Below are positions 1 through 64,000 of a stretch of 64,000 nt of DNA, piece by piece. The stretch is from Occultella glacieicola (GTDB lineage: Bacteria; Actinomycetota; Actinomycetes; Actinomycetales; Beutenbergiaceae). Below the pieces are notes generated by a model that worked only from the letters and a program-made list of their open reading frames with translations, was not told the DNA's origin and did no database searches. The first letter of the stretch is position 1, and every line of letters begins with the position of its first letter. The stretch is taken from positions 124,001 through 188,000 of the forward strand of contig NZ_SMNA01000007.1 of assembly GCF_004353825.1 (NCBI RefSeq), written 5' to 3'. The position numbers were made by a program, and so were the translations under genes.

Positions 1-894
1 CACACCCAGTGCGAGACCACCCAGGTGCGCGGGCAGAACAAGGGCGCCGCCCTGTTCGGATACACGAAGCTGTACGGGCAGATCCCCGGCGGGCAGGCCG
101 AGTACCTGCGGGTCCCGCAGGCCCAGTTCGGACCAGTTCGGGTGCCCGACGATGGCGGACCCGACGAGCGTTACCTCTACCTCTCGGACGTGCTGCCGAC
201 CGCCTGGCAGGCCGTGGAGTACGCGGGTGTACCCGAGAACGGCACGGTCCTGGTGCTCGGACTCGGGCCCATCGGGCAGATGAGCGCCCGGATCGCGCTT
301 CACCGCGGCGCGAGCGAGGTGTTCGCAGCCGACCTCGTGCCCGAGCGACTGGCGATGGCAGCCCGGCATGGCGTGCACACCCTGGACCTGAGGGTGATCG
401 ACGACCTCCCCGAGAACATCCGGGCCCTCACCAACGGTCGTGGACCGGATGTGGTGATCGACGCCGTCGGGATGGAGGCCCACGGCTCACCGGCCGCCGC
501 CGGCGTGCACAAGGTGGCCGGCGTGCTCCCCAGTGCCATCGCCCGACCCCTGATGGAGCGGGCCGGGATCGATCGACTGGCCGCGCTTCGCACCGCCATC
601 AGCTCGGTGCGACGCGGTGGAACCCTCTCGCTGTCGGGCGTCTACGGAGGCGCCGCCGACCCGCTGCCGATGATGGAGATGTTCGACAAGCAACTCACGG
701 TCCGGATGGGGCAGGCGAACGTACACCGGTGGATCGAGGACCTGCTGCCACTCGTCGCGGACGACACCGATCCGCTGGGGGTGCTCGACCTGCGGACCCA
801 CCGGCACTCGCTCGAGGAGGCACCGGGCGCCTACCGGACGTTCCAGAAGAAGGAGGACGGCTGTATCAAGGTCGTCCTGGACCCGCAGGTCTGA
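1..894 (+). CDS. Zinc-dependent alcohol/formaldehyde dehydrogenase (5' truncated by window)
   Basis: The reading frame is open from base 1, so the N-terminal GroES-like half lies outside the window. The visible part begins with a TQCETTQV stretch typical of the structural-zinc loop end in formaldehyde-dehydrogenase-like MDR proteins, followed by GAALFGYTKLYGQIPGG. A Rossmann NAD(P) site is seen at VLGLGPIGQ, followed by an acidic residue near AADLVPERL. The likely role is oxidation of an alcohol or aldehyde adduct in the cytoplasm. The stop lies 3 bp before the GTG of the next gene, so the two are probably cotranscribed. The first in-frame GTG, at 25, is internal to the family and is not the true start. 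The substrate cannot be read from the sequence. Confidence 0.9.
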   Translation, partial: HTQCETTQVRGQNKGAALFGYTKLYGQIPGGQAEYLRVPQAQFGPVRVPDDGGPDERYLYLSDVLPTAWQAVEYAGVPENGTVLVLGLGPIGQMSARIALHRGASEVFAADLVPERLAMAARHGVHTLDLRVIDDLPENIRALTNGRGPDVVIDAVGMEAHGSPAAAGVHKVAGVLPSAIARPLMERAGIDRLAALRTAISSVRRGGTLSLSGVYGGAADPLPMMEMFDKQLTVRMGQANVHRWIEDLLPLVADDTDPLGVLDLRTHRHSLEEAPGAYRTFQKKEDGCIKVVLDPQV

Positions 895-897
895 GCC

Positions 898-2397
898 GTG
901 GAGAGCTACTGGGCGTCGCGCAACCCGCAGTCCCCCGAGCCGGACGCTCCGGTCGGTGGCGAGTACGACGTGGCGGTGGTGGGCGCCGGCATCACCGGGC
1001 TGTCCACCGCCGTGATGCTGGCCGATCGGGGCTGCCGCGTCGTGGTGCTCGAGGCCCGTCACGTGGGCGCGGGCACCACGGGCTCATCGACGGCGAAGGT
1101 GTCCGTGCTGCAGGGACGCCGACAGTCCGAGATCGCGGCCAAGCAGTCCGATGAGCTTCTCGCCCACTACGTGGCCGGCGGGCGCGCTGGTCAGGCCTGG
1201 TTGCTGGAGTTCTGCGCACGAGCGGGCGTCGCTGTGCAACGCCCGAGCGCGGTGACCTATGCCGCCGGTCCCGACGACATCGCGACGGTGGAGGAGGAAC
1301 AGCGGGTCTGCGAGCGGGTGGGACTCCCGGTGACCTGGCGGCCGCAGGACGGCGACGCACCGTTCCCGTACTCGGGTGGTGTGGTGCTCGCCGATCAGGC
1401 ACAGCTGGATCCGCTCGAGTTGCTCACCGCGCTCGCCGCCGACGCGGTCGCACGTGGCATCACCGTGTACACCGGCGCGCGCGTCACCGAGGTCGACGAC
1501 GGTCCGGAACACCTGGTGAGCACGAGCCGCGGTTCCGTGCGGGCGGACCGCGTGGTCCTGGCCACGGGGACCCCGATCGCCGACCGGGGCGGCTTCTTCG
1601 CACGGCTCGCGCCGCAGCGCTCCTACGCCATCGCGCTCCGCCTGGCCGGGCTGCCGGAGTCGGACATGTATCTGTCCGTGGGGACGCCGGCGAGGTCCAT
1701 CCGCACCACCCCGCGGGGAGATGACCGAACCCTCCTGATCGGCGGCAACTCGCACCCGGTCGGCGGCGGCGGATCCGAGCTCGACGCGATCGAGGAGCTG
1801 ACCGCGTGGGCGCAGCAGCACTACCCCGGCGCCCAGGTGACGCACCGGTGGTCCGCCCAGGACTACCACCCCATCGACGCACTGCCCTACGTCGGGCCGC
1901 TGACGCCGTCGAACGATCGGGTCCTGGTGGCGACCGGCTTCGCGAAGTGGGGCCTGACCACCGGCGCGGCCGCCGCCACGATCATGACCGGGCTGGTCGA
2001 CGGCGGCGCTCCCGACTGGGCAGATGCGTTCGCCAGTTGGAGTGCTCATGAGTTCGCCGGATTCGGCACCGGCGCGAAACAGAACCTCAAGGTCGTCGCC
2101 GACCTTGTCGGAGACCGGCTGACGGCGCTCGAGCGGGTTCCCGACGAGGCGCCGGGGGAGGGCGTCGGCCGCGTGGGCCGGAAGGGGTTGAGTCCGGTCG
2201 CGGTCTCGACCGTTGACGGCATGACCTGCACGGTCTCCGCCGCCTGCACCCACCTGGGCGGGGTGGTGCACTGGAACGACTTCGAACGAAGCTGGGACTG
2301 TCCGCTGCACGGGTCCCGGTTCGCGTCCGACGGGGCGCTGCTCGAGGGACCCGCCACCACGGACCTGCAGGGTGCGGAGCCGGCAGGCACGGACTGA
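898..2397 (+). CDS. FAD-dependent oxidoreductase with C-terminal Rieske [2Fe-2S] domain
   Basis: This 499-aa protein has a DAO-type FAD-binding N-terminus (VAVVGAGITGLSTAVMLA, about residues 25-42, then an acidic residue in VVLEARHVGAGTTG). It ends in a Rieske domain whose ligands are visible as C450-T-H452 and C468-P-L-H471. The fusion is a known family of flavoprotein oxidoreductases thought to pass electrons from a flavin-oxidised substrate to the iron-sulfur cluster; the substrate is unknown. The GTG start sits 3 bp after the alcohol dehydrogenase stop, suggesting one transcript and possibly linked redox chemistry. Confidence 0.92.
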   Translation: MESYWASRNPQSPEPDAPVGGEYDVAVVGAGITGLSTAVMLADRGCRVVVLEARHVGAGTTGSSTAKVSVLQGRRQSEIAAKQSDELLAHYVAGGRAGQAWLLEFCARAGVAVQRPSAVTYAAGPDDIATVEEEQRVCERVGLPVTWRPQDGDAPFPYSGGVVLADQAQLDPLELLTALAADAVARGITVYTGARVTEVDDGPEHLVSTSRGSVRADRVVLATGTPIADRGGFFARLAPQRSYAIALRLAGLPESDMYLSVGTPARSIRTTPRGDDRTLLIGGNSHPVGGGGSELDAIEELTAWAQQHYPGAQVTHRWSAQDYHPIDALPYVGPLTPSNDRVLVATGFAKWGLTTGAAAATIMTGLVDGGAPDWADAFASWSAHEFAGFGTGAKQNLKVVADLVGDRLTALERVPDEAPGEGVGRVGRKGLSPVAVSTVDGMTCTVSAACTHLGGVVHWNDFERSWDCPLHGSRFASDGALLEGPATTDLQGAEPAGTD

Positions 2398-2497
2398 ACG
2401 CCGATTCCGGACGTCGTTGCGAACCGCCACCCCCCCTGGGACCCGAGCGGTGAACCAGCGCGTGCTCGGACGGTCGACCGGTGTCACCCTTGGCCCC

Positions 2498-3571
2498 ATG
2501 GCCCGGCTCAAACGATGGATTCATCGGACCTGGATCCTGCAGCCCCGTATCGCGCTGACCCTACGGGCGGCACTGGCCGCGGGCCTGGCCTGGACGATCG
2601 TGAGCCTCCTACCGCTGGCGGCGGCGGCGCAGTACCCGTACTACGCGCCGTTCGGCGCCGTGATCGCCACGACGTTCACGGTGTCCAGTTCGGTCCGGGA
2701 GTCGGTGCAGGCCGTCGCCGCCATCGCGCTCGGTGGCCTGACGGCCGGCCTCGTCGACATGGTGTTCGGCACCACGACTCTGCTCACGATCGTCCTCGTG
2801 GTCGCTGCCGGCGTGGCCCTGGCCGGGCTGCGACCCCTCGGGTCCATGGGTGGCTGGGTGCCGACGGCAGGGATCTTCACCCTGATCATCGGGCACGGCG
2901 AGACGGCGTTCGCAGGTTCGTACGCGGGTCTGACCCTGCTGGGTGCGTGTGTGGGTGTCGGCGTCAACGCCCTCTTCCCGCCGCTGCCCGTCGGCCCGGC
3001 GTCGCGGTCGATCCGGGCCACCCGGGAGGCCGTCGCCGGCCAGCTCCGGGATCTCGCGGAGGCCCTGGAGACCACCACCTTCCCCTCGATGGCGGACTGG
3101 GAGCACCAGCACCGTGGCATGGATCGGGCCCGGCTCACGATGCGGGAGGCGATCGCACAGGCCCAGGAAGCCCGCCGCGCGAACCGGCGGGCTCGGCGCC
3201 ATTCGGACGACATCGACGCCCTCGTGGTGGAGGCGGACGCGCTCGAGAGGTTGACCTTCGTCGTGGCGGACCTGAGCGATCTCATCCTGCGCGATCACCT
3301 CGCCCCCGGCCCGGAGGGTCGACCCACGCGGCTACCGGCCGACCTGCGCGCCCCGATCGTGCACTCCATCCGGCTGCTTGCGGGGGCGCTGAGCCTCGGG
3401 GACGTCTCAGCGCTGCGTGAGGAGCTGGCCGCGGTCGACGATCAGCTCGCGACCCTGGTGAGCACCGCCTCCGAGCGGTCCGGGGGGCCGGACGACCTCG
3501 TGCTCAACAGCGTGCTCCTGGCGCTGCGCCGCGGTCTGGACACCTTCGCCGCCCAGGTACCGTCGTCCTGA
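2498..3571 (+). CDS. FUSC-family inner membrane protein
   Basis: The protein has an N-terminal block of about six hydrophobic segments (residues roughly 15-165), then a cytoplasmic helical region rich in Arg and Glu. The order resembles the FUSC/aromatic-acid exporter-like family, of which this is a half-size member (357 aa). ATG 2498 (MARLKRWIHR) is preferred; an in-frame upstream start at 2372 would overlap the oxidoreductase and adds an Arg/Pro-rich low-complexity leader. The transported compound is not known. It stands on the same strand just downstream of the redox pair but 100 bp away. Confidence 0.8.
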   Translation: MARLKRWIHRTWILQPRIALTLRAALAAGLAWTIVSLLPLAAAAQYPYYAPFGAVIATTFTVSSSVRESVQAVAAIALGGLTAGLVDMVFGTTTLLTIVLVVAAGVALAGLRPLGSMGGWVPTAGIFTLIIGHGETAFAGSYAGLTLLGACVGVGVNALFPPLPVGPASRSIRATREAVAGQLRDLAEALETTTFPSMADWEHQHRGMDRARLTMREAIAQAQEARRANRRARRHSDDIDALVVEADALERLTFVVADLSDLILRDHLAPGPEGRPTRLPADLRAPIVHSIRLLAGALSLGDVSALREELAAVDDQLATLVSTASERSGGPDDLVLNSVLLALRRGLDTFAAQVPSS

Positions 3572-3605
3572 CGAACTCCGCCGCATCGCGGACCGTCGTG
3601 GGCGC

Positions 3606-3944
3606 TCAGCCGCTCGGCAGACCGGGATCGACCCGCACGTAGCCGTCCCGCAGGACGAGGTGCTGGTCGTCGACCCTGGCCACGTCCGGCCACCGGACCA
3701 GGAACGTGCCCCGGTGCAGCCACCCGAGGAACGCGCCGATCGGCGCGGGGGCGCGCACGCCCGTGCGCTCGTACCCCAACATCGAGGTGTGGGTGCGCGG
3801 GCTGACGAGCAGCCCGTGCAGTCGGGCGCCCGCGAGCGTGGGTCCGGGTGCGCCGTCGAGCACGAACCGGGCGTCGATGACGTAGCCGACATGGGTGCCG
3901 TCGTGATCGCGAACCGACAGGTCGAGAAGGTCACTCAGGAGCAT
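3606..3944 (-). CDS. PRC-barrel-like domain protein, downstream partner of Nramp-like transporter
   Basis: This 112-aa soluble protein starts MLLSDLLDLSVRDHDGTHVGYVIDARF, the beta-strand pattern of a PRC-barrel (a short 'separator' with G and D/N turns). The ATG at 3944 lies inside the end of the preceding gene (14-bp overlap), so translation is probably coupled. Together with the next gene upstream it forms a pair of PRC-like proteins following an Nramp-family transporter. A regulatory or metal-sensing role at the membrane is inferred from context only. A longer in-frame extension upstream is a shadow of the neighbouring gene. Confidence 0.72.
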   Translation of the reverse strand: MLLSDLLDLSVRDHDGTHVGYVIDARFVLDGAPGPTLAGARLHGLLVSPRTHTSMLGYERTGVRAPAPIGAFLGWLHRGTFLVRWPDVARVDDQHLVLRDGYVRVDPGLPSG

Positions 3945-4305
3945 GACCGGCCCCCGGGATGCGCCCGATGACGTGATCACGGACCCAGCGCTCGACCCAG
4001 GTCGCGTCCAGGCCGTCCGCGCCGACGGAGAGGTGGATGGTCTGGTCGACCTCGACCACGTCCCGCCACGGCACCTTGTGCATGAGGCTGCGCGGGGGCC
4101 GGCCACCGGCGAGCCGGGCGAGGAACACCCCACCGAAGAGCATCGCCCCGATCGTCACGGTTCCGTCCTCGGCGACCTCCAGATCGAGGTCGGCGAGGGT
4201 GGCCACCGGAACGTCGTCGGGATCGAGGACCTGGCGGTCGAGCAGATGCAGACGGGCATCGAGCACCTTGCCGGCGGCGGGCTCGTCCGGCTCCAGCGCG
4301 TTCAT
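3931..4305 (-). CDS. PRC-barrel-like protein adjoining Nramp-like transporter
   Basis: A 124-aa protein with the pattern KVLDARLHLLDRQVLDPDDV followed by short strands (ADLDLEVAEDGTVTIGAML), resembling the PRC-barrel repeat seen in proteins fused or linked to divalent-cation transporters. Its ATG overlaps the transporter stop as ATGA at 4302-4305, and its own 3' end overlaps the next PRC-like gene by 14 bp. There is no signal peptide or membrane segment, so it is cytoplasmic. It is probably an accessory or regulatory subunit of the transporter, an inference from the conserved-looking operon. Confidence 0.7.
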   Translation of the reverse strand: MNALEPDEPAAGKVLDARLHLLDRQVLDPDDVPVATLADLDLEVAEDGTVTIGAMLFGGVFLARLAGGRPPRSLMHKVPWRDVVEVDQTIHLSVGADGLDATWVERWVRDHVIGRIPGAGHAPE

Positions 4306-5528
4306 GCCCCGGCCCCGGTGATGACCATCAACGGGATCGCCGCCAGTGCGGCGATCAGGATGATGCCGAGATAGAGGCTTCCGACGGCGTTCATCACCCG
4401 CGAGTTCACATGTTCTCCCATGTATTGCGGATCGTTGGCCACGATGAGGATCGGCAGATACGTCAGCGGGAGCGCGACGGCGGAGAACACCACCGAGTAC
4501 TCCGTCACCAGGACGGGGTCCACTCCCGTCATCAGCACGCCGACCGCCACGACCAGGCAGATGATCATGGTCAGGTGGAACCTTGCCGCCGCGCGCGGCT
4601 TACGGAACTTCCCCCACGACCAGCCGAAGAACTGGGCGATCGTGTAACCGCTCGAGAGGGCCGTCTCCAGGGCGGCGCCGAAGGTCGCCGCCACGATGCC
4701 GACGATCACGAATGCGAGCAGGAGCTTGCCCCCGCCGATCGCCACCGGCAGGACCACCTGGCTGAGGGTCTCCACCTGGATCGCCTGGGGCAGGAGCACG
4801 ATCGCCGCGCAGGCGGCGATGGCAACCGACAACAGTCCACCCAGTGGGAAGCCGACGAGCACGTTGATCCGGGACTGGGAGAGGTCCTTGACGGTCCATC
4901 CCTCCTCCACCGCGCCCGAGGAGAAGAAGAACACCTCGTACGGGGTCATGGCGGCGCCGAAGAGTGCGATGGCGTAGTACCAGTACACGGTGGTGGACTC
5001 CTCGGGCAGCCCTTGGCCCATCACCTGGGCGGCGAGTTCCGACCAGTCCGGACCGAGCAGGAAGACCGCCACCGCGAACGCGATCAGGCACAAGCCCAAC
5101 AGGCCGGTCACGTTCTCCATGATCTTGAACCGGACCCGCCAGATCACCAGCCAGACCGCGAACGCCGCCACCGGGATCCACAGGCGGGGCTCGACACTGC
5201 TTGCCAGCTGCAGCGCGAGCGCGATGCCACCGACCTCGGCGGTCAGGGTGAGCAGATTGATCAGGAACGACGCACCGAGGTTCGCTGCAGCGGCTCGCGG
5301 ACCGAGGCGCTCCCGGATGATCTCGAAGGTCGCACGGCCGCTCACGGCAGCCACCCGGCCGGACATGCTGGCGAACACGCAGATGCCGACGACGCCGACC
5401 GCGACCACCCACGCCAGGCTGAGTCCGAACCGGGACCCGACGACCGCGTTGGTGACCAGGTCGCCGATGTCGAGGAATCCGCCGATGGCGGTCAGGATCC
5501 CCAGGGCGACGCCGAGAAGCCGCTTCAT
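4302..5528 (-). CDS. Divergent Nramp-family divalent metal transporter
   Basis: This 408-aa polytopic protein (about 11 membrane segments) has Nramp-type features: a TM1 break followed by an acidic site, and a TM6 Pro-containing site. The canonical DPGN motif is here D20-I-G-D23, and the canonical MPH motif is T195-P196-Y197. In the family the TM6 methionine favours soft transition metals such as Mn2+ and Fe2+; its replacement by Thr, and Asn by Asp, suggests altered selectivity, perhaps toward Mg2+ or other hard cations. ATG 5528 is chosen because it overlaps the lipoprotein stop as ATGA. An alternative start 15 bp upstream adds MGAAG. Confidence 0.85.
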   Translation of the reverse strand: MKRLLGVALGILTAIGGFLDIGDLVTNAVVGSRFGLSLAWVVAVGVVGICVFASMSGRVAAVSGRATFEIIRERLGPRAAAANLGASFLINLLTLTAEVGGIALALQLASSVEPRLWIPVAAFAVWLVIWRVRFKIMENVTGLLGLCLIAFAVAVFLLGPDWSELAAQVMGQGLPEESTTVYWYYAIALFGAAMTPYEVFFFSSGAVEEGWTVKDLSQSRINVLVGFPLGGLLSVAIAACAAIVLLPQAIQVETLSQVVLPVAIGGGKLLLAFVIVGIVAATFGAALETALSSGYTIAQFFGWSWGKFRKPRAAARFHLTMIICLVVAVGVLMTGVDPVLVTEYSVVFSAVALPLTYLPILIVANDPQYMGEHVNSRVMNAVGSLYLGIILIAALAAIPLMVITGAGA

Positions 5529-5995
5529 CCCTGCGGCTCCCACTCGTCCGCGAACGCCGAGAGATCCGCTGCGCTGTCACTGAGCGCGGACACGAGTGCG
5601 ACCGGATCCGAACCGGTCGTCAGCCCGACCCAGGCGCGAGCATCCACGAGGGCGTCGGTGCCTGCCCGGATCAGGACCAGTGCCTGTCGCCGCGGCTGAG
5701 CGTCCTCCGGATCCTCGACCACCCGGGTCGCCGCGGCCACCTCGGCGTCCTGGCTCGCGTCGATCATCTCGGACAGGACGGTGTCGGCCACGGCCGCGGT
5801 GACCGCACCGTCGAGGTAGGCGTCCAGCGCCAGCCTGCCGGTCGAAGCCGCCGACGCCGCCGCCTCAGCGGCCCGGGAGAGGTCGCCGGTGGTGCCGCCC
5901 TCCTCGGTTGCGCAGCCGGCCTGTACGGTCACGACGGCCAGCACCGCAACCATCGCGAACGCCCGTCGTAGTGCGGGAGACAGGCTGATGACCAC
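5525..5995 (-). CDS. Putative lipoprotein, first gene of the Nramp-like operon
   Basis: A 156-aa protein with an N-terminal signal peptide and lipobox ending VQAGC (Cys28), so probably anchored on the outer face of the membrane. The mature part is acidic and Ala-rich, predicted helical, with no recognised domain. Its stop overlaps the transporter start (ATGA at 5525-5528), so the two are translationally coupled. A role as an extracytoplasmic partner of the metal transporter is inferred from position only. Confidence 0.75.
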
Positions 5996-6120
5996 CTTTG
6001 GTTTCTACGCCCGAACGCCGGCGCGCGCATCTCAGCGGCGACATCGGCTCCGGCTCGACACGACGAGCTGCGCCCGCCTCCGCAGGTGCGGTCCGCCGTC
6101 GGCGCACCTACGTTGACGAT

Positions 6121-6945
6121 ATGAGGGAACTGCAACAGATCATCGTCGCCGAGATGGGTGTCCGGCCCCAGATCGATGTCGAAGCGGAGGCTGAGGCGCG
6201 CGTGGGATTTCTCTGCGACTATCTGGCGGCCACCGGCGCTCGCGGCTACGCACTCGGGATCTCCGGGGGCCTGGACTCCACGCTCGCCGGTCGGCTCGCC
6301 CAGCTCGCTGCCGAACGTCGGCGTGCGGACGGCGCGGACGCGGCCTTTCTGGCGATCCGCCTTCCCTACCGGGTGCAGTTCGACGAGGACGACGCCCAAG
6401 CCGCGCTGGACTTCATCGCCCCGGACGAGATCGTCACCTACAACGTGGCGCCGGCCGTGGACGCATTCGAGGCCGAGTTCCTCACCGCGACGGGTCTGCC
6501 GGTCTCGGATTTCACCAAGGGCAACTCCAAGGCTCGCCTGAGGATGGTCGCGCAGTACGCTCTCGCGGCGGAGCGCGGGCTCCTCGTGATCGGCACTGAT
6601 CACGGCTCGGAGTCGGTGACCGGCTTCTTCACCAAGTTCGGCGACGGTGCCGCCGACGTGCTCCCCCTGTTCGGTCTGGACAAGGGGCAGAACCGCAGGC
6701 TCCTGCAGCAACTGGGTGGCCCCGAGCGGCTCTGGGCCAAGCAACCCACCGCCGATCTTCTCGATGGCATTCCCGGCCAGCCCGACGAGGCCGAGCTCGG
6801 TGTCGCGTACGCCGACATCGATGCCTATGTGGAGGGGAGGGACGTGGCGGCGGACGTCGCCGAGCGGATCGAGGCAGCCTGGCTGCGGACCCGACACAAA
6901 CGGACCACTCCCGTCACCCCAGCCGACACCTGGTGGCGTCCTTGA
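6121..6945 (+). CDS. nadE: Ammonia-dependent NAD+ synthetase
   Basis: This 274-aa cytoplasmic enzyme converts nicotinate adenine dinucleotide to NAD+ using ATP and ammonia, the last step of NAD synthesis. The P-loop SGGLDST is at residues 48-54, and [19 protein letters not shown] is the typical NadE core that binds deamido-NAD and ATP. Its length matches the NH3-dependent form; there is no nitrilase-type glutaminase domain. ATG 6121 ([12 protein letters not shown]) is preferred over an in-frame start at 5998 that would add an Arg-rich leader. Its 3' end overlaps the downstream amidohydrolase by 13 bp. Confidence 0.95.
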
Positions 6946-7526
6946 GCGACCAACAGGCTCCCGTCGGCGGCGGCGTCGTGGCGCTGCTGCTCATCGATCT
7001 GCAGAACGCGTACTTCGAGGATCCACAGTTGGCCGAGGCACTCCCGAGCCTTATCGACCACGCGAACCAACTCATCGAAGCCGCGCGCAGCGCGGACCGG
7101 CCGGTGATCCTCGTCCGAACCGTGCACGCCCGGGACGGATCCACCTGGACACTGAACATGCGCGAGGACGGCGAGGGCTTCGCGTACCCGGGCAGCCACC
7201 AGGCGGCGTACGTCGACGGACTCGACGTCGGCGACGCCCTCGACGTGATCAAGACCCGCGACAACGCGTTCCATCGCACCGAGTTGCGCGACGTGCTGGC
7301 CGGCCTGGGGGTGGGGCGGCTGCTGATCGGCGGGGTGTCCACGCACAGTTGCGTGGTGCAGACGGCGATGGCGGCGTTCGCTGAGGATCTCGAGGTCGCG
7401 ATCGCCGCCGGATCGATCGCCTCGGAGAACGAGGAACTCGCCGATGCGGCGTTGACCTTCCTCTCCGAGGAGATGCGTCAGCCCGTGCTCGACCAGCGCG
7501 CCGCCCTGGCGTTCCTGCGCGGCTAG
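6933..7526 (+). CDS. Isochorismatase-fold cysteine hydrolase, possible nicotinamidase
   Basis: A 197-aa protein of the isochorismatase-like family. The expected triad is visible: D22 in [11 protein letters not shown]107 in [10 protein letters not shown] and C140 in GGVSTHSCV. Family members hydrolyse C-N bonds in nicotinamide, carbamoyl compounds and similar substrates. The GTG start lies within the last codons of nadE, so the two are cotranslated; a nicotinamide salvage role feeding NadE is plausible but not proven, since the nicotinamidase metal-site histidines are not clear. Confidence 0.85.
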
Positions 7527-7539
7527 GCGCGCGGGCCGG

Positions 7540-8589
7540 CTAGGTCTGTTCGTCGGTGTCTGCCTCGCGACCACGTGATCTGCGGAGGGCACGGCCGCGC
7601 GCGACGGCGTCCTTCTCCTTGGCGGCCCGCTTGTCGCTGGCGCGGGTATCGCGCGGGGGAAGTTGGACGGTCTCCTCGGCCTCGATGCCGGCCTGGAGTT
7701 CGCGTCCACGTTCCATCTCGGCGTCGAACTCCGCGCCGAACAGGAGTGCCAGATTCATCACCCAGAGCCACAGCAGGAAGATGATCACACCGGCCAGTGC
7801 CCCGTAGGTGGCGTCATAGCTGCTGAAGTTCGACACGTACAGGCCGAGGCCGAACGAGGCGATCCCGGCGAGCACGATCGCGATCACGGCCCCCATGCTG
7901 ATCCACCGGAACCTGGGCTGCTTGACGTTCGGTGTCACGTAGTAGAGCAACGCGATCGCGAGGATCACGATGAGCAGCAGGACCGGCCACTTGGCGATGT
8001 CCCAGACGGTCACGGCCGTGTCACCGAGCCCGATGGTGTCACCGATGGCCCGCGCGACCGGTCCGCTGACCACCAGGATCAGGCCGGCCGCGGCCACGAG
8101 CAGCAGCATCACCACCGTGAGCGCGTACATCGCTGGACGCAGTTTCCAGATCGGCCGGCCCTCGGGCACCTCGTACATACGGTTCATCGCGCGCGAGAAC
8201 GCGTTCACGTAGTTCGACGCCGTCCACACCGCGGTGAGGAGGCCGACGATCAGGCCAAGACCCGGCGCCGGCGCGGTGGTGAGGCTCTCGATGATGGGGC
8301 CGAGGGTCGCCATCGCGTCCTCCGGTACCGCGTCGGAGGCGATCCCGAGGAGACGTTCGGTGGTGGACGCCTGTCCGACCAGGCTGAGGATCGACACGAG
8401 CGCGATGATCGCGGGGAAGATCGAGAGAACCGCGTAGTAGGTGAGTGCGGCGGCGAGGTCGGTGCACTGGTCGTCGAGGAACTCGGCGACCGTGCGGCGC
8501 AGGATGTAGAACCAGGACGGTTTGCGCAAGTCGGTGGGATTGTCGGGCTTGACCGGATGGTCGGCCGACGGGCGGGTGGTCTTGGGCAT
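7540..8589 (-). CDS. YihY/BrkB-family membrane protein
   Basis: This 349-aa inner-membrane protein carries the family core FLDDQCTDLAAALTYYAVLSIFPAI, about six membrane segments and a charged C-terminal tail. The molecular function of the family is unsettled; older 'ribonuclease BN' labels are wrong. ATG 8589 (MPKTTRPS) is chosen; the upstream extension to 8640 runs into a strong hairpin at 8614-8645. It converges with the isochorismatase-like gene. Confidence 0.9.
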   Translation of the reverse strand: MPKTTRPSADHPVKPDNPTDLRKPSWFYILRRTVAEFLDDQCTDLAAALTYYAVLSIFPAIIALVSILSLVGQASTTERLLGIASDAVPEDAMATLGPIIESLTTAPAPGLGLIVGLLTAVWTASNYVNAFSRAMNRMYEVPEGRPIWKLRPAMYALTVVMLLLVAAAGLILVVSGPVARAIGDTIGLGDTAVTVWDIAKWPVLLLIVILAIALLYYVTPNVKQPRFRWISMGAVIAIVLAGIASFGLGLYVSNFSSYDATYGALAGVIIFLLWLWVMNLALLFGAEFDAEMERGRELQAGIEAEETVQLPPRDTRASDKRAAKEKDAVARGRALRRSRGREADTDEQT

Positions 8590-8613
8590 CGGAAACCTCA
8601 CGGCGTGGACGGT

Positions 8614-8645
8614 TCCCCGTGGACCGGTGAACCGGCCCACGGGGA
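8614..8645 (-). terminator. Strong nested hairpin between the DUF3618 operon and the YihY gene
   Basis: CCCCGTGG pairs with CCACGGGG, and inside them CCGGT pairs with ACCGG around a GA loop, with a single A/C mismatch. There is no T-run. It lies in the 63-bp gap after the DUF3618 stop, so it probably ends or attenuates that operon's transcript before the YihY gene. Confidence 0.6.
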
Positions 8646-8652
8646 GCGACGA

Positions 8653-9300
8653 TCAGGGATCCTGCAGGCGGTCGCGGGACTCCTCGGCCTCTCCGCGGAT
8701 GTCCTGGGCGGCCTGTCGGCTGGAGTCGCGGACCTCCTCGGCGCCGGAGACGGCGGTCTCCTTGACGTCCTGGACACCCTCGGTGGCGGTCTCCTTGACC
8801 GCTTGAGCGGCATCCTGAGCAGGCTGCTTCAGGTCCGCGCCCACCTCCTGCGCGATCGACTTCGCCTCGTCCGCTGCTCGATGCACAAGGTCGGACTCCT
8901 TGGCCTGGCTGACCAGCTCTTGTTCCTTACGACTGGACGGGATGAGCGATGCGACCAGCAGGCCGGCACCGAACGCGATGAATCCGGCGGCCCAGGGGTT
9001 TCCCGTCGCCTTCTCCTTGACCAGGTGGGGTGCATCGCTGATCCGGTCGGCGGCGGAGTGGGCGGCACCGGAGACGGCGTCGGCGGCGTTCTCGGCGGAA
9101 TCCGAGCCGAACGAGCGTGCCTCGTCGGCCGCGCCGAAGACCTTCTCCCTGACGCTGCCGACCGCGTTCCTCACCTTCTCGGTCTGGCGTTCGGCGATAC
9201 GACCCGGGTGGACCCGGTCGGTGAGGGCATCGACGTCACTGCTCAGATCGGCGCGGGTCCGTTCGATGTCGGAGCGGATACGGTCGGGGTCGGTACTCAT
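8653..9300 (-). CDS. DUF3618-containing membrane-anchored protein
   Basis: A 215-aa protein beginning with the DUF3618 signature DRIRSDIERTRADLSSDVDALTDRVHPGRI, then long charged helices and one membrane segment (AAGFIAFGAGLLVASLIPSS). The C-terminal part is a repetitive coiled-coil-like helix (VKETATEGVQDVKETAVSGAE). It is the third gene of an operon and overlaps the previous one as ATGA at 9297-9300. This trio is common in actinobacteria and is thought to act in the envelope; its biochemistry is unknown. Confidence 0.88.
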   Translation of the reverse strand: MSTDPDRIRSDIERTRADLSSDVDALTDRVHPGRIAERQTEKVRNAVGSVREKVFGAADEARSFGSDSAENAADAVSGAAHSAADRISDAPHLVKEKATGNPWAAGFIAFGAGLLVASLIPSSRKEQELVSQAKESDLVHRAADEAKSIAQEVGADLKQPAQDAAQAVKETATEGVQDVKETAVSGAEEVRDSSRQAAQDIRGEAEESRDRLQDP

Positions 9301-9722
9301 GATTGCTGTCCTTTCAGGGCGTCGGGGATCCTCTTCACGGTGTCTGCGGTCTGCGGGATCCCCTCCACGGACTCGAGTGACTTCCTGCCCAGTAGCGCCA
9401 GGACGGCAGCGACCACGGCCCAGATGCCGGCGACGATCAGGGCGGACCAGCCGAGGGCAGGGACGTCATCGCCGTCGCCGATCATGGCCCCGATCGCCCA
9501 CCACAACGCCAGGGACAGGAACAGGAGCAGGAAGTTCGACGCCCAGGCGGCGCCGCCCAGCATGCCCGCACCCTTCCCGGCCCGCTTCGCCGACTCCTGT
9601 ACCTCGGCCTTGGCGAGGGCGACCTCCTGACGGATGAGCGTCGACAGGTCCTTGCTCACCTCGCCGAAGAGCTCACCGACGGACCGTTCGTCGCGAGGGT
9701 CCGGTGAGTGCGAGGCGGTCAC
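9297..9722 (-). CDS. Phage-holin-family (DUF1469-type) membrane protein
   Basis: A 141-aa protein with an amphipathic N-terminal helix (GELFGEVSKDLSTLIRQEV) and two hydrophobic segments separated by an acidic loop (ALWWAIGAMIGDGDDVPALG). It belongs to the chromosomal 'phage holin family' group found next to DUF3618 genes and is not part of the prophage. The GTG start overlaps the upstream gene stop as GTGA at 9719-9722. A structural or stress role at the membrane is inferred from conserved context. Confidence 0.85.
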   Translation of the reverse strand: MTASHSPDPRDERSVGELFGEVSKDLSTLIRQEVALAKAEVQESAKRAGKGAGMLGGAAWASNFLLLFLSLALWWAIGAMIGDGDDVPALGWSALIVAGIWAVVAAVLALLGRKSLESVEGIPQTADTVKRIPDALKGQQS

Positions 9723-10531
9723 GCCTGGCCACCCGGGCGAGTACTGAGCGGGTCAACGGTCGATCCACCCACGGGCGCCCAGTCCGGGGCGCCCGGTGAG
9801 CCCGCACGCGTCGACGGCGTCTGCGTGACTGAGGGCGCCGCGCCGACACCCTCGATGTTCGGTGCCTGCCGACGCATGGGTGCCGCCACGGGTCGGCGGG
9901 TGGCGTCAGTGGTGTCGTTCGGCTCTGCGTCGCCCCCGGCCTCCTTGGCACCGCGAGCCACCCGACCGGCGAGGAGACCGAGGCCGGCGGCGATCGCCAT
10001 GAACGTGCCCGGGTGCCGGCGCGCGTACCGGGAGACCTCATCCAGGGCTTGCGCAGGGTCGCGCTGTTGCAGCCAGTCACCGGCTCGCTCGAGGTAGTCG
10101 GCCACCTGTCGCGTCATGGCGCCGGCCAGCCCCTGCCCTTGGTCGCTGTCCGCCATCGACGAGAGGTCGGAGGAGAACGAGCGCAGCCCCTCGGAGAGCC
10201 GTTGCTGCTGGCCGCCGGCCTGGTCAATGACTTCCCGGCGAGCCTGCTCGAACAGGCTGCGGGCCTGGTAGCGAGCCTCGGACGCGGTGTCCCTGGCCTG
10301 TTCCTTCACCGCCCTGGCCACGTCCTGCACCTGGTCGGTCGCCACATCCTTCACAACCCGCGCGCGGTCGGAGACCTCGGAGGCCACGTGGGCGGCCTCG
10401 TCCTTCGCATTCACCCGATCGTCGGCTGGTGAGCCGGGTTCCCGGACTGGCTGCGCAGCGGGCGGGTAGCTCGGTGGTAGGCCACCCGACGCCTCCACGC
10501 TCGGTTCGAAGGGTCGATTCTGATCTGTCAC
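9719..10531 (-). CDS. Amphipathic helical membrane-associated protein of the DUF3618 operon
   Basis: A 270-aa protein with a Pro-rich N-terminus, a long heptad-like helical centre (EVSDRARVVKDVATDQVQDV and following) and a weak membrane segment near HPGTFMAIAAGLGLLAGRV. GTG 10531 is chosen because GGGAGA lies about 8 bp upstream; the much longer upstream extension is Arg-rich antisense sequence. It is the first gene of the operon with the DUF1469-like and DUF3618 proteins. No catalytic motif is visible; a scaffolding or envelope-stress role is only an inference. Confidence 0.75.
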   Translation of the reverse strand: MTDQNRPFEPSVEASGGLPPSYPPAAQPVREPGSPADDRVNAKDEAAHVASEVSDRARVVKDVATDQVQDVARAVKEQARDTASEARYQARSLFEQARREVIDQAGGQQQRLSEGLRSFSSDLSSMADSDQGQGLAGAMTRQVADYLERAGDWLQQRDPAQALDEVSRYARRHPGTFMAIAAGLGLLAGRVARGAKEAGGDAEPNDTTDATRRPVAAPMRRQAPNIEGVGAAPSVTQTPSTRAGSPGAPDWAPVGGSTVDPLSTRPGGQA

Positions 10532-10694
10532 GGTCGTTCTCCCGGTCTTGGCTCTGCACCTGTGGCGAGCGGGGTCCGGGCGCGCCGTCTGTCGAGTCCG
10601 CCGCTGGCGGTCCCGCGACCTTGAGCGATCAAGGCTCGCGGGCACAGCATGACGCGCGAACGACGTCAGCGCATCCGCAGGAAGCGCCTCGACC

Positions 10695-12368
10695 TCAGGT
10701 CGCCCCGGGACCACGCTCAGGTGAGCTGTGGGCCAGCGAACCGCGGTCACCGCCGGGGCCGGCGGCGAAGACGTCCGGGAGCAGGTCCCTGTGCAGCCGG
10801 TCCAGGGTGGCCCTCTGGCGCCGAGCGTCCTCGGCCAGATCCGCGAATACCGTGGGTGGCAGTCGAAGCTCGGCGGCGAGACTCTCGAGCGTCTGCCAGA
10901 CCCCCTCCTTGCCACTCACGGCGCTGCGCATCAGTTCGACCTCCAGAAGCGGCGTCATCGGTGAGCTGCCCACGAGGCGTTCATTGAGCTTGAGACGCCC
11001 GACGTGCTCGGCGACCCACGCTCCGGCCTGCCGGTGCGGCCGTCGTCGCAGACCCAGGAGGGCGATGAGTTCGCGGAGGAGTTCGCGCTCCCGGGTGATC
11101 TGATCCCTGATCGTGGCCAGATCGCGACCCAAGGGCGTGTCGGCGAAGGCGTGCGCCATCCGCCGGATGCGCTCGGTGCCCGCAGTCGCTCCGGTCAGAT
11201 GATCCGAAAGGTAGAGGCCGAGGAGGTCGGCGTCGACATGCTCGGAGACGCGCGCGGCGAGCGCACCCGGTGGGAGCATCCGATACCCGCGGTCCGTGTC
11301 ACGGTCGGTCGGCGCCGGTGTGAGGGACTCGATCGGCCCACCGAAGCGGGTGTCGTCGGGGCGCAGGGAGGGGCTCGTGGTACCACGGTGTTCCCGTATC
11401 CCGGCCACTACCTCCCGGAGTGCGTCCTCGGCGCTGTTCTGCTCCGTCCAGCCGAGGTCGCGGATCCGGGCGGTGTCCATCACCGGCACGCCCATCGCCA
11501 TGTCGAGCCAGCCGGCGTCCGACGCGACCAACCTCGCACGCCAGGCATAGTGCAGGAACGGCCGGACGACCTCGGGCGGGAGCTCGACGTGGTGGCCCCG
11601 GGCCAAGATCCCGGCCAGGTCACGGGGCCACAACGTGTCCGCCGCGGCGACGTTGAACGCGCCGCCGGCCCGATGCGCCACCACGGCGGCGTAGGCACGG
11701 CCCACATCATCACCGTGCACGATCTGGAGGCGCAACCCCTTCGGCAGGGGAAGCACCGGGACCGCCCCGGTACGCAGCAGGGACGTCGGCACCCACGGCC
11801 CGAGGAAGTAGCGCACGATCTGTGCGCCCGCCTCCCCCTGAAAGACCAGCGCGGTGCGCATCCGGGTGATGGTGAGGCCGGGCGTCGCCTCGAACTCATC
11901 GAGCACCCGTTCCTGCGCCGCCTTGTCGACGCTGTAGTGGGAGGAGGGGATGCCGGCGCGGGCCGCGTTCTCGTCGCGGGGCACGTCGTCGTCAACCGGG
12001 GAGTACACGGCCCAGGATGAGGCGACCACCAGATGCGGCACGCCCGAACGCACAACGGCCCGCGCCACCCGTTCGGTGCCGCTCACATTGACGCGGCGCA
12101 TATAGTCACGATCGGTGTTCGGCTGGATCGCCCACACGAGGTGGATCACGGCGTCCGCTCCGGCGAATGCCTCCGTCAGCGCGTCCTCGACGCCCCGGCG
12201 AGCAGCGAGGTCCACGCTGAGCCACGTGACCGAGTCGTACGGCGGGGAACGGTCCTCCGGTGGCCGCCGGGCGATGCCGACGACCGTCGTGACCTCATCC
12301 GTGGCCGCGAGGGCGCGCAGCACGGCGGTGCCCACGTTGCCACTGGCGCCCACCACGACAACTCTCAC
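10695..12368 (-). CDS. Extended SDR (NAD-dependent epimerase-like) fused to a C-terminal helical domain
   Basis: Residues 1-320 form an extended SDR: GASGNVG at 7-13 and the catalytic Y145-x3-K149. The domain resembles nucleotide-sugar epimerases or NAD(P)H-binding reductases. From about residue 360 to 540 there is an extra, mostly helical domain (HVDADLLGLYLSDHL, ITRERELLRELIALLG) that resembles helical-bundle proteins of the ferritin/hemerythrin size class, without a clear metal-ligand pattern. The GTG start begins MRVVVVGASG. It stands alone. The substrate is unknown and the two-domain build is unusual for SDRs. Confidence 0.85.
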   Translation of the reverse strand: MRVVVVGASGNVGTAVLRALAATDEVTTVVGIARRPPEDRSPPYDSVTWLSVDLAARRGVEDALTEAFAGADAVIHLVWAIQPNTDRDYMRRVNVSGTERVARAVVRSGVPHLVVASSWAVYSPVDDDVPRDENAARAGIPSSHYSVDKAAQERVLDEFEATPGLTITRMRTALVFQGEAGAQIVRYFLGPWVPTSLLRTGAVPVLPLPKGLRLQIVHGDDVGRAYAAVVAHRAGGAFNVAAADTLWPRDLAGILARGHHVELPPEVVRPFLHYAWRARLVASDAGWLDMAMGVPVMDTARIRDLGWTEQNSAEDALREVVAGIREHRGTTSPSLRPDDTRFGGPIESLTPAPTDRDTDRGYRMLPPGALAARVSEHVDADLLGLYLSDHLTGATAGTERIRRMAHAFADTPLGRDLATIRDQITRERELLRELIALLGLRRRPHRQAGAWVAEHVGRLKLNERLVGSSPMTPLLEVELMRSAVSGKEGVWQTLESLAAELRLPPTVFADLAEDARRQRATLDRLHRDLLPDVFAAGPGGDRGSLAHSSPERGPGAT

Positions 12369-12479
12369 CGTGTCCCAGCCTCCATTACTCCACGTCGGGT
12401 CCGTCCACTATCGCCCGCGGTGACCTCGCGCGCATCTTCGGATCCGGCCCACCCGAGTGCGGCGCGGCGGGTACCGGGA

Positions 12480-13862
12480 TCAGCCGGCCGCCCCGTCGTA
12501 CATCGCCACCAGGTACGGGTGATGCGGATCGTAGGACGTGAGCGGTCGCGGGTCCGGCACCGTCCCGACCGGGCGCAGGTCTCGCCCGGGATCACCGGTC
12601 CGTTCGTCCCCGCAGCGCTGCCGGATCTGCACCGCTCGCGCCGTCAGATCGGCGACGACCTCAGGATGGTCGCTCGCGACGTCGGTGGTCTCGCCCGGGT
12701 CGGCGATGAGGTCGTAGAGCTCGCGCACCTCGCCGTCGGCCGGCTCGTGACGATACAGGTGGAGCTTCCACCGACCGGCTCGGACGGCCTCCAGCGTGTG
12801 CATCCAGTAGTACGGCAGCACGTCGTGCGGCGAGTCGGCGTGCTCCGGGTCGAACCAGACCGGCGAGATGTCATGGCCGTCGCGGACCCGGTCGGAGGCG
12901 AGGTCACCACCGGCGAGCGACGCGAGGGTGGGTAGCAGGTCCATGGCGCTGGTGACCGCTCCGCTGGCAGCGCCGGCCGGCACTCGACCGGGCCAGCGGA
13001 CCAGGCAGGGGACCCGGACGCCACCTTCGAAGTTCGTGCGTTTGGTGCCACGGAGGGGCGCGTTGCTGCCACCTTCGTCGTTCACCCGGGAGCCGTTGTC
13101 CGAGGTGAAGATGACGATCGTGTTCTCAGTCAGGGCGAGGTCGTCGAGTTCACGAAGGATCACGTCGGTCGACCAGTCGACGTACTCGACCGCGGCCCCG
13201 TACGGTCCGTTGCGGGAGTCCCGCGCGAAGCGCTCAGCCGTGAGGTGCGGCAGATGCGGGTGCAGGTGGGCGAGGTAGAGGAAGAACGGTCTGCCGCGAT
13301 GCTGTCGGATCAGCCGCACAGCCTCAGCGGTGTAGCGCTCGGTCAGGGCCTCCATCAGCGGCTGCTGCTCGATCACATCGTCATCGAGGATCAGTGGCAG
13401 CGGCGGGTTGCCGGTTGCGACGCCGTCGATCTGTTGACGGCCCATGTCGTTGCTGTAGGGCAGGCCGAGGTAGGAGTCGAATCCGTGCCGCCTTGGCAGA
13501 TGCTCGGGCTGGTCGCCGCAGTGCCACTTGCCCACCATCGCGGTGGCGTAGCCCGCGTCCCGCAGCATGGTCGCGAGCGTCTGCTCACCCGGCGCGAGGC
13601 CGTGTCGCATCCCGGGAAACAGCACGGCCCTACCGTCGAACGACGTGAACCCGACCCGCGCCGGCAGGCTTCCCGTCATCAGCGCGGCCCTCGACGGCGA
13701 GCACACCGGAGAGGCGACGTAGAAGTCGGTGAGCCGCAGGCCCTCAACAGCCAACCTGTCGATCGCGGGGGTCCGGTTCCGCTCGGAGCCGTAGCAGCCC
13801 AGGTCGCCGTACCCGAGGTCGTCGCAGTTGATCAGGACGATGTTGGGACGGCCGTTGTCCAT
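12480..13862 (-). CDS. Type I sulfatase (CSPSR), cytoplasmic
   Basis: A 460-aa arylsulfatase-family enzyme. The formylglycine site is C54-S-P-S-R, preceded by the metal-binding D14-D15 in LINCDDLGYGDLGCYG; VGKWHCGDQP and TSDNGSRVNDEGG are later active-site segments. It should hydrolyse sulfate esters after Cys-to-formylglycine conversion. There is no signal peptide, so it is probably intracellular. ATG 13862 (MDNGRPNIV) is chosen over a longer Arg-rich extension. It is the last gene of the SBP-permease-permease-sulfatase-sulfatase cluster, which suggests its substrate enters through that importer. Confidence 0.93.
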   Translation of the reverse strand: MDNGRPNIVLINCDDLGYGDLGCYGSERNRTPAIDRLAVEGLRLTDFYVASPVCSPSRAALMTGSLPARVGFTSFDGRAVLFPGMRHGLAPGEQTLATMLRDAGYATAMVGKWHCGDQPEHLPRRHGFDSYLGLPYSNDMGRQQIDGVATGNPPLPLILDDDVIEQQPLMEALTERYTAEAVRLIRQHRGRPFFLYLAHLHPHLPHLTAERFARDSRNGPYGAAVEYVDWSTDVILRELDDLALTENTIVIFTSDNGSRVNDEGGSNAPLRGTKRTNFEGGVRVPCLVRWPGRVPAGAASGAVTSAMDLLPTLASLAGGDLASDRVRDGHDISPVWFDPEHADSPHDVLPYYWMHTLEAVRAGRWKLHLYRHEPADGEVRELYDLIADPGETTDVASDHPEVVADLTARAVQIRQRCGDERTGDPGRDLRPVGTVPDPRPLTSYDPHHPYLVAMYDGAAG

Positions 13863-14103
13863 GCTCAGGTTCGCCTCCGGACATCGGTCGCGGTCGCCAT
13901 CGGTGCACCCGACGGCTGCTCGCGCACTGTAGCGGAACACGAACCCCAGGGTCGCAGTGCCACCGGTGGGTCATCGGGGTATGCCCGCACCTGGTCGCCG
14001 CTGTCATGCCTCCACCGAACCAGGAGCCGCGAGACCACGACCGGCCATCGAGACCGTCGGGCGTGTTCGGAGAGCGCATCTCGCTGCTCGCGTCAGTCAG
14101 GTC

Positions 14104-15564
14104 TCACCACGTCGCGACTCGGCAGGCGGAACGGTCCTCGTGCCACATCTGAAGGTCGAGGACTGCCGCGCACATCTCGGTGCGGAGCTCCGCACGATCG
14201 GGGTCGTCCCATAGATTGACAAGCTCGTCCGGATCGCTGGCGAGGTCGTAGAGCTCTCCGGTCTGAGCTTCACCGGTAGCTGGGTTGCCGTGCCAGATGA
14301 CGACCTTCGTGTCGGCTCGACGGAACATCGTGGTCATCGCCGGCGGGTCGTAGGCGTAGCCGGAGTCGCGGTACTCCGACCAGGCATAACGACGGCCGCG
14401 GCGGTCACCTCGGGCGACCTCGGTGAGATCGATCCCCTGATCGCGAACGTAGGGAGCCAGGCCGGCCGCCACACGGATGGTCCGGGCGACGTCGTGGACG
14501 CCAACGAAGTCGGTGACCCTGTGATCGGCGGGAACGTTCTCCGGCCACGAGACGATCAGCGGCACCCGCACGGCCTCGTCGTAGAGCATCGGGCCCTTGA
14601 GTAGCAGGGCATGGTCGCCCAGCATCTCGCCGTGGTCGCTGACGAACACGACCAGGGTGTCCTGGTCCTGGTCGCGCTGACGCAGCGCCTCGAGGATCTG
14701 CCCGACGCCGTCGTCGACCTGGGTGATCATCGCGTAGTACGTCCGTCGGATCTCGTCGAGATCGTCCGGGGTGAAGTCTTGGTAGGAGGGGCCGTGGCCC
14801 CGGTAGCTCGACGCGGAAGCCTCCAGTTGCCGAGCGGGCTTGCCGGCCAGCTCCCGCACGCTTCCAACTGGGGGCCGCACCGAACCGGGCGGGTACTTCT
14901 CGAGGTACTCAGGTGGTGCCGCGAACGGATGATGTGGAGCGAAGTAGTTCGCGAGCAGGAAGAACGGGCGGCTGTCGGCCTCCCCGAGGAAGTCCGACAC
15001 CTTCTCGGTGACCCAGGTCGAGTAACTGGCCTCGTGAGGCATCTCGTCGAACTGGGTGTTCGCGTGCGCGAAGTTGGTGAGGTCGGGCGTGACCACGTCG
15101 GCGGCTGCCGCCGCCCACAGGCCCGGGTGCCGCTCCCGCAGCCACCGGTGGTACGAGTTCTCCGGTGAGCCATGGAACGGGTCGTGGGCCCACTCGTAGT
15201 ACTCGAACCCGTCGTCAAGGCGCTCCTCGGTGCGACCTTGGAACGCCGCACCCAAGTGGAACTTGCCGACCAGTCCGCACCGATACCCGGAGTCGGCCAG
15301 CTCGCGGGTGACCAGGCTGCGGCCTTCCGGGAGCGCGACGCCATTGGCCCAGAGCCCGTGGGAGCTTGGGTACTCACCCGTGAGCATCGAAGCCCGGGTG
15401 GGTGAGCAGACACTGTTCGGCGCGTAGCAATGGTCGAATACCGTGCCACGGCGCGCGAGGGCATCGAGATTCGGCGTGATGGCCGCGCTTCCGGGGTAGA
15501 CGCCGATCGCGTCGTACCGATGCTGGTCCGTGCAGATCACCAGGATGTTGGGTCTTGTCTTCAT
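14104..15564 (-). CDS. Type I sulfatase (CSPTR), cytoplasmic
   Basis: A 486-aa sulfatase with the formylglycine motif C53-S-P-T-R and the N-terminal metal site ICTDQHRYD; VFVSDHGEMLGDHALLLKGP is the conserved C-terminal active-site segment. The DQ variant and the HHPF-containing region place it in a choline-sulfatase/heparan-sulfatase-like branch, but substrate cannot be fixed. There is no signal peptide. It lies 37 bp after the ABC permease gene and 241 bp before the second sulfatase, all on one strand. Confidence 0.93.
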   Translation of the reverse strand: MKTRPNILVICTDQHRYDAIGVYPGSAAITPNLDALARRGTVFDHCYAPNSVCSPTRASMLTGEYPSSHGLWANGVALPEGRSLVTRELADSGYRCGLVGKFHLGAAFQGRTEERLDDGFEYYEWAHDPFHGSPENSYHRWLRERHPGLWAAAAADVVTPDLTNFAHANTQFDEMPHEASYSTWVTEKVSDFLGEADSRPFFLLANYFAPHHPFAAPPEYLEKYPPGSVRPPVGSVRELAGKPARQLEASASSYRGHGPSYQDFTPDDLDEIRRTYYAMITQVDDGVGQILEALRQRDQDQDTLVVFVSDHGEMLGDHALLLKGPMLYDEAVRVPLIVSWPENVPADHRVTDFVGVHDVARTIRVAAGLAPYVRDQGIDLTEVARGDRRGRRYAWSEYRDSGYAYDPPAMTTMFRRADTKVVIWHGNPATGEAQTGELYDLASDPDELVNLWDDPDRAELRTEMCAAVLDLQMWHEDRSACRVATW

Positions 15565-15601
15565 CGTCGCGGTTCTCCTGAGGTGGGCTGTTTTTCGATG
15601 G

Positions 15602-16435
15602 TCACTTCACGCTCCCTGCTGCCAGGCCGCCGACCATGGACCTGCCGAAGACGGCACCCAGCACGATCAGCGGCAACGACAGCAGCACCACTCCGGCCAT
15701 CACCTGGTTCCACTGCAGCGTGTAACTGCCGAGGAACTTCTGAAGCACCAGCGGGATCGTCGCCGACCGCGAACCGGTGAGCACCAGCGGAAAGAGAAAG
15801 TTGTTCCACGCGAACAGGAACGTCATGATCGTGACCGAAGCCAGGCCCGGCCGAGCGACCGGCAGCACGACCTGCAGCATGGTGCGCAGCGGACTGGCCC
15901 CGTCGATGGCCGCTGCCTCGTCGAGTTCGCGGGGAATGCCGTCGATGAAGACCTTCAACATGATCGTCGCGAGGGCGACGTTGAACGGTAGATAGACAAG
16001 CAGCAGAGCGACGATCGTGTCCGAAAGGCCGATGCGTGTGAAGATCGCGTACGCGGGGATCGCCAGACCGATCGCCGGCAATGCCCGCGCGGCCAGTAGC
16101 CACATCCCGATCACCCCTGAGGACGACACGTTCGCTCGGCTGAGCGCGTAGGCCGCCGGGGCGCAGATCGCGAGTGCAAGTGCGGCTGACGCGACACTGG
16201 ACTGGACGCTGTTGAGCACCGGACCCAGGAACGAGGAGTCCTCGAACAGCGAGACGAAGTTGTCGAGGGTCGGTGTGAAGATCCACTGCGGCACTGGGTT
16301 GAGACTGACGCTCGCGGGCTGCAGCGACGTCAGCAGCGCGTACAGCGTCGGCAGCGTGAAGGCCGCCAGCACGAGCGTGATGTACAGATATGCCGCGACC
16401 CGAGAAGCGAGGTGGGGCCGGCTTGCCCGTCTCAT
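15602..16435 (-). CDS. Carbohydrate ABC transporter permease (MalG type)
   Basis: A 277-aa protein with six predicted membrane segments and the EAA loop (ELDEAAAIDGASPLRTMLQVVLP) that docks the ATPase. ATG 16435 overlaps the stop of the partner permease as ATGA; an in-frame ATG at 16441 is an alternative. It forms the inner-membrane channel with the preceding gene product. No ATPase gene is present nearby, so a shared MsmK-like ATPase elsewhere is likely, as is common in actinobacteria. Confidence 0.93.
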   Translation of the reverse strand: MRRASRPHLASRVAAYLYITLVLAAFTLPTLYALLTSLQPASVSLNPVPQWIFTPTLDNFVSLFEDSSFLGPVLNSVQSSVASAALALAICAPAAYALSRANVSSSGVIGMWLLAARALPAIGLAIPAYAIFTRIGLSDTIVALLLVYLPFNVALATIMLKVFIDGIPRELDEAAAIDGASPLRTMLQVVLPVARPGLASVTIMTFLFAWNNFLFPLVLTGSRSATIPLVLQKFLGSYTLQWNQVMAGVVLLSLPLIVLGAVFGRSMVGGLAAGSVK

Positions 16436-17346
16436 GCCCATGCCTTCTCGGCTCGGCGCTGGATACGGGTGAAGACCGTGACGCACGCCAGCGTGAAGAG
16501 GACCACGAAGATCGCGATCGCAGCACCCTGCCCGAACTGCAGCTGGCCGAAGAACACCTGGAAGTTGTAGTACGTGAGCAACTGCGTGCTGGAACCGGGG
16601 CCGCCGCGCGTGAGGACGTAGATCGTTGGGAACACCTGGATCGCGTCGATGAAACGCAGCAGCGCGATCGCGATCACGGCGGGCCGGATGATGGGGATCA
16701 CGAGGCTCCAGGCACTGCGAATCCACCCCGCGCCGTCGAGTTGGGCAGCCTCGAGCACCTCCTCGGGGACGCTCTTGAGCGCCGCCAGGGTGAGCAGGAT
16801 GACGAATGGGGTGTATTGCCAGACGTCGATGCCGATGATCACAGCCATCGCCGAACTGGGCTGGGTCAGCCACTCCTGATGGATGCCGACGAGACCGAGG
16901 TAGTACGACAGCATCCCGATGTCTCCTTGCAGGATGTACTTGAAGACCAGCGCGACGGCGATCGGCGGCAGTACTGCGGGCCATAGCAACACGACACGCA
17001 GTGTGTTGCGATTCGGTACGAAGCGATCGAGCACGAGTGCTGTGAACACACCGAGGCCGAGTTCAAACGCGAGCGCCCCGACGAGGAAGACGACCGCCAG
17101 CCACAGGGCCGGCCAGAGGTCGCCGCGGTCCAGAACCGCCTCGACGTTGCCGGTGCCGAACGGTGCCTGCGGCACCAGGCTGGCGTCCGAGCCACCTAGT
17201 GCGAGTGCCAGCGCATACGCGAGCGGGAGCACCGTTGTCGCCAGCAGTACCGCGATGAGTGGGAAGGTGAATCCCAGATGCCAGCCGCGAAGTCGGCCTT
17301 CGGCACGGGGTATCGAGGTCACAGGCGGGCCTCCTCTCCTAGTCAT
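16432..17346 (-). CDS. Carbohydrate ABC transporter permease (MalF type)
   Basis: A 304-aa permease with six membrane segments and an EAA loop (EEVLEAAQLDGAGWIRSAWSLVIPII). It lies between the solute-binding protein gene (55 bp upstream) and the MalG-type permease (4-bp overlap). The start may be at 17346 or at the in-frame GTG at 17322 (VTSIPRAEG); both are N-terminal to the first membrane segment. Confidence 0.92.
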   Translation of the reverse strand: MTRRGGPPVTSIPRAEGRLRGWHLGFTFPLIAVLLATTVLPLAYALALALGGSDASLVPQAPFGTGNVEAVLDRGDLWPALWLAVVFLVGALAFELGLGVFTALVLDRFVPNRNTLRVVLLWPAVLPPIAVALVFKYILQGDIGMLSYYLGLVGIHQEWLTQPSSAMAVIIGIDVWQYTPFVILLTLAALKSVPEEVLEAAQLDGAGWIRSAWSLVIPIIRPAVIAIALLRFIDAIQVFPTIYVLTRGGPGSSTQLLTYYNFQVFFGQLQFGQGAAIAIFVVLFTLACVTVFTRIQRRAEKAWA

Positions 17347-17400
17347 CGGTCACGGCGGTGCTGCTCCCGACCCGCCAGCCAGCCGCCCGGTCGGCGAGGG

Positions 17401-18810
17401 TCACTCGAGATAGGTGGACGCGGCACGCAGGGCTTCCTCGACGGAGACCTGACCGGTCACGGCCTTGCTCAACTCCTCGGCGATCTGCTGCCCGACCGTC
17501 GCCCAGTCGGTGGTGGCAGGCAGGTAGTTCGGATCGTCCTCGAAGGGGGAGACGCCGCCGCCGTTGGCGATGTCGATCGTGCCGATCACCGCGGGGACGA
17601 AATCGTTGAAGCCGTACTTCGCCTCGTACTCGGGGGAGGAGTAGACGTCGGCCAGCGGCGGGGCGCCGAAATTGGCGTCAGTCTGTGTGGCTGCCGTCAA
17701 CGTTTGGGCCAGTGTGGCCCACTGCGTGAACAACCACGCCGCGTCGGTGGCGTCGCTGTTCGCGGCGATCGTCCAGCCGTGCGCGTTGTAGGGCACGAAC
17801 GACCCGGCTGGGCCAGCAGGCAGTGTGAACGCGTCGATATCGCCGGACACCTGGGAGGAATCCGGGTTGTTGAACGTACCTCCGAAGACCGCACCCTCCT
17901 GGACGATCGCCACTCGACCGGTCGCGAAGGCCCGTGTGACGTCGTCCACGCTCCAGTTGGTTGCACCGGACGGCGCATAGTTCTGCACGAGGTCGGTGTA
18001 GGTCGTCAGCGACTCGACTGCCTCGGGGGAGTCGAGCGCGGAGCCGGAATAGGTGCCGTCGTCGTACTCGGCGTAGTAGGAGCCGCCATTGGCGTACAAC
18101 CAGGCCGACCAGACGAACAGGAGTTGCGATGGGCTCGGCGCCGTGCGCAGGGCGATCCCGGCGACGTCGTCGCCGTGGACCTCATGCACGACCTCGACCA
18201 GTTCCTCGTACGTTGTCGGCACCTGCTCGATGCCGTGCTCCTCGAACACGTCGGTGCGGTAGTAGAACATCTGTGTCCCGATGAACATCGGGACGCCATA
18301 GACCTCGTCGTCCCGGCTGAGCAGCGACGTCGTGCCTTCCCCGAAGGCCTCGAGATTCCAGCCCGGCACGATGCTGCTGGCGTCGTCGACGAGCGGACCG
18401 ATCGGCTGCAGCCAACCACGATCCACATAGGTCGGGATGAAGCCAGACGGGGTCTGCAGCACGTCGAAGCCGCCGTCGCCCGAACCTAGCGCCACAGCGG
18501 CGCGGTTCTCCGTGGACTGCTCGTCGAGGATCGTCCAGTCCACGGTGATGCCCGTGAGCTCGGTGAACTGTCCGCTGATCTGTTGAATGGCGTCGGCCTG
18601 CGGTGAACTCTGTGCGAGCACGCTGATGCGGTCGACGCCGAGTTCCTCACCCCGAGCGGTGAGGAAGTCCTCCACGGAGACATCGAGATCGGCAGCATCG
18701 TCGGCACCGGTGCCGCCGGTCCCGCCGCCGGCGCCGCACGCCGTGACCACGAGCGTCGCCGCGAGCACCAGGACGGCACGGTTGGCCACTCTTCTGGATC
18801 TGATTCGCAT
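17401..18810 (-). CDS. Extracellular solute-binding lipoprotein of a carbohydrate ABC importer
   Basis: A 469-aa binding protein with signal peptide and lipobox VVTAC (Cys25) followed by a Gly-rich linker. It has the family 1 solute-binding pattern (ITVDWTILDEQSTENRAAVALGSGDGGFDVL). The start is well supported by an AAGGAGG Shine-Dalgarno immediately upstream. It is the first gene of the importer/sulfatase operon and is divergent from a SorC regulator. The two downstream sulfatases suggest a sulfated sugar or oligosaccharide ligand. Confidence 0.93.
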   Translation of the reverse strand: MRIRSRRVANRAVLVLAATLVVTACGAGGGTGGTGADDAADLDVSVEDFLTARGEELGVDRISVLAQSSPQADAIQQISGQFTELTGITVDWTILDEQSTENRAAVALGSGDGGFDVLQTPSGFIPTYVDRGWLQPIGPLVDDASSIVPGWNLEAFGEGTTSLLSRDDEVYGVPMFIGTQMFYYRTDVFEEHGIEQVPTTYEELVEVVHEVHGDDVAGIALRTAPSPSQLLFVWSAWLYANGGSYYAEYDDGTYSGSALDSPEAVESLTTYTDLVQNYAPSGATNWSVDDVTRAFATGRVAIVQEGAVFGGTFNNPDSSQVSGDIDAFTLPAGPAGSFVPYNAHGWTIAANSDATDAAWLFTQWATLAQTLTAATQTDANFGAPPLADVYSSPEYEAKYGFNDFVPAVIGTIDIANGGGVSPFEDDPNYLPATTDWATVGQQIAEELSKAVTGQVSVEEALRAASTYLE

Positions 18811-18898
18811 GACGAACCTCCTTGTCCGAGGGATGGAGCAGGAAGTGCTCCGCCCTGGTTGCCAGCCAAGACGTATCCGCGACGCGCGTCAATCATCT

Positions 18899-18913
18899 GA
18901 GCGAAGTTTGCTC
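18899..18913. promoter_or_regulatory. Candidate SorC-type operator
   Basis: A 15-bp inverted repeat GAGCGAAGTTTGCTC (one mismatched pair around a central G) lies in the divergent space between the SorC regulator and the importer operon. SorC-family regulators bind short palindromes of this kind. It overlaps the region just before ATG 18916, which favours autoregulation or use of the downstream ATG at 18934. Confidence 0.5.
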
Positions 18914-18915
18914 GA

Positions 18916-19872
18916 ATGAGCGATGCTTGGGCCATGGAAAACCCACGCGAGCTGGCACTCATGGCGCACGTCGCACGTCGCTTCTATCTCGCAGGCCGAA
19001 CGAAGAGCGAGATTGCGGACGAACTATTCCTGAGCCGGTTCAAAGTGGCGCGATTGCTCGACGCGGCCCGTGACGCAGGGGTTGTCGAGATCAGGATCAA
19101 CGTGCCCGGCGATTCCAATGCCGAGGTCGCGCGTGAGCTCGAGGAGGCGCTCAATCTGCGTCGCGCGGTCGTGATCGACGATCCCGACGCTGGCGGCGAC
19201 ACCCTGCTCGCGGACCTGGGCGACGCCGCGATCGCGGTCCTTGGCGAAGTCGTTCGGGATGGTGACCGGGTGGGGATAGCGTCGACCCGGACCATGCTGG
19301 CCATCCACGAAGCACCTCCGGTGGCGCTGCCGCGGTGTACCTTCGTTCAACTCACCGGGGAGATCCCCCGCGATGATGCGGCCAACGTCATGGGCGTGAT
19401 CCGGATTCTCACTCGCCGGGCGGCCGGAAGTGCCAAGGTGTTCTACGCGCCGATGATCGCAGGTGACGAGGGAGCCTGGCGCAGCTACATGTCGCTGCCG
19501 GAGGTGCGTGCAGCGTTCGCCGAGTTCTCGAGGCTGGACGTTGTGGTGACCGGCATCGGCGCATGGGCTTCCGGACTATCGATCAGCTTTGACCACCTCA
19601 GCCCTGAAGCTCGGGACGAAGCGTCGGAGGCGGGCGCCGTAGCCGAGGTCGCCGGGATTCCGATCGACGTCCGGGGTCGCACCGTTACGGGTGCGGCCCG
19701 GCGCCGGGTCGTCGCGCCCGACGTCGAGATGCTCATCCGCGCGCGGGAACGGATCGGCGTCGTGTTCGATCCTGCCCGCGCGGACGCGACACGAATTGCT
19801 GCTCGTTCCGGAGTCATCACGACGATCGTCACCCAACGCTCGAACGCCGAGGCGCTGCTGTCGTACCGCTGA
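18916..19872 (+). CDS. SorC-family sugar-responsive transcriptional regulator
   Basis: A 318-aa protein with an N-terminal helix-turn-helix (ARRFYLAGRTKSEIADELFL then SRFKVARLLDAAR) and a C-terminal SorC/DeoR-type sugar-phosphate-binding domain (FVQLTGEIPRDDAANVMGVI, VVTGIGAWASGLSI). It is divergent from the carbohydrate ABC/sulfatase operon and probably responds to a phosphorylated sugar released from the imported substrate. The start is 18916 or 18934; the latter would leave the palindrome at 18899-18913 fully upstream. Confidence 0.9.
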   Translation: MSDAWAMENPRELALMAHVARRFYLAGRTKSEIADELFLSRFKVARLLDAARDAGVVEIRINVPGDSNAEVARELEEALNLRRAVVIDDPDAGGDTLLADLGDAAIAVLGEVVRDGDRVGIASTRTMLAIHEAPPVALPRCTFVQLTGEIPRDDAANVMGVIRILTRRAAGSAKVFYAPMIAGDEGAWRSYMSLPEVRAAFAEFSRLDVVVTGIGAWASGLSISFDHLSPEARDEASEAGAVAEVAGIPIDVRGRTVTGAARRRVVAPDVEMLIRARERIGVVFDPARADATRIAARSGVITTIVTQRSNAEALLSYR

Positions 19873-19978
19873 CGGAATGGTGCGTGCCCTGCGCCGGGAG
19901 GCGCACCGCCGTCGAACTGCCCGACGACGCTTGTCGCTGGAGGGGACGCGCTGACCCGTGGGACGGGCGGCCTGCAGT

Positions 19979-20887
19979 TCAGCGCCTCGCCCGTGCGACT
20001 CTCCAGTGGCCCTCGCCGAGCAGCAGGACCTGCTTCAACGCCGGGTTGGTGTTGTCCCGGCGCCAGACGCACTGGGCCTGTACCTTCCGCTCCGCGAGGC
20101 CCGACGGCTCCAGATAGGTCAGGGACGGCAGTCTCAGCGCCGTGGCCGAGGTGGGCACGAGACCGACGCCGACACCCGCGTCGACGAGGGCGAGCACGCT
20201 GTGCACCTGGCTGACGTGCTGGACGTAGTGCGGGGTGAGGCCGGCATCGCTGAAGGCGGCGACCACGACCTCGTAGAGGTATCTGGCCTCGACCGGGGCG
20301 TAGGTGACGATGTGGTGCTCGGCGACGTCCGCGAGGACCGGGGGCCGTCCGAGCCGCGTGAGCGGATGTCCGGCCGGCACGGCTAGGACCAGCGGTTCGC
20401 TGTGCACCAGTCGCGCCGCGAGGATCTCGGAGGGGTTCACGCCACGAGCCAGGCCGACGTCGATCTGCCCGGCGAGCACGGCCTCGACCTGGTCGGCGGT
20501 GACCATCTCGGTGAGGATGAGATCGACGCCCGGCAGGTGCTCGCCGACCGCCCTGGCCCACCCGCCGAGGACCGTCAGGGCCGTCATCGCCGTGAACCCG
20601 ATCCGGACCGTGCCGGCGGTCCCGGCGGCGACGCCACGGGCCCGAAGCGGCGCCGCCTCGGCGAGCCCGAGGATCCGGCGAGCCTCATCGAGGAAGACGC
20701 GGCCTGCCGTCGTCAGCTGCGCGCCCCGGTGGGTGCGGGCGAAGAGTTCAACTCGCAACTCGCCCTCGAGCTTGCGCACCAGTCGGCTCAGCGGAGGCTG
20801 CGTCATCCCCAACCGGTCCGCGGCCCGGCTGAAGTTCCGTTCCTCGGCAACCGCGACGAAACCTCTGAGCTGGTCGAGCGTGTACAT
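19979..20887 (-). CDS. LysR-family regulator of the glucarate operon
   Basis: A 302-aa LTTR: an N-terminal winged HTH (DQLRGFVAVAEERNFSRAAD, then LGMTQPPLSRLVRKLEGEL) and a periplasmic-binding-like effector domain. It is divergent from kdgD-gudD with 119 bp between starts, the usual arrangement for an LTTR that activates its neighbour in response to a pathway intermediate, here perhaps glucarate. It also converges with the SorC gene. Confidence 0.92.
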   Translation of the reverse strand: MYTLDQLRGFVAVAEERNFSRAADRLGMTQPPLSRLVRKLEGELRVELFARTHRGAQLTTAGRVFLDEARRILGLAEAAPLRARGVAAGTAGTVRIGFTAMTALTVLGGWARAVGEHLPGVDLILTEMVTADQVEAVLAGQIDVGLARGVNPSEILAARLVHSEPLVLAVPAGHPLTRLGRPPVLADVAEHHIVTYAPVEARYLYEVVVAAFSDAGLTPHYVQHVSQVHSVLALVDAGVGVGLVPTSATALRLPSLTYLEPSGLAERKVQAQCVWRRDNTNPALKQVLLLGEGHWRVARARR

Positions 20888-20915
20888 CGCACCTCCGGAT
20901 CAACTATGCGTGATG

Positions 20916-20940
20916 GGCATGATGCCAGTCCGCTTCGGAC
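20916..20940. promoter_or_regulatory. Candidate LysR binding sites in the divergent glucarate promoter
   Basis: Two short dyads lie side by side: GGCATGATGCC at 20916-20926 and GTCCGCTTCGGAC at 20928-20940. Both are in the intergenic region between the LysR gene and kdgD. LTTRs usually bind such paired dyads, one for autoregulation and one for activation. No strong -35/-10 pair was resolved by eye. Confidence 0.45.
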
Positions 20941-21006
20941 TTGGACGGGTATAGGTCCGGGTGGTTAACCTCCAATCAGACCCTTCCGCGCGGCAGGAGC
21001 ACCACG

Positions 21007-21957
21007 ATGACCAGCTACACGCCCGACGAGCTCCGGACGATCCTCGGCTCGGGCCTGCTCTCCTTCCCGGTCACCCATGCCCGGGCGGACCTGAGTCTCG
21101 ACGAGGACGGCTACCGGGAACACGTCGCCTGGCAGGCAGGTTTCGGCCCGGCCGGACTCTTCGCCGCCGGCGGCACCGGCGAGATCTTCGCCCTCACGCC
21201 CGCCGAGGTGCCCCGGGTGGTCCGCGCGGCCGTGGCGGAGGCCCCGGACGGCCTGCCGATCCTCGGCCCGGCCGCGTACGGCACCGCGCAGGCGGTCCAG
21301 ATGGCTCGCGAGGCTGAACAGGCCGGCGCCCACGGCATCCTGTTGTTCCCCCCGTACCTCACCGAGGTGAGCCAGGACGGCCTGGTTGCTCACGTGCGGG
21401 CGGTGTGCGCGGCGACCTCCCTCGGGGTGATCGTCTACCACCGCGCGAACGCTCGGTTCACCGCCGAGTCGATCGCCCGGCTCACCGAGACCTGTCCGAA
21501 CCTCATCGGGTTCAAGGACGGTGTCGGCGACGTCGAACTCATGACCCGTCTGTACGCGGGCCTCGACGGCCGGCTCCTGTTCATCGGTGGGCTGCCCACC
21601 GCCGAGGTCTATGCCCTGCCCTACCTCGAGATGGGGCTGACCACCTACTCCTCCGCGATCTTCAACTTCGTGCCACGGTTCGCGCTGGACTTCCACCGGT
21701 CCGTGCTCGCCCGCGACCGTGAGGACGTCTACCTGCGGCTACGCTCGTTCGTCCTGCCATACCTGGAGATCCGTGATCGCAGCGCGGGATATCCCGTCTC
21801 GATCGTCAAGGCCGGCCTGACGGCGATCGGCCGCCCCGCCGGGCCCGTCCGGCCGCCGCTGACCGACCTGACCGGCGCCGAGCAACAGGCGCTGACCACC
21901 TTGATCGAGGGCATCGCGCAGGTCGAGCACGCCGACCGGGACCTGGTCGGCTCATGA
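21007..21957 (+). CDS. kdgD: 5-dehydro-4-deoxyglucarate dehydratase
   Basis: A 316-aa TIM-barrel enzyme of the DapA family. It dehydrates and decarboxylates 5-keto-4-deoxyglucarate to alpha-ketoglutarate semialdehyde. The family motifs [15 protein letters not shown], the catalytic-Tyr segment [10 protein letters not shown] and the Schiff-base lysine in [10 protein letters not shown] are visible. ATG 21007 has AGGAG 8 bp upstream; the longer ORF start at 20941 falls in the promoter. It overlaps gudD by ATGA. The enzyme acts after GudD in D-glucarate breakdown. Confidence 0.94.
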
Positions 21958-23297
21958 CCTCCACGCAGCCGACGAGCGGTTCCCCGGTGGTCACCGGCAT
22001 GCGGGTGGTACCCGTGGCCGGCCAGGACAGCATGCTGCTGAACCTCTCCGGCGCACACGCTCCGTACTTCACCCGCAACGTGGTGGTGCTGACCGACTCC
22101 GCGGGCCGCACCGGGGTGGGGGAGGTGCCCGGTGGTGCGGGGATCACCCGGACCCTGGAGGCGGCGACCGACCTGGTGCTCGGCCGGCCACTGGCGCAGT
22201 ATCAGTCGGTGCTCGGCGAGATCCGACGCAGGTTCGCGGACTCCGCCGACCGGCGTGGGCTGCAGACCTTCGACCTGCGCGTGACGGTCCACGTGGTCAC
22301 CGCCGTCGAGTCCGCGCTGCTGGACCTGCTCGGACAGTTCCTGGAGGTTCCGGTCGCCGCGCTGCTCGGCGACGGCGTGCAGCGCACCACCGTGCCGGTG
22401 CTCGGATACCTCTTCTACGTCGGGGACTCCGGCCGCACCGACCTGCCCTACCGGTCCGAGCGCGACGCCGACGACCCGTGGCTGCGGTTGCGCAACACCG
22501 AGGCACTGACCCCCGGGGCGGTCGTCTCTCTCGCCGAGGCGGCCCAGGCCCGGTACGGCTTCACCGACTTCAAGCTCAAGGGTGGGGTGTTGCCCGGCTC
22601 CGAGGAGGCGGACGCCGTGACGGCGTTGGCCGAGCGGTTCCCGCGGGCGCGGATCACCATCGACCCGAACGGGGCCTGGTCGTTGCCCGAGGCGATCGGA
22701 CTCGGGAAGCGGCTGCGGGACGTCCTGGCCTACGCGGAGGACCCGTGCGGCGCCGAGGCCGGCTACTCCGGCCGGGAGGTGATGGCGGAGTTCCGCCGCG
22801 CCACCGGACTGCCGACGGCGACCAACATGATCGCCACCGACTGGCGCGAGCTCGGGCACGCGGTCCGCTCCGGCTGCGTGGACATCCCGCTCGCCGACCC
22901 GCACTTCTGGACGATGAACGGCTCGGTCAGGGTGGCGCAACTGTGTGAGGCCTGGGGGTTGACCTGGGGGTCGCACTCGAACAACCACCTCGACATCTCG
23001 TTGGCCATGTTCACGCAGGTCGCCGCCGCGGCACCCGGCGACATCACGGCCATCGACACCCACTGGATCTGGCAGGACGGTCAGCGACTGACCAGGGAAC
23101 CGCTGCGGATCACCGGCGGGACGATCGCCCTGCCGGACCGGCCCGGCCTGGGCGTCGAGCTGGACCTCGACCGGCTCGAGGCCGCCCACGAGCTCTACCT
23201 CGCCCACGGACTCGGCGGACGTGACGACGCCGTCGGGATGCAGCACCTGCTGCCCGGCTGGGTTTTCGACGCGAAGCGCCCGGCGCTGGTGCGCTGA
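21954..23297 (+). CDS. gudD: Glucarate dehydratase (enolase superfamily)
   Basis: A 447-aa enolase-superfamily member that dehydrates D-glucarate to 5-keto-4-deoxyglucarate. It shows the FKLKGGV lysine motif, the metal-ligand region ITIDPNGAW / AYAEDPCG / TNMIATDW, and [15 protein letters not shown] carrying the conserved His. Its length equals that of characterised GudD proteins. Its start overlaps the kdgD stop (ATGA). The semialdehyde dehydrogenase and the glucarate importer needed to finish the pathway are not in this cluster. Confidence 0.95.
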
Positions 23298-23326
23298 GCC
23301 GACCGACCGACCCGGTCACCAGGTCG

Positions 23327-23788
23327 TCAGTCCAGGCAGAACTCGTTGCCCTCGGGATCGGTCATCACGATGAACCCGATGCTCGTCGGGGCCTCCGGTT
23401 CGAAACGCTTCACGCGGGTGGCGCCGAGGGCGACGAGTCGTTCGCACTCGACCTCGAGGGCGGCCATGCGCTCGTCACCACGCAGGTCGGACGCGGTCCG
23501 GACATCCAGGTGCACGCGGTTCTTGGCGACCTTGTCCTCGGGCACCTGTTGGAAGAACAGCCGGGGACCGACGCCGTCCGGGTCCTCCAGCGCGGATGCG
23601 GAGTTGCGCTGGTCCTCGGGAACCCCGGACCTCTCGAGGAACTCCTCCCAGGCGGCGAGGGGGTCGGCGCCGGGCTCCAGGTCCACCCCGGGCGGACCCG
23701 GATGGACGTAGCCGAGGACGTCCCGCCAGAAGGTCGAGAGCGCCCGGGGGTCGTGGGCGTCGAACGTGATCTGGATCGTGCGGCTCAT
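23327..23788 (-). CDS. VOC-superfamily (glyoxalase-like) protein
   Basis: A 153-aa protein with a beta-alpha-beta-beta-beta VOC pattern: IQITFDAHDPRALSTFWRDVLGY at the start and MTDPEGNEFCLD at the end, with the conserved terminal Glu. Members include glyoxalases, dioxygenases and resistance proteins; no specific activity can be assigned. ATG 23788 has AAGGAGA upstream; a TTG one codon earlier is possible. It converges with gudD. Confidence 0.9.
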   Translation of the reverse strand: MSRTIQITFDAHDPRALSTFWRDVLGYVHPGPPGVDLEPGADPLAAWEEFLERSGVPEDQRNSASALEDPDGVGPRLFFQQVPEDKVAKNRVHLDVRTASDLRGDERMAALEVECERLVALGATRVKRFEPEAPTSIGFIVMTDPEGNEFCLD

Positions 23789-23854
23789 CAAGGTCTCCTT
23801 TTCGTCGAAGGTCGGAGGTCAACCCTCTCGCGGATACCGGACGGATACGGTCCG

Positions 23855-24817
23855 CTACCCGGGCGAGCGCGCGGGACGTTCCATCTCGGTGCGCAGCGCC
23901 GCCAGCAGTGCGTCGACGGTGCGCTGCCGGTAGGCAACGCCGTCGTCGTCCGTCACGTGCCGGTCGAAGTAGTCCCGCCGGCCCATGTGCCGCATCGGCC
24001 CGATGCAGGACATCGTGATCCGGCCCTCCCGCAGTGCCCTGGCCCACGAGGAGACCCGGGCCGTCGGCCACCGTCCCGGAAACACCGTCGGTCCCAACAG
24101 CTGGATCCGGTCCTTGGACCCGTACACGTGCCAGAGGTGCTGCACGCGGTCCAGGGCCGGGTCCGAGGCGAGTACCCCACCGATCGAGAACACCGAGACC
24201 GGCACGTCGAGCGCGGCCAGATACCAGCTCGCGCCGAGCGCGATCTGGCCACCACCGCTGTATCCGATGACGGTCACCGGGGCGCGGGCGTCCCAGTCGT
24301 AGCCGTGCCGTGACAGTGACTCGGCGATCTCCTGCGCGATCGCGAGATTGAACGACGGGCCGTAGCGCGGGTCGGCCGAGACCAGCACGCGCAGTGCGTT
24401 GCGCAGGTTGATGAGCTTGGACGCGGTCTTCGCCACCGGAACCCGTTGGAGCCGCTGCAGCCGCTTCCAGAACCAGTTCGTCGCGCGCTGCGTCAGGCCA
24501 CGGTTGTCAACCGCATAGGGAAAGACATCCGCCGTCACGACGGCGTCCGGCAGCTCCTGAGCGAGCGTCGCCAGGACCGCCTGCTCGCGCCGGGAGTCGG
24601 TGGTGCCGTCCACGGCACCGATCCCGGACAGGTACACCACGAAGAGGCGAGCCTCCCGCGCGAGGGCGGGGACGCCGTCGTCGGTCTCCGGTCGCGCGAG
24701 CGAGTCGAGCACCGCCGAGTCCTTGCGACGTGACCACCACCGCAGCGACTCCAGCGGCGCCAGCAGCGCGAAGATCAGGGCGAGCGCCACCAGGCCCAGG
24801 AGCACCATCTCGATCAT
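23855..24817 (-). CDS. Membrane-anchored alpha/beta-hydrolase-like protein
   Basis: A 320-aa protein with an N-terminal membrane anchor (residues 3-20) and a nucleophile-elbow motif G185-Y-S187-G-G-G, suggesting an alpha/beta-hydrolase fold. A final His-containing segment (PMRHMGRRDYFDRHV) could complete the triad. The enzyme's substrate is unknown. Its ATG overlaps the stop of the upstream membrane protein gene (ATGA at 24814-24817), so the two probably work as a pair at the membrane. Confidence 0.75.
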   Translation of the reverse strand: MIEMVLLGLVALALIFALLAPLESLRWWSRRKDSAVLDSLARPETDDGVPALAREARLFVVYLSGIGAVDGTTDSRREQAVLATLAQELPDAVVTADVFPYAVDNRGLTQRATNWFWKRLQRLQRVPVAKTASKLINLRNALRVLVSADPRYGPSFNLAIAQEIAESLSRHGYDWDARAPVTVIGYSGGGQIALGASWYLAALDVPVSVFSIGGVLASDPALDRVQHLWHVYGSKDRIQLLGPTVFPGRWPTARVSSWARALREGRITMSCIGPMRHMGRRDYFDRHVTDDDGVAYRQRTVDALLAALRTEMERPARSPG

Positions 24818-25473
24818 GCGTGGTGCTCCCGGTGCTCGAGTGGCACGAACGGCGCACCGGAGAGGACGTCGGAGGAGGTCAGGAACGTCTCGTGGCCGGT
24901 CACCAGCGTCCAGGCCCGGGCGGTACCGCGGGCCAGCGGGCCGGCCAGGGCCACCGAGAGCAGGTGCGCTGCGAGCCACGCGACGCCGGAGATCACCAGC
25001 GCCGGCAGCAGCCCGACGGCGAGCACGGGCGCGAGCAGGAATGCCAGGACGACGGCGGACCAGACCTCCAGGACCCTCCCGAACAGCAGGCCCAGGTACG
25101 GGATGAAGACTCCGAAGGCCAGCACGTGCGGCGCGGCGGCGAACAGGTAGGCGGCCGCGACCATCTCGGCGTCGACGGTGCCGCGGGTGACCAGCCAGGC
25201 GACCAGGGCGATCCCGGCGCCGGTGACCCCGCGCAGGAGCGCGGTGTAGACGGCGCCGAGCGCCATCGCGGCGACCATCCGCAGCCGCCGGACCCGGTTG
25301 ATCACGAAGACGACCGCGTGCCCGATCATCGTGGACAGCCCGGCCAGCACCGCGACCCCGACGGCCACGGACAGCGCGCGGCCCGGGGAGTCGAGCAGCG
25401 GCGCCGGCGCGCGGAAGGACAGGATGTCACCGACGGCGGCGAACACCTGGACGAACCACTCCACGACCGACAT
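24814..25473 (-). CDS. Multi-pass membrane protein paired with the hydrolase-like protein
   Basis: A 219-aa protein with about five hydrophobic segments, and no recognised motif beyond a general Yip1/permease-like look. It is cotranslated with the downstream hydrolase-like gene. Upstream of its start lies a 286-bp gap holding two hairpin repeats. Confidence 0.65.
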   Translation of the reverse strand: MSVVEWFVQVFAAVGDILSFRAPAPLLDSPGRALSVAVGVAVLAGLSTMIGHAVVFVINRVRRLRMVAAMALGAVYTALLRGVTGAGIALVAWLVTRGTVDAEMVAAAYLFAAAPHVLAFGVFIPYLGLLFGRVLEVWSAVVLAFLLAPVLAVGLLPALVISGVAWLAAHLLSVALAGPLARGTARAWTLVTGHETFLTSSDVLSGAPFVPLEHREHHA

Positions 25474-25543
25474 CGGTTCACATCATCCACGGCACCGGGT
25501 GGTCGTGTCGCCACCACACGCGCCCGGCCCCACACGCTTGCCC

Positions 25544-25713
25544 GTGAGAGTGCGGTTCTGGCTGCCACCTCGACACTCTCGGTGAAGGAGGCATGTCGCC
25601 GAGTGCTTCCGCGGAAGCGTCGGCTTGCCGCACCCGGCGTGAGAGTGCTGCTCTGGCTGCCACTTCAGCACCCTCGGCGAGGGGGATTAGGGTCGAGTGC
25701 TTCCGCGGAAGCG
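25544..25713. repeat. Two imperfect intergenic palindromic repeats (REP-like)
   Basis: Two units of about 75 bp start at 25544 and 25639 (GTGAGAGTGC, then TCTGGCTGCCAC) and both end in GAGTGCTTCCGCGGAAGCG, which contains the 12-bp palindrome CTTCCGCGGAAG (25606-25617 and 25700-25711). Each unit also has an internal stem: GAGAGTG/CACTCTC in the first, GAGAGTGCTG/CAGCACCCTC in the second. The pairing bases differ together between units. The rest of the 25474-25759 gap shows no gene. Confidence 0.7.
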
Positions 25714-25759
25714 CCCTGCGCGACTCGCCGCGGTCGCGGCGTGAGCCTCAGGGCGGCGC

Positions 25760-26914
25760 TCAGGTTGGCGGCTCGTCAGCGAAGATCGCCGCCATCTGCT
25801 CCGCCGACTTCAGCCCGCCGCCGGTGAGCACGACGACGGTGGTCTGGCCGGGGCCGATGGTGCCGTCGGCGAGGAACCGGTCGAGCGCGGCGACCGCGAC
25901 CGCGCTGGTCGGCTCGGCATAGAGGCCGCGCCCGGCCAGGTCGCGGACGGCCCGGCGGATCTCACCGTCGGGCACGGCGACGGCGGCCCCACCGGAGCGG
26001 CGGATCGCGGCGACGGCCTCGGGCAACCGGATCGGGCGGGCGATCGACGCGCCCTCGGCGATCGTGGGGACGCGGGGCCCTCGGGATCCGGCCTCGATCC
26101 CGTTGACCGTGTCGGCGATCGTGGCCCAGTGTTCCGGCTGGCCGACAAGCAGTCGGGGTCGGCGGGCGATCTGCCCGGCCGCCAGGAGCTCCGTGAAGGC
26201 GAGGTCGCAGCCGAGGACGATGCTGCCGGCGCCGGCGACCAGGACCACGTTGTCCGGAGCGGTGAAGCCGAGCGCCTCCCAGATCTCGTAGCCGATGGTC
26301 TTCGTGCCCTGCAGGAACATCGGGTGCCAGTTGTGGCTCGCGTACGCGATCGTGGCCGACTGCCGCACCGCCTCCTCGGCGACCTCGTCACGGGTGCCGG
26401 ACACCAGTTCGATCTGCGCGCCGAAGGCCCGGGCCTGCAGGATCTTCGCCCTCGACGTCGCGGCGGGCACGATGATCTTCGCCCGTATCCCGGCGGCAGC
26501 CGCGTACGCCGCGACGGCCGAACCACCGTTGCCCGAGCTGTCCTCCAGGACCCGGTCCGCGCCGTGTGCCCGCAGGTGCGAGATCATCACGGCGACGCCG
26601 CGGTCCTTGAAGCTCGACGTCGGGTTGAACCACTCCAGCTTCACGTGCACCCGGTGACCGGGCCGGTCGAGCGCGACCATCGGGGTGCAGCCCTCGCCGA
26701 GGCTGACCCGGTGCTCGGGCGACACCGGGAGCGCGGCCCGGTACCGCCACAGCGAGCGCTCATCGGTAACGATCTGCTCGACGGTCGCCGCGGCCAGTGG
26801 TGACACCGCAAGCGGCGACCCGTCCGCACCACGCCACCGCAGGTCCGTGAGCGGGTACCGCGTCCCGGCCCGGTCCAGCAGGACGGGCGGGCCGGCCTTC
26901 GACGGAGTCGACAC
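25760..26914 (-). CDS. Threonine synthase-like fold-type II PLP enzyme
   Basis: A 384-aa PLP enzyme of the tryptophan-synthase-beta fold. The Schiff-base lysine is K103 in NPTSSFKDRG, and the phosphate-binding segment is EDSSGNGGSAVAAYAAAAGI. It resembles threonine synthase, but SSGNGG rather than the usual SSGNTG and the compact length leave room for a related lyase (threonine dehydratase or diaminopropionate-type). GTG 26914 (MSTPSKAGPP) has AAAGGGG upstream. It is monocistronic, with no other threonine genes nearby. Confidence 0.85.
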   Translation of the reverse strand: MSTPSKAGPPVLLDRAGTRYPLTDLRWRGADGSPLAVSPLAAATVEQIVTDERSLWRYRAALPVSPEHRVSLGEGCTPMVALDRPGHRVHVKLEWFNPTSSFKDRGVAVMISHLRAHGADRVLEDSSGNGGSAVAAYAAAAGIRAKIIVPAATSRAKILQARAFGAQIELVSGTRDEVAEEAVRQSATIAYASHNWHPMFLQGTKTIGYEIWEALGFTAPDNVVLVAGAGSIVLGCDLAFTELLAAGQIARRPRLLVGQPEHWATIADTVNGIEAGSRGPRVPTIAEGASIARPIRLPEAVAAIRRSGGAAVAVPDGEIRRAVRDLAGRGLYAEPTSAVAVAALDRFLADGTIGPGQTTVVVLTGGGLKSAEQMAAIFADEPPT

Positions 26915-27095
26915 CGGGGACCCCTTTCGGAAGTCGATCGGCGGGAGTGCCCGCCAGCATAGGCCCGGCCTGCCCTTCGGTCGGTGGGTGTGACCGCCGA
27001 CACGGTGATCCACCGCACGATCTAGAGACTTTGCCCGCGGTTCGGAGTAGACCAGAGAGAGCAGTCACGGCACTGGCGAGTGGAACGAGGAGACG

Positions 27096-28250
27096 ATGGC
27101 ACACCCACGAGTGGTCGTGGTCGGTGGCGGGTACGGCGGGGTCGCCGTGGCACAGCAGCTCGATGCGGTCGCGGACGTCATGCTGATCGAACCGAAGGAC
27201 GCGTTCGTGCATGCCGTCGGGACGCTCCGTGCCGTCGTGGACCCGGCCTGGGAGGACCGGGTGTTCCTTCCCTACGACCGGCTGCTCAGCCGGGGCCGGG
27301 TCATCCACGACTCCGCCCGGGCGGTCGGTGCCAACCGGGTCAGCTTCACGCGGACCGAGTTCGTCGACGCCGACTACCTCGTGCTCGCCACCGGCACCGC
27401 GTACCCGTTCCCGGCCAAGTTCCTGGAGTCCGACGCCTGGGTGGTGCGCTCGCGGATGGCGCGGCTGCGGGAGGCGATCGGGCAGGCGGAGCGGGTCCTG
27501 CTGGTCGGAGCCGGACCGGTCGGAGTGGAGCTCGCCGGGGAACTCACGAGTGCGTTCGGCGATCTGGGCGTGACCCTGGTCGACCGGGCAGACGACATCC
27601 TGACCACGATCGACGTGATACCGCAGGTGCGCGACTCGATCCGGACCCAGCTGATCGACCGGGGTGTCGACCTCGTCCTCGGCGCGCCGCTGGGGTTCCT
27701 GCCACCGATGGACGTCGGGCGCCTGCACGATTTCACCGTGCGCACCGACGCCGGTGTGGAGATCAACGCGCAGGTCTGGTTCCGCTGCTACGGGAACCGG
27801 GCGGTGACGGACTACGTGACCGGGGGCCTGCTGGACGCCCGCCGTCCCGACGGCACCCTGAGCGTCACCGAACACCTGAGCGTCGCCGGCCATGACACCG
27901 TGTTCGCCGTCGGGGACGTCGCCGACCTGCGCGAGACGAAGCGGGCCGACGCGGCCCGCGCCCACGGCCGGGTGGTCGCCACGAACATCGCCGACCTGAT
28001 CGCCGGGCGTTCGCCGTCGGCCGTGTACGTGCCGCCGCCGGAGCGGATCGTGATCCCGTTGGGGCCCGACGGCGGTGCGTCCCAACTGCTCGACACGTCC
28101 GGTGTGCCGCGCTTCCATGGCCCCGAGGAGACCAGCCGGATGAAGGGCGTGGACCTGTTCACCGATCTCATGGCCGAGCAGTTCCACCGGCTCGACGACG
28201 TCACCGAGCACTCCCGGGGCGAGGACACCTCGCTCGAGTACGCCGGCTGA
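27096..28250 (+). CDS. NAD(P)/FAD-dependent oxidoreductase, NDH-2/AIF-like
   Basis: A 384-aa flavoprotein with two Rossmann motifs: VVVGGGYGGVAVAQQL (FAD, residues 4-19) and VLLVGAGPVGVELAGEL (NAD(P)H, near residue 135). VFAVGDVADL is the C-terminal FAD-contacting motif. It lacks a clear C-terminal membrane helix, so it resembles AIF/ferredoxin-reductase-like members as much as NDH-2. ATG 27096 is preceded by GAGGAGA. Confidence 0.9.
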   Translation: MAHPRVVVVGGGYGGVAVAQQLDAVADVMLIEPKDAFVHAVGTLRAVVDPAWEDRVFLPYDRLLSRGRVIHDSARAVGANRVSFTRTEFVDADYLVLATGTAYPFPAKFLESDAWVVRSRMARLREAIGQAERVLLVGAGPVGVELAGELTSAFGDLGVTLVDRADDILTTIDVIPQVRDSIRTQLIDRGVDLVLGAPLGFLPPMDVGRLHDFTVRTDAGVEINAQVWFRCYGNRAVTDYVTGGLLDARRPDGTLSVTEHLSVAGHDTVFAVGDVADLRETKRADAARAHGRVVATNIADLIAGRSPSAVYVPPPERIVIPLGPDGGASQLLDTSGVPRFHGPEETSRMKGVDLFTDLMAEQFHRLDDVTEHSRGEDTSLEYAG

Positions 28251-28295
28251 CGCGGACCCCGGCGCAGGCACGGGGCGACCACTACCCTCGGTGAC

Positions 28296-29240
28296 ATGGC
28301 AGCCAAAGGCGGGGACACCGCCGTCGAACTCGAGGTCGGCGAGCGCACCGTCCGGATCAGCCACCCCGAACGGGTCATGTTCGCCGCACGCGGGGAGACG
28401 AAACTCGACCTCGCCAACTACTACCTCGCCGTCGGCGACGGCATCGTGCGTGCCCTGCGCGAGCGGCCATGCATGCTGCACCGGTTCCCGGACGGCGTGG
28501 CGGGTACGAAGGTGCACCAGAAGCGGCTGCCACGCGGCGCCCCGGACTGGGTCGAGACCGTCGAGCTGCACTTCCCGCGCTACAACCGGACCGCGGATGA
28601 ACTGTGCGTCACCGAACTCGCCAGTGTGATCTGGGCGGTGCAGATGTCCACCGTCGAATTCCACCCCTGGAACTCCCGCCGAGCGGACACCGAGAAACCG
28701 GACGAGTGGCGCATCGACCTGGATCCGATGCCCGAGTGCCCGTTCGAGCGGGTACGAGACGTGGCGCACGTGGCCCATGAGGTGCTCGACGACCTCGGGA
28801 TCACCGGCTACCCGAAGACCTCCGGCGGTTCCGGGCTGCACGTCTATGTGCGGATCGAACCGGACTGGGGCTTCGACGAGGTCCGGACCGCCGCGCTCGC
28901 GTTCGCGCGGGAGGTCGAGCGGCGTGCGCCGAAGGACGTCACCACCGCCTGGTGGCGCAAGGACCGGGACCCGTCCGCGGTGTTCGTCGACTACAACCAG
29001 AACGCCCGTGACCACACGATCGCCAGCGCGTACTCGGTGCGCGGCAAGGACGAGGGCACGGTCTCGACACCGATCCGGTGGGATGAGGTCGACGACGTCG
29101 ATCCGACAGCGTTCACCATCGCGACGGTGCCGGCCCGGTTCGCCGAGCTCGGGGACCTGCACGCCGACATCGACGCGAAGGCGCATCGGCTGGACGAGTT
29201 GCTCGAGTGGGCGGAGCGGGACGAACCCGCCGACGCCTGA
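28296..29240 (+). CDS. Stand-alone LigD-type primase/polymerase domain protein
   Basis: A 314-aa protein corresponding to the polymerase domain of bacterial LigD (archaeo-eukaryotic primase fold). The metal-binding D141-L-D143 in WRIDLDPMP and the SGGSGLHVYVRI segment with its catalytic-region His are present. Such proteins add ribonucleotides or fill gaps during Ku-dependent end joining. Neither ligase, nuclease nor ku is adjacent, so it would act with partners encoded elsewhere, or in gap repair. Confidence 0.92.
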   Translation: MAAKGGDTAVELEVGERTVRISHPERVMFAARGETKLDLANYYLAVGDGIVRALRERPCMLHRFPDGVAGTKVHQKRLPRGAPDWVETVELHFPRYNRTADELCVTELASVIWAVQMSTVEFHPWNSRRADTEKPDEWRIDLDPMPECPFERVRDVAHVAHEVLDDLGITGYPKTSGGSGLHVYVRIEPDWGFDEVRTAALAFAREVERRAPKDVTTAWWRKDRDPSAVFVDYNQNARDHTIASAYSVRGKDEGTVSTPIRWDEVDDVDPTAFTIATVPARFAELGDLHADIDAKAHRLDELLEWAERDEPADA

Positions 29241-29331
29241 CCGGTTCTCCGCCCGGATGTCGATCCAGGCGTCCGCCGTTCGTGGTGACGGTGAAGGCCG
29301 CCGGCGCGGTGGCCCCGAACCGGAGGACGTC

Positions 29332-30012
29332 ATGAACGGCACCAGCACCACCAACACCGCTCCGACGGCGGAAGGCACCCACGAACAACGCGTCACCAGG
29401 TCGTTGCTCGGGTACGGCATTCTGGCCGGCCCGTTCTACGTGGTCGTGTCGCTCACGCAGGCAGTCGTCCACGACGGGTTCGACCTGACCAGGCACGACT
29501 GGAGCCTGCTGGCCGCCGGCCCGCAGGGCTGGATCCAGATGGTCAACCTGATCCTGACCGGCGCGATGGTGATCGCGTTCGCGGTCGGCGTGGCCCGGTC
29601 CTGGACGTCCCGTTGGGCGCCGCGGCTGCTCGGGATCTATGGACTGGGACTGATCGCCGCCGGCGTGTTCGTGGCCGACCCGATGGCCGGCTACCCGGTC
29701 GGTTCCGTGCCCGTCACCGAGATCAGCTGGCACGGGCTCGGCCACATGGTCGCCGGCATGGTCGGCTTCGCCGGCCTGATCGCGGCTACGTTCGTGGTGG
29801 CCCGGGTCCAGGCACGCGAGGGCCGTCGAGGCGCCGCGTGGGCGTCCCGCGCCGTCGGCGTCATCTTCCTCGCCGGGTTCGCCGGGGTCGCGACGGGATC
29901 GTCGGCACCGGCGATCGTGCTCGGTTTCACGGCGGCCGTGGTGATCTCCTGGGCCTGGCTGGCCGCGCTCGCGGCGCACCTGCAGCACAGGGTCGCCGCG
30001 CCCCGGTGCTGA
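29332..30012 (+). CDS. DUF998-family membrane protein
   Basis: A 226-aa protein with six predicted membrane segments and the family pattern GILAGPFYVVVSLTQAVVHDGFDLTRHDWS...GPQGWIQMVNLILTG, typical of DUF998 proteins, whose function is not known. ATG 29332 has GGAGG 6 bp upstream; the very long in-frame extension from 28777 is antisense-like noise over the LigD-like gene. Confidence 0.85.
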   Translation: MNGTSTTNTAPTAEGTHEQRVTRSLLGYGILAGPFYVVVSLTQAVVHDGFDLTRHDWSLLAAGPQGWIQMVNLILTGAMVIAFAVGVARSWTSRWAPRLLGIYGLGLIAAGVFVADPMAGYPVGSVPVTEISWHGLGHMVAGMVGFAGLIAATFVVARVQAREGRRGAAWASRAVGVIFLAGFAGVATGSSAPAIVLGFTAAVVISWAWLAALAAHLQHRVAAPRC

Positions 30013-30028
30013 ACCACCGGTCCTCGGG

Positions 30029-30190
30029 CTACAGCTCCTTGACCAGCAATCGGTCCCGCTCCACCGCATGGTGCGTGACGCCGTCGACGTCCACCCAGTC
30101 GTAGGCGGTCACGTCCTCGACGCCGGAGGCCACGTAGCCGAGCCTGAGGTAGAGCCGCTCGGCGTCCGGGTTGTCGAACGCGACGCCGAC
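30029..30190 (-). pseudogene. C-terminal remnant of a GNAT acetyltransferase
   Basis: Read on the minus strand, the frame ending with TAG at 30029-30031 encodes VAFDNPDAERLYLRLGYVAS followed by about 30 further codons ending LLVKEL, which looks like the last part of a GNAT fold (N-P-x-A-x-x-L-Y-x-x-x-G-Y). Upstream the frame becomes non-homologous-looking and meets a TAG near 30250 without a start codon. The remnant fills most of the 303-bp gap 30013-30315, which otherwise holds only the promoter of the next gene. Confidence 0.6.
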
Positions 30191-30315
30191 GGCGGGTCCG
30201 TGCGCGGGTCCGGCACCGTTCGACCCGGCGTCGGTGCCGCACCCGGCGGGCTACCCTTGCCTCTCGTGTCGCACCACCGCATCCGCTCCCGCCGACGCGT
30301 CGGGGGTGCGCCCTC

Positions 30316-31296
30316 GTGAGGCTCCTGCGTCGCTGGGTGGACCCGTTCGTGGTCGGGATCCTGGTCGCCCTGGTCCTCGGGCTCGTGGTGCCGTTGCCCG
30401 ACGCGGTGCGGGGGGCGGTCGAAGGGGTCGGGAACGTCGCCGTCTTCCTTCTGTTCCTCGTGTACGGCGCTCGGCTGTCCACCCGCGAGGTGCTCGGCGG
30501 GCTGCGGAACGTGCGCCTGCAGGGGAGCATCCTCGGTTCCACCTACCTGTTGTTCCCGTTGCTCGGGCTGGCCGTGTCCTGGGCGGCCGCCCCGATCATC
30601 GGTGCGGCGCTCGCAGCCGGGGTGCTGTACCTGTCCCTGCTGCCGTCGACCGTGCAGTCCTCGGTCGCGTTCGTCTCGGTGGCCCGGGGCAACGTGGCCG
30701 GGGCCATCTGCGCCGCGACGATCTCGAACCTGCTCGGCATGGTGCTCACCCCGCTGCTCGTGCTCTGGCTGATGGGCGCGTCGGGGGCGGGTGGGCTCGG
30801 TGGCCTGCGCTCGGTGCTCCTCCAGCTCCTGCTGCCGTTCGTGGTCGGGCAGCTACTGCAACCGCTCGTCGGGACCTGGCTACGCGCCCACAAGTGGCTG
30901 ACCACCCTGCTGGACCGGAGCACGATCATCCTGATCGTGTTCGGTGCGGTCGCCTCCGCCACGGCCGACGGGGTGTGGTCCTCGGTGTCCTGGGTGATGA
31001 TCGTGGCGCTGCTCGTGATCAGCGCCGTGGTGCTCGTGGTCATGCTGGCGGCGACCTGGTGGGGCGGCCGGGGGATCCGGCTGGACCGCAAGGACCGGAT
31101 CGCCCTGCTCATGTGCGGGTCGAAGAAGTCGCTCGCGACCGGGCTGCCGATGGCCGTGGTGCTCTTCCCGGCGGCCACCGCCGCGACCATCGCGGTGCCG
31201 CTGATCATCTTCCACCAACTGCAGCTGGTCGTGTGTGCCGCACTGGCCCGGCGGCTGGCGCGGACGTCCGGGGAACCGGGGACGGTCGGCGCCTAG
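30316..31296 (+). CDS. Bile acid:sodium symporter-family (SLC10A7-like) transporter
   Basis: A 326-aa protein with about nine or ten membrane segments. The pattern SLLPSTVQSSVAFVSVARGN-VAGAICAATISNLLG is the signature crossover region of the SLC10A7-like branch. It should move an organic anion with Na+ or H+; the substrate is unknown. A GTG at 30316 is used; the upstream region carries the GNAT remnant on the other strand. Confidence 0.88.
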   Translation: MRLLRRWVDPFVVGILVALVLGLVVPLPDAVRGAVEGVGNVAVFLLFLVYGARLSTREVLGGLRNVRLQGSILGSTYLLFPLLGLAVSWAAAPIIGAALAAGVLYLSLLPSTVQSSVAFVSVARGNVAGAICAATISNLLGMVLTPLLVLWLMGASGAGGLGGLRSVLLQLLLPFVVGQLLQPLVGTWLRAHKWLTTLLDRSTIILIVFGAVASATADGVWSSVSWVMIVALLVISAVVLVVMLAATWWGGRGIRLDRKDRIALLMCGSKKSLATGLPMAVVLFPAATAATIAVPLIIFHQLQLVVCAALARRLARTSGEPGTVGA

Positions 31297-31314
31297 CGTG
31301 GTGGAACCGCAGTG

Positions 31315-31656
31315 CTACCCGTCCAGCGTGACCCGGTACGCCGCGAAGCCCAGAGCCGCGAGCATCACCACACCACCGATCAGCGCACCGAGTCCCCGGT
31401 GCCGCGCCTTCAGCGCGAGGATCAGCACGGTCGCGTAGGCCGCGGCCAGGACCACCGACCAGAGCGCGGCCACCGGCACCCGAGCGGGGCTGCAGCCGGC
31501 CGGCGCCGGGTGCACGGCTGGGCAGGCGGACTGGGCCGGGGCCGGGATCGCCAGCAGCCACACCGAGACCAGCGTCCAGAGCAGGATCAGCGAGGCCGTG
31601 AGGATCACCCAGGTGGCGGCGGCCCGGCTCGGTGTCGAGGGCGGGTCCGGTTCCAT
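31315..31656 (-). CDS. Small membrane protein, unknown
   Basis: A 113-aa protein (from MEPDPPSTPS; an ATG three codons earlier gives MHLMEP) with three hydrophobic segments and a Cys-containing external loop (SACPAVHPAPAGCSPA) that could form a disulfide. No family was recognised. It converges with the SLC10A7-like gene and follows a long intergenic hairpin. Confidence 0.55.
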   Translation of the reverse strand: MEPDPPSTPSRAAATWVILTASLILLWTLVSVWLLAIPAPAQSACPAVHPAPAGCSPARVPVAALWSVVLAAAYATVLILALKARHRGLGALIGGVVMLAALGFAAYRVTLDG

Positions 31657-31707
31657 CAGGTGCACGCTACCGGGCGTCGCCCGTGGCCGAAGCCCGCGGC
31701 GCCCGAG

Positions 31708-31783
31708 CGTCGAGGAAGTCGCGGCGCCGGCGAGACCGCCCCCTGGTTGGGGCGGATTCGGGTTCGCGGCGACTTCCTCGACG
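31708..31783. repeat. Nested long inverted repeat (cruciform-forming element)
   Basis: Outer arms CGTCGAGGAAGTCGC (31708-31722) and GCGACTTCCTCGACG (31769-31783) pair perfectly over 15 bp. Inside lies a second hairpin, CCGCCCC/GGGGCGG (31736-31742 with 31749-31755). It occupies the gap between the ABC permease stop and the next minus-strand gene. No T-run follows, so it may be a REP/MITE-like element rather than a simple terminator. Confidence 0.7.
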
Positions 31784-31798
31784 CGTGGCCGAACCGGC

Positions 31799-33124
31799 TC
31801 AGGCCAGGACCGTGCGCACCACCCGGCGGGAGGCCAGGGTGCCGAGCAGCACCAGCGCGCACGCGGCGGCCACGCTGAGTACGAACTGCAGCAGCACCGG
31901 CGTCGCGGTCAGGAACGCGTAGCCCAGTGCCGGGATCATGAACAGCAGCGCACCGGCGGTGGCCACCCCGACGGCCGCGGCCAGCGGGATCGACGTCTCC
32001 CGCAGCCGGGCGGCGTCCATGACCCGCAGGTCGGTGCCGGCCAGATGCAACGCCCGGTACTCACCGCCCTGATCGATGACCCGGCCCGCCTGCATGACCC
32101 CGGTGGAGACCGCCGCGACCACACCGGCGATCGCGAGCGTCAGGAAGCCGCCCGTAGCCATGTCGCGGTAGAGGTTCGCCTCGGCGGCGTCGCTCGCGAT
32201 CGCCGGGTCGAACATGGCGACGGCGGCGGCCAGGCCGGCGATGAACGTCGCCAGGGCGATCCCACCCACGCTGCGCCACGCCGTCTTCGGGGAGTCCACG
32301 AGGCGGCGGGCGGCGATCAGGGTGGCCACATCCTTGGTGCGACGCACCACGATGCGACCGACCACCGACATCACCCACGGACCGAGCAGGTTCAGCATCG
32401 CGAATCCGCCCGCGACCACCATGACGATCACCAGGATGCTGGCCAGGCCGGTGTTCCACAGCACCACGAACACCACCGCGAAGCCGAGGATCGGCACCAG
32501 CCGGGACCAGTGCAGCGGGTTCGGGGTGGTCCGCGCGGCCACGCCGAGCGGAGTGATCGCGACCTTCCGCAGGCTCGCGCCGGCCGAAAGCAGCGCCACC
32601 AGCGTCACGGCGAGCACCGCCACCGGGTACACCCACCACGGGGCTACCAGCTCGGCGAACGTGAAGGACCGGCCCTGGAACTGCAGCGGCAGCACGGTGA
32701 GGATCAGCAGGAACGACCCGGCCACGCCGATCAGGGAGCCGGCCAGCGCCTGGGCGGCCGCATCCAGCATCGTCATCAGCGAGACCTGCCCGGTGGTGGC
32801 GCCGGCCAGGCGCAGCGCGGCGAGGCGCTCGTCGCGGCGGGCCACGGCGAGCCGGGCGGCGGCCCCGCCGAGCGTCGCGAGCGGCACCATCAGCAGGATC
32901 GTGGCTGTGCCAGCGAGGGTGACGTAGAAGCCGCCGTCGGAACCGGGCGCGATGTCGGTCATCGCCCGGTCGACGAACGCGGCGAAGCCGCCGACCACCA
33001 ACAGGACGACGGCGGTGGTCACCGCGAAGGCCAGGACGGCGAGCACGCTCGTCAACCGCTGCGGGTCGGACCGGCCCGCGCTGCGGCCGCGCAGCAGCAA
33101 CCACAGGTCGAGTGCCGCCCTCAT
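31799..33124 (-). CDS. FtsX-like ABC transporter permease
   Basis: A 441-aa permease, with a pair of FtsX-like blocks (GGAAARLAVARRDERLAALRLAGAT and GGEYRALHLAGTDLRVM) separated by membrane segments; about eight helices in all. MacB-type exporters of this form extrude peptides, lipids or drugs, or transmit mechanical signals. Its ATG overlaps the ATPase stop (ATGA at 33121-33124). No accessory membrane-fusion protein or two-component system is adjacent. Confidence 0.9.
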   Translation of the reverse strand: MRAALDLWLLLRGRSAGRSDPQRLTSVLAVLAFAVTTAVVLLVVGGFAAFVDRAMTDIAPGSDGGFYVTLAGTATILLMVPLATLGGAAARLAVARRDERLAALRLAGATTGQVSLMTMLDAAAQALAGSLIGVAGSFLLILTVLPLQFQGRSFTFAELVAPWWVYPVAVLAVTLVALLSAGASLRKVAITPLGVAARTTPNPLHWSRLVPILGFAVVFVVLWNTGLASILVIVMVVAGGFAMLNLLGPWVMSVVGRIVVRRTKDVATLIAARRLVDSPKTAWRSVGGIALATFIAGLAAAVAMFDPAIASDAAEANLYRDMATGGFLTLAIAGVVAAVSTGVMQAGRVIDQGGEYRALHLAGTDLRVMDAARLRETSIPLAAAVGVATAGALLFMIPALGYAFLTATPVLLQFVLSVAAACALVLLGTLASRRVVRTVLA

Positions 33125-34008
33125 CGGGACACCGCGGTGACGCCGTCGGGCCTGCCGTACGGGCTGACCGGAGCGGGTCCGCCCGGGCTGGCGGCCGCAG
33201 CGAAGGGTGCCGCCTGCTGCGGCGCGGAACCAGGCCCGACGGCGGTGGCGGAGTCGGTGGTCCGGCTCTCGGCGGGTTGAGGTACTCCGGTGCGCTCACT
33301 CGGCACCCCGGTGCCGCGTGCGTGGTCCTGGGCCACCACGAGACCATCGCGCATGTGGACGGTGCGCGAGCACCAGCGGGCGACGCCCGGGTCGTGGGTC
33401 ACGATCACGAGGGCGGCGCCGGTCGCGCGGGTTGCCTCGGTCAGGACGCCGAGCACCTCGTGGCCGGTGTGCTGGTCGAGGGCGCCCGTCGGCTCGTCGG
33501 CGAAGACGACGCCGGGGGAGCCGACCAGGGCGCGGGCGATCGCGACCCGCTGGGCCTGCCCGCCGGAGAGCTCGCCGGGCCGGCGGGACTCCATGCCACC
33601 CAGGCCCAGGTAGGCGAGCCAGCGTCGGGCGGTGTCGGTCGCCTGCGCGCGCGGTGTCCCGGCGAGCATCAGCGGCAGGGCAGCGTTCTCGTCCGCGGGC
33701 AGTTCGGGCAGCAGCTGCCCGGACTGGAACACGAAGCCGAAGTCGGTGCGGCGCAGCCCGGTACGGGCGCGCTCCGACATCGACGAGAGGTCCTGCCCGG
33801 CTGAGACGACCTGCCCGGACGTCGCCGGCAGCACCCCGGCGAGGCAGTGCAGCAGGGTCGTCTTGCCGGAGCCGGAGGGGCCCATGATGGCCACCGACTC
33901 GCCCGGCGCGATGCTCAGGTCGACGCCGGCAAGCGCGGTGGTCCCGGTGCCGGCGGAGCCGTAGGTCTTCACCAGGGCGCGTGCGGTGAGAGGGGTACGT
34001 GAGGTCAT
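33121..34008 (-). CDS. MacB-type ABC transporter ATP-binding protein
   Basis: A 295-aa ATPase: Walker A GPSGSGKTT, signature LSGGQAQRVAIARAL, Walker B VVFADEPTGALD and the switch His in VIVTHDP. The C-terminal 70 residues are a Pro/Ala-rich tail not needed for the fold. ATG 34008 (MTSRTPLTARALVKTYG) is chosen; the frame runs open upstream only because of base composition. It energises the FtsX-like permease encoded directly downstream. Confidence 0.92.
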   Translation of the reverse strand: MTSRTPLTARALVKTYGSAGTGTTALAGVDLSIAPGESVAIMGPSGSGKTTLLHCLAGVLPATSGQVVSAGQDLSSMSERARTGLRRTDFGFVFQSGQLLPELPADENAALPLMLAGTPRAQATDTARRWLAYLGLGGMESRRPGELSGGQAQRVAIARALVGSPGVVFADEPTGALDQHTGHEVLGVLTEATRATGAALVIVTHDPGVARWCSRTVHMRDGLVVAQDHARGTGVPSERTGVPQPAESRTTDSATAVGPGSAPQQAAPFAAAASPGGPAPVSPYGRPDGVTAVSR

Positions 34009-34124
34009 GCCACCCAGCCTCGCCGCCCTGCCGGGCCACGGCATCGGTCCCCGGAGGTGTCCTGGGCGGGTGCGCGTCCACCGGTGGTCGTCAGGGTGAG
34101 TCCGCCCACAGTCTGATGCCCCGA

Positions 34125-34155
34125 TTGGAAACCAGGAGCGAACAACGGGTAGAGT
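34125..34155 (+). promoter_or_regulatory. Possible tRNA-Arg promoter
   Basis: TTGGAA (34125-34130) and TAGAGT (34150-34155) lie ahead of the tRNA. The 19-bp spacer is longer than ideal, so this is a weak call. Confidence 0.3.
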
Positions 34156-34179
34156 GACCGTCGGTCCACGTGACCGTGA

Positions 34180-34252
34180 GCGCCCGTAGCTTAATGGATA
34201 GAGCATCTGACTACGGATCAGAAGGTTGGGGGTTCGAGTCCCTCCGGGCGCG
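34180..34252 (+). tRNA. tRNA-Arg(ACG), prophage attachment site
   Basis: A full cloverleaf can be drawn: acceptor GCGCCCG/CGGGCGC, D-arm GCTT..GAGC, anticodon stem TCTGA/TCAGA with loop CTACGGA (anticodon ACG at 34213-34215) and a T-arm with TTCGAGT. CCA is not encoded. Bases from 34214 onward are the att core shared with attR at 50055-50094, so the 3' part was resupplied by the phage on integration and the tRNA stays intact. Confidence 0.95.
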
Positions 34253-34253
34253 C
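34209..34253. repeat. attL (tRNA-Arg 3' part)
   Basis: Positions 34214-34253 are identical to 50055-50094 (40 bp). Extending to 34209 gives 45 bp with one difference: A at 34213, C at 50054. That difference is the first anticodon base, so crossover took place within 34214-34253. It also decides the reading frame of the repressor gene: antisense TAG here, GAG in attP. Confidence 0.93.
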
Positions 34254-34522
34254 TTCACCGATAGACCCCCGTCAGGATCGCCCTGACGGGGGTCTATCCC
34301 GTCTCGGAGCCACACGTAGGGGACGCCGGTCCGCAGTGCCCACAGGCGCATGGTCGCGCCGTTCGGCTTCGATCGACCGTTGATCCAGTTACCAACCGCG
34401 TTGCGGCTGACCTCCAGGTAGTCGCCCATCTCCTGCACCCCGACGTCGGCGTGGCGCAGCGACAGCAGCATCCGATCTGCCAGGTCCGGGACCGGCACTC
34501 GGCCGGCTGTCATCTCACTCAT
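34211..34522 (-). CDS. Prophage immunity repressor with attP inside its 3' end
   Basis: A 103-aa protein with a helix-turn-helix of XRE/Cro type (VGVQEMGDYLEVSRNAVGNW, residues 28-47). Its last 14 codons cross the tRNA att core (RRDSNPQPSDP is the antisense of the tRNA) and stop at TAG 34213-34211, the antisense of the anticodon-loop bases C32-U33-A34. In the excised genome the stop would read GAG and 19 residues, ESEGRSNVVELRPAEERAA, would be added. The start is ATG 34522 or 34513; the frame further upstream is not coding. This is the design of integration-dependent repressors such as that of mycobacteriophage BPs; the function here is inferred. Confidence 0.85.
   Translation of the reverse strand: MSEMTAGRVPVPDLADRMLLSLRHADVGVQEMGDYLEVSRNAVGNWINGRSKPNGATMRLWALRTGVPYVWLRDGIDPRQGDPDGGLSVKRARRDSNPQPSDP
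34261..34297. terminator. Perfect 16-bp hairpin inside the repressor gene, just 3' of the tRNA
   Basis: ATAGACCCCCGTCAGG pairs with CCTGACGGGGGTCTAT over a 5-base loop, with no T-run. It lies 8 bp after the tRNA and may replace the host terminator displaced to 50097-50130. It is also part of the repressor coding sequence, so it would form in the rep-int transcript. Confidence 0.6.
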
Positions 34523-34607
34523 GCATGGAGCATTGCACCTACTCGCGACACGCGCAAGGTCTAGCGGGTATTGACAATGTGATTGTGCAATGCCCATACT
34601 CGCCGAC
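34523..34607. promoter_or_regulatory. Divergent immunity-region promoters with inverted operator motifs
   Basis: Rightward: TTGACA (34571-34576), 18-bp spacer, CATACT (34595-34600), then ATG 34608 seven bases later, i.e. a leaderless transcript. Motif GCATTGCAC occurs at 34529-34537 and as its complement GTGCAATGC at 34585-34593, one near each divergent gene; ACAATGTGATTGT (34574-34586) is a further dyad over the -35. These are the likely repressor/Cro operators. Confidence 0.65.
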
Positions 34608-34799
34608 ATGACCACGACTGCAGCAGAGTTGATCGGCAGCAAGGAAGCATGCCGGCTCCTCGACGTCGACCGGGCAACCCTGGTCCGTCGAGTGTGGGAC
34701 GGCACGCTCACCCCGGTAACGAAGATGCCGGGGAAGAACGGCGCATACGTGTTCGCTCGCGCCGACATCGCCGCGCTCGCCGAGGAGCGTGCGTCGTGA
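34608..34799 (+). CDS. Small HTH protein, Cro/excisionase-like
   Basis: A 63-aa MerR/excisionase-type winged helix (LIGSKEACRLLDVDRATLVR followed by RVWDGTLTP). It is the first gene of the rightward early operon and is divergent from the repressor. ATG 34608 is chosen because the promoter -10 ends 7 bp before it; an in-frame ATG at 34590 lies upstream of the -10. It could be a Cro-like switch or the recombination directionality factor, or both. Confidence 0.8.
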   Translation: MTTTAAELIGSKEACRLLDVDRATLVRRVWDGTLTPVTKMPGKNGAYVFARADIAALAEERAS

Positions 34800-34885
34800 A
34801 GCGCGCCGCCGACCTCGTCGCCCGGGTCGCGCTCGTCTCGGTTCCGCTCGCCGCTGTGCTGCTCGCCGGGTGGTGGGCAGCGTGA
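34796..34885 (+). CDS. 29-aa single-span membrane protein
   Basis: A small ORF starting at GTG 34796, which overlaps the previous stop as GTGA. The product is a short basic head (VKRAADLVAR) followed by one hydrophobic helix. Coupled translation in the early operon supports it. The function is unknown; superinfection exclusion or signalling at the membrane is possible. Confidence 0.5.
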   Translation: MKRAADLVARVALVSVPLAAVLLAGWWAA

Positions 34886-34925
34886 GCGTCGGCCGAGGTT
34901 GCAAGTCACGTAAGGAGGTGATCCC

Positions 34926-34976
34926 ATGTTCGGCTTCTTCTTCGGCCTCTTCGGCTGGGGTGACGAACTCATCTGA
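34926..34976 (+). CDS. 16-aa Phe/Gly-rich micro-ORF with a perfect ribosome binding site
   Basis: AAGGAGGTGAT, an almost full anti-16S match, sits 4 bp upstream of an ATG that opens a 16-codon ORF (MFGFFFGLFGWGDELI, stop TGA). It may be a leader peptide that couples translation to the overlapping downstream gene, or a small toxic or membrane peptide. Very short, so the call rests mainly on the ribosome binding site. Confidence 0.4.
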   Translation: MFGFFFGLFGWGDELI

Positions 34977-35217
34977 CCCCGGAGCCCGGCTCGATCCTCC
35001 TCCCCCGGGGATCGAGCCGGGTGGGATCACCGACAAGACCCGCAAGCACGTGTTCGCCCTGCTGAACAAGCAGGGCATCACCGACCCCGACGTCCAGCGT
35101 CGGGGCATGACGAAGGTCCTCGGTCGCCCGGTCGAGTCCCGGTCGAGCCTCACCGAGGACGAGGGCCGGACCCTCGTCATGGAGCTGCAGGCCCGTGAAC
35201 GGCGGTACGCAAGATGA
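34960..35217 (+). CDS. Small phage protein, early operon
   Basis: The conserved-looking core GGITDKTRKHVFALLNKQGI then TDPDVQRRGMTKVLGRPVES with SLTEDEGRTLV resembles a short helical module found in phage recombination-associated proteins. The start is unresolved: GTG 34960 (used here) or GTG 34882, which overlaps the stop of the 29-aa gene. The stop overlaps the next ATG (ATGA). Confidence 0.65.
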   Translation: MTNSSDPGARLDPPPPGIEPGGITDKTRKHVFALLNKQGITDPDVQRRGMTKVLGRPVESRSSLTEDEGRTLVMELQARERRYAR

Positions 35218-35438
35218 GGCATCACCACACCGAGGCACTCGACGTCGACGTCGACGAGCCCGTCCCCTACGTCCCGACCGACCTCCCCACCGCGCTCGCG
35301 ATGGTCGACCGCCTGGTCCTCGACCTCGCCCTACTCACGGGCGTCCCTGAGTCCGTCATCCGCATCCGGTACGGGGTCGTGTCCACGCCCATCGTGGACA
35401 TGCTCGTCTACGGATCGCCCGATCGGGAGCCGTCATGA
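35214..35438 (+). CDS. Hypothetical phage protein (74 aa)
   Basis: An acidic protein beginning MRHHHTEALDVDVDEP with a helical C-terminal half. Coupled to both neighbours by ATGA overlaps (35214-35217 and 35435-35438). No family recognised. Confidence 0.6.
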   Translation: MRHHHTEALDVDVDEPVPYVPTDLPTALAMVDRLVLDLALLTGVPESVIRIRYGVVSTPIVDMLVYGSPDREPS

Positions 35439-35653
35439 AGGCGACGCTCCGCGCGTTCGGGTGGGTCGCTGACCTCACCATCGGCCCCGTGCCCAAGCCC
35501 GCCGCCCCGCCGCCCGCAGCTCCAGCCGTGGGCACGCACCCGGTGGGTGGCTTGACCTCGTCCGTGGGGCACGGCCCCGGGCAGCGTGTGAACGCACGTA
35601 ACCCGTTCCCGCGTGCCGCCGGATTCCTCCGCAACGAGGAGCCGCCCCGATGA
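35435..35653 (+). CDS. Hypothetical phage protein (72 aa), Pro/Ala-rich
   Basis: A short N-terminal hydrophobic stretch (LRAFGWVADLTIG) followed by a Pro/Ala-rich linker and a basic tail. ATGA overlaps on both sides support it as a real operon member. No function can be assigned. Confidence 0.55.
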   Translation: MKATLRAFGWVADLTIGPVPKPAAPPPAAPAVGTHPVGGLTSSVGHGPGQRVNARNPFPRAAGFLRNEEPPR

Positions 35654-35856
35654 TGACCTACGTCGCGCAATGGCCCGTCCTGGACGATGACGCGCTACTC
35701 AGCGCGCTCAAGGTGGAGGCCCTCACCGACCTGGTCACCATGACGGCCAAGCTGCACCTGGTCCTCGTGGGCAACCCCGAGTGGGAGACGTCCGAGGTCG
35801 CCGGCAAGACGTTCCTAGGCGTGCGTGTCGGCGTCGTGAGGGTGTCAGCGTCGTGA
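35650..35856 (+). CDS. Hypothetical phage protein (68 aa)
   Basis: A mixed helix/strand protein (ALLSALKVEALTDLVTMTAK). It begins in an ATGA overlap and ends in a GTGA overlap with the HNH gene. No family recognised. Confidence 0.55.
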   Translation: MMTYVAQWPVLDDDALLSALKVEALTDLVTMTAKLHLVLVGNPEWETSEVAGKTFLGVRVGVVRVSAS

Positions 35857-36254
35857 CGCCGGAGGAATGGCGCACAGTGCCCACCGCACCCGGCTACGAG
35901 GCATCGAGCCTCGGCCGGGTGCGGAACGCGCGCACGCTGCACGTCCTGAAGCCGCTCAGGCACGACAAGGGCTACCTCAAGGTCAAGTTGGGTCGCGCTC
36001 GCTACGACTACGTCCACAGGATCGTCTGTGAGGCGTTCCACGGCGAGCCGCCGAGTCAGCACGTCCACGATGCCGACCACAAGGACTTCGACCGCGAGAA
36101 CAACCGCCCAGCGAACCTCAGGTGGCTCCCCAAGCACCTGAACGCCTGGAGGTGGGACGGCTACCGCGATCCCGTCGAGGACGAGCCGTTCGAGCCGATC
36201 ACCGAGGCCGAGGGCAAGCAGCTCGACGCCGCCATGGCGAAGGCCGGGTGGTAG
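35853..36254 (+). CDS. NUMOD4/HNH homing-type endonuclease
   Basis: A 133-aa protein with an N-terminal NUMOD4-like module (EEWRTVPTAPGYEASSLGRV) and an HNH core (YDYVHRIVCEAFHG, DADHKDFDRENNRPANLRWL). Such free-standing nucleases are common in phages and often behave as homing genes. The GTG start overlaps the previous stop. It ends the early operon; a 291-bp non-coding stretch follows. Confidence 0.88.
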   Translation: MTPEEWRTVPTAPGYEASSLGRVRNARTLHVLKPLRHDKGYLKVKLGRARYDYVHRIVCEAFHGEPPSQHVHDADHKDFDRENNRPANLRWLPKHLNAWRWDGYRDPVEDEPFEPITEAEGKQLDAAMAKAGW

Positions 36255-36545
36255 CAGCACACGAACACGCAGTACGGCGTTCCTGCCTCTCCCGCCGCAG
36301 AAGCACACCAGAGAGGTCCGGCATACAGGTTGACCCGGGAACGGCCCGGGCCGGGTGCTCAGACACCGCGCGCAAACTCACCGTCTGGTCACTCGTCAGC
36401 ACAGCTCGCTCTCAAATCGAGAGCGGGCCATTCGTGTTGGCCGAGAGGGTATATCGGCTGATGGTTACCGGGAACTGGGGAAGGGGAGCCGCTCCGGGGA
36501 CAGCCCTCGCGCAGCGAGGTCCATCGATCAGTGGAGGTGAGCAGC
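36255..36545. other. Non-coding gap between early and late phage genes, with a hairpin
   Basis: No convincing ORF. GCTCTC/GAGAGC with loop AAATC forms a hairpin at 36408-36424, and a TATATC hexamer lies at 36450-36455 without a clear -35. This is a plausible place for early termination and a late promoter. Confidence 0.4.
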
Positions 36546-36797
36546 ATGGACGACATCACGAGGGACCACCTCGGTCGGATGGTGTGCGACCACGAGACTC
36601 CAGGTGGTGCGCCCAAGTGCCCACTCTGCCGCCGGATCGTCCTCGACCTCCACGCCCCGAGCGATGCGAAGGTCAAGGCATGGCGCAGGCGGAACCGCGC
36701 CGGCACCCCGATGCCCGACTGGTTCAAGCAGCAGCTCACTCAGATGACCGAGCCCAAGCCCGAGCATCCCGACCTCCTCGATGGAGGTGCGTGGTGA
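36546..36797 (+). CDS. Small Cys-containing phage protein before the HNH gene
   Basis: An 83-aa protein with a possible zinc-binding cluster (VCDHETPGGAPKCPLCRR) and a charged helical tail. ATG 36546 has GGAGGTGA 6 bp upstream. It precedes the packaging genes, where a small terminase might be expected, but no such similarity is visible. Confidence 0.65.
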   Translation: MDDITRDHLGRMVCDHETPGGAPKCPLCRRIVLDLHAPSDAKVKAWRRRNRAGTPMPDWFKQQLTQMTEPKPEHPDLLDGGAW

Positions 36798-37087
36798 CCG
36801 GGGCATGGTCTGGACGGGTGGTGATGAACGAGCGTGCCCGCCTGGCGAAGCGGCTACCCGCGCCGTGCTGTCGGTGTGGCAAGCCGGTGCTGCCCGGGCA
36901 GAAGTGGCACGTGGACCACTACCCGATCCCGCGTGAGTTCGGCGGCACCGAGACTCACCCGGCCCACGAGCACTGCAACACCAGCGAGGGTGGCAAGCGC
37001 GGCGCGGCGATCACGAACGCACGACGACAACCGACCGCGTCGGCCGCGATGCGACCCGAGCGAGACCGAGGGATCAGAGGGATATGA
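36794..37087 (+). CDS. HNH endonuclease of the packaging module
   Basis: A 97-aa HNH protein: zinc-binding CCRCGKPVLPG, catalytic HVDH at 39-42 and the terminal HCNTSEGGKRG. HNH proteins directly upstream of a terminase large subunit assist cos-site cleavage in HK97-type phages. GTG 36794 overlaps the previous stop and its own stop overlaps terL (ATGA). Confidence 0.9.
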   Translation: MTGAWSGRVVMNERARLAKRLPAPCCRCGKPVLPGQKWHVDHYPIPREFGGTETHPAHEHCNTSEGGKRGAAITNARRQPTASAAMRPERDRGIRGI

Positions 37088-38634
37088 AGCATCTGACCGA
37101 CACCAAACCGGCGACACTTTTTGAGTTCGGCACGGAAGTCCTCGCATGGCGTCCCCTCCCGTTCTCTCCCTACCCCATCACGCGAGGTGGGCGACGTCGG
37201 GCCAAGCCAACATTCATCTCACGCATACCGCGCGACACGAACATAGCGACAGCGGTCAAGGGTGCCGACCTGTTCAAGTTGCCGATCACGACGCAGGGCG
37301 AGCAGGTCGCCGGGGTCCTGGAGTCGCTCGCCCCGGACGGGACCCCGTTGTATCCAACGGTCGCGATCCTCATGCCTAGACGTTCGACCAAGACCACCTC
37401 GATCTGGAATGTTCTCCTCGGCCGCTGCTACGCCCACCCTGGCTACAAGGTGGTCACGACGGCGCAGGACGGGATTCGCGCCCGGAACAAGTTCCGCGAG
37501 GTCCAGCGTGCTCTCGACGCGTTCGGGTTCAAGGAGCGCGGACTGGGCAAGCTCTACTGGGGCAACGGGTTCGAAGCGATCGAGTGGGCGAACGGGTCGA
37601 GGATGTGGGTGGTCCCACCCGACGCCGCCGCGTTCCGGTCCGAAGCTGCTGACTGCATGCTCTTCGATGAGGCCGGCGAACTGGACGAGGCGACGTCCGA
37701 GGACCTCGTCGCGGGTGCTCTGCCGCTCATGGACACCCGCCCGATGGGTCAGGTCATCATCACCGGCACCCCGTCACCGCGCCGGGCCGCCCTCCTGTGG
37801 GACACCCTCCAGGAGGGCCGCGACCGCAAGAAGCGTGACGTCGGGATCGTGGACTACTCGCTCCGTGACGACGAACCGTCCGTGCTCTACCCCGATGGTG
37901 AGGACTCCGAACCGGTCCTGAACGAGAAGCTGCTCTACCGGGTGCACCCCGGCATCGGCACCCTGACCACCATCAAGAAGATGCGCGCCCGGTTCGCGAA
38001 GATGACCCTGGTCAAGTTCGAGGCCGAGTACTTCTGCCGGTTCCCGACCGACCACACCGTGACCGCGATCAACCCAGCGAAGTGGGACACCGCCCGCGCC
38101 GAGGTCCTCCCGGTCCGGCCCGACCGCGTCGGCCTGGCGTTCGACGTCGCCCCGGACTCATCCGCCGCCGCCCTGGTCGCGGCGTGGCGAGACGAGGACG
38201 GCCGCGCCCATATCGAGGTGATCGGCTACCGGTCCGGCGTCGCGTGGCTCCCCGGCGCGGGCAAGGCCGCGGCGATCAAGCACCGGTGCGCGGTCGCCTA
38301 CGACGTGATCGGTGCGAACACGAACCCGGCCGACACCATGCACCGGTCCCGCGTCCAGGTCACCGGCTACAACATCCGCCACCAGCAAGGCGCACAGCAG
38401 CGGTTCGTCGACGAGCTCGACCGCGAGAACCTGACCCACTACGACCAGACCGACCTCAACCTCGCGGCCGAGGGTGCGAACTGGCGCAACGTGAACGAGG
38501 GCGGTCGCCTGTTCGGGAGGAAGGCATCCGCGTCCGACGTGTCCCCGATCGTCGCCGCCGCCCTGGCGCTCTGGCAGTACGACCAGGTCCCCGACCGCCA
38601 ACCCATGAAGATCCGTACCACCGCGACACGCTGA
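37084..38634 (+). CDS. Terminase large subunit
   Basis: A 516-aa packaging motor. The ATPase has an adenine-binding/Walker A region MPRRSTKTT (98-106; lysine present, the usual Gly-rich loop reduced) and Walker B CMLFDEAGE (191-199). The RNase-H-like nuclease domain begins at LAFDVAP (D354). Coupled to the HNH gene. No small-subunit gene was identified, which is often the case in very small actinophages. Confidence 0.92.
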   Translation: MKHLTDTKPATLFEFGTEVLAWRPLPFSPYPITRGGRRRAKPTFISRIPRDTNIATAVKGADLFKLPITTQGEQVAGVLESLAPDGTPLYPTVAILMPRRSTKTTSIWNVLLGRCYAHPGYKVVTTAQDGIRARNKFREVQRALDAFGFKERGLGKLYWGNGFEAIEWANGSRMWVVPPDAAAFRSEAADCMLFDEAGELDEATSEDLVAGALPLMDTRPMGQVIITGTPSPRRAALLWDTLQEGRDRKKRDVGIVDYSLRDDEPSVLYPDGEDSEPVLNEKLLYRVHPGIGTLTTIKKMRARFAKMTLVKFEAEYFCRFPTDHTVTAINPAKWDTARAEVLPVRPDRVGLAFDVAPDSSAAALVAAWRDEDGRAHIEVIGYRSGVAWLPGAGKAAAIKHRCAVAYDVIGANTNPADTMHRSRVQVTGYNIRHQQGAQQRFVDELDRENLTHYDQTDLNLAAEGANWRNVNEGGRLFGRKASASDVSPIVAAALALWQYDQVPDRQPMKIRTTATR

Positions 38635-38637
38635 GCC

Positions 38638-38681
38638 GCAATGCGCAAATAGTGGGCAATGCACAGAAGCGGCGCTATGCT
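38638..38681 (+). promoter_or_regulatory. Candidate leaderless late promoter with operator-like motifs
   Basis: GCAATGC occurs twice (38638-38644 and 38656-38662), matching the core of the immunity-region operator. TGGGCA (38653-38658), 17-bp spacer and TATGCT (38676-38681) precede ATG 38689 by 7 bp, the same -10-to-ATG geometry as at 34608. This suggests direct repressor control of capsid genes. Confidence 0.5.
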
Positions 38682-38688
38682 CCTGCCC

Positions 38689-39729
38689 ATGGGCATCCGG
38701 AGTGTGTTCGACCTCGCTAGTCGGGTCGCGTCCGGGACTGCCCTGCCCAAGACCACCCGGCTCGCGTCGCCCTACGCCGGGGCGAACACCCTGACCAAGG
38801 TCGCGGTCGCGGACATGTGGGGCGAGGACGGTCCGCTGTTCGCGACCTACCTCGACGCGATGCGCGTCCCGGCGATCGTCAAGGGCCGAGCACTGATCGT
38901 CGGCACCCTCTCCCGGCAGCCGCTCGCGAAGTTCCGAGGCTCCGAAAAGGTCAAGTCCGACCCGTGGATGTACCGGACCTCGACCGCACAGAACCCGCAG
39001 GCACGGATGCTCTGGACCATCGATGACTGCATCATGTACGGCTCGTCCCTGTGGGCTGTCCAGCGTGGCAGCAAGGAGCAGATCACGGATGCGATCCGGG
39101 TCCTGCCCGATGAGTGGGAACTGGACGACGACCTCCGGATCAAGGTCCGAGGCCAGAAGGTCGACGCCGATGAAGTGATCCTGTTCGAGGGTCCGCAGCT
39201 TGGCCTGCTCGAAATCGCCGCCGCCGACATTCGCGCCTCGATCGCGATGGGCCGCTCGTGGGCGCAGCGGGTCGACTCCCCGGTCCCGCTCGTCGCACTC
39301 AAGATCGAGGACGCGAACCACGAACCCACGGACGACGAGGCTGACCAACTGATCGAGAGTTGGGAGACTGCGCGCCGTAAGGGCGGCACTGCGCTCCTGC
39401 CCTACGGCCTCGGCATGGACGTTCACGGCGAGACGCCCACCGACCTGTACGTCAACGGTCGCAACGCTGCCCGCCTGGACTGGGCGAACTACCTCGCGTT
39501 GCCGGCGTCCCTGCTCGACGGGTCCACCGCGACCGCGTCGCTCACGTACTCCACGAAGCAGGACTCCCGGAACGAACTCGTGGATTTGTCCCTCGCCTAC
39601 TGGGCGACCCCGATCGAGGCGCGCCTGTCCCAGGACGACGTCGTCCCCTCCGGCACCCGAACCGCGTTCGACCTCGAATATCTCGCATCCCCGACCCAGC
39701 CGACCCAGTCGCCGGCCCGAGAGGACTGA
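38689..39729 (+). CDS. Portal protein (HK97 family)
   Basis: A 346-aa portal protein. HK97-type portal features include the N-terminal VASGTALPKTTRLASPYAGA, the central DEVILFEGP and the C-terminal LALPASLLDGSTATASLTYS. It forms the dodecameric DNA entry ring. ATG 38689 (MGIRSVFDLA) is chosen from three in-frame ATGs because it fits the leaderless promoter. Confidence 0.88.
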   Translation: MGIRSVFDLASRVASGTALPKTTRLASPYAGANTLTKVAVADMWGEDGPLFATYLDAMRVPAIVKGRALIVGTLSRQPLAKFRGSEKVKSDPWMYRTSTAQNPQARMLWTIDDCIMYGSSLWAVQRGSKEQITDAIRVLPDEWELDDDLRIKVRGQKVDADEVILFEGPQLGLLEIAAADIRASIAMGRSWAQRVDSPVPLVALKIEDANHEPTDDEADQLIESWETARRKGGTALLPYGLGMDVHGETPTDLYVNGRNAARLDWANYLALPASLLDGSTATASLTYSTKQDSRNELVDLSLAYWATPIEARLSQDDVVPSGTRTAFDLEYLASPTQPTQSPARED

Positions 39730-39731
39730 CC

Positions 39732-41339
39732 ATGACCACCATGAAGATCGCGGGGACACTCCTCGCAACCGACGCGGGCGACCGCACCCTGACCTACCTC
39801 CTGGCCCCGTTCGGCGAGCCGGGCCGCACGAACCTCGGGAAGGTCACCCTGACCGCGTCGTCCTTCACGGTCCCCGAGGACGTGACCGACCTCGGCATCA
39901 ACGTCGAACACGAACGCACGACGCCGGTCGCGAAGTTCGCCCGGGTCGAGGCGACCGACGCCGGCTATGAGGCCGACGTCCGGTTCCTCGCCACGAGGGC
40001 CGGTGACGACGCCCTGACCGAGGCCCGCGAGGGTGTCCGCAAGGGCATCAGCGTGGAGGTAGACCAGCCGGTGATCCGCGACGGGAAGATGCTCGCCGGC
40101 CTGCTCTCCGGGGCCGGCCTGTGCGTCACCCCGGCGTTCACCTCCGCGCAGCTCGTCGCCGCCGACGCCGGGGAACTGCCGGACCACATGGCCGACACCG
40201 ACTCCGAGACCGTCTCCACCGAGACGATCACGATCGACGGCAAGGAGTACGTCCGCAAGACCACGTCCAAGTACACCTCCGAGACCACGCCCGTGGCCTC
40301 GGCCGACGACCCCACCGAGGGCGACGATGAAGGAGACAACACCATGGGTGACACCACCCTCGCCGCGTCGGCCCCGGCCGGCGGCCCCGCCGCGATGCGC
40401 GGCAAGTCCGGCCCGAAGATCGATTCGGCCGAGTCGCTGTTCGCGACCCTCGCGAAGGCGTTCGCGGCCGACGACCGGCAGATGCTCGCCGCCCTGGACC
40501 AGGGCATCGCCGCCGACCTCGCGTCGGCGCAGCAGCCGCAGTGGGCCGGTGAGGTGTGGGCCCGCCGCACGCACCGTCAGCGGTTCATCCCGCTGTTCAC
40601 CTCCGGGCCGCTGAACGCCCTCAAGATCACCGGGTGGAAGTTCGCGCCCCGGTCGGGCACGGCGCCGCAGCCGCCGGCCACGCCGACCGTGGCGACCTAC
40701 GCCGGCTACCCGGCCGAGCCGAACTCGACCGAGGTCAAGACCGGGCCGGTCACGATCACCGCGTCCCGGCTCGCCGGGGCGAACGAGTTCGACCGGGCGT
40801 TCGTGGACTTCGACACCCCGGAGTTCTGGGCCGGGTTCTTTCGTGAGTCCGCGAACGACCTGTCCCGCAAGCTCGACACGGCGGCCGAGACGCACCTGTT
40901 CACCTCGGGCAACTACGTCGAGGTCGACGGCGGGACCGTCCCGTCCGGGGTCTCGACCGCCGCGGCCTACATCGTGGACGGGGTCCTCGCGATCCAGGAC
41001 GTGGCCGTCCCGGACTTCGCGGTCATCGGTGTGGACCTGTGGCGTGAGTTCGCCCTGACCCGCAAGGACGACGCCCTGGAGTACCTGAGCGCGATGCTCG
41101 GACTCGACCCCGCCGAGGGCCGGTTCGACACGTTCAAGTTCATCCCGTCCAGCCACGCCAGCGTGGCCGGGTCCGTGCTCGTCGGAGCGTCCGACTCGCA
41201 CACCTTCTACGGCCCCAAGACCGTCCGGGCCTCCACGGTCGACATCGCCAAGGGTGGCGTGGTGGAGGGCCTGTTCGGGTACTACGCCGCGAACACCGGC
41301 TCCGACAGCGCGTTCGCCCTCGTCGCCGCCGCCGCGTGA
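39732..41339 (+). CDS. Capsid maturation protease-major capsid protein fusion
   Basis: A 535-aa protein. Residues 1-170 are a U35/HK97-type prohead protease with H60 (NVEHERTTPVAKF) and S107 (GISVEVD). An acidic Thr/Ser-rich linker (about 180-205) leads to an HK97-fold major capsid protein with the delta-like helical segment (ESLFATLAKAFAADDRQ) and the core ITASRLAGANEFDRAFVDF. Such fusions are reported in small actinophages. M205 is a second, in-frame start with its own ribosome binding site. Confidence 0.9.
   Translation: MTTMKIAGTLLATDAGDRTLTYLLAPFGEPGRTNLGKVTLTASSFTVPEDVTDLGINVEHERTTPVAKFARVEATDAGYEADVRFLATRAGDDALTEAREGVRKGISVEVDQPVIRDGKMLAGLLSGAGLCVTPAFTSAQLVAADAGELPDHMADTDSETVSTETITIDGKEYVRKTTSKYTSETTPVASADDPTEGDDEGDNTMGDTTLAASAPAGGPAAMRGKSGPKIDSAESLFATLAKAFAADDRQMLAALDQGIAADLASAQQPQWAGEVWARRTHRQRFIPLFTSGPLNALKITGWKFAPRSGTAPQPPATPTVATYAGYPAEPNSTEVKTGPVTITASRLAGANEFDRAFVDFDTPEFWAGFFRESANDLSRKLDTAAETHLFTSGNYVEVDGGTVPSGVSTAAAYIVDGVLAIQDVAVPDFAVIGVDLWREFALTRKDDALEYLSAMLGLDPAEGRFDTFKFIPSSHASVAGSVLVGASDSHTFYGPKTVRASTVDIAKGGVVEGLFGYYAANTGSDSAFALVAAAA
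40330..40346 (+). promoter_or_regulatory. Internal ribosome binding site and start within the capsid fusion gene
   Basis: AAGGAGA at 40330-40336 lies 7 bp before ATG 40344, which is in frame with the fusion (Met205, MGDTTLAASAP). It is at the protease/capsid junction, so translation here would give free capsid subunits. Confidence 0.65.
40344..41339 (+). CDS. Predicted free major capsid protein from internal start
   Basis: Initiation at 40344 would make a 331-aa major capsid protein without the protease domain. This would give the large excess of capsid over protease that assembly requires from a single gene. It is a predicted second product of the same frame, not a separate locus. Confidence 0.55.
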   Translation: MGDTTLAASAPAGGPAAMRGKSGPKIDSAESLFATLAKAFAADDRQMLAALDQGIAADLASAQQPQWAGEVWARRTHRQRFIPLFTSGPLNALKITGWKFAPRSGTAPQPPATPTVATYAGYPAEPNSTEVKTGPVTITASRLAGANEFDRAFVDFDTPEFWAGFFRESANDLSRKLDTAAETHLFTSGNYVEVDGGTVPSGVSTAAAYIVDGVLAIQDVAVPDFAVIGVDLWREFALTRKDDALEYLSAMLGLDPAEGRFDTFKFIPSSHASVAGSVLVGASDSHTFYGPKTVRASTVDIAKGGVVEGLFGYYAANTGSDSAFALVAAAA

Positions 41340-41373
41340 CCGACCGATGAGCGAACCGGGAGGAGGTGAACAG

Positions 41374-41715
41374 GTGGTGGACTGGTTGACACCCGTGGAG
41401 GTAGTCACGGATGCGTACTGGCCGTCGTGCCCGTTGGTGCCCGCCGACGAGGTCGATGCCAAGGCGCTGGACCGCCTGCTCACCTCCGCCCGGATCCAGT
41501 GCGAGGAGTTCGCGCCCACCCTCGCCGAGGGTGCCGACGTCCCGGAGAACTGGCGGCTCGCGCAAGCATTCCAAGCCCGGGCCCTGTACCGGTCGGCCCG
41601 GGCCGGGTCTCAGGACCGGCTCGGGGAGGACGGGCTGGCCGTCACCGTGTTCCCGATGGACTGGACCGTGAAGAACCTCCTGCGGCCCAAGCGCGGAAAG
41701 TTCGTGGTCCGATGA
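41374..41715 (+). CDS. Head-tail connector protein (gp6-like)
   Basis: A 113-aa helical protein (MVDWLTPVEVVTDAYWP, LLTSARIQCEEFA) at the position and size of HK97 gp6-type adaptors. GTG 41374 with AGGAGG 7 bp upstream is preferred to the ATG at 41347. The stop overlaps the next gene (ATGA). Confidence 0.75.
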   Translation: MVDWLTPVEVVTDAYWPSCPLVPADEVDAKALDRLLTSARIQCEEFAPTLAEGADVPENWRLAQAFQARALYRSARAGSQDRLGEDGLAVTVFPMDWTVKNLLRPKRGKFVVR

Positions 41716-42080
41716 GCCTCGCGACCGACGTCGCCGACGACCTCCGGGTGCGCCTCGGCAAGCCCTACGTAGTGAGGGGGTTCCTGCCCACGGTCGACGC
41801 AGTCCCCCACCCGACCGTCGCGGTCTGGCAGACCCGAGTCGTGAAGGCCCCGCTCCTCGGGCACAACGTCCTCCAGTTCGAAATCACCGTCCAGGTGATC
41901 GTCGGGGAGGAGGACATGGCCGCCGCAGACCGCGCCCTCGACGTCGCACTACTGGACGTCCTGGACGCACTCCAGCGGATCAGTCTCGTGGACTGGACCG
42001 GGGCCGACCGTGTCGTCCGTGAGGACGCTCACCACGCCTACAACATCAACTGTCAAGCCCTCGCCAAGATCGGAGAATGA
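41712..42080 (+). CDS. Tail terminator / neck protein
   Basis: A 122-aa alpha/beta protein (SLATDVADDLRVRLGKPYVV, LQFEITVQVIVG) in the usual place of the tail terminator, just before the major tail gene. Overlaps both neighbours by ATGA. The assignment is by size, pattern and order. Confidence 0.65.
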   Translation: MSLATDVADDLRVRLGKPYVVRGFLPTVDAVPHPTVAVWQTRVVKAPLLGHNVLQFEITVQVIVGEEDMAAADRALDVALLDVLDALQRISLVDWTGADRVVREDAHHAYNINCQALAKIGE

Positions 42081-42505
42081 CCATGGCCGTCGTGCCCATC
42101 ACCAGCCCGTACTCCCTCAAGAACGCCGCCCTCACCATCGACGTGGACGACTTCACCGCCGCTGTCTCCCAGGTCCAGTTCAACCCGCGCACCCAGTCCT
42201 CGACCTGGCGCGGCATCAGCGGGAACACCATCCGCGACCAGGCCGTGGCCGAGTGGGACTGCCAGCTCGGCCTCGCGCAGGATCTCGCCCCCAGTGGTCT
42301 GCTCCGCTACCTCCTCGACCACGACGGCGAGCAGAAGGACGTCGTGTTCACCCCCGTCGAGACCGAGGGCGGGAACGACCTCACGATCGAGGCGACCCTG
42401 GTCATCAGCGCGGCGACCATCGGTGGCACCGCCGGAGCGGACGTGACGACCGCGACCGCGACGTGCGCGGTCATCGGCAAGCCCGAGTTCGTCGACCCGA
42501 CCTGA
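42077..42505 (+). CDS. Major tail protein
   Basis: A 142-aa beta-rich protein (LTIDVDDFTAAVSQVQFNPR, WRGISGNTIRD, AVAEWDCQLGLAQD) with the pattern of small siphophage tail-tube proteins. It follows the neck gene with an ATGA overlap; a small hairpin lies directly after its stop. Confidence 0.82.
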   Translation: MTMAVVPITSPYSLKNAALTIDVDDFTAAVSQVQFNPRTQSSTWRGISGNTIRDQAVAEWDCQLGLAQDLAPSGLLRYLLDHDGEQKDVVFTPVETEGGNDLTIEATLVISAATIGGTAGADVTTATATCAVIGKPEFVDPT

Positions 42506-42506
42506 C

Positions 42507-42525
42507 CGTCAACTGAGGGTTGACG
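42507..42525 (+). other. Small hairpin in the major-tail/next-gene junction
   Basis: CGTCAAC pairs with GTTGACG around loop TGAGG. The loop holds the only Shine-Dalgarno-like bases for ATG 42528, so it may tune the drop in expression after the highly expressed tail-tube gene. Confidence 0.5.
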
Positions 42526-42527
42526 TC

Positions 42528-43046
42528 ATGTTGAGCGTGGAGGACCACCGCGAGCTGCAAGCTGCTGTGCTCGCGTTGAAGGCTGCCCCGCGTGCGCTCA
42601 GGACGGCGATCAACAAGACCACCCGGGAGACGATGAACCCGGAGTGGAAGGCCCTCGTCTCGGCGAACGCATCCGGCCTCCGGAACCCCGGGAGCCGGGT
42701 GCTCACGTCCGGGGCGAAGATCAAGGCCGGTAACCCTCCGGTCGCGCAGGCCGCGCAGTCCCGCCGGGGGATCGGCGAGGGCAAGCGGCTCGTCCCGAAC
42801 GAGCACTACTTCCTGTGGGAGTTCGGTGTCGGGAACCCGGAGAAGGTCTCGACCTACACCCGCAAGTCCAAGAACGGCGGCACCCACCAGGTGCGTCGCC
42901 GCACGAACCGGGGCAAGCCGCGCCTGGTCAAGGCGGGCCGAGTGTTCTACCCGGCGTTCGCTGAACTCGCACCCCGCATGGTCTCCCTGTGGGTGCAGAC
43001 CATCGTGAAGATTTACGCCGACGCACTGGAGGGGAACCGTGGCTAA
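42528..43046 (+). CDS. Head-tail joining-like protein (HK97 gp10-like)
   Basis: A 172-aa basic protein (LQAAVLALKAAPRALRTAIN, TRETMNPEWKALV at the N-terminus) resembling HK97 gp10-like proteins. Its place between the major tail and tape measure genes is unusual: there one expects tail assembly chaperones with a -1 frameshift, and none are seen. It overlaps the tape measure gene by 8 bp. Confidence 0.6.
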   Translation: MLSVEDHRELQAAVLALKAAPRALRTAINKTTRETMNPEWKALVSANASGLRNPGSRVLTSGAKIKAGNPPVAQAAQSRRGIGEGKRLVPNEHYFLWEFGVGNPEKVSTYTRKSKNGGTHQVRRRTNRGKPRLVKAGRVFYPAFAELAPRMVSLWVQTIVKIYADALEGNRG

Positions 43047-44613
43047 GGGCCTCAACCTTGAGTTCGTCGCCGACGTCCGCCGCTTCATCGCCGGCACGGA
43101 CGACATCGAACGCAGCCTTGACGAGGTCTCCGACTCGCTCGACACCATGGCCCGCGACGCCGACCGGGCCGGCGACAAGGTCAGCGACTCCCTGGAGCAG
43201 GTCGGCGACGACGCGAAGGACGCCGGCCGCGACCTCGAGCGCGGCCTGGAGGACGGCACCGACGCAGCCGCCGACGAGGCCACCCGCCTGGAGCGCACGT
43301 TCAAGGACACGTTCGACACGGTCAAGCGTGAGTCCAAGGGTGCCGGTGACGACGTCTCCCGGAACACCAAGCGCGGCATGGACGACGCCGCCGACTCCAC
43401 CGAGACCTTCAAGAACGAAGCCCGGCAGAACCTGTCCGAGTCCGTGTCATCGTTCCGTGGCGACGTCGAGGACATCCCGCAGCTCGTCCAGGACGTGTTC
43501 GGCGGGGTCGCCGCCGACCTCGGCCCCGCCGGCCTGATCGGCGGCACCCTCGTCGCCGCCGGCATCGGCCTCGGCGTCGCCTACCTCCAGGGTGCCGCCG
43601 AGAAGGCCGAGGAACTGAAGGACCACACCATCGACCTCGCGAAGCAGATTCAGGAGGTCGGCGGGGACCTGAACCGGCTCGACCTCGGCGCGATCTTCGA
43701 TGACTGGGCGTTCGCGATCGGCGACACCAAGGAGTTCTGGGAGGTCTGGCAGAACGCCCCGATCACGAACGTTGAGCAAATGGCGACTGCGATGGACGCG
43801 CTCGGGGTGTCGGCCACCGACATGTATGCCGCACTCACCGACCCCAACGGGCCCGAGGGGCAACGCATCCTTGAGCAGATCATCGACACCCTCGCGAACA
43901 CAGGCGGCATGTCCGACGAGACCACGAACGCGCTCGTGCACATGCGCGACGCGATCCGCGACGGGAACCTGTCCCTGGAGGACGCCACCGAACTCCAGCA
44001 GACCTACCAGGCCGCGATCGAGGGAACCACGGTCGAGGCGATCAAGGCCCGGGAGGCGGAGGAGGAGCTACGCGAGGAGCGGGAGACTTCCCGCGACGTG
44101 CTGTTCGGGTTGAACGACGCCACCGCCGGGTACTACGAAGCGCTCCAGGCCGCGAACGAGGCCCTGTCCGAGAATGGTGCCGGGCTGAACCTCGCCACTG
44201 AGCGGGGCCGCGAGAACCAGGCCGCGCTCGACGCGCAGGCGCAGGCGTCCTACGACTACATCCAAGCCCTGATCGACTCCGGTGCCGCCGAGGACGACGT
44301 GACCACCGCCGTCGACCAGCACCGTGCCGCGCTCCGAGAGCAAGCCACACAGATGGGCATGACCGAGACGCAGGCGCAGACCTACATCGACACCATCCTC
44401 GGCACCCCGAGCAACATCAACACCACGTTCAACGTGACCGACAACGGCACCGCCGCCGCGACCGAGCAGCGGATCAACAACATCCCGTCCAGCCTCCGCG
44501 TGCCCGTGAACGTGGACGGGGCCGGCCTCCAGGGCCAACTGGACGAGCAGCTCCGCCGCCTCCGCGTCAACGCGATTCAGGCACCCCTACGCATCGGGAC
44601 GAGGGTGGCGTAA
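43039..44613 (+). CDS. Short tape measure protein
   Basis: A 524-aa protein: a long heptad-rich helical N-terminal half (DIERSLDEVSDSLDTMARDA and onward), a hydrophobic membrane-active centre (GLIGGTLVAAGIGLGVAYLQ) and a further helical part. It sets tail length; by the approximate rule of 0.15 nm per residue the tail would be about 75-80 nm. GTG 43039 has GAGGGG upstream. Very short for a siphophage. Confidence 0.85.
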   Translation: MAKGLNLEFVADVRRFIAGTDDIERSLDEVSDSLDTMARDADRAGDKVSDSLEQVGDDAKDAGRDLERGLEDGTDAAADEATRLERTFKDTFDTVKRESKGAGDDVSRNTKRGMDDAADSTETFKNEARQNLSESVSSFRGDVEDIPQLVQDVFGGVAADLGPAGLIGGTLVAAGIGLGVAYLQGAAEKAEELKDHTIDLAKQIQEVGGDLNRLDLGAIFDDWAFAIGDTKEFWEVWQNAPITNVEQMATAMDALGVSATDMYAALTDPNGPEGQRILEQIIDTLANTGGMSDETTNALVHMRDAIRDGNLSLEDATELQQTYQAAIEGTTVEAIKAREAEEELREERETSRDVLFGLNDATAGYYEALQAANEALSENGAGLNLATERGRENQAALDAQAQASYDYIQALIDSGAAEDDVTTAVDQHRAALREQATQMGMTETQAQTYIDTILGTPSNINTTFNVTDNGTAAATEQRINNIPSSLRVPVNVDGAGLQGQLDEQLRRLRVNAIQAPLRIGTRVA

Positions 44614-45980
44614 TGGCGACCAGGACCAACCTCATCCGGAACCCCTCAGCCGAGATCGACACCGCGAACGCGTCGCAGAAGGGCGAGTTCTCAAGCACGC
44701 TTGCGCGTTCCACGGACCGGGCGTGGACCGGCATCGCCTCGTTCAAGGTCACCTCTACCGGTATTGGGCAACTAGAGCACAAGAAGCAGCTCGGTATGGC
44801 TGCCTGGGTTGACCCGGTTGCACCCGGAACCACGGTCAATGTCAAGGCGCGCATCTACGTTCCCGGCACCAACCAGCACGGTCCGAGGTATGTGTTCTGG
44901 TACCACCACCATCCCGCCACTGAGACACACAGTGAGGGATGGGTCTATGCCGGCAGTGACGGGGATATGCAGGTGAACACCTGGATAACCCACGACAGGA
45001 CGATGACCTCCGAGGTCTACATGATCGACGGCTACGCCGTCGTGGTCACGAACGACAGTGATGGGCCTTGGGCCGCCGCCGACGTTGTTTACTTCGATGG
45101 GCTCCAGGCCGAACTCGGTACCGAGTCCGGGGAGTACTTCGACGGGGACACCCTCGACACCCTGGAGTACGCCTTCAACTGGTCCGGCACCCCGCACAAC
45201 TCCGAGTCCACCATGGACTGGATCGGGCCTACCCTGTTCACCGCAACACCGGACCCGGCCAACGGGAACATCCTCCTGGACATCACCCCGGGCACCAGCT
45301 CGACCGTGGACGCGATCACCCGCACCGACGCCAACGGAACGCACCCGGTCCGGCTACTGCCGAACCAGCTGCCGACCCCGTCGCAGCTCATCGTGCGCGA
45401 CTACGAGGCCGCCCTGACCGGCCCGGTCACGTATACCCTGACCGGTGCCGGTGGTTCCCAGGTGACGACGTCCCTCGGGTCGGATCACCCGTGGCTGTTC
45501 GTGCCCGTCTATCCGCAGTTCTCCGCCGCCGTGGAGTCCGTCACCGGGTACACCTCGGACCGGGCCACCCAGACCACCGTGCACCAGGTGATCGGCCGCC
45601 CGGACCCGCTCGTCACGATCGGTCGCCTCCAGACCAGGGCCGGGACCCTGGAGATTTGGTGCGCCTCCCACGCCGACGCGCTCACCGTCCAGAACGTCTA
45701 CAGCCTCGGGCACGCCGTGATGCTCCGCCAGGTCGAGCACGCCGGCCTGGACATGTACCACTTCGCCCGGGCCGTCACCGTCGACCCGTTCGCCCCTCAG
45801 GGTGCCCGCACCCGGTGGCGGGTCGCGGTCGACTACGTCGAGGTCAACCGTCCCACGGCCGACCTCGCCGGTTCCCTCGGGTGGAACTACTCCGAGCTGG
45901 CCGCCGCGCACACGTCCTACTTCGAAGTCGCGTTCACCTACGCGGACTACAACGCCCTCCTAGTCGGACCACTCACATGA
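44613..45980 (+). CDS. Minor tail protein with carbohydrate-binding-like N-terminus
   Basis: A 455-aa protein. The N-terminal 190 residues (TRTNLIRNPSAEIDTANASQ, RIYVPGTNQHGPRYVF, DVVYFDGLQAE) look like a CBM-type jelly-roll common in actinophage tail proteins. The C-terminal part resembles a distal tail or baseplate hub (VTVDPFAPQGARTRWRVAVD). It starts in a TAATG overlap. It probably contacts the cell wall glycan. Confidence 0.75.
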   Translation: MATRTNLIRNPSAEIDTANASQKGEFSSTLARSTDRAWTGIASFKVTSTGIGQLEHKKQLGMAAWVDPVAPGTTVNVKARIYVPGTNQHGPRYVFWYHHHPATETHSEGWVYAGSDGDMQVNTWITHDRTMTSEVYMIDGYAVVVTNDSDGPWAAADVVYFDGLQAELGTESGEYFDGDTLDTLEYAFNWSGTPHNSESTMDWIGPTLFTATPDPANGNILLDITPGTSSTVDAITRTDANGTHPVRLLPNQLPTPSQLIVRDYEAALTGPVTYTLTGAGGSQVTTSLGSDHPWLFVPVYPQFSAAVESVTGYTSDRATQTTVHQVIGRPDPLVTIGRLQTRAGTLEIWCASHADALTVQNVYSLGHAVMLRQVEHAGLDMYHFARAVTVDPFAPQGARTRWRVAVDYVEVNRPTADLAGSLGWNYSELAAAHTSYFEVAFTYADYNALLVGPLT

Positions 45981-47107
45981 CCGCCCCGTTCATGGAGCAG
46001 GCCGCCACCGCGATCAACGAACCGATCACGCACGTGTGGCGGATCGAGGCGTGGCCTCCCGGCGCGACCGAGGGCATCCCGTTGGCCGTGAACAACGGCA
46101 CCCTCACCTACGACGAGGCGTGGGCCCCGCACGTGCAGGCGTCCCTGCAATGCCAGGTCCCGACCGACCAGGCCACCCTCGACGCCCTCGACCCCCGAAC
46201 CAACTGCCGCATCCATATCTACCTCGGGTACGTCTACCAGCGCGGCACCGAGGACGTGCACCTCATCGCCGACCTCGGACTGTTCGCCCGGACCGTGAAC
46301 CGGCCGCAAAACACCATGGACCTGTCGGCGATGTCGGACGAGATACGCCTACTCTCGAACGCCTGGTTGGGTGGTGCCCAACCGCCCAAGACGGGTGCCG
46401 CCGAGGCCCTCGTCTGGACGATCAACGCCGGCCTTGACCCGATCAACGCGGGCAGCATCGACACGCAGATCGGAACCGAGGTCGCGGCCGACCAGCTCAC
46501 CGAACTCGCGATCGGGTACGGCGACTCCTACGGGTCGCTGTTCACCACCATTCAGGACTCCACCGAGACGTGGGCCTACTGCCCGGGTGCGGTCGCCGGG
46601 CACTGGGTGATCCGATACCGGCCCACTCTGGCGGGCCGCTCGGCAGCCCAGTTCACCACGGGTCCCGGTGGGAACGTGTTCGAGTCCGAGGCCGACCTGT
46701 CCCGCGAGGACTGGCACAACGCGGTTCTCGTCCGGCACCGGTGGAAGGACACCGGCGGCACCGATCACGAGGTGCGCGGCATCGCGGTCATCAACTCCGG
46801 TGCCCATGGGGCCGTCAGTGTCGGCCGTCACGTCCTGACCATCGACCGCACCACGCCGACCAGCCAATCCGCCGCCGACGCCGCGGCCGCCGCGAAGGTC
46901 CGCCGCACCATCAGCCGAGGGCGTCAGTTCAATGTCAGCGTCCCGGCCGCGTACTGGGTGCGCCCCGGTCACACCGTGACCATCCAGTTGCCCACAGGCC
47001 CGCAGGAACGCCACCTCGTGGCATCCGTCGAGTTCCGGTTCCCCTCTGGGGACATGTCCGTCCGAACCCGCGTCCCCGAGAACGTCACCATCACGGAAGG
47101 TGAATGA
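45977..47107 (+). CDS. Minor tail / baseplate protein
   Basis: A 376-aa beta-rich protein (ITHVWRIEAWPPGATEGIPL, GRHVLTIDR, FNVSVPAAYWVRPGHTVTIQ) with the pattern of a tail hub protein (gp27/siphovirus tail component type). ATG 45977 overlaps the previous stop (ATGA); the long upstream extension of the frame is a shadow of the preceding gene. Confidence 0.7.
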   Translation: MTAPFMEQAATAINEPITHVWRIEAWPPGATEGIPLAVNNGTLTYDEAWAPHVQASLQCQVPTDQATLDALDPRTNCRIHIYLGYVYQRGTEDVHLIADLGLFARTVNRPQNTMDLSAMSDEIRLLSNAWLGGAQPPKTGAAEALVWTINAGLDPINAGSIDTQIGTEVAADQLTELAIGYGDSYGSLFTTIQDSTETWAYCPGAVAGHWVIRYRPTLAGRSAAQFTTGPGGNVFESEADLSREDWHNAVLVRHRWKDTGGTDHEVRGIAVINSGAHGAVSVGRHVLTIDRTTPTSQSAADAAAAAKVRRTISRGRQFNVSVPAAYWVRPGHTVTIQLPTGPQERHLVASVEFRFPSGDMSVRTRVPENVTITEGE

Positions 47108-47110
47108 CCC

Positions 47111-47542
47111 ATGCCCAGCACACCCGCAGGACTGCCCTACCCGTCCGGGAACGACCAGCCCAACGTGCCCTACGACGTGCAGCAGCTCGCCGAGGCGCTC
47201 GACCCCATGGTCAACGACACTGGATGGGTGCCCATCGATGTGTACGCCGGCTACGAGACCAAGTCCGGGACCCCCGCCGTCCGACGCATCGGCCCCGTCG
47301 TGTACGCCCGGGGCGTGATCGGTCCCACGGCCGGCACCATGGCCGCCTCCCAGACCGTCTATATCGGGCGGGTGCCAGTAGGGTTCCGTGTCGCCGAGTC
47401 GCTCTGGTTCGCGGCCGGCACCACGGCGGGTCAGCCTGCCGCAACCCTGGTCCAACTCTCGGACGGGCAGATTCAGGCCCGGACGCCGAACCTCGCTGTG
47501 TCCTACGTGGGTCTGTCCAGCATGAGTTACCCGGTCGACTGA
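47111..47542 (+). CDS. Putative tail fibre / tip protein
   Basis: A 143-aa protein with an N-terminal baseplate-type tag (GLPYPSGNDQPNVPYDVQQLAE) and a beta-rich receptor-binding-like domain (GWVPIDVYAGYETKSG, VVYARGVIGPTAGTM). The tag is typical of small actinophage tail fibres. Its stop overlaps the endolysin start (TGATG). Confidence 0.7.
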   Translation: MPSTPAGLPYPSGNDQPNVPYDVQQLAEALDPMVNDTGWVPIDVYAGYETKSGTPAVRRIGPVVYARGVIGPTAGTMAASQTVYIGRVPVGFRVAESLWFAAGTTAGQPAATLVQLSDGQIQARTPNLAVSYVGLSSMSYPVD

Positions 47543-48270
47543 TGCGCACCCCAACCCAGGCCGTCGAGTGGGCGAACCGGGTCAAGGCCGGCTACTCCGG
47601 CTACTGCCTCCAGTTCGTCCGGTCCGCGTTCGGCGTCGCCGCGAAGCACGCCAGCGCGAAGGACGCGTGGCTCGCCACCACCCGCCGCCACACCGACCGC
47701 ACCCCACCCGCCGGGGTGCCCGTGTGGTTCTCGTTCGACTCCGGCGTGAACCGCAACTACTGGCACGTCGCGATCAGCCTCGGAGGCGGCCGCATCCGCA
47801 CGACCTCCTACCCCCGGTCCGGCGTCGTCGGCAACACCACCATCACCGGACTGGAAAAGGCGTGGTCCGGCGTCGGCACCACCTACCTCGGCTGGTCCGA
47901 GGACATCAACGGGGTCCGGGTCTACACCCCCGCCGCCCCGCCGCCCGCACCATCCGCCCCGAGTCCTGAGGAGGACGACATGCCCACAGTTGGAGAAATC
48001 TGGTCCGCCGAGTTCGGACGAGGAGACCGCCGCATCACTGCCGGCGACCTCATCACGCAGGTGGACGACATCCTCGCCGAGGTCGCCGACCTCCGCGTCG
48101 AGGTAGGCAACATCACCAAGATCGTCGCGAGCCTCGACACCAGCGAATCCAGGGTCAAGCAGCTCTACGACCGCCGCACCTCGATCGACAAGATCGGGCC
48201 GCTGCTCGACCGGGTCGACGCCCTCGCCGACCTGGTCGAGAAGGCCCTCACCAACAACCGGGAGGTCTGA
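47542..48270 (+). CDS. CHAP-domain endolysin
   Basis: A 242-aa lysin. The CHAP domain has catalytic C22 (GYSGYCLQFVRSAFG) and H75 (YWHVAISLGGGRI). After a Pro/Ala linker (140-146) a helical C-terminal domain follows (ITQVDDILAEVADLRVEVGN), possibly for multimerisation or wall binding. An in-frame ATG at 47980 with GAGGAGG upstream could make the C-terminal part alone. Confidence 0.88.
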   Translation: MRTPTQAVEWANRVKAGYSGYCLQFVRSAFGVAAKHASAKDAWLATTRRHTDRTPPAGVPVWFSFDSGVNRNYWHVAISLGGGRIRTTSYPRSGVVGNTTITGLEKAWSGVGTTYLGWSEDINGVRVYTPAAPPPAPSAPSPEEDDMPTVGEIWSAEFGRGDRRITAGDLITQVDDILAEVADLRVEVGNITKIVASLDTSESRVKQLYDRRTSIDKIGPLLDRVDALADLVEKALTNNREV

Positions 48271-48272
48271 CC

Positions 48273-48470
48273 ATGGACGAGTACACACCCAAGGTCCCCG
48301 ACCGGGTCCGCACGTGGGCCTACGGCGTCGGCATCGGCCTCGGCCTCGGTGCCGCACCCGCGCTGCTCGCCCTCAACCAGCCGGCCCTCGCCGGGGTCGC
48401 CGCCGCCCTGGCCGGCGCAGCGAACGCCCTCGCGTTCGGCTACCGACCCACCCGGCCCAGCGCAAGCTAA
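48273..48470 (+). CDS. Holin
   Basis: A 65-aa protein with two hydrophobic segments (VGIGLGLGAAPALLALN, LAGVAAALAGAANALAFGY) and a basic C-terminus, directly after the endolysin. Fits a small class II holin. Confidence 0.75.
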   Translation: MDEYTPKVPDRVRTWAYGVGIGLGLGAAPALLALNQPALAGVAAALAGAANALAFGYRPTRPSAS

Positions 48471-48712
48471 TGAGTGTCCAGGGTGAGGGGAGCATCCCGC
48501 TGCCGACGCGCCTGGAGCGGATCGAGAAGAACCTGTCCGAGGTCCTCGAAACCGTCCAGGCGCTCGACGGCCGGGACAAGGCCGACCTCGTCCGCTACGA
48601 GCACCTCGCCGCCCGTGTCTCCGCGCTGGAGTCGTGGCGCACGTGGCTCGAGCGGATCGTCGGTGGTGTCGTGATCCTCGCGGTCCTCGCGGGCGCGATC
48701 ATCACGCGATAG
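48470..48712 (+). CDS. Second lysis membrane protein (XhlA-like)
   Basis: An 80-aa protein with a coiled-coil N-terminus (LERIEKNLSEVLETVQALDG) and one C-terminal membrane helix (VGGVVILAVLAGAIIT), like XhlA-type accessory holins. ATG in a TAATG overlap with the holin; its 3' end overlaps the convergent int gene by 11 bp. Confidence 0.72.
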   Translation: MSVQGEGSIPLPTRLERIEKNLSEVLETVQALDGRDKADLVRYEHLAARVSALESWRTWLERIVGGVVILAVLAGAIITR

Positions 48713-49523
48713 CGAGGACGGTTCGGCGTAGCGCGTCGTCGGGGACCTGGACGTAGACCCGGGTGGTCACCGGCGACGCGTGGCCCAGTAGTGTCTGCAC
48801 ACTCAGTAGGTCCCGGTCGACCCCATAGGCCCGGGTCGCGAAACGATGCCGCAGCGCGTGCATGGTCACGTCCTCGGGCAGGAGCCCGGTGACGAGTTTC
48901 CCGACCCACCTCGGCGAGAGGTGCCCGCCGTCGTCGCCCGGGAACGCCCACCCGCCGCCCGCGTTGTGGATCAGGGTCCGCAGCTCCAGCGCTAGCCCGG
49001 GGGAGAGCGGCACGGTCCTCTCCCGGGAGCCCTTCCCGTGCACGACCAGGGACCAGCCGCCGAGGTCCTCGACCAGGTCCCGGTGATGGACCTGTGCGAC
49101 CTCGGCGCGGCGTAGACCGGCCTCGGCCGCGAGGCGCACCATCACCCGTTCCCGAGGTCGAGCGACCCGCATCGCGAGGTCCACCGCCGTGTTCGACGCC
49201 GGCCTCGGTCGCGGCTCGCTCGCACGCACAGGTGCCAGCCCAGCGGCCGGCGACGTCGCCACCCGCCCCGAGGTGACGCCCCACGCGTAGAAGGACCGCA
49301 GCGAGGCGCGCACGCCCCGCCTCGTCTCCCTCGCCCACGTCCTCGACCCGGTCCACTCGACCAGGTCGTCCCCGGTCACGTCCCACGGCCCGCACGGTAT
49401 CGCCGCAGCGCACCAGCGCAGGTGCTCCCGCCGGGTCCCGATCGTCGTTTCAACTCGTCCGGCCGCTCGGAGCGACACGGTCCAACGGTCGATTGCCTCA
49501 CTCCATTGTGTGTTCATAGTCAT
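48702..49523 (-). CDS. int: Tyrosine integrase
   Basis: A 273-aa site-specific recombinase. N-terminal SAM-like core-binding domain (about 5-85) and catalytic domain with R138 (GLRRAEV), K164, H222-x2-R225 (HALRHRF), H248 and nucleophile Y257. It should recombine attP with tRNA-Arg. The C-terminus RRTVLAIA is short and non-polar, as in proteolysis tags. In the circular phage it is the last gene of the repressor operon; in the prophage it is cut off from that promoter. Confidence 0.94.
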   Translation of the reverse strand: MTMNTQWSEAIDRWTVSLRAAGRVETTIGTRREHLRWCAAAIPCGPWDVTGDDLVEWTGSRTWARETRRGVRASLRSFYAWGVTSGRVATSPAAGLAPVRASEPRPRPASNTAVDLAMRVARPRERVMVRLAAEAGLRRAEVAQVHHRDLVEDLGGWSLVVHGKGSRERTVPLSPGLALELRTLIHNAGGGWAFPGDDGGHLSPRWVGKLVTGLLPEDVTMHALRHRFATRAYGVDRDLLSVQTLLGHASPVTTRVYVQVPDDALRRTVLAIA

Positions 49524-49525
49524 CG

Positions 49526-49810
49526 CTATCGGCCGATCGTGACGGCTTGTTCGTGGTCAACCCGGGGTTGACGGCCCCATCGCTTGTGGGCGGCCTGCTT
49601 GGTCGTGCCGGTCGCGGCCCCGATCTGCTCCCAGGTGGCCCCGTTCGCGTGGACCGACCGTGCCGCGTTGTCGATCGCCTCGTCCACGGCCGCACGCAGC
49701 GCGACCAGGTCGGCGAGGTCCTCCGGGTCCGCGAGGGCCATGCGCCGCGACGCGGCCCGCAGGATGCGACGCGTGAACGCCATGAACTCGGCGTGGTCCC
49801 CGCCGCCCAT
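49526..49810 (-). CDS. Small HTH-like protein between repressor and int
   Basis: A 94-aa helical protein ending in a helix-turn-helix-like element (ATWEQIGAATGTTKQAAHKRWG). It starts in a TGATG overlap and ends 2 bp before int, so all are cotranslated. A possible role is control of integration or excision. Confidence 0.68.
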   Translation of the reverse strand: MGGGDHAEFMAFTRRILRAASRRMALADPEDLADLVALRAAVDEAIDNAARSVHANGATWEQIGAATGTTKQAAHKRWGRQPRVDHEQAVTIGR

Positions 49811-49998
49811 CACGAGCCACCCTCGATCCGGACCGGACCAGCGACCCGCAGCACGTCGTGAGTGTGTGAGTGAGCCGTCCCGGCCGTGCGAGCCTCGTCC
49901 CGGTCGGCGTGCTCGGACCAGTGCCCGCACTCACCACAGAGGACCTCGACGCTCCCGCCTGCCCCGGACATGAGCACGACGGGCAGTCGCGCGCTCAT
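49810..49998 (-). CDS. Small zinc-ribbon-like protein
   Basis: A 62-aa protein with CGEC and a His-rich loop (TAHSHTHDV), a possible metal site. In the circular phage its ATG at 49998 overlaps the stop of the extended repressor as ATGA (49995-49998), so it is translated only when the phage is unintegrated or from readthrough. Function unknown. Confidence 0.62.
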   Translation of the reverse strand: MSARLPVVLMSGAGGSVEVLCGECGHWSEHADRDEARTAGTAHSHTHDVLRVAGPVRIEGGS

Positions 49999-50049
49999 GC
50001 CGCACGCTCCTCGGCGGGCCGCAGCTCGACCACGTTCGAGCGGCCCTCA

Positions 50050-50094
50050 GACTCCGGATCAGAAGGTTGGGGGTTCGAGTCCCTCCGGGCGCGC
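50050..50094. repeat. attR
   Basis: The 40-bp core 50055-50094 equals 34214-34253. Immediately upstream, 50054 is C where the tRNA has A, and 49995-50053 holds the severed 3' end of the long repressor frame (18 codons plus TGA). This is a tRNA 3' fragment, not a functional tRNA gene. Confidence 0.93.
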
Positions 50095-50096
50095 AG

Positions 50097-50130
50097 AAAA
50101 GGGCCAGATTCCAACGAATCTGGCCCTTTC
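50097..50130 (+). terminator. Original tRNA-Arg terminator, displaced by the prophage
   Basis: AAAGGGCCAGATTC pairs with GAATCTGGCCCTTT around CAAC, followed by TTTC. It begins 3 bp after attR. Besides ending tRNA transcription before integration, it now shields int from the bacterial gene transcribed toward it (50196-51116). Confidence 0.85.
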
Positions 50131-50195
50131 GCGTGTCCCTCTCCTCGTGCCGTATCCCCCCGCGTGCCGTCTGCCTCCGCGCTCTCGAGGACGAT

Positions 50196-51116
50196 CTATG
50201 ACCGGCGCGCCGGCGGTGTCGGCCTCGGCGTGTCGGGCATGCGAAGCGGGGTCACGGCACGGCGGGCCAGTTCGCCGATGGCGGCGTCCACCCGTGGCAG
50301 GTGTTGCTCGGGCCGGACCGCTTGGGTGAGAACGGCGACGGCGATCGGGTACTCGTGCGGAAAGTGGACGACGGCGGCTTCATGGCGGAGGCTGCCGAGG
50401 GAGCCGGTCTTGCCGAAGATGGTGACATCGTCGTGGGGAAATCCTGAGCCGATGCGGTGGCGCCAGGCCTGGCGGGCCATGGCGGCCCGCACTAGGTCAT
50501 GGGCCCGGCCGGCCCGCGACCAGAGGATGCGCAGCACCGCCGTCAGCTGGTCCGGCGTGGCGGCGCTCGAGTAGGCGGGATCGTACTGCGAGGTGTACGT
50601 CGGGTGGTCCGGGTCGGCCAGAGCGCGGAGCGCCGCTGGCCGGTCGGCGCTCTCGGTGTCACGGAGGATCGCTCGGGTCTCCTCGGCGGAGCTCTGTCGG
50701 ACGAGCGCCGCCGGAAGTCCGAGCTGGGTCAGACGATGGTGGATCCGCCCGGACCGGATACGGCCGAAGATGGCGTCGCCTGCAGCGTTGTCCGAGATGG
50801 TCAGCATGAGCCGGATGAGGTCGCGTTGGGTCATGGTGACGTCGTCCTGGAGCACAGCAATACCGGTGGGGCCCGGCATGCGGGCGCCGGCGGCCAGGCG
50901 CAGGGGTTCGGCGGGGTCGAGCTCGCCGGCCTCGACCAGGTCAGCCCAGACCAGGGCCAAGGGAAGTTTGTACACGGACGCGATCGCGACCTCGACGTCG
51001 GCGGCCAGTCCGAGAGGCTCTGTCGGCTCGGAGAGGCGGACCGCATGGACATGGGCCCGCACGCCCGCGTCGCGGGCGATCTGCTCGAGGTCGTGTCGAT
51101 GGTCGCGTTGGCTCAT
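50196..51116 (-). CDS. Cytoplasmic class A beta-lactamase-like serine hydrolase
   Basis: A 306-aa protein with all three penicillin-binding fold motifs: S47-V-Y-K50, S108-D-N110 and K236-T-G238. No signal peptide or anchor, so it is cytoplasmic, which is odd for a beta-lactamase; an esterase or cytosolic amidase role may be more likely. Its start overlaps the LysR gene stop (ATGA at 51113-51116). Confidence 0.88.
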   Translation of the reverse strand: MSQRDHRHDLEQIARDAGVRAHVHAVRLSEPTEPLGLAADVEVAIASVYKLPLALVWADLVEAGELDPAEPLRLAAGARMPGPTGIAVLQDDVTMTQRDLIRLMLTISDNAAGDAIFGRIRSGRIHHRLTQLGLPAALVRQSSAEETRAILRDTESADRPAALRALADPDHPTYTSQYDPAYSSAATPDQLTAVLRILWSRAGRAHDLVRAAMARQAWRHRIGSGFPHDDVTIFGKTGSLGSLRHEAAVVHFPHEYPIAVAVLTQAVRPEQHLPRVDAAIGELARRAVTPLRMPDTPRPTPPARRS

Positions 51117-51940
51117 CGGGTCAGCGCCTGCTCAAGGGCCTGCGTCGCCCTATCGTGATCGATCTCGGGGCGCCGGTGGTTGGGGTGGGGGGCGATGACC
51201 CGCACCCGCAGGGGCGGTAGCGCGGGGTCGTGGACGGCGCCCCTGGGTGCGGGGACGATCTCGGCCGTGTTGCCGGCCGCCAGCAGTGCTCGGCGTTGGG
51301 TGGCATCCGGCGCCTCGACCACCGAGCCGCTGTGTCCCGCGCGTCGGAGCGCATCGATGAACTGGTCGTGGGCCGGTGGCTGGTGATGTCGGGGAGGCAC
51401 GGCGATCGGGAGGGAGCAGGCTGCCAACGAGTCCGATCCCGATGGTCCTTCCAGACGGGTGGGTAGCACGAGCACGGTGCCTGCGGTGAGGCCGTCGATG
51501 ATGCCTGGGTGCCGGACGACGGCAAGGTCCAGGAGGCCATCGCGCAGCAGGTCCGCCAGCTCGACGCTGCCACCGACCGTCGGCACGACGCCGTCCCCGG
51601 TCCCGGCGAGGACGCGGACCACGGCATCGGTCAGGTGGTCCAGGTCGGTTGCCACACCGAGGCGGACCTGGTGGGAAACCAGGAGTTCTGCGGCTTGGTC
51701 CTGGAGGGCGATGGCGAGGCGCAGGAGGTCACGAGAGAGCGGGAGCAACGCCTGACCTGCAGGCGTGATCCGGACACCGCGCGAGTCGCGGTCGAACAAG
51801 CGCACCCCGAGGTGACGTTCGAGCTTTCGGACTCCCTGCGACAGCGGCGGCTGGGTCATGGCCAGATCGCGCGCCGCGTCCCCGAAGTGACGCGAGTCGG
51901 CCACGGCCACGAAGAAGCGCAAATGGCGCAACAGATCCAT
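51113..51940 (-). CDS. LysR-family regulator
   Basis: A 275-aa LTTR with N-terminal wHTH (HLRFFVAVADSRHFGDAARD, LAMTQPPLSQGVRKLERHL) and a shorter effector domain. ATG 51940 (MDLLRHLRFF) is chosen. It is cotranslated with the beta-lactamase-like gene and divergent from the Tat-exported metallo-hydrolase, and probably controls both. Confidence 0.9.
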   Translation of the reverse strand: MDLLRHLRFFVAVADSRHFGDAARDLAMTQPPLSQGVRKLERHLGVRLFDRDSRGVRITPAGQALLPLSRDLLRLAIALQDQAAELLVSHQVRLGVATDLDHLTDAVVRVLAGTGDGVVPTVGGSVELADLLRDGLLDLAVVRHPGIIDGLTAGTVLVLPTRLEGPSGSDSLAACSLPIAVPPRHHQPPAHDQFIDALRRAGHSGSVVEAPDATQRRALLAAGNTAEIVPAPRGAVHDPALPPLRVRVIAPHPNHRRPEIDHDRATQALEQALTR

Positions 51941-51959
51941 TCCGCTCACGATAGCCATA

Positions 51960-51978
51960 GCGACTCGATTCCAGTCGC
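51960..51978. promoter_or_regulatory. Candidate LysR operator
   Basis: GCGACT and AGTCGC flank 7 bp (19-bp dyad) in the middle of the divergent space between the LysR gene and the metallo-hydrolase, where LTTR sites normally lie. Confidence 0.5.
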
Positions 51979-52022
51979 CGATAGTCTTTGACTCCTGCCG
52001 CGGCGTGCCACAGGGTTGCCGC

Positions 52023-53018
52023 ATGGAAAATGAGCGCACTGCAGTCAAGTCCGACTCGCCCACCACGATCGGCCGCCGCTCCGTGCTCGCCGCAGCGGCG
52101 GCCACGCCACTGGTCGGTCTGGCGCCGAGCGCGTGGGCCGGGTCGCGTGCGCATCCTCAGCCAGGGTTCGCGCGCTTCGAGTGGCTGGGCACCGCGGGAT
52201 GGCGGGTTCGGACGCCGACGACGACCCTCCTGGTCGATCCCTACCTGAGTCGCTTCGACGTCGGCCTCGCAGCAGGCCGGTTCGAGAAGGAGGCCCCCTT
52301 GACGCTCGATGAGGCGGCGGTCGACGCCGTGCTCGGTACTGCCGGAAGTGCAGCCGGCGCCGTCGATGCGGTGTTGGTCTCGCACACGCACTGGGATCAC
52401 TTCGCCGACGTCCCGCACATCGCCGCGACCCGAGACTCGACGGTGTTCACCACGTTGAGCGGGTACCACCTCGCGCAGTCGATGGGGTTGCCCGCCGGCC
52501 AGGTGGCCGTCGTGAAAGGAGGCGAGCAGCTACGCATCGGTGATGTCGTGGTGCGAGTCGTCCGCTCCCTGCACAGCCGCAGTGGTGGTGGTGGTCTGCT
52601 GTTCCCCGGCACCCGGGTGCACGTGCCCGAGCCGCCCACGACCATCGCCGATCTGCCCGAGGGCGACACCCTCGGATTTGTGATCCGGTCGCCGGAGGGC
52701 CGGGGTGTGCTCATCCTCGGTGCCAGCGACTACGACGACCAGGCGCTGAGCGGCCTCGAGGTGGAGACGGTCATGGTGCCGGTGCCCAGCAGCGACGTGA
52801 CCGCAGGCTATGCCGAACGGTTGATGAGCGCGTTGGCACGGCCCCGTACGGTCGTCCTGGTCCATTGGGACAACTTCGAGACCCCCCTGTCCAACCCGCC
52901 TCGGGCTGACTCGGTGACGCGCGAGCGGATGGACTCGCTGATCGCCGACCTCCGCCGGCACTCGCCGCGGACCCGGGTCCTCACGCCCCAGTACCTCACA
53001 CCGCTGGATCTGCTGTGA
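52023..53018 (+). CDS. Tat-exported metallo-beta-lactamase-fold hydrolase
   Basis: A 331-aa protein with a twin-arginine signal (TTIGRRSVLAAAAATPLVGL, cleavage after SAWA, about residue 39) and an MBL core: H121-T-H-W-D-H126, a later His in VRSLHSRSGGGG and D in LILGASDYDD. Tat export fits cofactor loading in the cytoplasm. The substrate is unknown. ATG 52023 is used; its stop overlaps the membrane protein gene (GTGA). Confidence 0.9.
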   Translation: MENERTAVKSDSPTTIGRRSVLAAAAATPLVGLAPSAWAGSRAHPQPGFARFEWLGTAGWRVRTPTTTLLVDPYLSRFDVGLAAGRFEKEAPLTLDEAAVDAVLGTAGSAAGAVDAVLVSHTHWDHFADVPHIAATRDSTVFTTLSGYHLAQSMGLPAGQVAVVKGGEQLRIGDVVVRVVRSLHSRSGGGGLLFPGTRVHVPEPPTTIADLPEGDTLGFVIRSPEGRGVLILGASDYDDQALSGLEVETVMVPVPSSDVTAGYAERLMSALARPRTVVLVHWDNFETPLSNPPRADSVTRERMDSLIADLRRHSPRTRVLTPQYLTPLDLL

Positions 53019-54010
53019 GCACGGCGGCGACCGCCAAGGGTGCGCGGCCGCGCACGTGGCCGTGGGTGCTTGTCCTTTCCGGCTTTGCGACCGGCCTGCT
53101 CGGTCTGCTCCCGTGGCTGCTCACCGGGGCGAGGCTGCCGTTGCAGAACCTGTGGGATACCGAGATCCGTCCCGGTGACATGCCGCTGGTTCTGCTGCCG
53201 TTCAGCCAGTACGCCCTCACCCTGCTGCCCGGCATGCTGGTCTGGGGCTCCGCTCTCGCTGGGTGCGTGGTCCGGCTCCATCCGGTCCATGCCCGGCTGA
53301 GGGGAGCCATGGTGGCGACGCTGGGCTTCCTGGCGGTGGCGGTGATCGCGACCTCGCAGACCGCGCTGGTGGTTCACGGCGGATTGCGTGCCGATGACCC
53401 CAGAACCGACCGGTACTTCGTGGCGGTCCTGAGCGTGATCGTCGCCTCGGTCGTGGTCGGGATTGTGGTGCTCGCGCTGCTGGCCTGCGGACGGCGCCCG
53501 AGTGCCTCGATCGCTGCGACCGTAGCGGCGCTGGCCGGCGGGATCTGGCTCGACGCACTCATCGCGACCCCGTTCGGCGGCGCACCGTCGACCCTGCAGG
53601 TGGAACTCCTGAGCTACTCCCGCTGGCTCCCAGCGCTATTCGTCGGCGCCGTGCTTGTGTGGTGTGGCGTCGGCGGGCTTGGCAACGCGGTGGCGTGGGC
53701 GGTCAGTCCCGTGCTGCTGTGGGTACTGCCGGCCGGCTTCACCGCGGTCAACTACGCAGCCGGTTCTCGGGTGCTGGCCGGAGATCTCGAGGAGATGCGT
53801 GACGCCGCGCTCGACGTCTTCAGGTCGGCGCTGGGCCCGGCCGGACCTTCACTGGAGTATGCGGGGGTCGCGTTGGGCCTCGGTGTGCTCGGCACCGTCA
53901 TTCGCGCATGCCACGCGCGCCGGCGGGCCTCCTCGAATGGTGCCTCCGACACGACGCCGGCGCAGCGGGCACCGTTGCCCGATCGGGCAGTTCCTCGCTC
54001 AAAGGCCTGA
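53015..54010 (+). CDS. Multi-pass membrane protein coupled to the MBL-fold hydrolase
   Basis: A 331-aa protein with about eight hydrophobic segments and a short charged C-terminal tail. No known family was recognised. Its GTG start overlaps the hydrolase stop, so it is likely its membrane partner. Confidence 0.7.
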   Translation: MSTAATAKGARPRTWPWVLVLSGFATGLLGLLPWLLTGARLPLQNLWDTEIRPGDMPLVLLPFSQYALTLLPGMLVWGSALAGCVVRLHPVHARLRGAMVATLGFLAVAVIATSQTALVVHGGLRADDPRTDRYFVAVLSVIVASVVVGIVVLALLACGRRPSASIAATVAALAGGIWLDALIATPFGGAPSTLQVELLSYSRWLPALFVGAVLVWCGVGGLGNAVAWAVSPVLLWVLPAGFTAVNYAAGSRVLAGDLEEMRDAALDVFRSALGPAGPSLEYAGVALGLGVLGTVIRACHARRRASSNGASDTTPAQRAPLPDRAVPRSKA

Positions 54011-54069
54011 CGCGCCATGGTCCGGGCCGCTACTGTCACCGGGTCACATCGGACGTCGGAAGGGCCATC

Positions 54070-56064
54070 GTGCCATCGACAGTGATCATCCCCGCCAGCG
54101 ACGTTGCCACCCGGGTCATGCGCACGATCCTGGTCCTGGCAGGCGTCGCGCTCGCCCTGCTGCTGATGCGGCCGTCGGCCGCCCACGCCGACGTCACCGA
54201 CCTGACACCGCCACCGGACGGCTGCCTCGCCTATGACGTGGACGCCGTGCCCTTCGCTGAGACCTCCGACCCCCAGACGCTCGACCTGCAGCTCGACGGC
54301 CCGGTGATCCAGGTCATCATCGAGTGGGCCGGGATCTGGCAACCCGCACCGCTCGACCCGACGATCGGGGTCGAGGTGGTCGGACCGGGTGGCACCCTCT
54401 CCGGCGCGTACGCCGGCACCGAGTCCACGGACGCCACCGCATTGCCGGCCGTCCCGGAGCCGATCGTGTACGGCTACGTCGCCGACATCACCGAGCTCTT
54501 CGGGGCCGGCGCCGAAGGCACCTACACGGTGAACATCACGCCGCCCATCGACGGCATCGACGCGGACGAGGCCCGCTGGGGCGGCGCCACCGTGACCGCG
54601 GTCTACGACAGTTCGCCCTGCGACGACGTCGCCACCGTGATCTGGAAGACCGGCGCCGACTTCTACTTCGGCGGCAACTCGACCTCCTCGCCGACGACCG
54701 AACTGATCGTCTACGACTGGGGCTACCCGCTCACCGAGGACTACGTCGCCTCCTTCTCCACCTCGCACGCGGGGGCCGACAACGCCGCGACCGACTGCCG
54801 GGTCTCCTCCATCTGGGTGGCCACCGGCGACGGGACGGCGCCCGGGAGTTCGGAGGACCTCGTCGACGACGACGGCGTCCCGAACCCGGCGTACGGGGGC
54901 GTCGAGGGCATCGTGTCCCCGTTCACCCCACCGAGCCAGCCGTGCCCACCTGCGACGGTCACGGCCCCCGTGGTCTCCTTCACCCCCGGCAGCATGGGCC
55001 CGGAGCAGACGCTGGTGTACTTCGACGTGCTGATCCCGGCGGGTTCCACGTGGGCGGCGTTCCAGCTCGAGTCGCCGGCCGACAACGGCGGCCACCCCGG
55101 TCTCCCGGAGTCCGGCGCCTGGAGCGGCGCCGGCCTGCTGATCCTGCCGGCGTTCGTGCCGCCGGCACCGGAGATCGCCCTCGAGAAGACCGTTCTGGAC
55201 GGCGCCGGGGCCGCCTGCCCCGGGGTGGAGGGCACCGACGAACTCGTCTCGGGCGAGCCGACCACCCCGGTGACCTACTGCTTCCGGGTCACGAACACCG
55301 GCGACGTGGCCCTCTTCCCGGTCACGCTCGACGACCCTGACCTGGGCATCACCGACGCCGACATGACCCTGGTTTCCGGTGACGACACCGTGCCGCTGCA
55401 GCCGGGGGAGGAGTTAGTCTACTCCTACGACTCCACGATCACCGCGGACCTGCTGAACACCGCGACCGTCACCGGCCAGCCGGAGGGTGGCGGCGAGCCG
55501 GTCACCGACACGAACGACGCGTCGGTCCAGATGTATGTGATCACCGGCACCGTGACCCCGTTCTGCGAGGCGGACGCCCCGTACCTCGGGTACGACATCC
55601 AGACGAACGCGCCCGGGACGACGGCGACCATCACCTTCACCGGTGACGGCGGTTCGGAGTCGGTCACCGTGCCCGTCGGGACCGGCAGGGTCCTCTGGCC
55701 GGGCGCGGAGGTCGGCCCGGACGGCGTCGGGATCGACTGGCCCGGCTGGGACCAGAACGCCGACGGCGACTGGTTCGAGAACGCCGCCAACCCCTACGCC
55801 TGGGCGCGCCCGGACGTGCAGATCACGGTGACGGTCAACCCGACCACGGAGCCGGTCACGGTCGCCTACCCCCCGGGTACGCCGACCTGTGTGACGGCGC
55901 CCCCGCCGAACGAGCCCCCACCGAGCGGTCGGCCGCCGTCGAGCCCGCCACCGCTCGCGGAGACCGGTGCCGGTGATCCTGCCGGGCCGGCCGGCCTCGC
56001 CGCGGCGATGACCCTGTTCGGCGCCGCGCTCGTGGTGTTCTCCCGCCGCCTGGCTCGCCACTGA
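54070..56064 (+). CDS. Large secreted surface protein with DUF11-like domain and LAETG anchor
   Basis: A 664-aa protein: signal peptide (VMRTILVLAGVALALLL, cleavage after AHA), about 350 residues of beta-rich extracellular domain, a DUF11-like module (PEIALEKTVLDG to TGQPEGGGEP), a second beta domain, a Pro-rich spacer and the sortase signal LAETG (629-633) with C-terminal helix and RR tail. It should be bound to the wall by a class E sortase, which favours LAxTG. GTG 54070 has GGAAGGG upstream; ATG 54118 is an alternative. Confidence 0.88.
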   Translation: MPSTVIIPASDVATRVMRTILVLAGVALALLLMRPSAAHADVTDLTPPPDGCLAYDVDAVPFAETSDPQTLDLQLDGPVIQVIIEWAGIWQPAPLDPTIGVEVVGPGGTLSGAYAGTESTDATALPAVPEPIVYGYVADITELFGAGAEGTYTVNITPPIDGIDADEARWGGATVTAVYDSSPCDDVATVIWKTGADFYFGGNSTSSPTTELIVYDWGYPLTEDYVASFSTSHAGADNAATDCRVSSIWVATGDGTAPGSSEDLVDDDGVPNPAYGGVEGIVSPFTPPSQPCPPATVTAPVVSFTPGSMGPEQTLVYFDVLIPAGSTWAAFQLESPADNGGHPGLPESGAWSGAGLLILPAFVPPAPEIALEKTVLDGAGAACPGVEGTDELVSGEPTTPVTYCFRVTNTGDVALFPVTLDDPDLGITDADMTLVSGDDTVPLQPGEELVYSYDSTITADLLNTATVTGQPEGGGEPVTDTNDASVQMYVITGTVTPFCEADAPYLGYDIQTNAPGTTATITFTGDGGSESVTVPVGTGRVLWPGAEVGPDGVGIDWPGWDQNADGDWFENAANPYAWARPDVQITVTVNPTTEPVTVAYPPGTPTCVTAPPPNEPPPSGRPPSSPPPLAETGAGDPAGPAGLAAAMTLFGAALVVFSRRLARH

Positions 56065-56068
56065 TCCA

Positions 56069-56104
56069 CCGGAGGCCGCCTCCCCACCGGGAGGCGGCCT
56101 CCGG
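56069..56104 (+). terminator. Terminator of the surface-protein gene
   Basis: CCGGAGGCCGCCTCCC pairs perfectly over 16 bp with GGGAGGCGGCCTCCGG around a 4-base loop, 5 bp after the stop codon. No T-run. Confidence 0.8.
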
Positions 56105-56160
56105 CGCGCCCGTTCGGGCCCGTTCGGACGTCCGGCCCGGGTCCCGCCGCCGACCTGGGT

Positions 56161-56172
56161 CGAATCGTTTCG
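56161..56172. promoter_or_regulatory. Candidate LacI-type operator before the sugar isomerase operon
   Basis: CGAATCGTTTCG is a near-palindrome with a central CG (10 of 12 symmetrical), like many LacI-family sites. It lies 73 bp before the isomerase start. No regulator gene is adjacent. Confidence 0.35.
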
Positions 56173-56244
56173 CATCCGCCGGCAGATGTGTAGGGTTGTC
56201 GACGCGATCAACCCACCAGGACACTCATCGAGGAGCCCCTTCCC

Positions 56245-56979
56245 ATGCCCGGAGCCATCTCCGTCCAGCTGTACTCCATCCGCAATGCCATGGCGGAGGA
56301 CATGCCCGCCGCCCTGCAGCGCACCGCCGATCTCGGATTCGAGAACGTCGAGCTGTACGGGTACGTCGACAGGGTGGACGCCCACCGGGAGGCGCTCGCC
56401 GCTGCCGGCCTGAGCGCACCCTCCGGGCACGCCCGGCTCGTGGTCTCCGACGACGTACCGGGTGTCCTGGACGCCTCCGCCGCGCTCGGGATGACCACCG
56501 TCATCGACCCGTCCATCCCCGAGGAGCAGTGGGCCACCCGCGAGCTCATCGAGGCCAGTGCCGCACGGCTGAACGAGATCGCCAAACAGGCCGCCGACCG
56601 AGGGCTCGAGGTCGGCTACCACAACCACTGGTGGGAGGTCGCCTCGGTGGACGGCACGCCCGGCCTGGAGATCTTCGCCGCTGCCCTCGACGAGGGCGTC
56701 ACCCTCGAGGTGGACACCTACTGGGCCGAGGTCGGCGGGGTCGCCGCGCCCGACCTGCTCCGCCGCCTCGGTGACAAGGTCACCCACATCCACGTCAAGG
56801 ACGGCCCGGCCACCCGCGACACCAAGGCCCAGCTGCCCGCCGGGCAGGGCGTGGTCCCGGTCGCCGACATCCTTGCCGCGGCTCCGAACGCGCTGCGCGT
56901 CGTCGAGTTCGACGACTACGACGGCGACGTCTTCGACGGCCTCGCGCAGAGCCTGGCCTGGCTGAAGGCACAGGCATGA
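56245..56979 (+). CDS. Sugar phosphate isomerase/epimerase (TIM barrel)
   Basis: A 244-aa xylose-isomerase-like TIM-barrel protein with metal-ligand segments typical of the AP-endonuclease-2 family: LGFENVELYG, VGYHNHWWEV, LEVDTYWAEVGG, HIHVKDG and VVEFDDYDGD. It probably isomerises or epimerises a keto-sugar or inositol derivative in the cytoplasm. Start supported by AGGAG. Overlaps the next gene (ATGA), whose product may oxidise the same sugar. Confidence 0.9.
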   Translation: MPGAISVQLYSIRNAMAEDMPAALQRTADLGFENVELYGYVDRVDAHREALAAAGLSAPSGHARLVVSDDVPGVLDASAALGMTTVIDPSIPEEQWATRELIEASAARLNEIAKQAADRGLEVGYHNHWWEVASVDGTPGLEIFAAALDEGVTLEVDTYWAEVGGVAAPDLLRRLGDKVTHIHVKDGPATRDTKAQLPAGQGVVPVADILAAAPNALRVVEFDDYDGDVFDGLAQSLAWLKAQA

Positions 56980-58100
56980 GCGAGTCCTTCGTGAGCGCCG
57001 CTCGCTCCGGGCGTGTCGGCGTCGGCATCATCGGTGCCGGAGTGATCAGCACCCAGTACCTGACCAACCTCACGAAGTTCGCCGACCTCGACGTCCTCTT
57101 CGTCGCGGACCTGGACGTGGAGCGGGCCCGGGCCAAAGCCGAGGAGTTCGGCGTGCCCGGCAGTGGGACCGTCGCGGAACTGCTCGCGGTCGACGCCATC
57201 GAGATCGTCATCAACCTGACCATCCCCGCCGTGCACGTCGAGGTCGGCGAACAGATCATCGCCGCCGGCAAGCACCAGTGGAGCGAGAAGCCGCTCGCCC
57301 TCGACCGTGAGTCCGGCCGGCGCCTGCTCGAGTCCGCCACGGCCGCTGGTCTGCGCGTCTCCTGTGCGCCGGACACCATCCTCGGCGCCGGGCTGCAGAC
57401 CGCCCAGCGGCTCCTCCTCGAGGGCAGGATCGGCACGCCGCTGAACGGCCTCGTGCTGCTCCAGGGGCCGGGGCCGGAGTCATGGCACCCGAGCCCGGAG
57501 TTCCTCTTCGACGTCGGCGCCGGGCCGCTGTTCGACATCGGCCCGTACTACCTGACGGCGCTCGTGCAGTTGCTCGGCCCGATCGCCCGGGTGAGTGCCA
57601 CCTCGTCGACGGCGCGGACCACCCGGGTGATCGGGTCCGGTCCCAAGGCCGGCACCGAATTCCCGGTCAACGTGCCGACCCACCACGGTGCCCTGATCGA
57701 GTTCGCCGGCGGTGCGGCAGCGCAGACGACGTTCAGCTTCGAGTCGGTCCGCAAGCGCACCCTGATCGAGGTTGCCGGAACCACCGGCACGCTGGAGGTG
57801 CCGAACCCGAACACCTTCGACGACTCCGGCCATCTGTGGCTGCCCGGGGCCGACGAGGCGGAGGAGGTCCCGGCGGTCGGCTCCACCTACGGCCGGGGCA
57901 GCGGTGCGCTCGAGCTGGCCCGCGCGATCCGCGCCGGGGTGCCCGAGCGGGCGTCCGGCGAACTTGCGTTCCACGTGCTGGACGCGATGATCTCGATCGC
58001 CGAGTCGGCGCTGTGGCACAAGCCGGTGGAGCTCGCGAGTTCCGCGGCCGCGCCCGCGCCGCTACCGGCCGACTGGGACCCGGCTGCGGCGACGCTCTGA
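56976..58100 (+). CDS. Gfo/Idh/MocA-family oxidoreductase
   Basis: A 374-aa NAD(P)-dependent sugar dehydrogenase-like protein: Rossmann GVGIIGAGVISTQYL, the EKPLALDRESGRRLLE motif containing the catalytic-region lysine, and a C-terminal alpha/beta domain with GPLFDIGPYYLTAL (D and Y/H site). It is coupled to the isomerase, so the two probably catalyse consecutive steps of an unidentified polyol or sugar pathway. Confidence 0.92.
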   Translation: MSESFVSAARSGRVGVGIIGAGVISTQYLTNLTKFADLDVLFVADLDVERARAKAEEFGVPGSGTVAELLAVDAIEIVINLTIPAVHVEVGEQIIAAGKHQWSEKPLALDRESGRRLLESATAAGLRVSCAPDTILGAGLQTAQRLLLEGRIGTPLNGLVLLQGPGPESWHPSPEFLFDVGAGPLFDIGPYYLTALVQLLGPIARVSATSSTARTTRVIGSGPKAGTEFPVNVPTHHGALIEFAGGAAAQTTFSFESVRKRTLIEVAGTTGTLEVPNPNTFDDSGHLWLPGADEAEEVPAVGSTYGRGSGALELARAIRAGVPERASGELAFHVLDAMISIAESALWHKPVELASSAAAPAPLPADWDPAAATL

Positions 58101-58112
58101 ACGCATCCGAGC

Positions 58113-58146
58113 ACCGCCCGGCCCGCGTCCTCGCGGGCCGGGCGGT
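58113..58146. terminator. Bidirectional terminator between the oxidoreductase and MFS genes
   Basis: ACCGCCCGGCCCGCG pairs with CGCGGGCCGGGCGGT over 15 bp around TCCT. It lies exactly between two convergent stops. Confidence 0.8.
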
Positions 58147-59355
58147 TCAGGACAGCGGCTTGTGCGAGCCCGCGAGTGTCCCGGAGAGGAAGACCACGAC
58201 GCCGATCCCCAGGAGCAACCCCATCGACGCGGTCCAGGTGCCGGTCGCGGCGTAGAGCGCGCCGACGGCGACCGGCGCGAGCGCGGCGAGGCCGTAGCCG
58301 ACCGTCTGGGTCATGGCCGACACGCCGCGCACCTGCGCCACGCTCGTCGAGCGCAGCGTCACGAGGGTCATCGCCATGGCGAACGACGACCCCTGCGCGT
58401 ACCCGGTCACCACGCACCACACCCAGAACGCCCCCGGCGCCGCGAGCATCCCGCCGATGCCGATGAGCCAGGCGCTGAGGATGACCGCGATCAGGACGCG
58501 CCGGGCCCGCACCCGGGCCAGCAGCACTGGGGCCGTCAGCGTGCCGAGGATGCCGACGAGCTGGAAGGCGGAGGCCGCCGCACCGGCCGTGGCGGCGTCC
58601 GTGCCGGCGAGCTCCGGCAACATGCTGGGGAGCCAGGCCGTCATTCCGTAGAACAGCCCCGACTGCGTGCCGAAGTAGATCGCCAGCACCCAGGCGCTCG
58701 GCATCGACCACGGCCGGTGCGGGGGCTGCCCCGCCGGTGGGGCCGGCTCGGCTGGATGCGGAAGGCGGGCCCAGACGAGCGCGGCGACCAGGGCGAGCGC
58801 GGCCCAGGCGGCCAGTGCGGGCTGCCAGCCGAGCCAGAGGGCGAGCGGCACGGTCACGGCGGCCGCGATCGCGGCGCCGCCGGTGACCGACGAGGTCGAG
58901 ATCGCGGTCATCGGACCCTGGTGCGCGGGGAAGTCCCGGCGCACCACCACCGGGAGCAGCACATTGCCGGAGGTGATGGCCAGGCCGATCACCGCGGTCC
59001 CGGCGAGCAGCGCCCACGCCGGTCCCCACGGGCGGATCAGGGTCAGGGTGGCGATCACCAGCAGTCCGAAGACGATGACGCGGTCCACCCCGAACCGGCG
59101 CACCGCGGCGGCGATCAGGGGGGCCCCGACCGCGAAGCAGACGACCGGGAGGCTGGTGAGCAGCCCGGCGGTGGTCGGGTCGAGCCCCAGGTCGGACCGG
59201 ATGTCGGGAAGAACCGCGGCGAGCGAGGTGATCGGGGCGCGCAGGTTGATCCCCACGAGCACGAGCGCGGCGGCCAGCAGTAGACCGGGTCGGCCGCGCA
59301 GAACCTCCGCCGCGCTGCGTCGCCCGGACCGGGTCGGCGCAGGATCGGTGGTCAT
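58147..59355 (-). CDS. CynX/NimT-family MFS transporter
   Basis: A 402-aa protein with 12 predicted membrane segments and the family start LLAAALVLVGINLRAPITSLA. Members include cyanate and nitroimidazole transporters; the substrate here is unknown. ATG 59355 (MTTDPAPTRSG) is chosen. It is divergent from a MarR-type regulator that probably represses it. Confidence 0.9.
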   Translation of the reverse strand: MTTDPAPTRSGRRSAAEVLRGRPGLLLAAALVLVGINLRAPITSLAAVLPDIRSDLGLDPTTAGLLTSLPVVCFAVGAPLIAAAVRRFGVDRVIVFGLLVIATLTLIRPWGPAWALLAGTAVIGLAITSGNVLLPVVVRRDFPAHQGPMTAISTSSVTGGAAIAAAVTVPLALWLGWQPALAAWAALALVAALVWARLPHPAEPAPPAGQPPHRPWSMPSAWVLAIYFGTQSGLFYGMTAWLPSMLPELAGTDAATAGAAASAFQLVGILGTLTAPVLLARVRARRVLIAVILSAWLIGIGGMLAAPGAFWVWCVVTGYAQGSSFAMAMTLVTLRSTSVAQVRGVSAMTQTVGYGLAALAPVAVGALYAATGTWTASMGLLLGIGVVVFLSGTLAGSHKPLS

Positions 59356-59515
59356 GGCGGTGACGCTAGACCGTTTCCGTCGTCGGCGTGGAATCGGTCC
59401 GTCTCGCGATCTGGGCGGACGGAACGATGCACGGATGCCGGGCGTTGGGGGATGTGTAGGGCAAAGGGAGTTGCGGGTCACCGCGGCGGCCCGAGCCGGC
59501 ACGAGACGAACGAGC

Positions 59516-60073
59516 ATGGGAGTAGACGTGGATGCCCTGGCGCAGGCCCGATCCGAGGTTCGTGGGATGGTTCCCGCCAGTTCGCTGACCGGCATCCTGG
59601 GGCTCACCGATGTCCTCGGACGGGTCGGGGAGGCCGGGATGGCCCTGACCCACAGGATCGAGACCGTGACCGGGATGCGGGCCGGCGAACTCCAGGTGCT
59701 GGTCGCGGTCGAGGACGGGGCCGAGCACCCGCGAGCCATCGCCGCCCTCACCGGGCAACTTCCTGAGGCCGCCGAGGTCACCGTCAAGGCCCTCGTCGCG
59801 CGAGGCCTGCTCGGCCGTCACGCCCACCCGGCGGACCCGTCCGGTGAGCCGGGCCTCGTGCATGTCACCCCGATGGGCACGGCGGCCCTCGAGCAGGCGG
59901 AGGCCGTTCAGATCCGGGTCGTGGACGCGCTCGCGCGCACGATCGGCGTGGAGCGGACCAAGGATCTGAGCCGCAATCTCACGGTCCTCGCCGACGTCCT
60001 CGAACACGGGAACGGGCTCGGCGGGCAGCCGCATCCCGACCGTCCCACGCACCTGCGCACGATCGAGGCCTGA
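59516..60073 (+). CDS. MarR-type transcriptional regulator
   Basis: A 185-aa protein with a winged helix (ELQVLVAVEDGAEHPRAIAA, LTGQLPEAAEVTVKALVARG) and a helical dimer interface. The shared 160-bp promoter region suggests control of the MFS gene. ATG 59516 is chosen over the frame that runs back through the MFS gene. Confidence 0.85.
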   Translation: MGVDVDALAQARSEVRGMVPASSLTGILGLTDVLGRVGEAGMALTHRIETVTGMRAGELQVLVAVEDGAEHPRAIAALTGQLPEAAEVTVKALVARGLLGRHAHPADPSGEPGLVHVTPMGTAALEQAEAVQIRVVDALARTIGVERTKDLSRNLTVLADVLEHGNGLGGQPHPDRPTHLRTIEA

Positions 60074-60095
60074 GGCGGAGACCGTTTGCCCGGAG

Positions 60096-60839
60096 TCAGC
60101 GGCCGGCGAGCCAGCCGGTGAGCCGGTCCGGGCGGTCGGTGATGATGCCGTCCACCCCCGCGTCGACCAGCGGCGCCCACTCCGCGGCAGTGTTCGGCGT
60201 CCAGACGTGCGCCTCCAGGCCGGCCTCGTGGATCCGGGCCAGCACTTCGGGTCGTTCGAGGATCAGGGTCGCGGGCGGGTTCAGGGCCACGACGCCCAGT
60301 TCGGCCGCGAGCTCCAGGGTGGCGTCGTCGAACTCGCTGATGAGCAGGCCCCGGCGCAGTTGCGGAGCCACCGCCTGCAGGGTGCGCAGCATCTCCACGG
60401 AGAAACCCTGGACCAGGACTCGGTCGTCGATCCCCGCCTCGGTGACCTCGGCGAGCAGCAACTTCGTCGGTTCGGCCGGCCAGGCGCCCTTGAGTTCGAG
60501 CAGCAGACCGAGGCCCCGGTGGCGCAGCAGCACCTCGACGACATCCGCGAACAGCGGCAACGCGGTGCCGGAGTAGGCGGGCGCGAACCACGAGCCCGCG
60601 TCGAGGTGACGCACCTCGGCGGCCCGGAGGGCGGCGACCGGGCCGGAACCGTCGGTCGTGCGGTCCACGGTGTCGTCGTGGATGACGATGCCGACGCCGT
60701 CCTCGGAGACCTGGACGTCGATCTCGATCAGGTCCGAGCCGCCGAGCGCGGCCGACTCGAAGGCGGGCAGGGTGTTCTCCGGAGCGACCGAGGAGTTACC
60801 CCGGTGCGCGATGATCAGTGGGCTCGTCGTGATGGGCAC
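60096..60839 (-). CDS. Glycerophosphodiester phosphodiesterase
   Basis: A 247-aa GDPD TIM-barrel enzyme that hydrolyses glycerophosphodiesters to glycerol-3-phosphate and an alcohol. Visible: H12-R-G with ENTLPAF (phosphate/metal end), E39 and D41 (LIEIDVQ) and the second catalytic His in VIHDDTVDRTTDG. No signal peptide, so cytoplasmic. GTG start. Confidence 0.94.
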   Translation of the reverse strand: MPITTSPLIIAHRGNSSVAPENTLPAFESAALGGSDLIEIDVQVSEDGVGIVIHDDTVDRTTDGSGPVAALRAAEVRHLDAGSWFAPAYSGTALPLFADVVEVLLRHRGLGLLLELKGAWPAEPTKLLLAEVTEAGIDDRVLVQGFSVEMLRTLQAVAPQLRRGLLISEFDDATLELAAELGVVALNPPATLILERPEVLARIHEAGLEAHVWTPNTAAEWAPLVDAGVDGIITDRPDRLTGWLAGR

Positions 60840-61004
60840 CGGCCCAGCCTAATGGTCCAAGGGAGAACGCTCACCGACGGTTGAGGAAACGTTCACCGAC
60901 AATCGCAACGTGTGAATCAGGGCAAGGGCTTCCGGTGGCGCAAATACGACGGCCGTGCAAGGCTCGTGTGGAAACACATTCTTGAGCCACAGGGGATTCC
61001 AGCG

Positions 61005-62183
61005 ATGGATGCAGATCCGGCGACCGATGCCATAGGTGGCGTCGTGGTGCGCTGGCTGCGACGTGGCATCCTCGCCCTGGGCACCGCCACGGCAGGGGTC
61101 CTGATCGGCGCCGGAATCGCCGTGGCCGCGGCGGGGGAGCAGCCGGAGACTGGCTCCGAGGTGGCTGGCGGCTTGCTCGACGGGCCAGTCGGCCTCGTGC
61201 AGGAGATCGCCGCACCGGAGGACGTCGGCATCGAAGACGTTGTGTCGCGCGCGAGTGAGCCCGTGCTCGAAGTGCTCGAGCCGCTGGTCGCGGAGGTGGT
61301 CGAGCCGGTCGCCGAGCCTGTGGTCGCGGAGGTGGTCGAGCCGGTCGCCGAGCCGGTGGTTGCCGAGGTGGTCGAACCGGTGGTTGCCGAGGTGGTCGAA
61401 CCGGTGGTTGCCGAGGTGGTCGAACCGGTGGTTGCCGAGGTGGTCGAACCGGTGGTTGCCGAGGTGGTCGAACCCGTCACGGCGCCGATCCTGGACGAGG
61501 TGGCTCCGGTGACCGATCCGGTCGTCGACCACGTACTCGCCCCAGTGACGCAACCGGTGCTCGACACCGCGTCCTCAGTTCTCACCGGGATGACCGCACC
61601 TGTCCGCGCCGTGGTGGATCCGGTCCTGGACCCGATCCGTGAGCCCGTCCGTCACGTGCTCGACCTTGTGGGACGCGCTCCGGGCGGCGTCGTCGTGGAT
61701 GTGCTGGATCTTTCGACCCCGGTGGTGGGCGCCGTGATCGCGCCGGCGCCCGATGCGTCAGGTCCGCTCGCGGCGGCTCACGACCCGGCTGACCTGAACG
61801 ACGCGGCGGCGGTCCGCGGGCTCGGTCCGCCCGCCGTCGGCGTACTCCAGATGGCAGCGGGATCGGCCGATCTCGTCCCCGCACCGCAGTTGGTCGGGGA
61901 GTTCGTCGGTTCCAGTCCGCCGGGTGATCCGCCGTTGGTGGAACCTGCCGACACGCCTCGGTCGGCCGACGAGCCAGCGCGCGCACCGCTGCGCCAACTC
62001 GGCACCGCTCCCGGGAACGACCAGACCCCGTTGCCGACCAGCGCTCAGCCGCGCCCGGGCGAGGCCACGTCGGCGACAAGCATCGACGTGCAGCCGCGCG
62101 TTGGGCTCGTCGCGATCGATGGTGACGACATTGGTCCGCGGGTGAGCGCCGATCCGTTCGACATTCCTGTCTCGCCTGGGTGA
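61005..62183 (+). CDS. Exported protein with octapeptide repeats
   Basis: A 392-aa protein: a signal or anchor segment (about 17-43, with RR before it), then a low-complexity extracellular region of VVEPVVAE-type octapeptide repeats, more degenerate VxxPVxxPV repeats (VLDPIREPVRHVLDLVG) and a Pro-rich C-terminus. No LPxTG motif or known domain. ATG 61005 (MDADPATDA) is preferred over GTG 60912, which would add a basic leader. It may be a wall-spanning stalk or adhesin. Confidence 0.7.
   Translation: MDADPATDAIGGVVVRWLRRGILALGTATAGVLIGAGIAVAAAGEQPETGSEVAGGLLDGPVGLVQEIAAPEDVGIEDVVSRASEPVLEVLEPLVAEVVEPVAEPVVAEVVEPVAEPVVAEVVEPVVAEVVEPVVAEVVEPVVAEVVEPVVAEVVEPVTAPILDEVAPVTDPVVDHVLAPVTQPVLDTASSVLTGMTAPVRAVVDPVLDPIREPVRHVLDLVGRAPGGVVVDVLDLSTPVVGAVIAPAPDASGPLAAAHDPADLNDAAAVRGLGPPAVGVLQMAAGSADLVPAPQLVGEFVGSSPPGDPPLVEPADTPRSADEPARAPLRQLGTAPGNDQTPLPTSAQPRPGEATSATSIDVQPRVGLVAIDGDDIGPRVSADPFDIPVSPG
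61353..61472 (+). repeat. Five exact 24-bp tandem repeats within the exported protein gene
   Basis: The 24-bp unit beginning CCGGTGGTTGCCGAGG occurs five times without a change, coding for the octapeptide PVVAEVVE. Degenerate copies continue upstream to about 61279. The identity between copies points to recent expansion and likely length variation between strains. Confidence 0.9.
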
Positions 62184-62267
62184 TCTGAGCCCCGTGAGCC
62201 CTGCTCACGTCGGCATTAACCCGAGCAACTTTCGGACATTTCAGATCATTCGAACAGGAGTGGATTC

Positions 62268-63767
62268 ATGCATGCCATTGTGAGAACTGCATTACGCACA
62301 TTGATCGTGACCGGCGGTCTTGTCATAGCCGGTGCCGGCGCCGCGCAGGCGGCCGAGGGGGACCTGCTCGACGACCTGGCGGCGAGCGTCCAGGACACCG
62401 TCGGAGGTGACGTGATCACCGATGCCGTGGCGGACAACACGGTGACGGTGCCGGTCTCGATCCCGGTGACGGTCCGCGACATCGCGGTCGGAGTCGTCGG
62501 CGACTCCACAGTGAACTCCACGGAGGCCGATGCGAACCCCACGGCTCCCGCCGTGCCCCCATCCGAACCGGTGGAGGTCGTTGCGGAGCCCGCGGCGAGC
62601 GACGATGCCCTCGTCGAGGATGTGGCGGCGGACAATACGGTGACGGCGCCGATCAGCGTCCCGGTGAGCACCGACGATGTCGCGCTGGGGGTGCTGGGCG
62701 ACGCGGAGGTCTCTTCCTCGCAGGGGCAGGAGGAGGCGACGGCGGTCCAGGCAGCACCGGCGACCCCGGTGGACGTGGTCACCGGTGGTGATGGCGGTTC
62801 ATCTGACGCGGTAGCTTCCGATGAGGTGGCGTCTGATGTGGTGGCCGACAACACTGTGACGGCTCCGGTTGTGGTGCCGGTGACGGTCGGTGATGTGGCG
62901 CTGGCGGTCGTGGGTGATTCGGCTGTGGGTTCGACTGGTCCGAGTGCTCCGGCGGGTGCTGGTTCGGTGGACGTGGTCACCGGTGGTGACGAGGGTTCGT
63001 CTGACGCGGTGGCTTCGGACGCCGTGGCCTCTGATGTGGTGGCCGACAACACTGTGACGGCTCCGGTTGTGGTGCCGGTGACGGTCGGTGATGTGGCGCT
63101 GGCGGTCGGGGGTGATTCGGCTGTGGGTTCGACTGGTCCGAGTGCTCCGGCGGGTGCTGGTTCGGTGGACGTGGTCACCGGTGGTGATGGCGGTTCGTCT
63201 GACGCCGTGGCCTCTGATGTGGTGGCCGATAACACTGTGACGGCTCCGGTTGTGGTGCCGGTGACGGTCGGTGATGTGGCGCTGGCGGTCGTGGGTGATT
63301 CGGCTGTGGGTTCGACTGGTCCGAGTGCTCCGGCGGGTGCTGGTCCGGTGGACGTGGTCACCGGTGGTGACGAGGGCTCATCCGACGCCGTGGCCTCCGA
63401 TGAGGTGGCCTCTGATGTGGTGGCCGACAACACCGTGACGGCGCCGATCACCGTTCCGGTCACGGTCGGAGAGCTCGCGCTCGGCGTCGGTGGTGACTCC
63501 GCCGTGATCTCCACCGGAGCGACCATCCCGACCGAGCCGACGGTCTCGCCGCCGAGCCAGCCGGGCGCCCGATCCCCGCAGGGGCCGGTACCCGCTGCTC
63601 CGATCGGCGCGATGCCGTCGAACGCATCCGGCCCGGCAGCAACCGAGACCGGCGTTGTGCTCGCGGAGACCGGTCCGGTGTCCGCGGCCGCGGCGACCGG
63701 GCTCGCCCTGGTGCTCATCGTGCTCGGTGGCCTGCTCGTCGGATTCCGGACGTGCACCGGACGATGA
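62268..63767 (+). CDS. LAETG-anchored protein with six chaplin-like repeats
   Basis: A 499-aa protein with a signal peptide (cleavage after AGAAQA, about residue 28), six repeats of the form ADNTVTAPVVVPVTVGDVAL followed by AVVGDSAV, Ser/Asp/Gly-rich linkers and a C-terminal LAETG (465-469) plus membrane helix. The repeats recall chaplin domains (DN..V..P..VPV.V.G....VVG) but lack their cysteines. The product is likely wall-anchored and may assemble into surface fibres. AGGAG lies upstream of ATG 62268. Confidence 0.85.
   Translation: MHAIVRTALRTLIVTGGLVIAGAGAAQAAEGDLLDDLAASVQDTVGGDVITDAVADNTVTVPVSIPVTVRDIAVGVVGDSTVNSTEADANPTAPAVPPSEPVEVVAEPAASDDALVEDVAADNTVTAPISVPVSTDDVALGVLGDAEVSSSQGQEEATAVQAAPATPVDVVTGGDGGSSDAVASDEVASDVVADNTVTAPVVVPVTVGDVALAVVGDSAVGSTGPSAPAGAGSVDVVTGGDEGSSDAVASDAVASDVVADNTVTAPVVVPVTVGDVALAVGGDSAVGSTGPSAPAGAGSVDVVTGGDGGSSDAVASDVVADNTVTAPVVVPVTVGDVALAVVGDSAVGSTGPSAPAGAGPVDVVTGGDEGSSDAVASDEVASDVVADNTVTAPITVPVTVGELALGVGGDSAVISTGATIPTEPTVSPPSQPGARSPQGPVPAAPIGAMPSNASGPAATETGVVLAETGPVSAAAATGLALVLIVLGGLLVGFRTCTGR
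62835..63473 (+). repeat. Long in-frame DNA repeats (183/198 bp) in the chaplin-like gene
   Basis: Units start at 62835, 63033, 63216 and 63414 (each GATGTGGTGGCCGA). Spacings are 198, 183 and 198 bp, all multiples of three; the 15-bp difference is one copy of a 5-codon linker. Near identity indicates recent duplication. Confidence 0.88.
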
Positions 63768-63780
63768 CCGGTTCCCGAGG

Positions 63781-63811
63781 CCGCGACCGTGGGTCTCGCC
63801 CACGGTCGCGG
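63781..63811 (+). terminator. Terminator of the chaplin-like gene
   Basis: CCGCGACCGTGGG pairs over 13 bp with CCCACGGTCGCGG around TCTCG, 13 bp after the stop. Confidence 0.8.
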
Positions 63812-63916
63812 TCCGGCATGGGGACCTCTGGCCATCGCGTCGACGACGCGGCGTCGATACGGTGCCACGAGGGCCCGCGAGCGGCGGGACCCGGGTGCCG
63901 ATCCGTGGGGAGTCCT

Positions 63917-64000
63917 GTGGCGAGTGTTGAGGTGGTGCCGGCCGACCTCGCCGCTGCCGCCACGAGGCTCGAGGAGGCACGCGACGGCGTCGCGTCCCTG
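63917..64000 (+). CDS. N-terminus of a possible type VII secretion-associated (EspC/WXG-like) protein
   Basis: GTG 63917 opens a frame to the window edge: VASVEVVPADLAAAATRLEE then ARDGVASL. The pattern 'V.P..L...A..L' is typical of EspC/WXG100-like N-termini. Only 28 codons are visible, so the assignment is tentative. Confidence 0.5.
   Translation, partial: MASVEVVPADLAAAATRLEEARDGVASL

Follow-up and report, generated by a model that had tools for sequence, protein, structure and literature searches.

A putative BPs-type integration-dependent immunity switch in a 15.8-kb actinobacterial prophage, with a terminator-like hairpin on the antisense strand of its repressor gene

Integration-dependent immunity has been described for phages of clusters G, N and P, in which, as far as the accessible text of the description goes, the repressor and integrase genes are co-transcribed, attP lies in the repressor gene, both proteins carry ssrA-like tags and the base adjoining the core creates a stop (PMC9262239). 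For BPs, the available part of the published account gives repressor forms of 103 and 136 residues, the longer being inactive through degradation by its tag, and puts the operator in the -35/-10 spacer of the early promoter (PMC4557955). Excerpts of two further papers report that small temperate Gordonia phages of about 17 kb use integration-dependent immunity, an extra gene in GMA5 being remarked on (PMC5559632), and that the tail of the Bifidobacterium prophages Bb423phi2 and 689b-1 was reconstructed in silico, with 18 extra residues and an ssrA-like tag (PMC6109161). The kind of switch is therefore already known, small phages included, and the prophage analysed here, found in a 64-kb stretch of DNA (hereafter the window), is a further case according to these portions of the literature. 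We consider it highly probable from its sequence that this 15.8-kb actinobacterial prophage carries a BPs-type switch.

The sole tRNA gene that ARAGORN finds in the window is a tRNA-Arg(ACG) at 34180..34253 on the plus strand. Its last 40 bases, the attL copy of the att core (34214..34253), recur as an exact direct repeat in the attR copy (50055..50094), the preceding base being A at attL and C at attR. The excised unit (34214..50054) measures 15,841 bp, and the very small prophage of the original prediction is borne out as 15.8 kb between exact 40-bp repeats. In all three same-genus genomes searched the site is empty, the left flank and the tRNA being followed by a hairpin that by eye looks like its terminator; in the window, host sequence matching this continuation begins only at 50095, 15.8 kb from the tRNA. 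Because the site is uninterrupted in these three genomes, the att ends in the window are real prophage ends. The tRNA is intact at attL, and both ARAGORN and the empty-site comparison identify attB as the tRNA gene. The native terminator hairpin of the tRNA, assigned by eye from the same arrangement directly behind the tRNA in the three genomes, is displaced to the host side of attR (50098..50129, plus strand). DNA similarity behind the empty site ends after 26 bp in these genomes, and a beta-lactamase-like ORF, identified by eye, lies just outside attR (50196-51116, minus strand).

The repressor gene occupies 34211..34522 on the minus strand in its lysogen form and encodes 103 aa with an HTH_3 domain (Pfam); it matches the phrog_2328 transcriptional repressor (E 2e-22), and a solved-structure search returned only general HTH proteins (repressors, antitoxins, regulators and one designed protein). 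As originally predicted, and now confirmed to the base, the frame runs through the att core and stops at TAG 34213-34211, a codon made with bases that the host supplies from the anticodon loop of the tRNA (positions 32-34). When the sequence ending at 50054 is joined in silico to the core, as in attP, the TAG codon becomes GAG and 19 residues, ESEGRSNVVELRPAEERAA, are added before a TGA at 49997-49995, exactly the codon change and tail that had been proposed. The resulting protein of 122 aa ends EERAA (...VVELRPAEERAA), and its attP-only tail, ESEGRSNVVELRPAEERAA plus TGA, is left in the prophage as a 3′ remnant of the repressor gene at 49995..50054 (minus strand). The repeat and the reconstructed frame, together with the empty-site comparison, place attP inside the repressor reading frame. 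With LAA or similar as the test for an ssrA-like end, the RAA of the attP form qualifies, unlike though it is to the LAA of the tag encoded by the host tmRNA (ADSKRTDFALAA). ClpXP degrades such ssrA-like ends and the host genome has ClpX; ClpXP may degrade the attP-form repressor of this prophage.

In the attP form, the TGA of the repressor overlaps the ATG of a 62-aa ORF (49810..49998, minus strand), whose own TGA shares one base with the ATG of the gene for a 94-aa HTH protein (49526..49810, minus strand), and this gene stands between the repressor and a tyrosine integrase of 273 aa (48702..49523, minus strand). Over 79 aa, the 94-aa protein shares 53% identity with GMA5 gene 18, likewise located between rep and int, so that within the order rep-ORF-HTH-int the order rep-HTH-int is homologous to that of GMA5. 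The overlapping stops and starts, together with this GMA5-like order, indicate that the extended frame belongs to an operon which only the attP form has, and repressor and integrase would share this one predicted operon across attP. The integrase itself has the C-terminus ...VLAIA and ends in AIA, not in AA, which is the integrase end in 17 of the 31 distinct free relatives.

On its other side the repressor gene is separated by an intergenic control region (34523..34607) from a divergent gene for a small HTH protein (34608..34799, plus strand; HTH_17, excisionase/Cro-like). This region contains TTGACA-18-CATACT (34571-34600, plus strand), a consensus match that is the sole promoter-like match within 34100-35300; the divergent ORF as listed begins at 34590, and its in-frame ATG at 34608 comes after the -10 match. 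Three short repeats suggest candidate operators here. Two of them, ATTGACAAT at 34570 and ATTGTGCAAT at 34582, are the only ATTG-N1/2-CAAT matches in the window, and the third, GCATTGCAC, has two copies in the 64 kb, one per strand, at 34530 (+) and 34585 (-), a number reached window-wide in 4 of 100 shuffles. A search for TTGCAC by itself gave fewer sites than chance. The BPs operator, as described in the accessible text (PMC4557955), likewise lies in the -35/-10 spacer of its early promoter.

A search of phage records with the repressor gave 216 matches at E up to 1e-3, the best being cluster P immunity repressors (48.5% identity over 97%). A more distant homologue is found in Angel, which we take to be a relative of BPs. 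Among the integrase matches listed, Barebow is the closest phage one (52.6%), and GMA5, Angel (45.7%) and small Gordonia phages also occur. As in the window, BPs (cluster G) has attP in the repressor gene, a tRNA-Arg target, a 103-aa prophage form and a base adjoining the core that makes the stop, according to the available text (PMC4557955, PMC9262239), and its repressor and integrase are homologous to those of the window via Angel. The viral form of BPs is given there as 136 aa (PMC4557955), whereas that of the window has 122 aa and ends RAA; furthermore, relatives of BPs end KAS and have int directly following, whereas two genes precede int in the window. The tails of the cluster P phages Fishburne and Nazo (VIPL...ELAA) resemble that of the window (VVEL...ERAA), although cluster P mycobacteriophages, at 42-51 kb, are unlike the 15.8-kb prophage and their tRNA-derived segment reads ESNPRPIHY, which indicates another frame or another tRNA.

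Closer in size are the Gordonia phages of cluster CW (GMA5, McGonagall; about 17 kb), small temperate phages with this system in the portion of the description available (PMC5559632); in GMA5 a homologue of the 94-aa HTH gene separates rep from int, whereas the cluster CW target is tRNA-Lys rather than tRNA-Arg. The Bifidobacterium prophages Bb423phi2 and 689b-1 have another host and are likened to the window from their description, as accessible (PMC6109161). Curtobacterium phage Barebow (18.3 kb) has a homologous repressor, annotated merely as an HTH protein, with the tail VVQL...RRAS, and its int follows after 64 bp, unlike in the window. The closest terminase among those listed (39.7%) is that of the Arthrobacter phages Berka and BlueFeather (15-16 kb; cluster FE, of which Berka is presumably a member). 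BlueFeather retains a repressor homologue (54.5% over 66 aa), no integrase was found in the 5.4 kb examined, and its paper, in the part available, suggests that it is not temperate (PMC7954295). BlueFeather (locus L035) and a similar contig (L096) both have a repressor homologue with no adjacent integrase found and no tRNA-derived segment; they are possibly lytic descendants of temperate small phages. Altogether, the BPs-type switch that had been proposed is well supported by repressor and integrase homology and further by gene order, att position, the one-base stop and the Ala-ending tail; the degron, the immunity and the binding to operators are what we infer from sequence.

A single tail would be weak evidence if taken alone, which cannot be said of the pattern across the family. 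A scan based on an alignment of ten sequences yielded 102 entries, 22 from genome loci and 80 from viral contigs, the latter being the best 80 of 103 relatives. Loci with an integrase just downstream and no tRNA over the repressor end were classed as unintegrated (37, with 31 distinct ends) and those with a tRNA over the end as integrated (23, with 22 distinct ends), which leaves 42 unclassed. The original prediction had suggested a search for the extended form in related phages, and such ends recur there: among the 31 distinct unintegrated ends, from the best 80 of 103 viral contigs, AA occurs 20 times, VA 6, AS 4 and VQ once, whereas AA is found in 0 of the 22 distinct integrated ends. Eleven of the 37 unintegrated rows fit none of the tRNA-derived patterns used, and one of these (L066) does carry such a segment. 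As controls we took 116 annotated CDS from 14 phage loci, repressors and integrases excluded; none ends in AA, 18 end in Ala, 4 in [AVT]A and 14 in [AVST][AS]. Nine further repressor-like ORFs (L112-L115, L117-L119, L126 and L128) end in IAA, AAA, VAA or LAA; they lack a tRNA at the end, and no integrase turned up immediately downstream of them.

We also reconstructed attP from prophage pairs. Among 31 repressor loci, 21 had a shared core and 10 did not; two were dropped (L050, with a 15-bp core and a frame that goes no further than the junction, and L013, which is intact and duplicates L009), and L058 was kept despite its 15-bp core. All 19 usable reconstructions end in Ala (AA 11, VA 6, TA 2), one tail being counted in both this and the unintegrated set since L066 and L047 are from the same assembly. 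In that assembly, Brevibacterium permense Ln26, an integrated form (L047, coverage 17) and an attP-form contig (L066, coverage 50) have 127 bases in common, repressor sequence included; reads seem to cross attP there, so that excised or tandem phage DNA is present. On the chromosome of genome G082 (C1:589750-632101; loci L009, L013, L222 and L225-L228), an intact attP-form repressor with a PVAA end stands beside an integrase, four short repressor-like ORFs lie in a row, and a truncated repressor lies in a tRNA-Asn 42 kb away. This looks like a tandem double lysogen, the choice between tandem and single prophage having been considered for G082 only; the accessible part of a published study reports such tandems, with this type of immunity, for M. 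abscessus (PMC9934374).

A later set from further genomes comprised 23 loci, 9 of them without a core and 14 with readable attP forms, of which 12 were reconstructed and two (L189, L196) were already intact beside int. We left out genomes already used, nine weak matches (E 1e-8 to 1e-10), G090 (contig end) and G762, whose integrase match is identical in contig coordinates and score to the one from the genome of L047; the equally weak G200 was retained. These 14 forms end in AA in 8 cases, in [AVT]A in 10 and in Ala in 11. The integrases of the three forms with another end (L190, L213 and L218) do not end in AA either; L190 and L218 (G327, G751) belong to the same genus, a lineage that may have lost the tag or replaced it.

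For 42 loci selected because a tRNA lies at the repressor end, the stop codon of the repressor falls within the tRNA, in most cases in the anticodon loop or beside it, and the tRNAs are Asn(GTT) in 10, Arg(ACG) in 16 (in two frames), Lys in 11, Thr in 4 and Val in 1. The first base that differs past the shared core falls in the repressor stop codon in 20 of 32 pairs, the window included. The motif [VI][VIL]x[LF], chosen after looking, is present in 19 of 51 attP-only tails, with a shuffle mean of 2.0 and 2.6-2.8 in control windows; examples are VVEL (window 50022-50033, minus strand), VIPL and VVPL, with varied codons. It recurs in 4 of the 14 later forms (p 0.006, with two rows lacking a separable tail scored as misses), two of the four hits being close relatives. 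This is only suggestive that the motif may be a further degradation signal.

The tail could be a mere by-product of attP, with both repressor forms stable and active and the C-terminal change without regulatory effect. Degradation is indeed deduced from the sequence and of the 14 later attP forms three end in something other than Ala, yet the recurrence of AA, VA or AS at 30 of the 31 distinct free ends and of Ala in every usable reconstruction, set against AA in none and Ala in 18 of the 116 control CDS, make this very unlikely, as does the longer form of BPs, reported as inactive through its tag in the available text (PMC4557955). Only slightly less improbable is that the prophage is a defective remnant and its switch a fossil. 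It has only 15.8 kb, and megablast found nothing among phage records that resembles it in DNA sequence. Against this, the frames of the terminase (37084), portal (38659), capsid (39732), tape measure (43039), integrase and repressor are all open, a related terminase occurs in isolated phages of 14-17 kb, and the att repeat is exact. In a viral-contig search with the terminase, the sole match was the prophage's own record (IMG/VR 2887560997_000001), in which repressor and terminase are 100% identical to those of the window.

Beside the att core, within repressor coding DNA, we noticed in the window a terminator-like hairpin with a 17-bp perfect stem and a 5-nt loop, read on the tRNA strand (34260..34298, plus strand), which was afterwards tested across loci. 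A stem of at least 9 bp lies within 60 nt behind the tRNA in 35 of 42 integrated loci, the other seven having shorter stems, and in 6 of 126 control windows, which were taken from deeper within the same repressor genes or from the stretch immediately upstream of them. In unintegrated phages the corresponding numbers are 29 of 38, with redundant rows, against 2 of 76. Furthermore, resampling of synonymous codons gave a mean stem of 6.9 bp compared with the 12.1 bp observed, and the stem exceeded this null at p < 0.05 in 31 of 42 loci and at p < 0.01 in 15 of 42 (window p 0.002), p values that are generous because the loci are related by descent. The hairpin is therefore not forced by the protein sequence. 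Near it, the Glu codon of E-x-G is GAA in 12 of 16 cases, compared with 28 of 146 elsewhere. A search of the accessible literature gave three partial matches and no description of such a hairpin, and the word terminator does not appear in the accessible text of two key papers.

The hairpin could instead serve the phage and not the tRNA, as an attenuator in the joint mRNA of repressor and integrase or as a site in attP to which a protein binds; it is located in the repressor mRNA upstream of int, and in the window the stem is about equally strong on both strands (17 bp on the tRNA strand, 18 bp on the repressor strand), with no T run and only 2 T in the 12 nt behind it. Across loci, however, the stem counted with G-T pairs is longer on the tRNA strand in 33 of 42, equal in 5 and shorter in 4, with a mean bias of 4.5 bp compared with 0.8 bp in the synonymous null; T is enriched behind it on the tRNA strand (4.2 vs 3.1 of 12 in 35 loci); and empty sites have a hairpin, by eye, at the same position behind the tRNA. 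We regard a phage-serving role as possible though doubtful, and favour a hairpin that replaces the tRNA terminator displaced by insertion. With moderate confidence, we propose that in integration-dependent phages the repressor gene bears a code on each strand, such that the codons of a Pro/Gly-rich linker (for example PDGPDGG) beside the att core form an antisense intrinsic terminator in place of the one that insertion takes from the host tRNA. Integration would then provide, at a single stroke, a stable repressor, a stop codon from the tRNA anticodon region and a new tRNA terminator protecting the repressor gene against antisense transcription, and the second tail motif may be a degradation signal.

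Under the BPs-type model, the repressor, 62-aa ORF, HTH protein and integrase would be expressed in an infecting phage from one operon reading through attP, and the 122-aa repressor with its Ala-Ala tail would be degraded by a ClpXP-type host protease, so that the lytic genes run. If the integrase acts, crossover in tRNA-Arg would remove the tail, a single host base adjoining the core changing GAG to TAG, and the presumably stable 103-aa repressor would hold the divergent promoter via operators between the two genes. Insertion also deprives the tRNA of its terminator, and the antisense hairpin behind the core may end the tRNA transcript and keep it from running against the repressor gene.

Taken together, these results describe a very small, well-bounded lysis/lysogeny switch that would be set by genome location and not by a CII-like regulator, and extend this switch computationally to actinobacterial prophages that occupy tRNA-Arg, -Lys, -Asn, -Thr and -Val. 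The proposal of such a switch is right in kind, its function being predicted; what is new here is the antisense terminator-like hairpin in repressor coding DNA beside the att core, and this possible second code, carried by the repressor gene's opposite strand, is the part worth following. If the role of the hairpin holds true, one 100-bp stretch would serve as repressor, tRNA half, recombination site, source of the stop codon and terminator, which would explain the conserved linker and limit the tRNAs usable for such phages.
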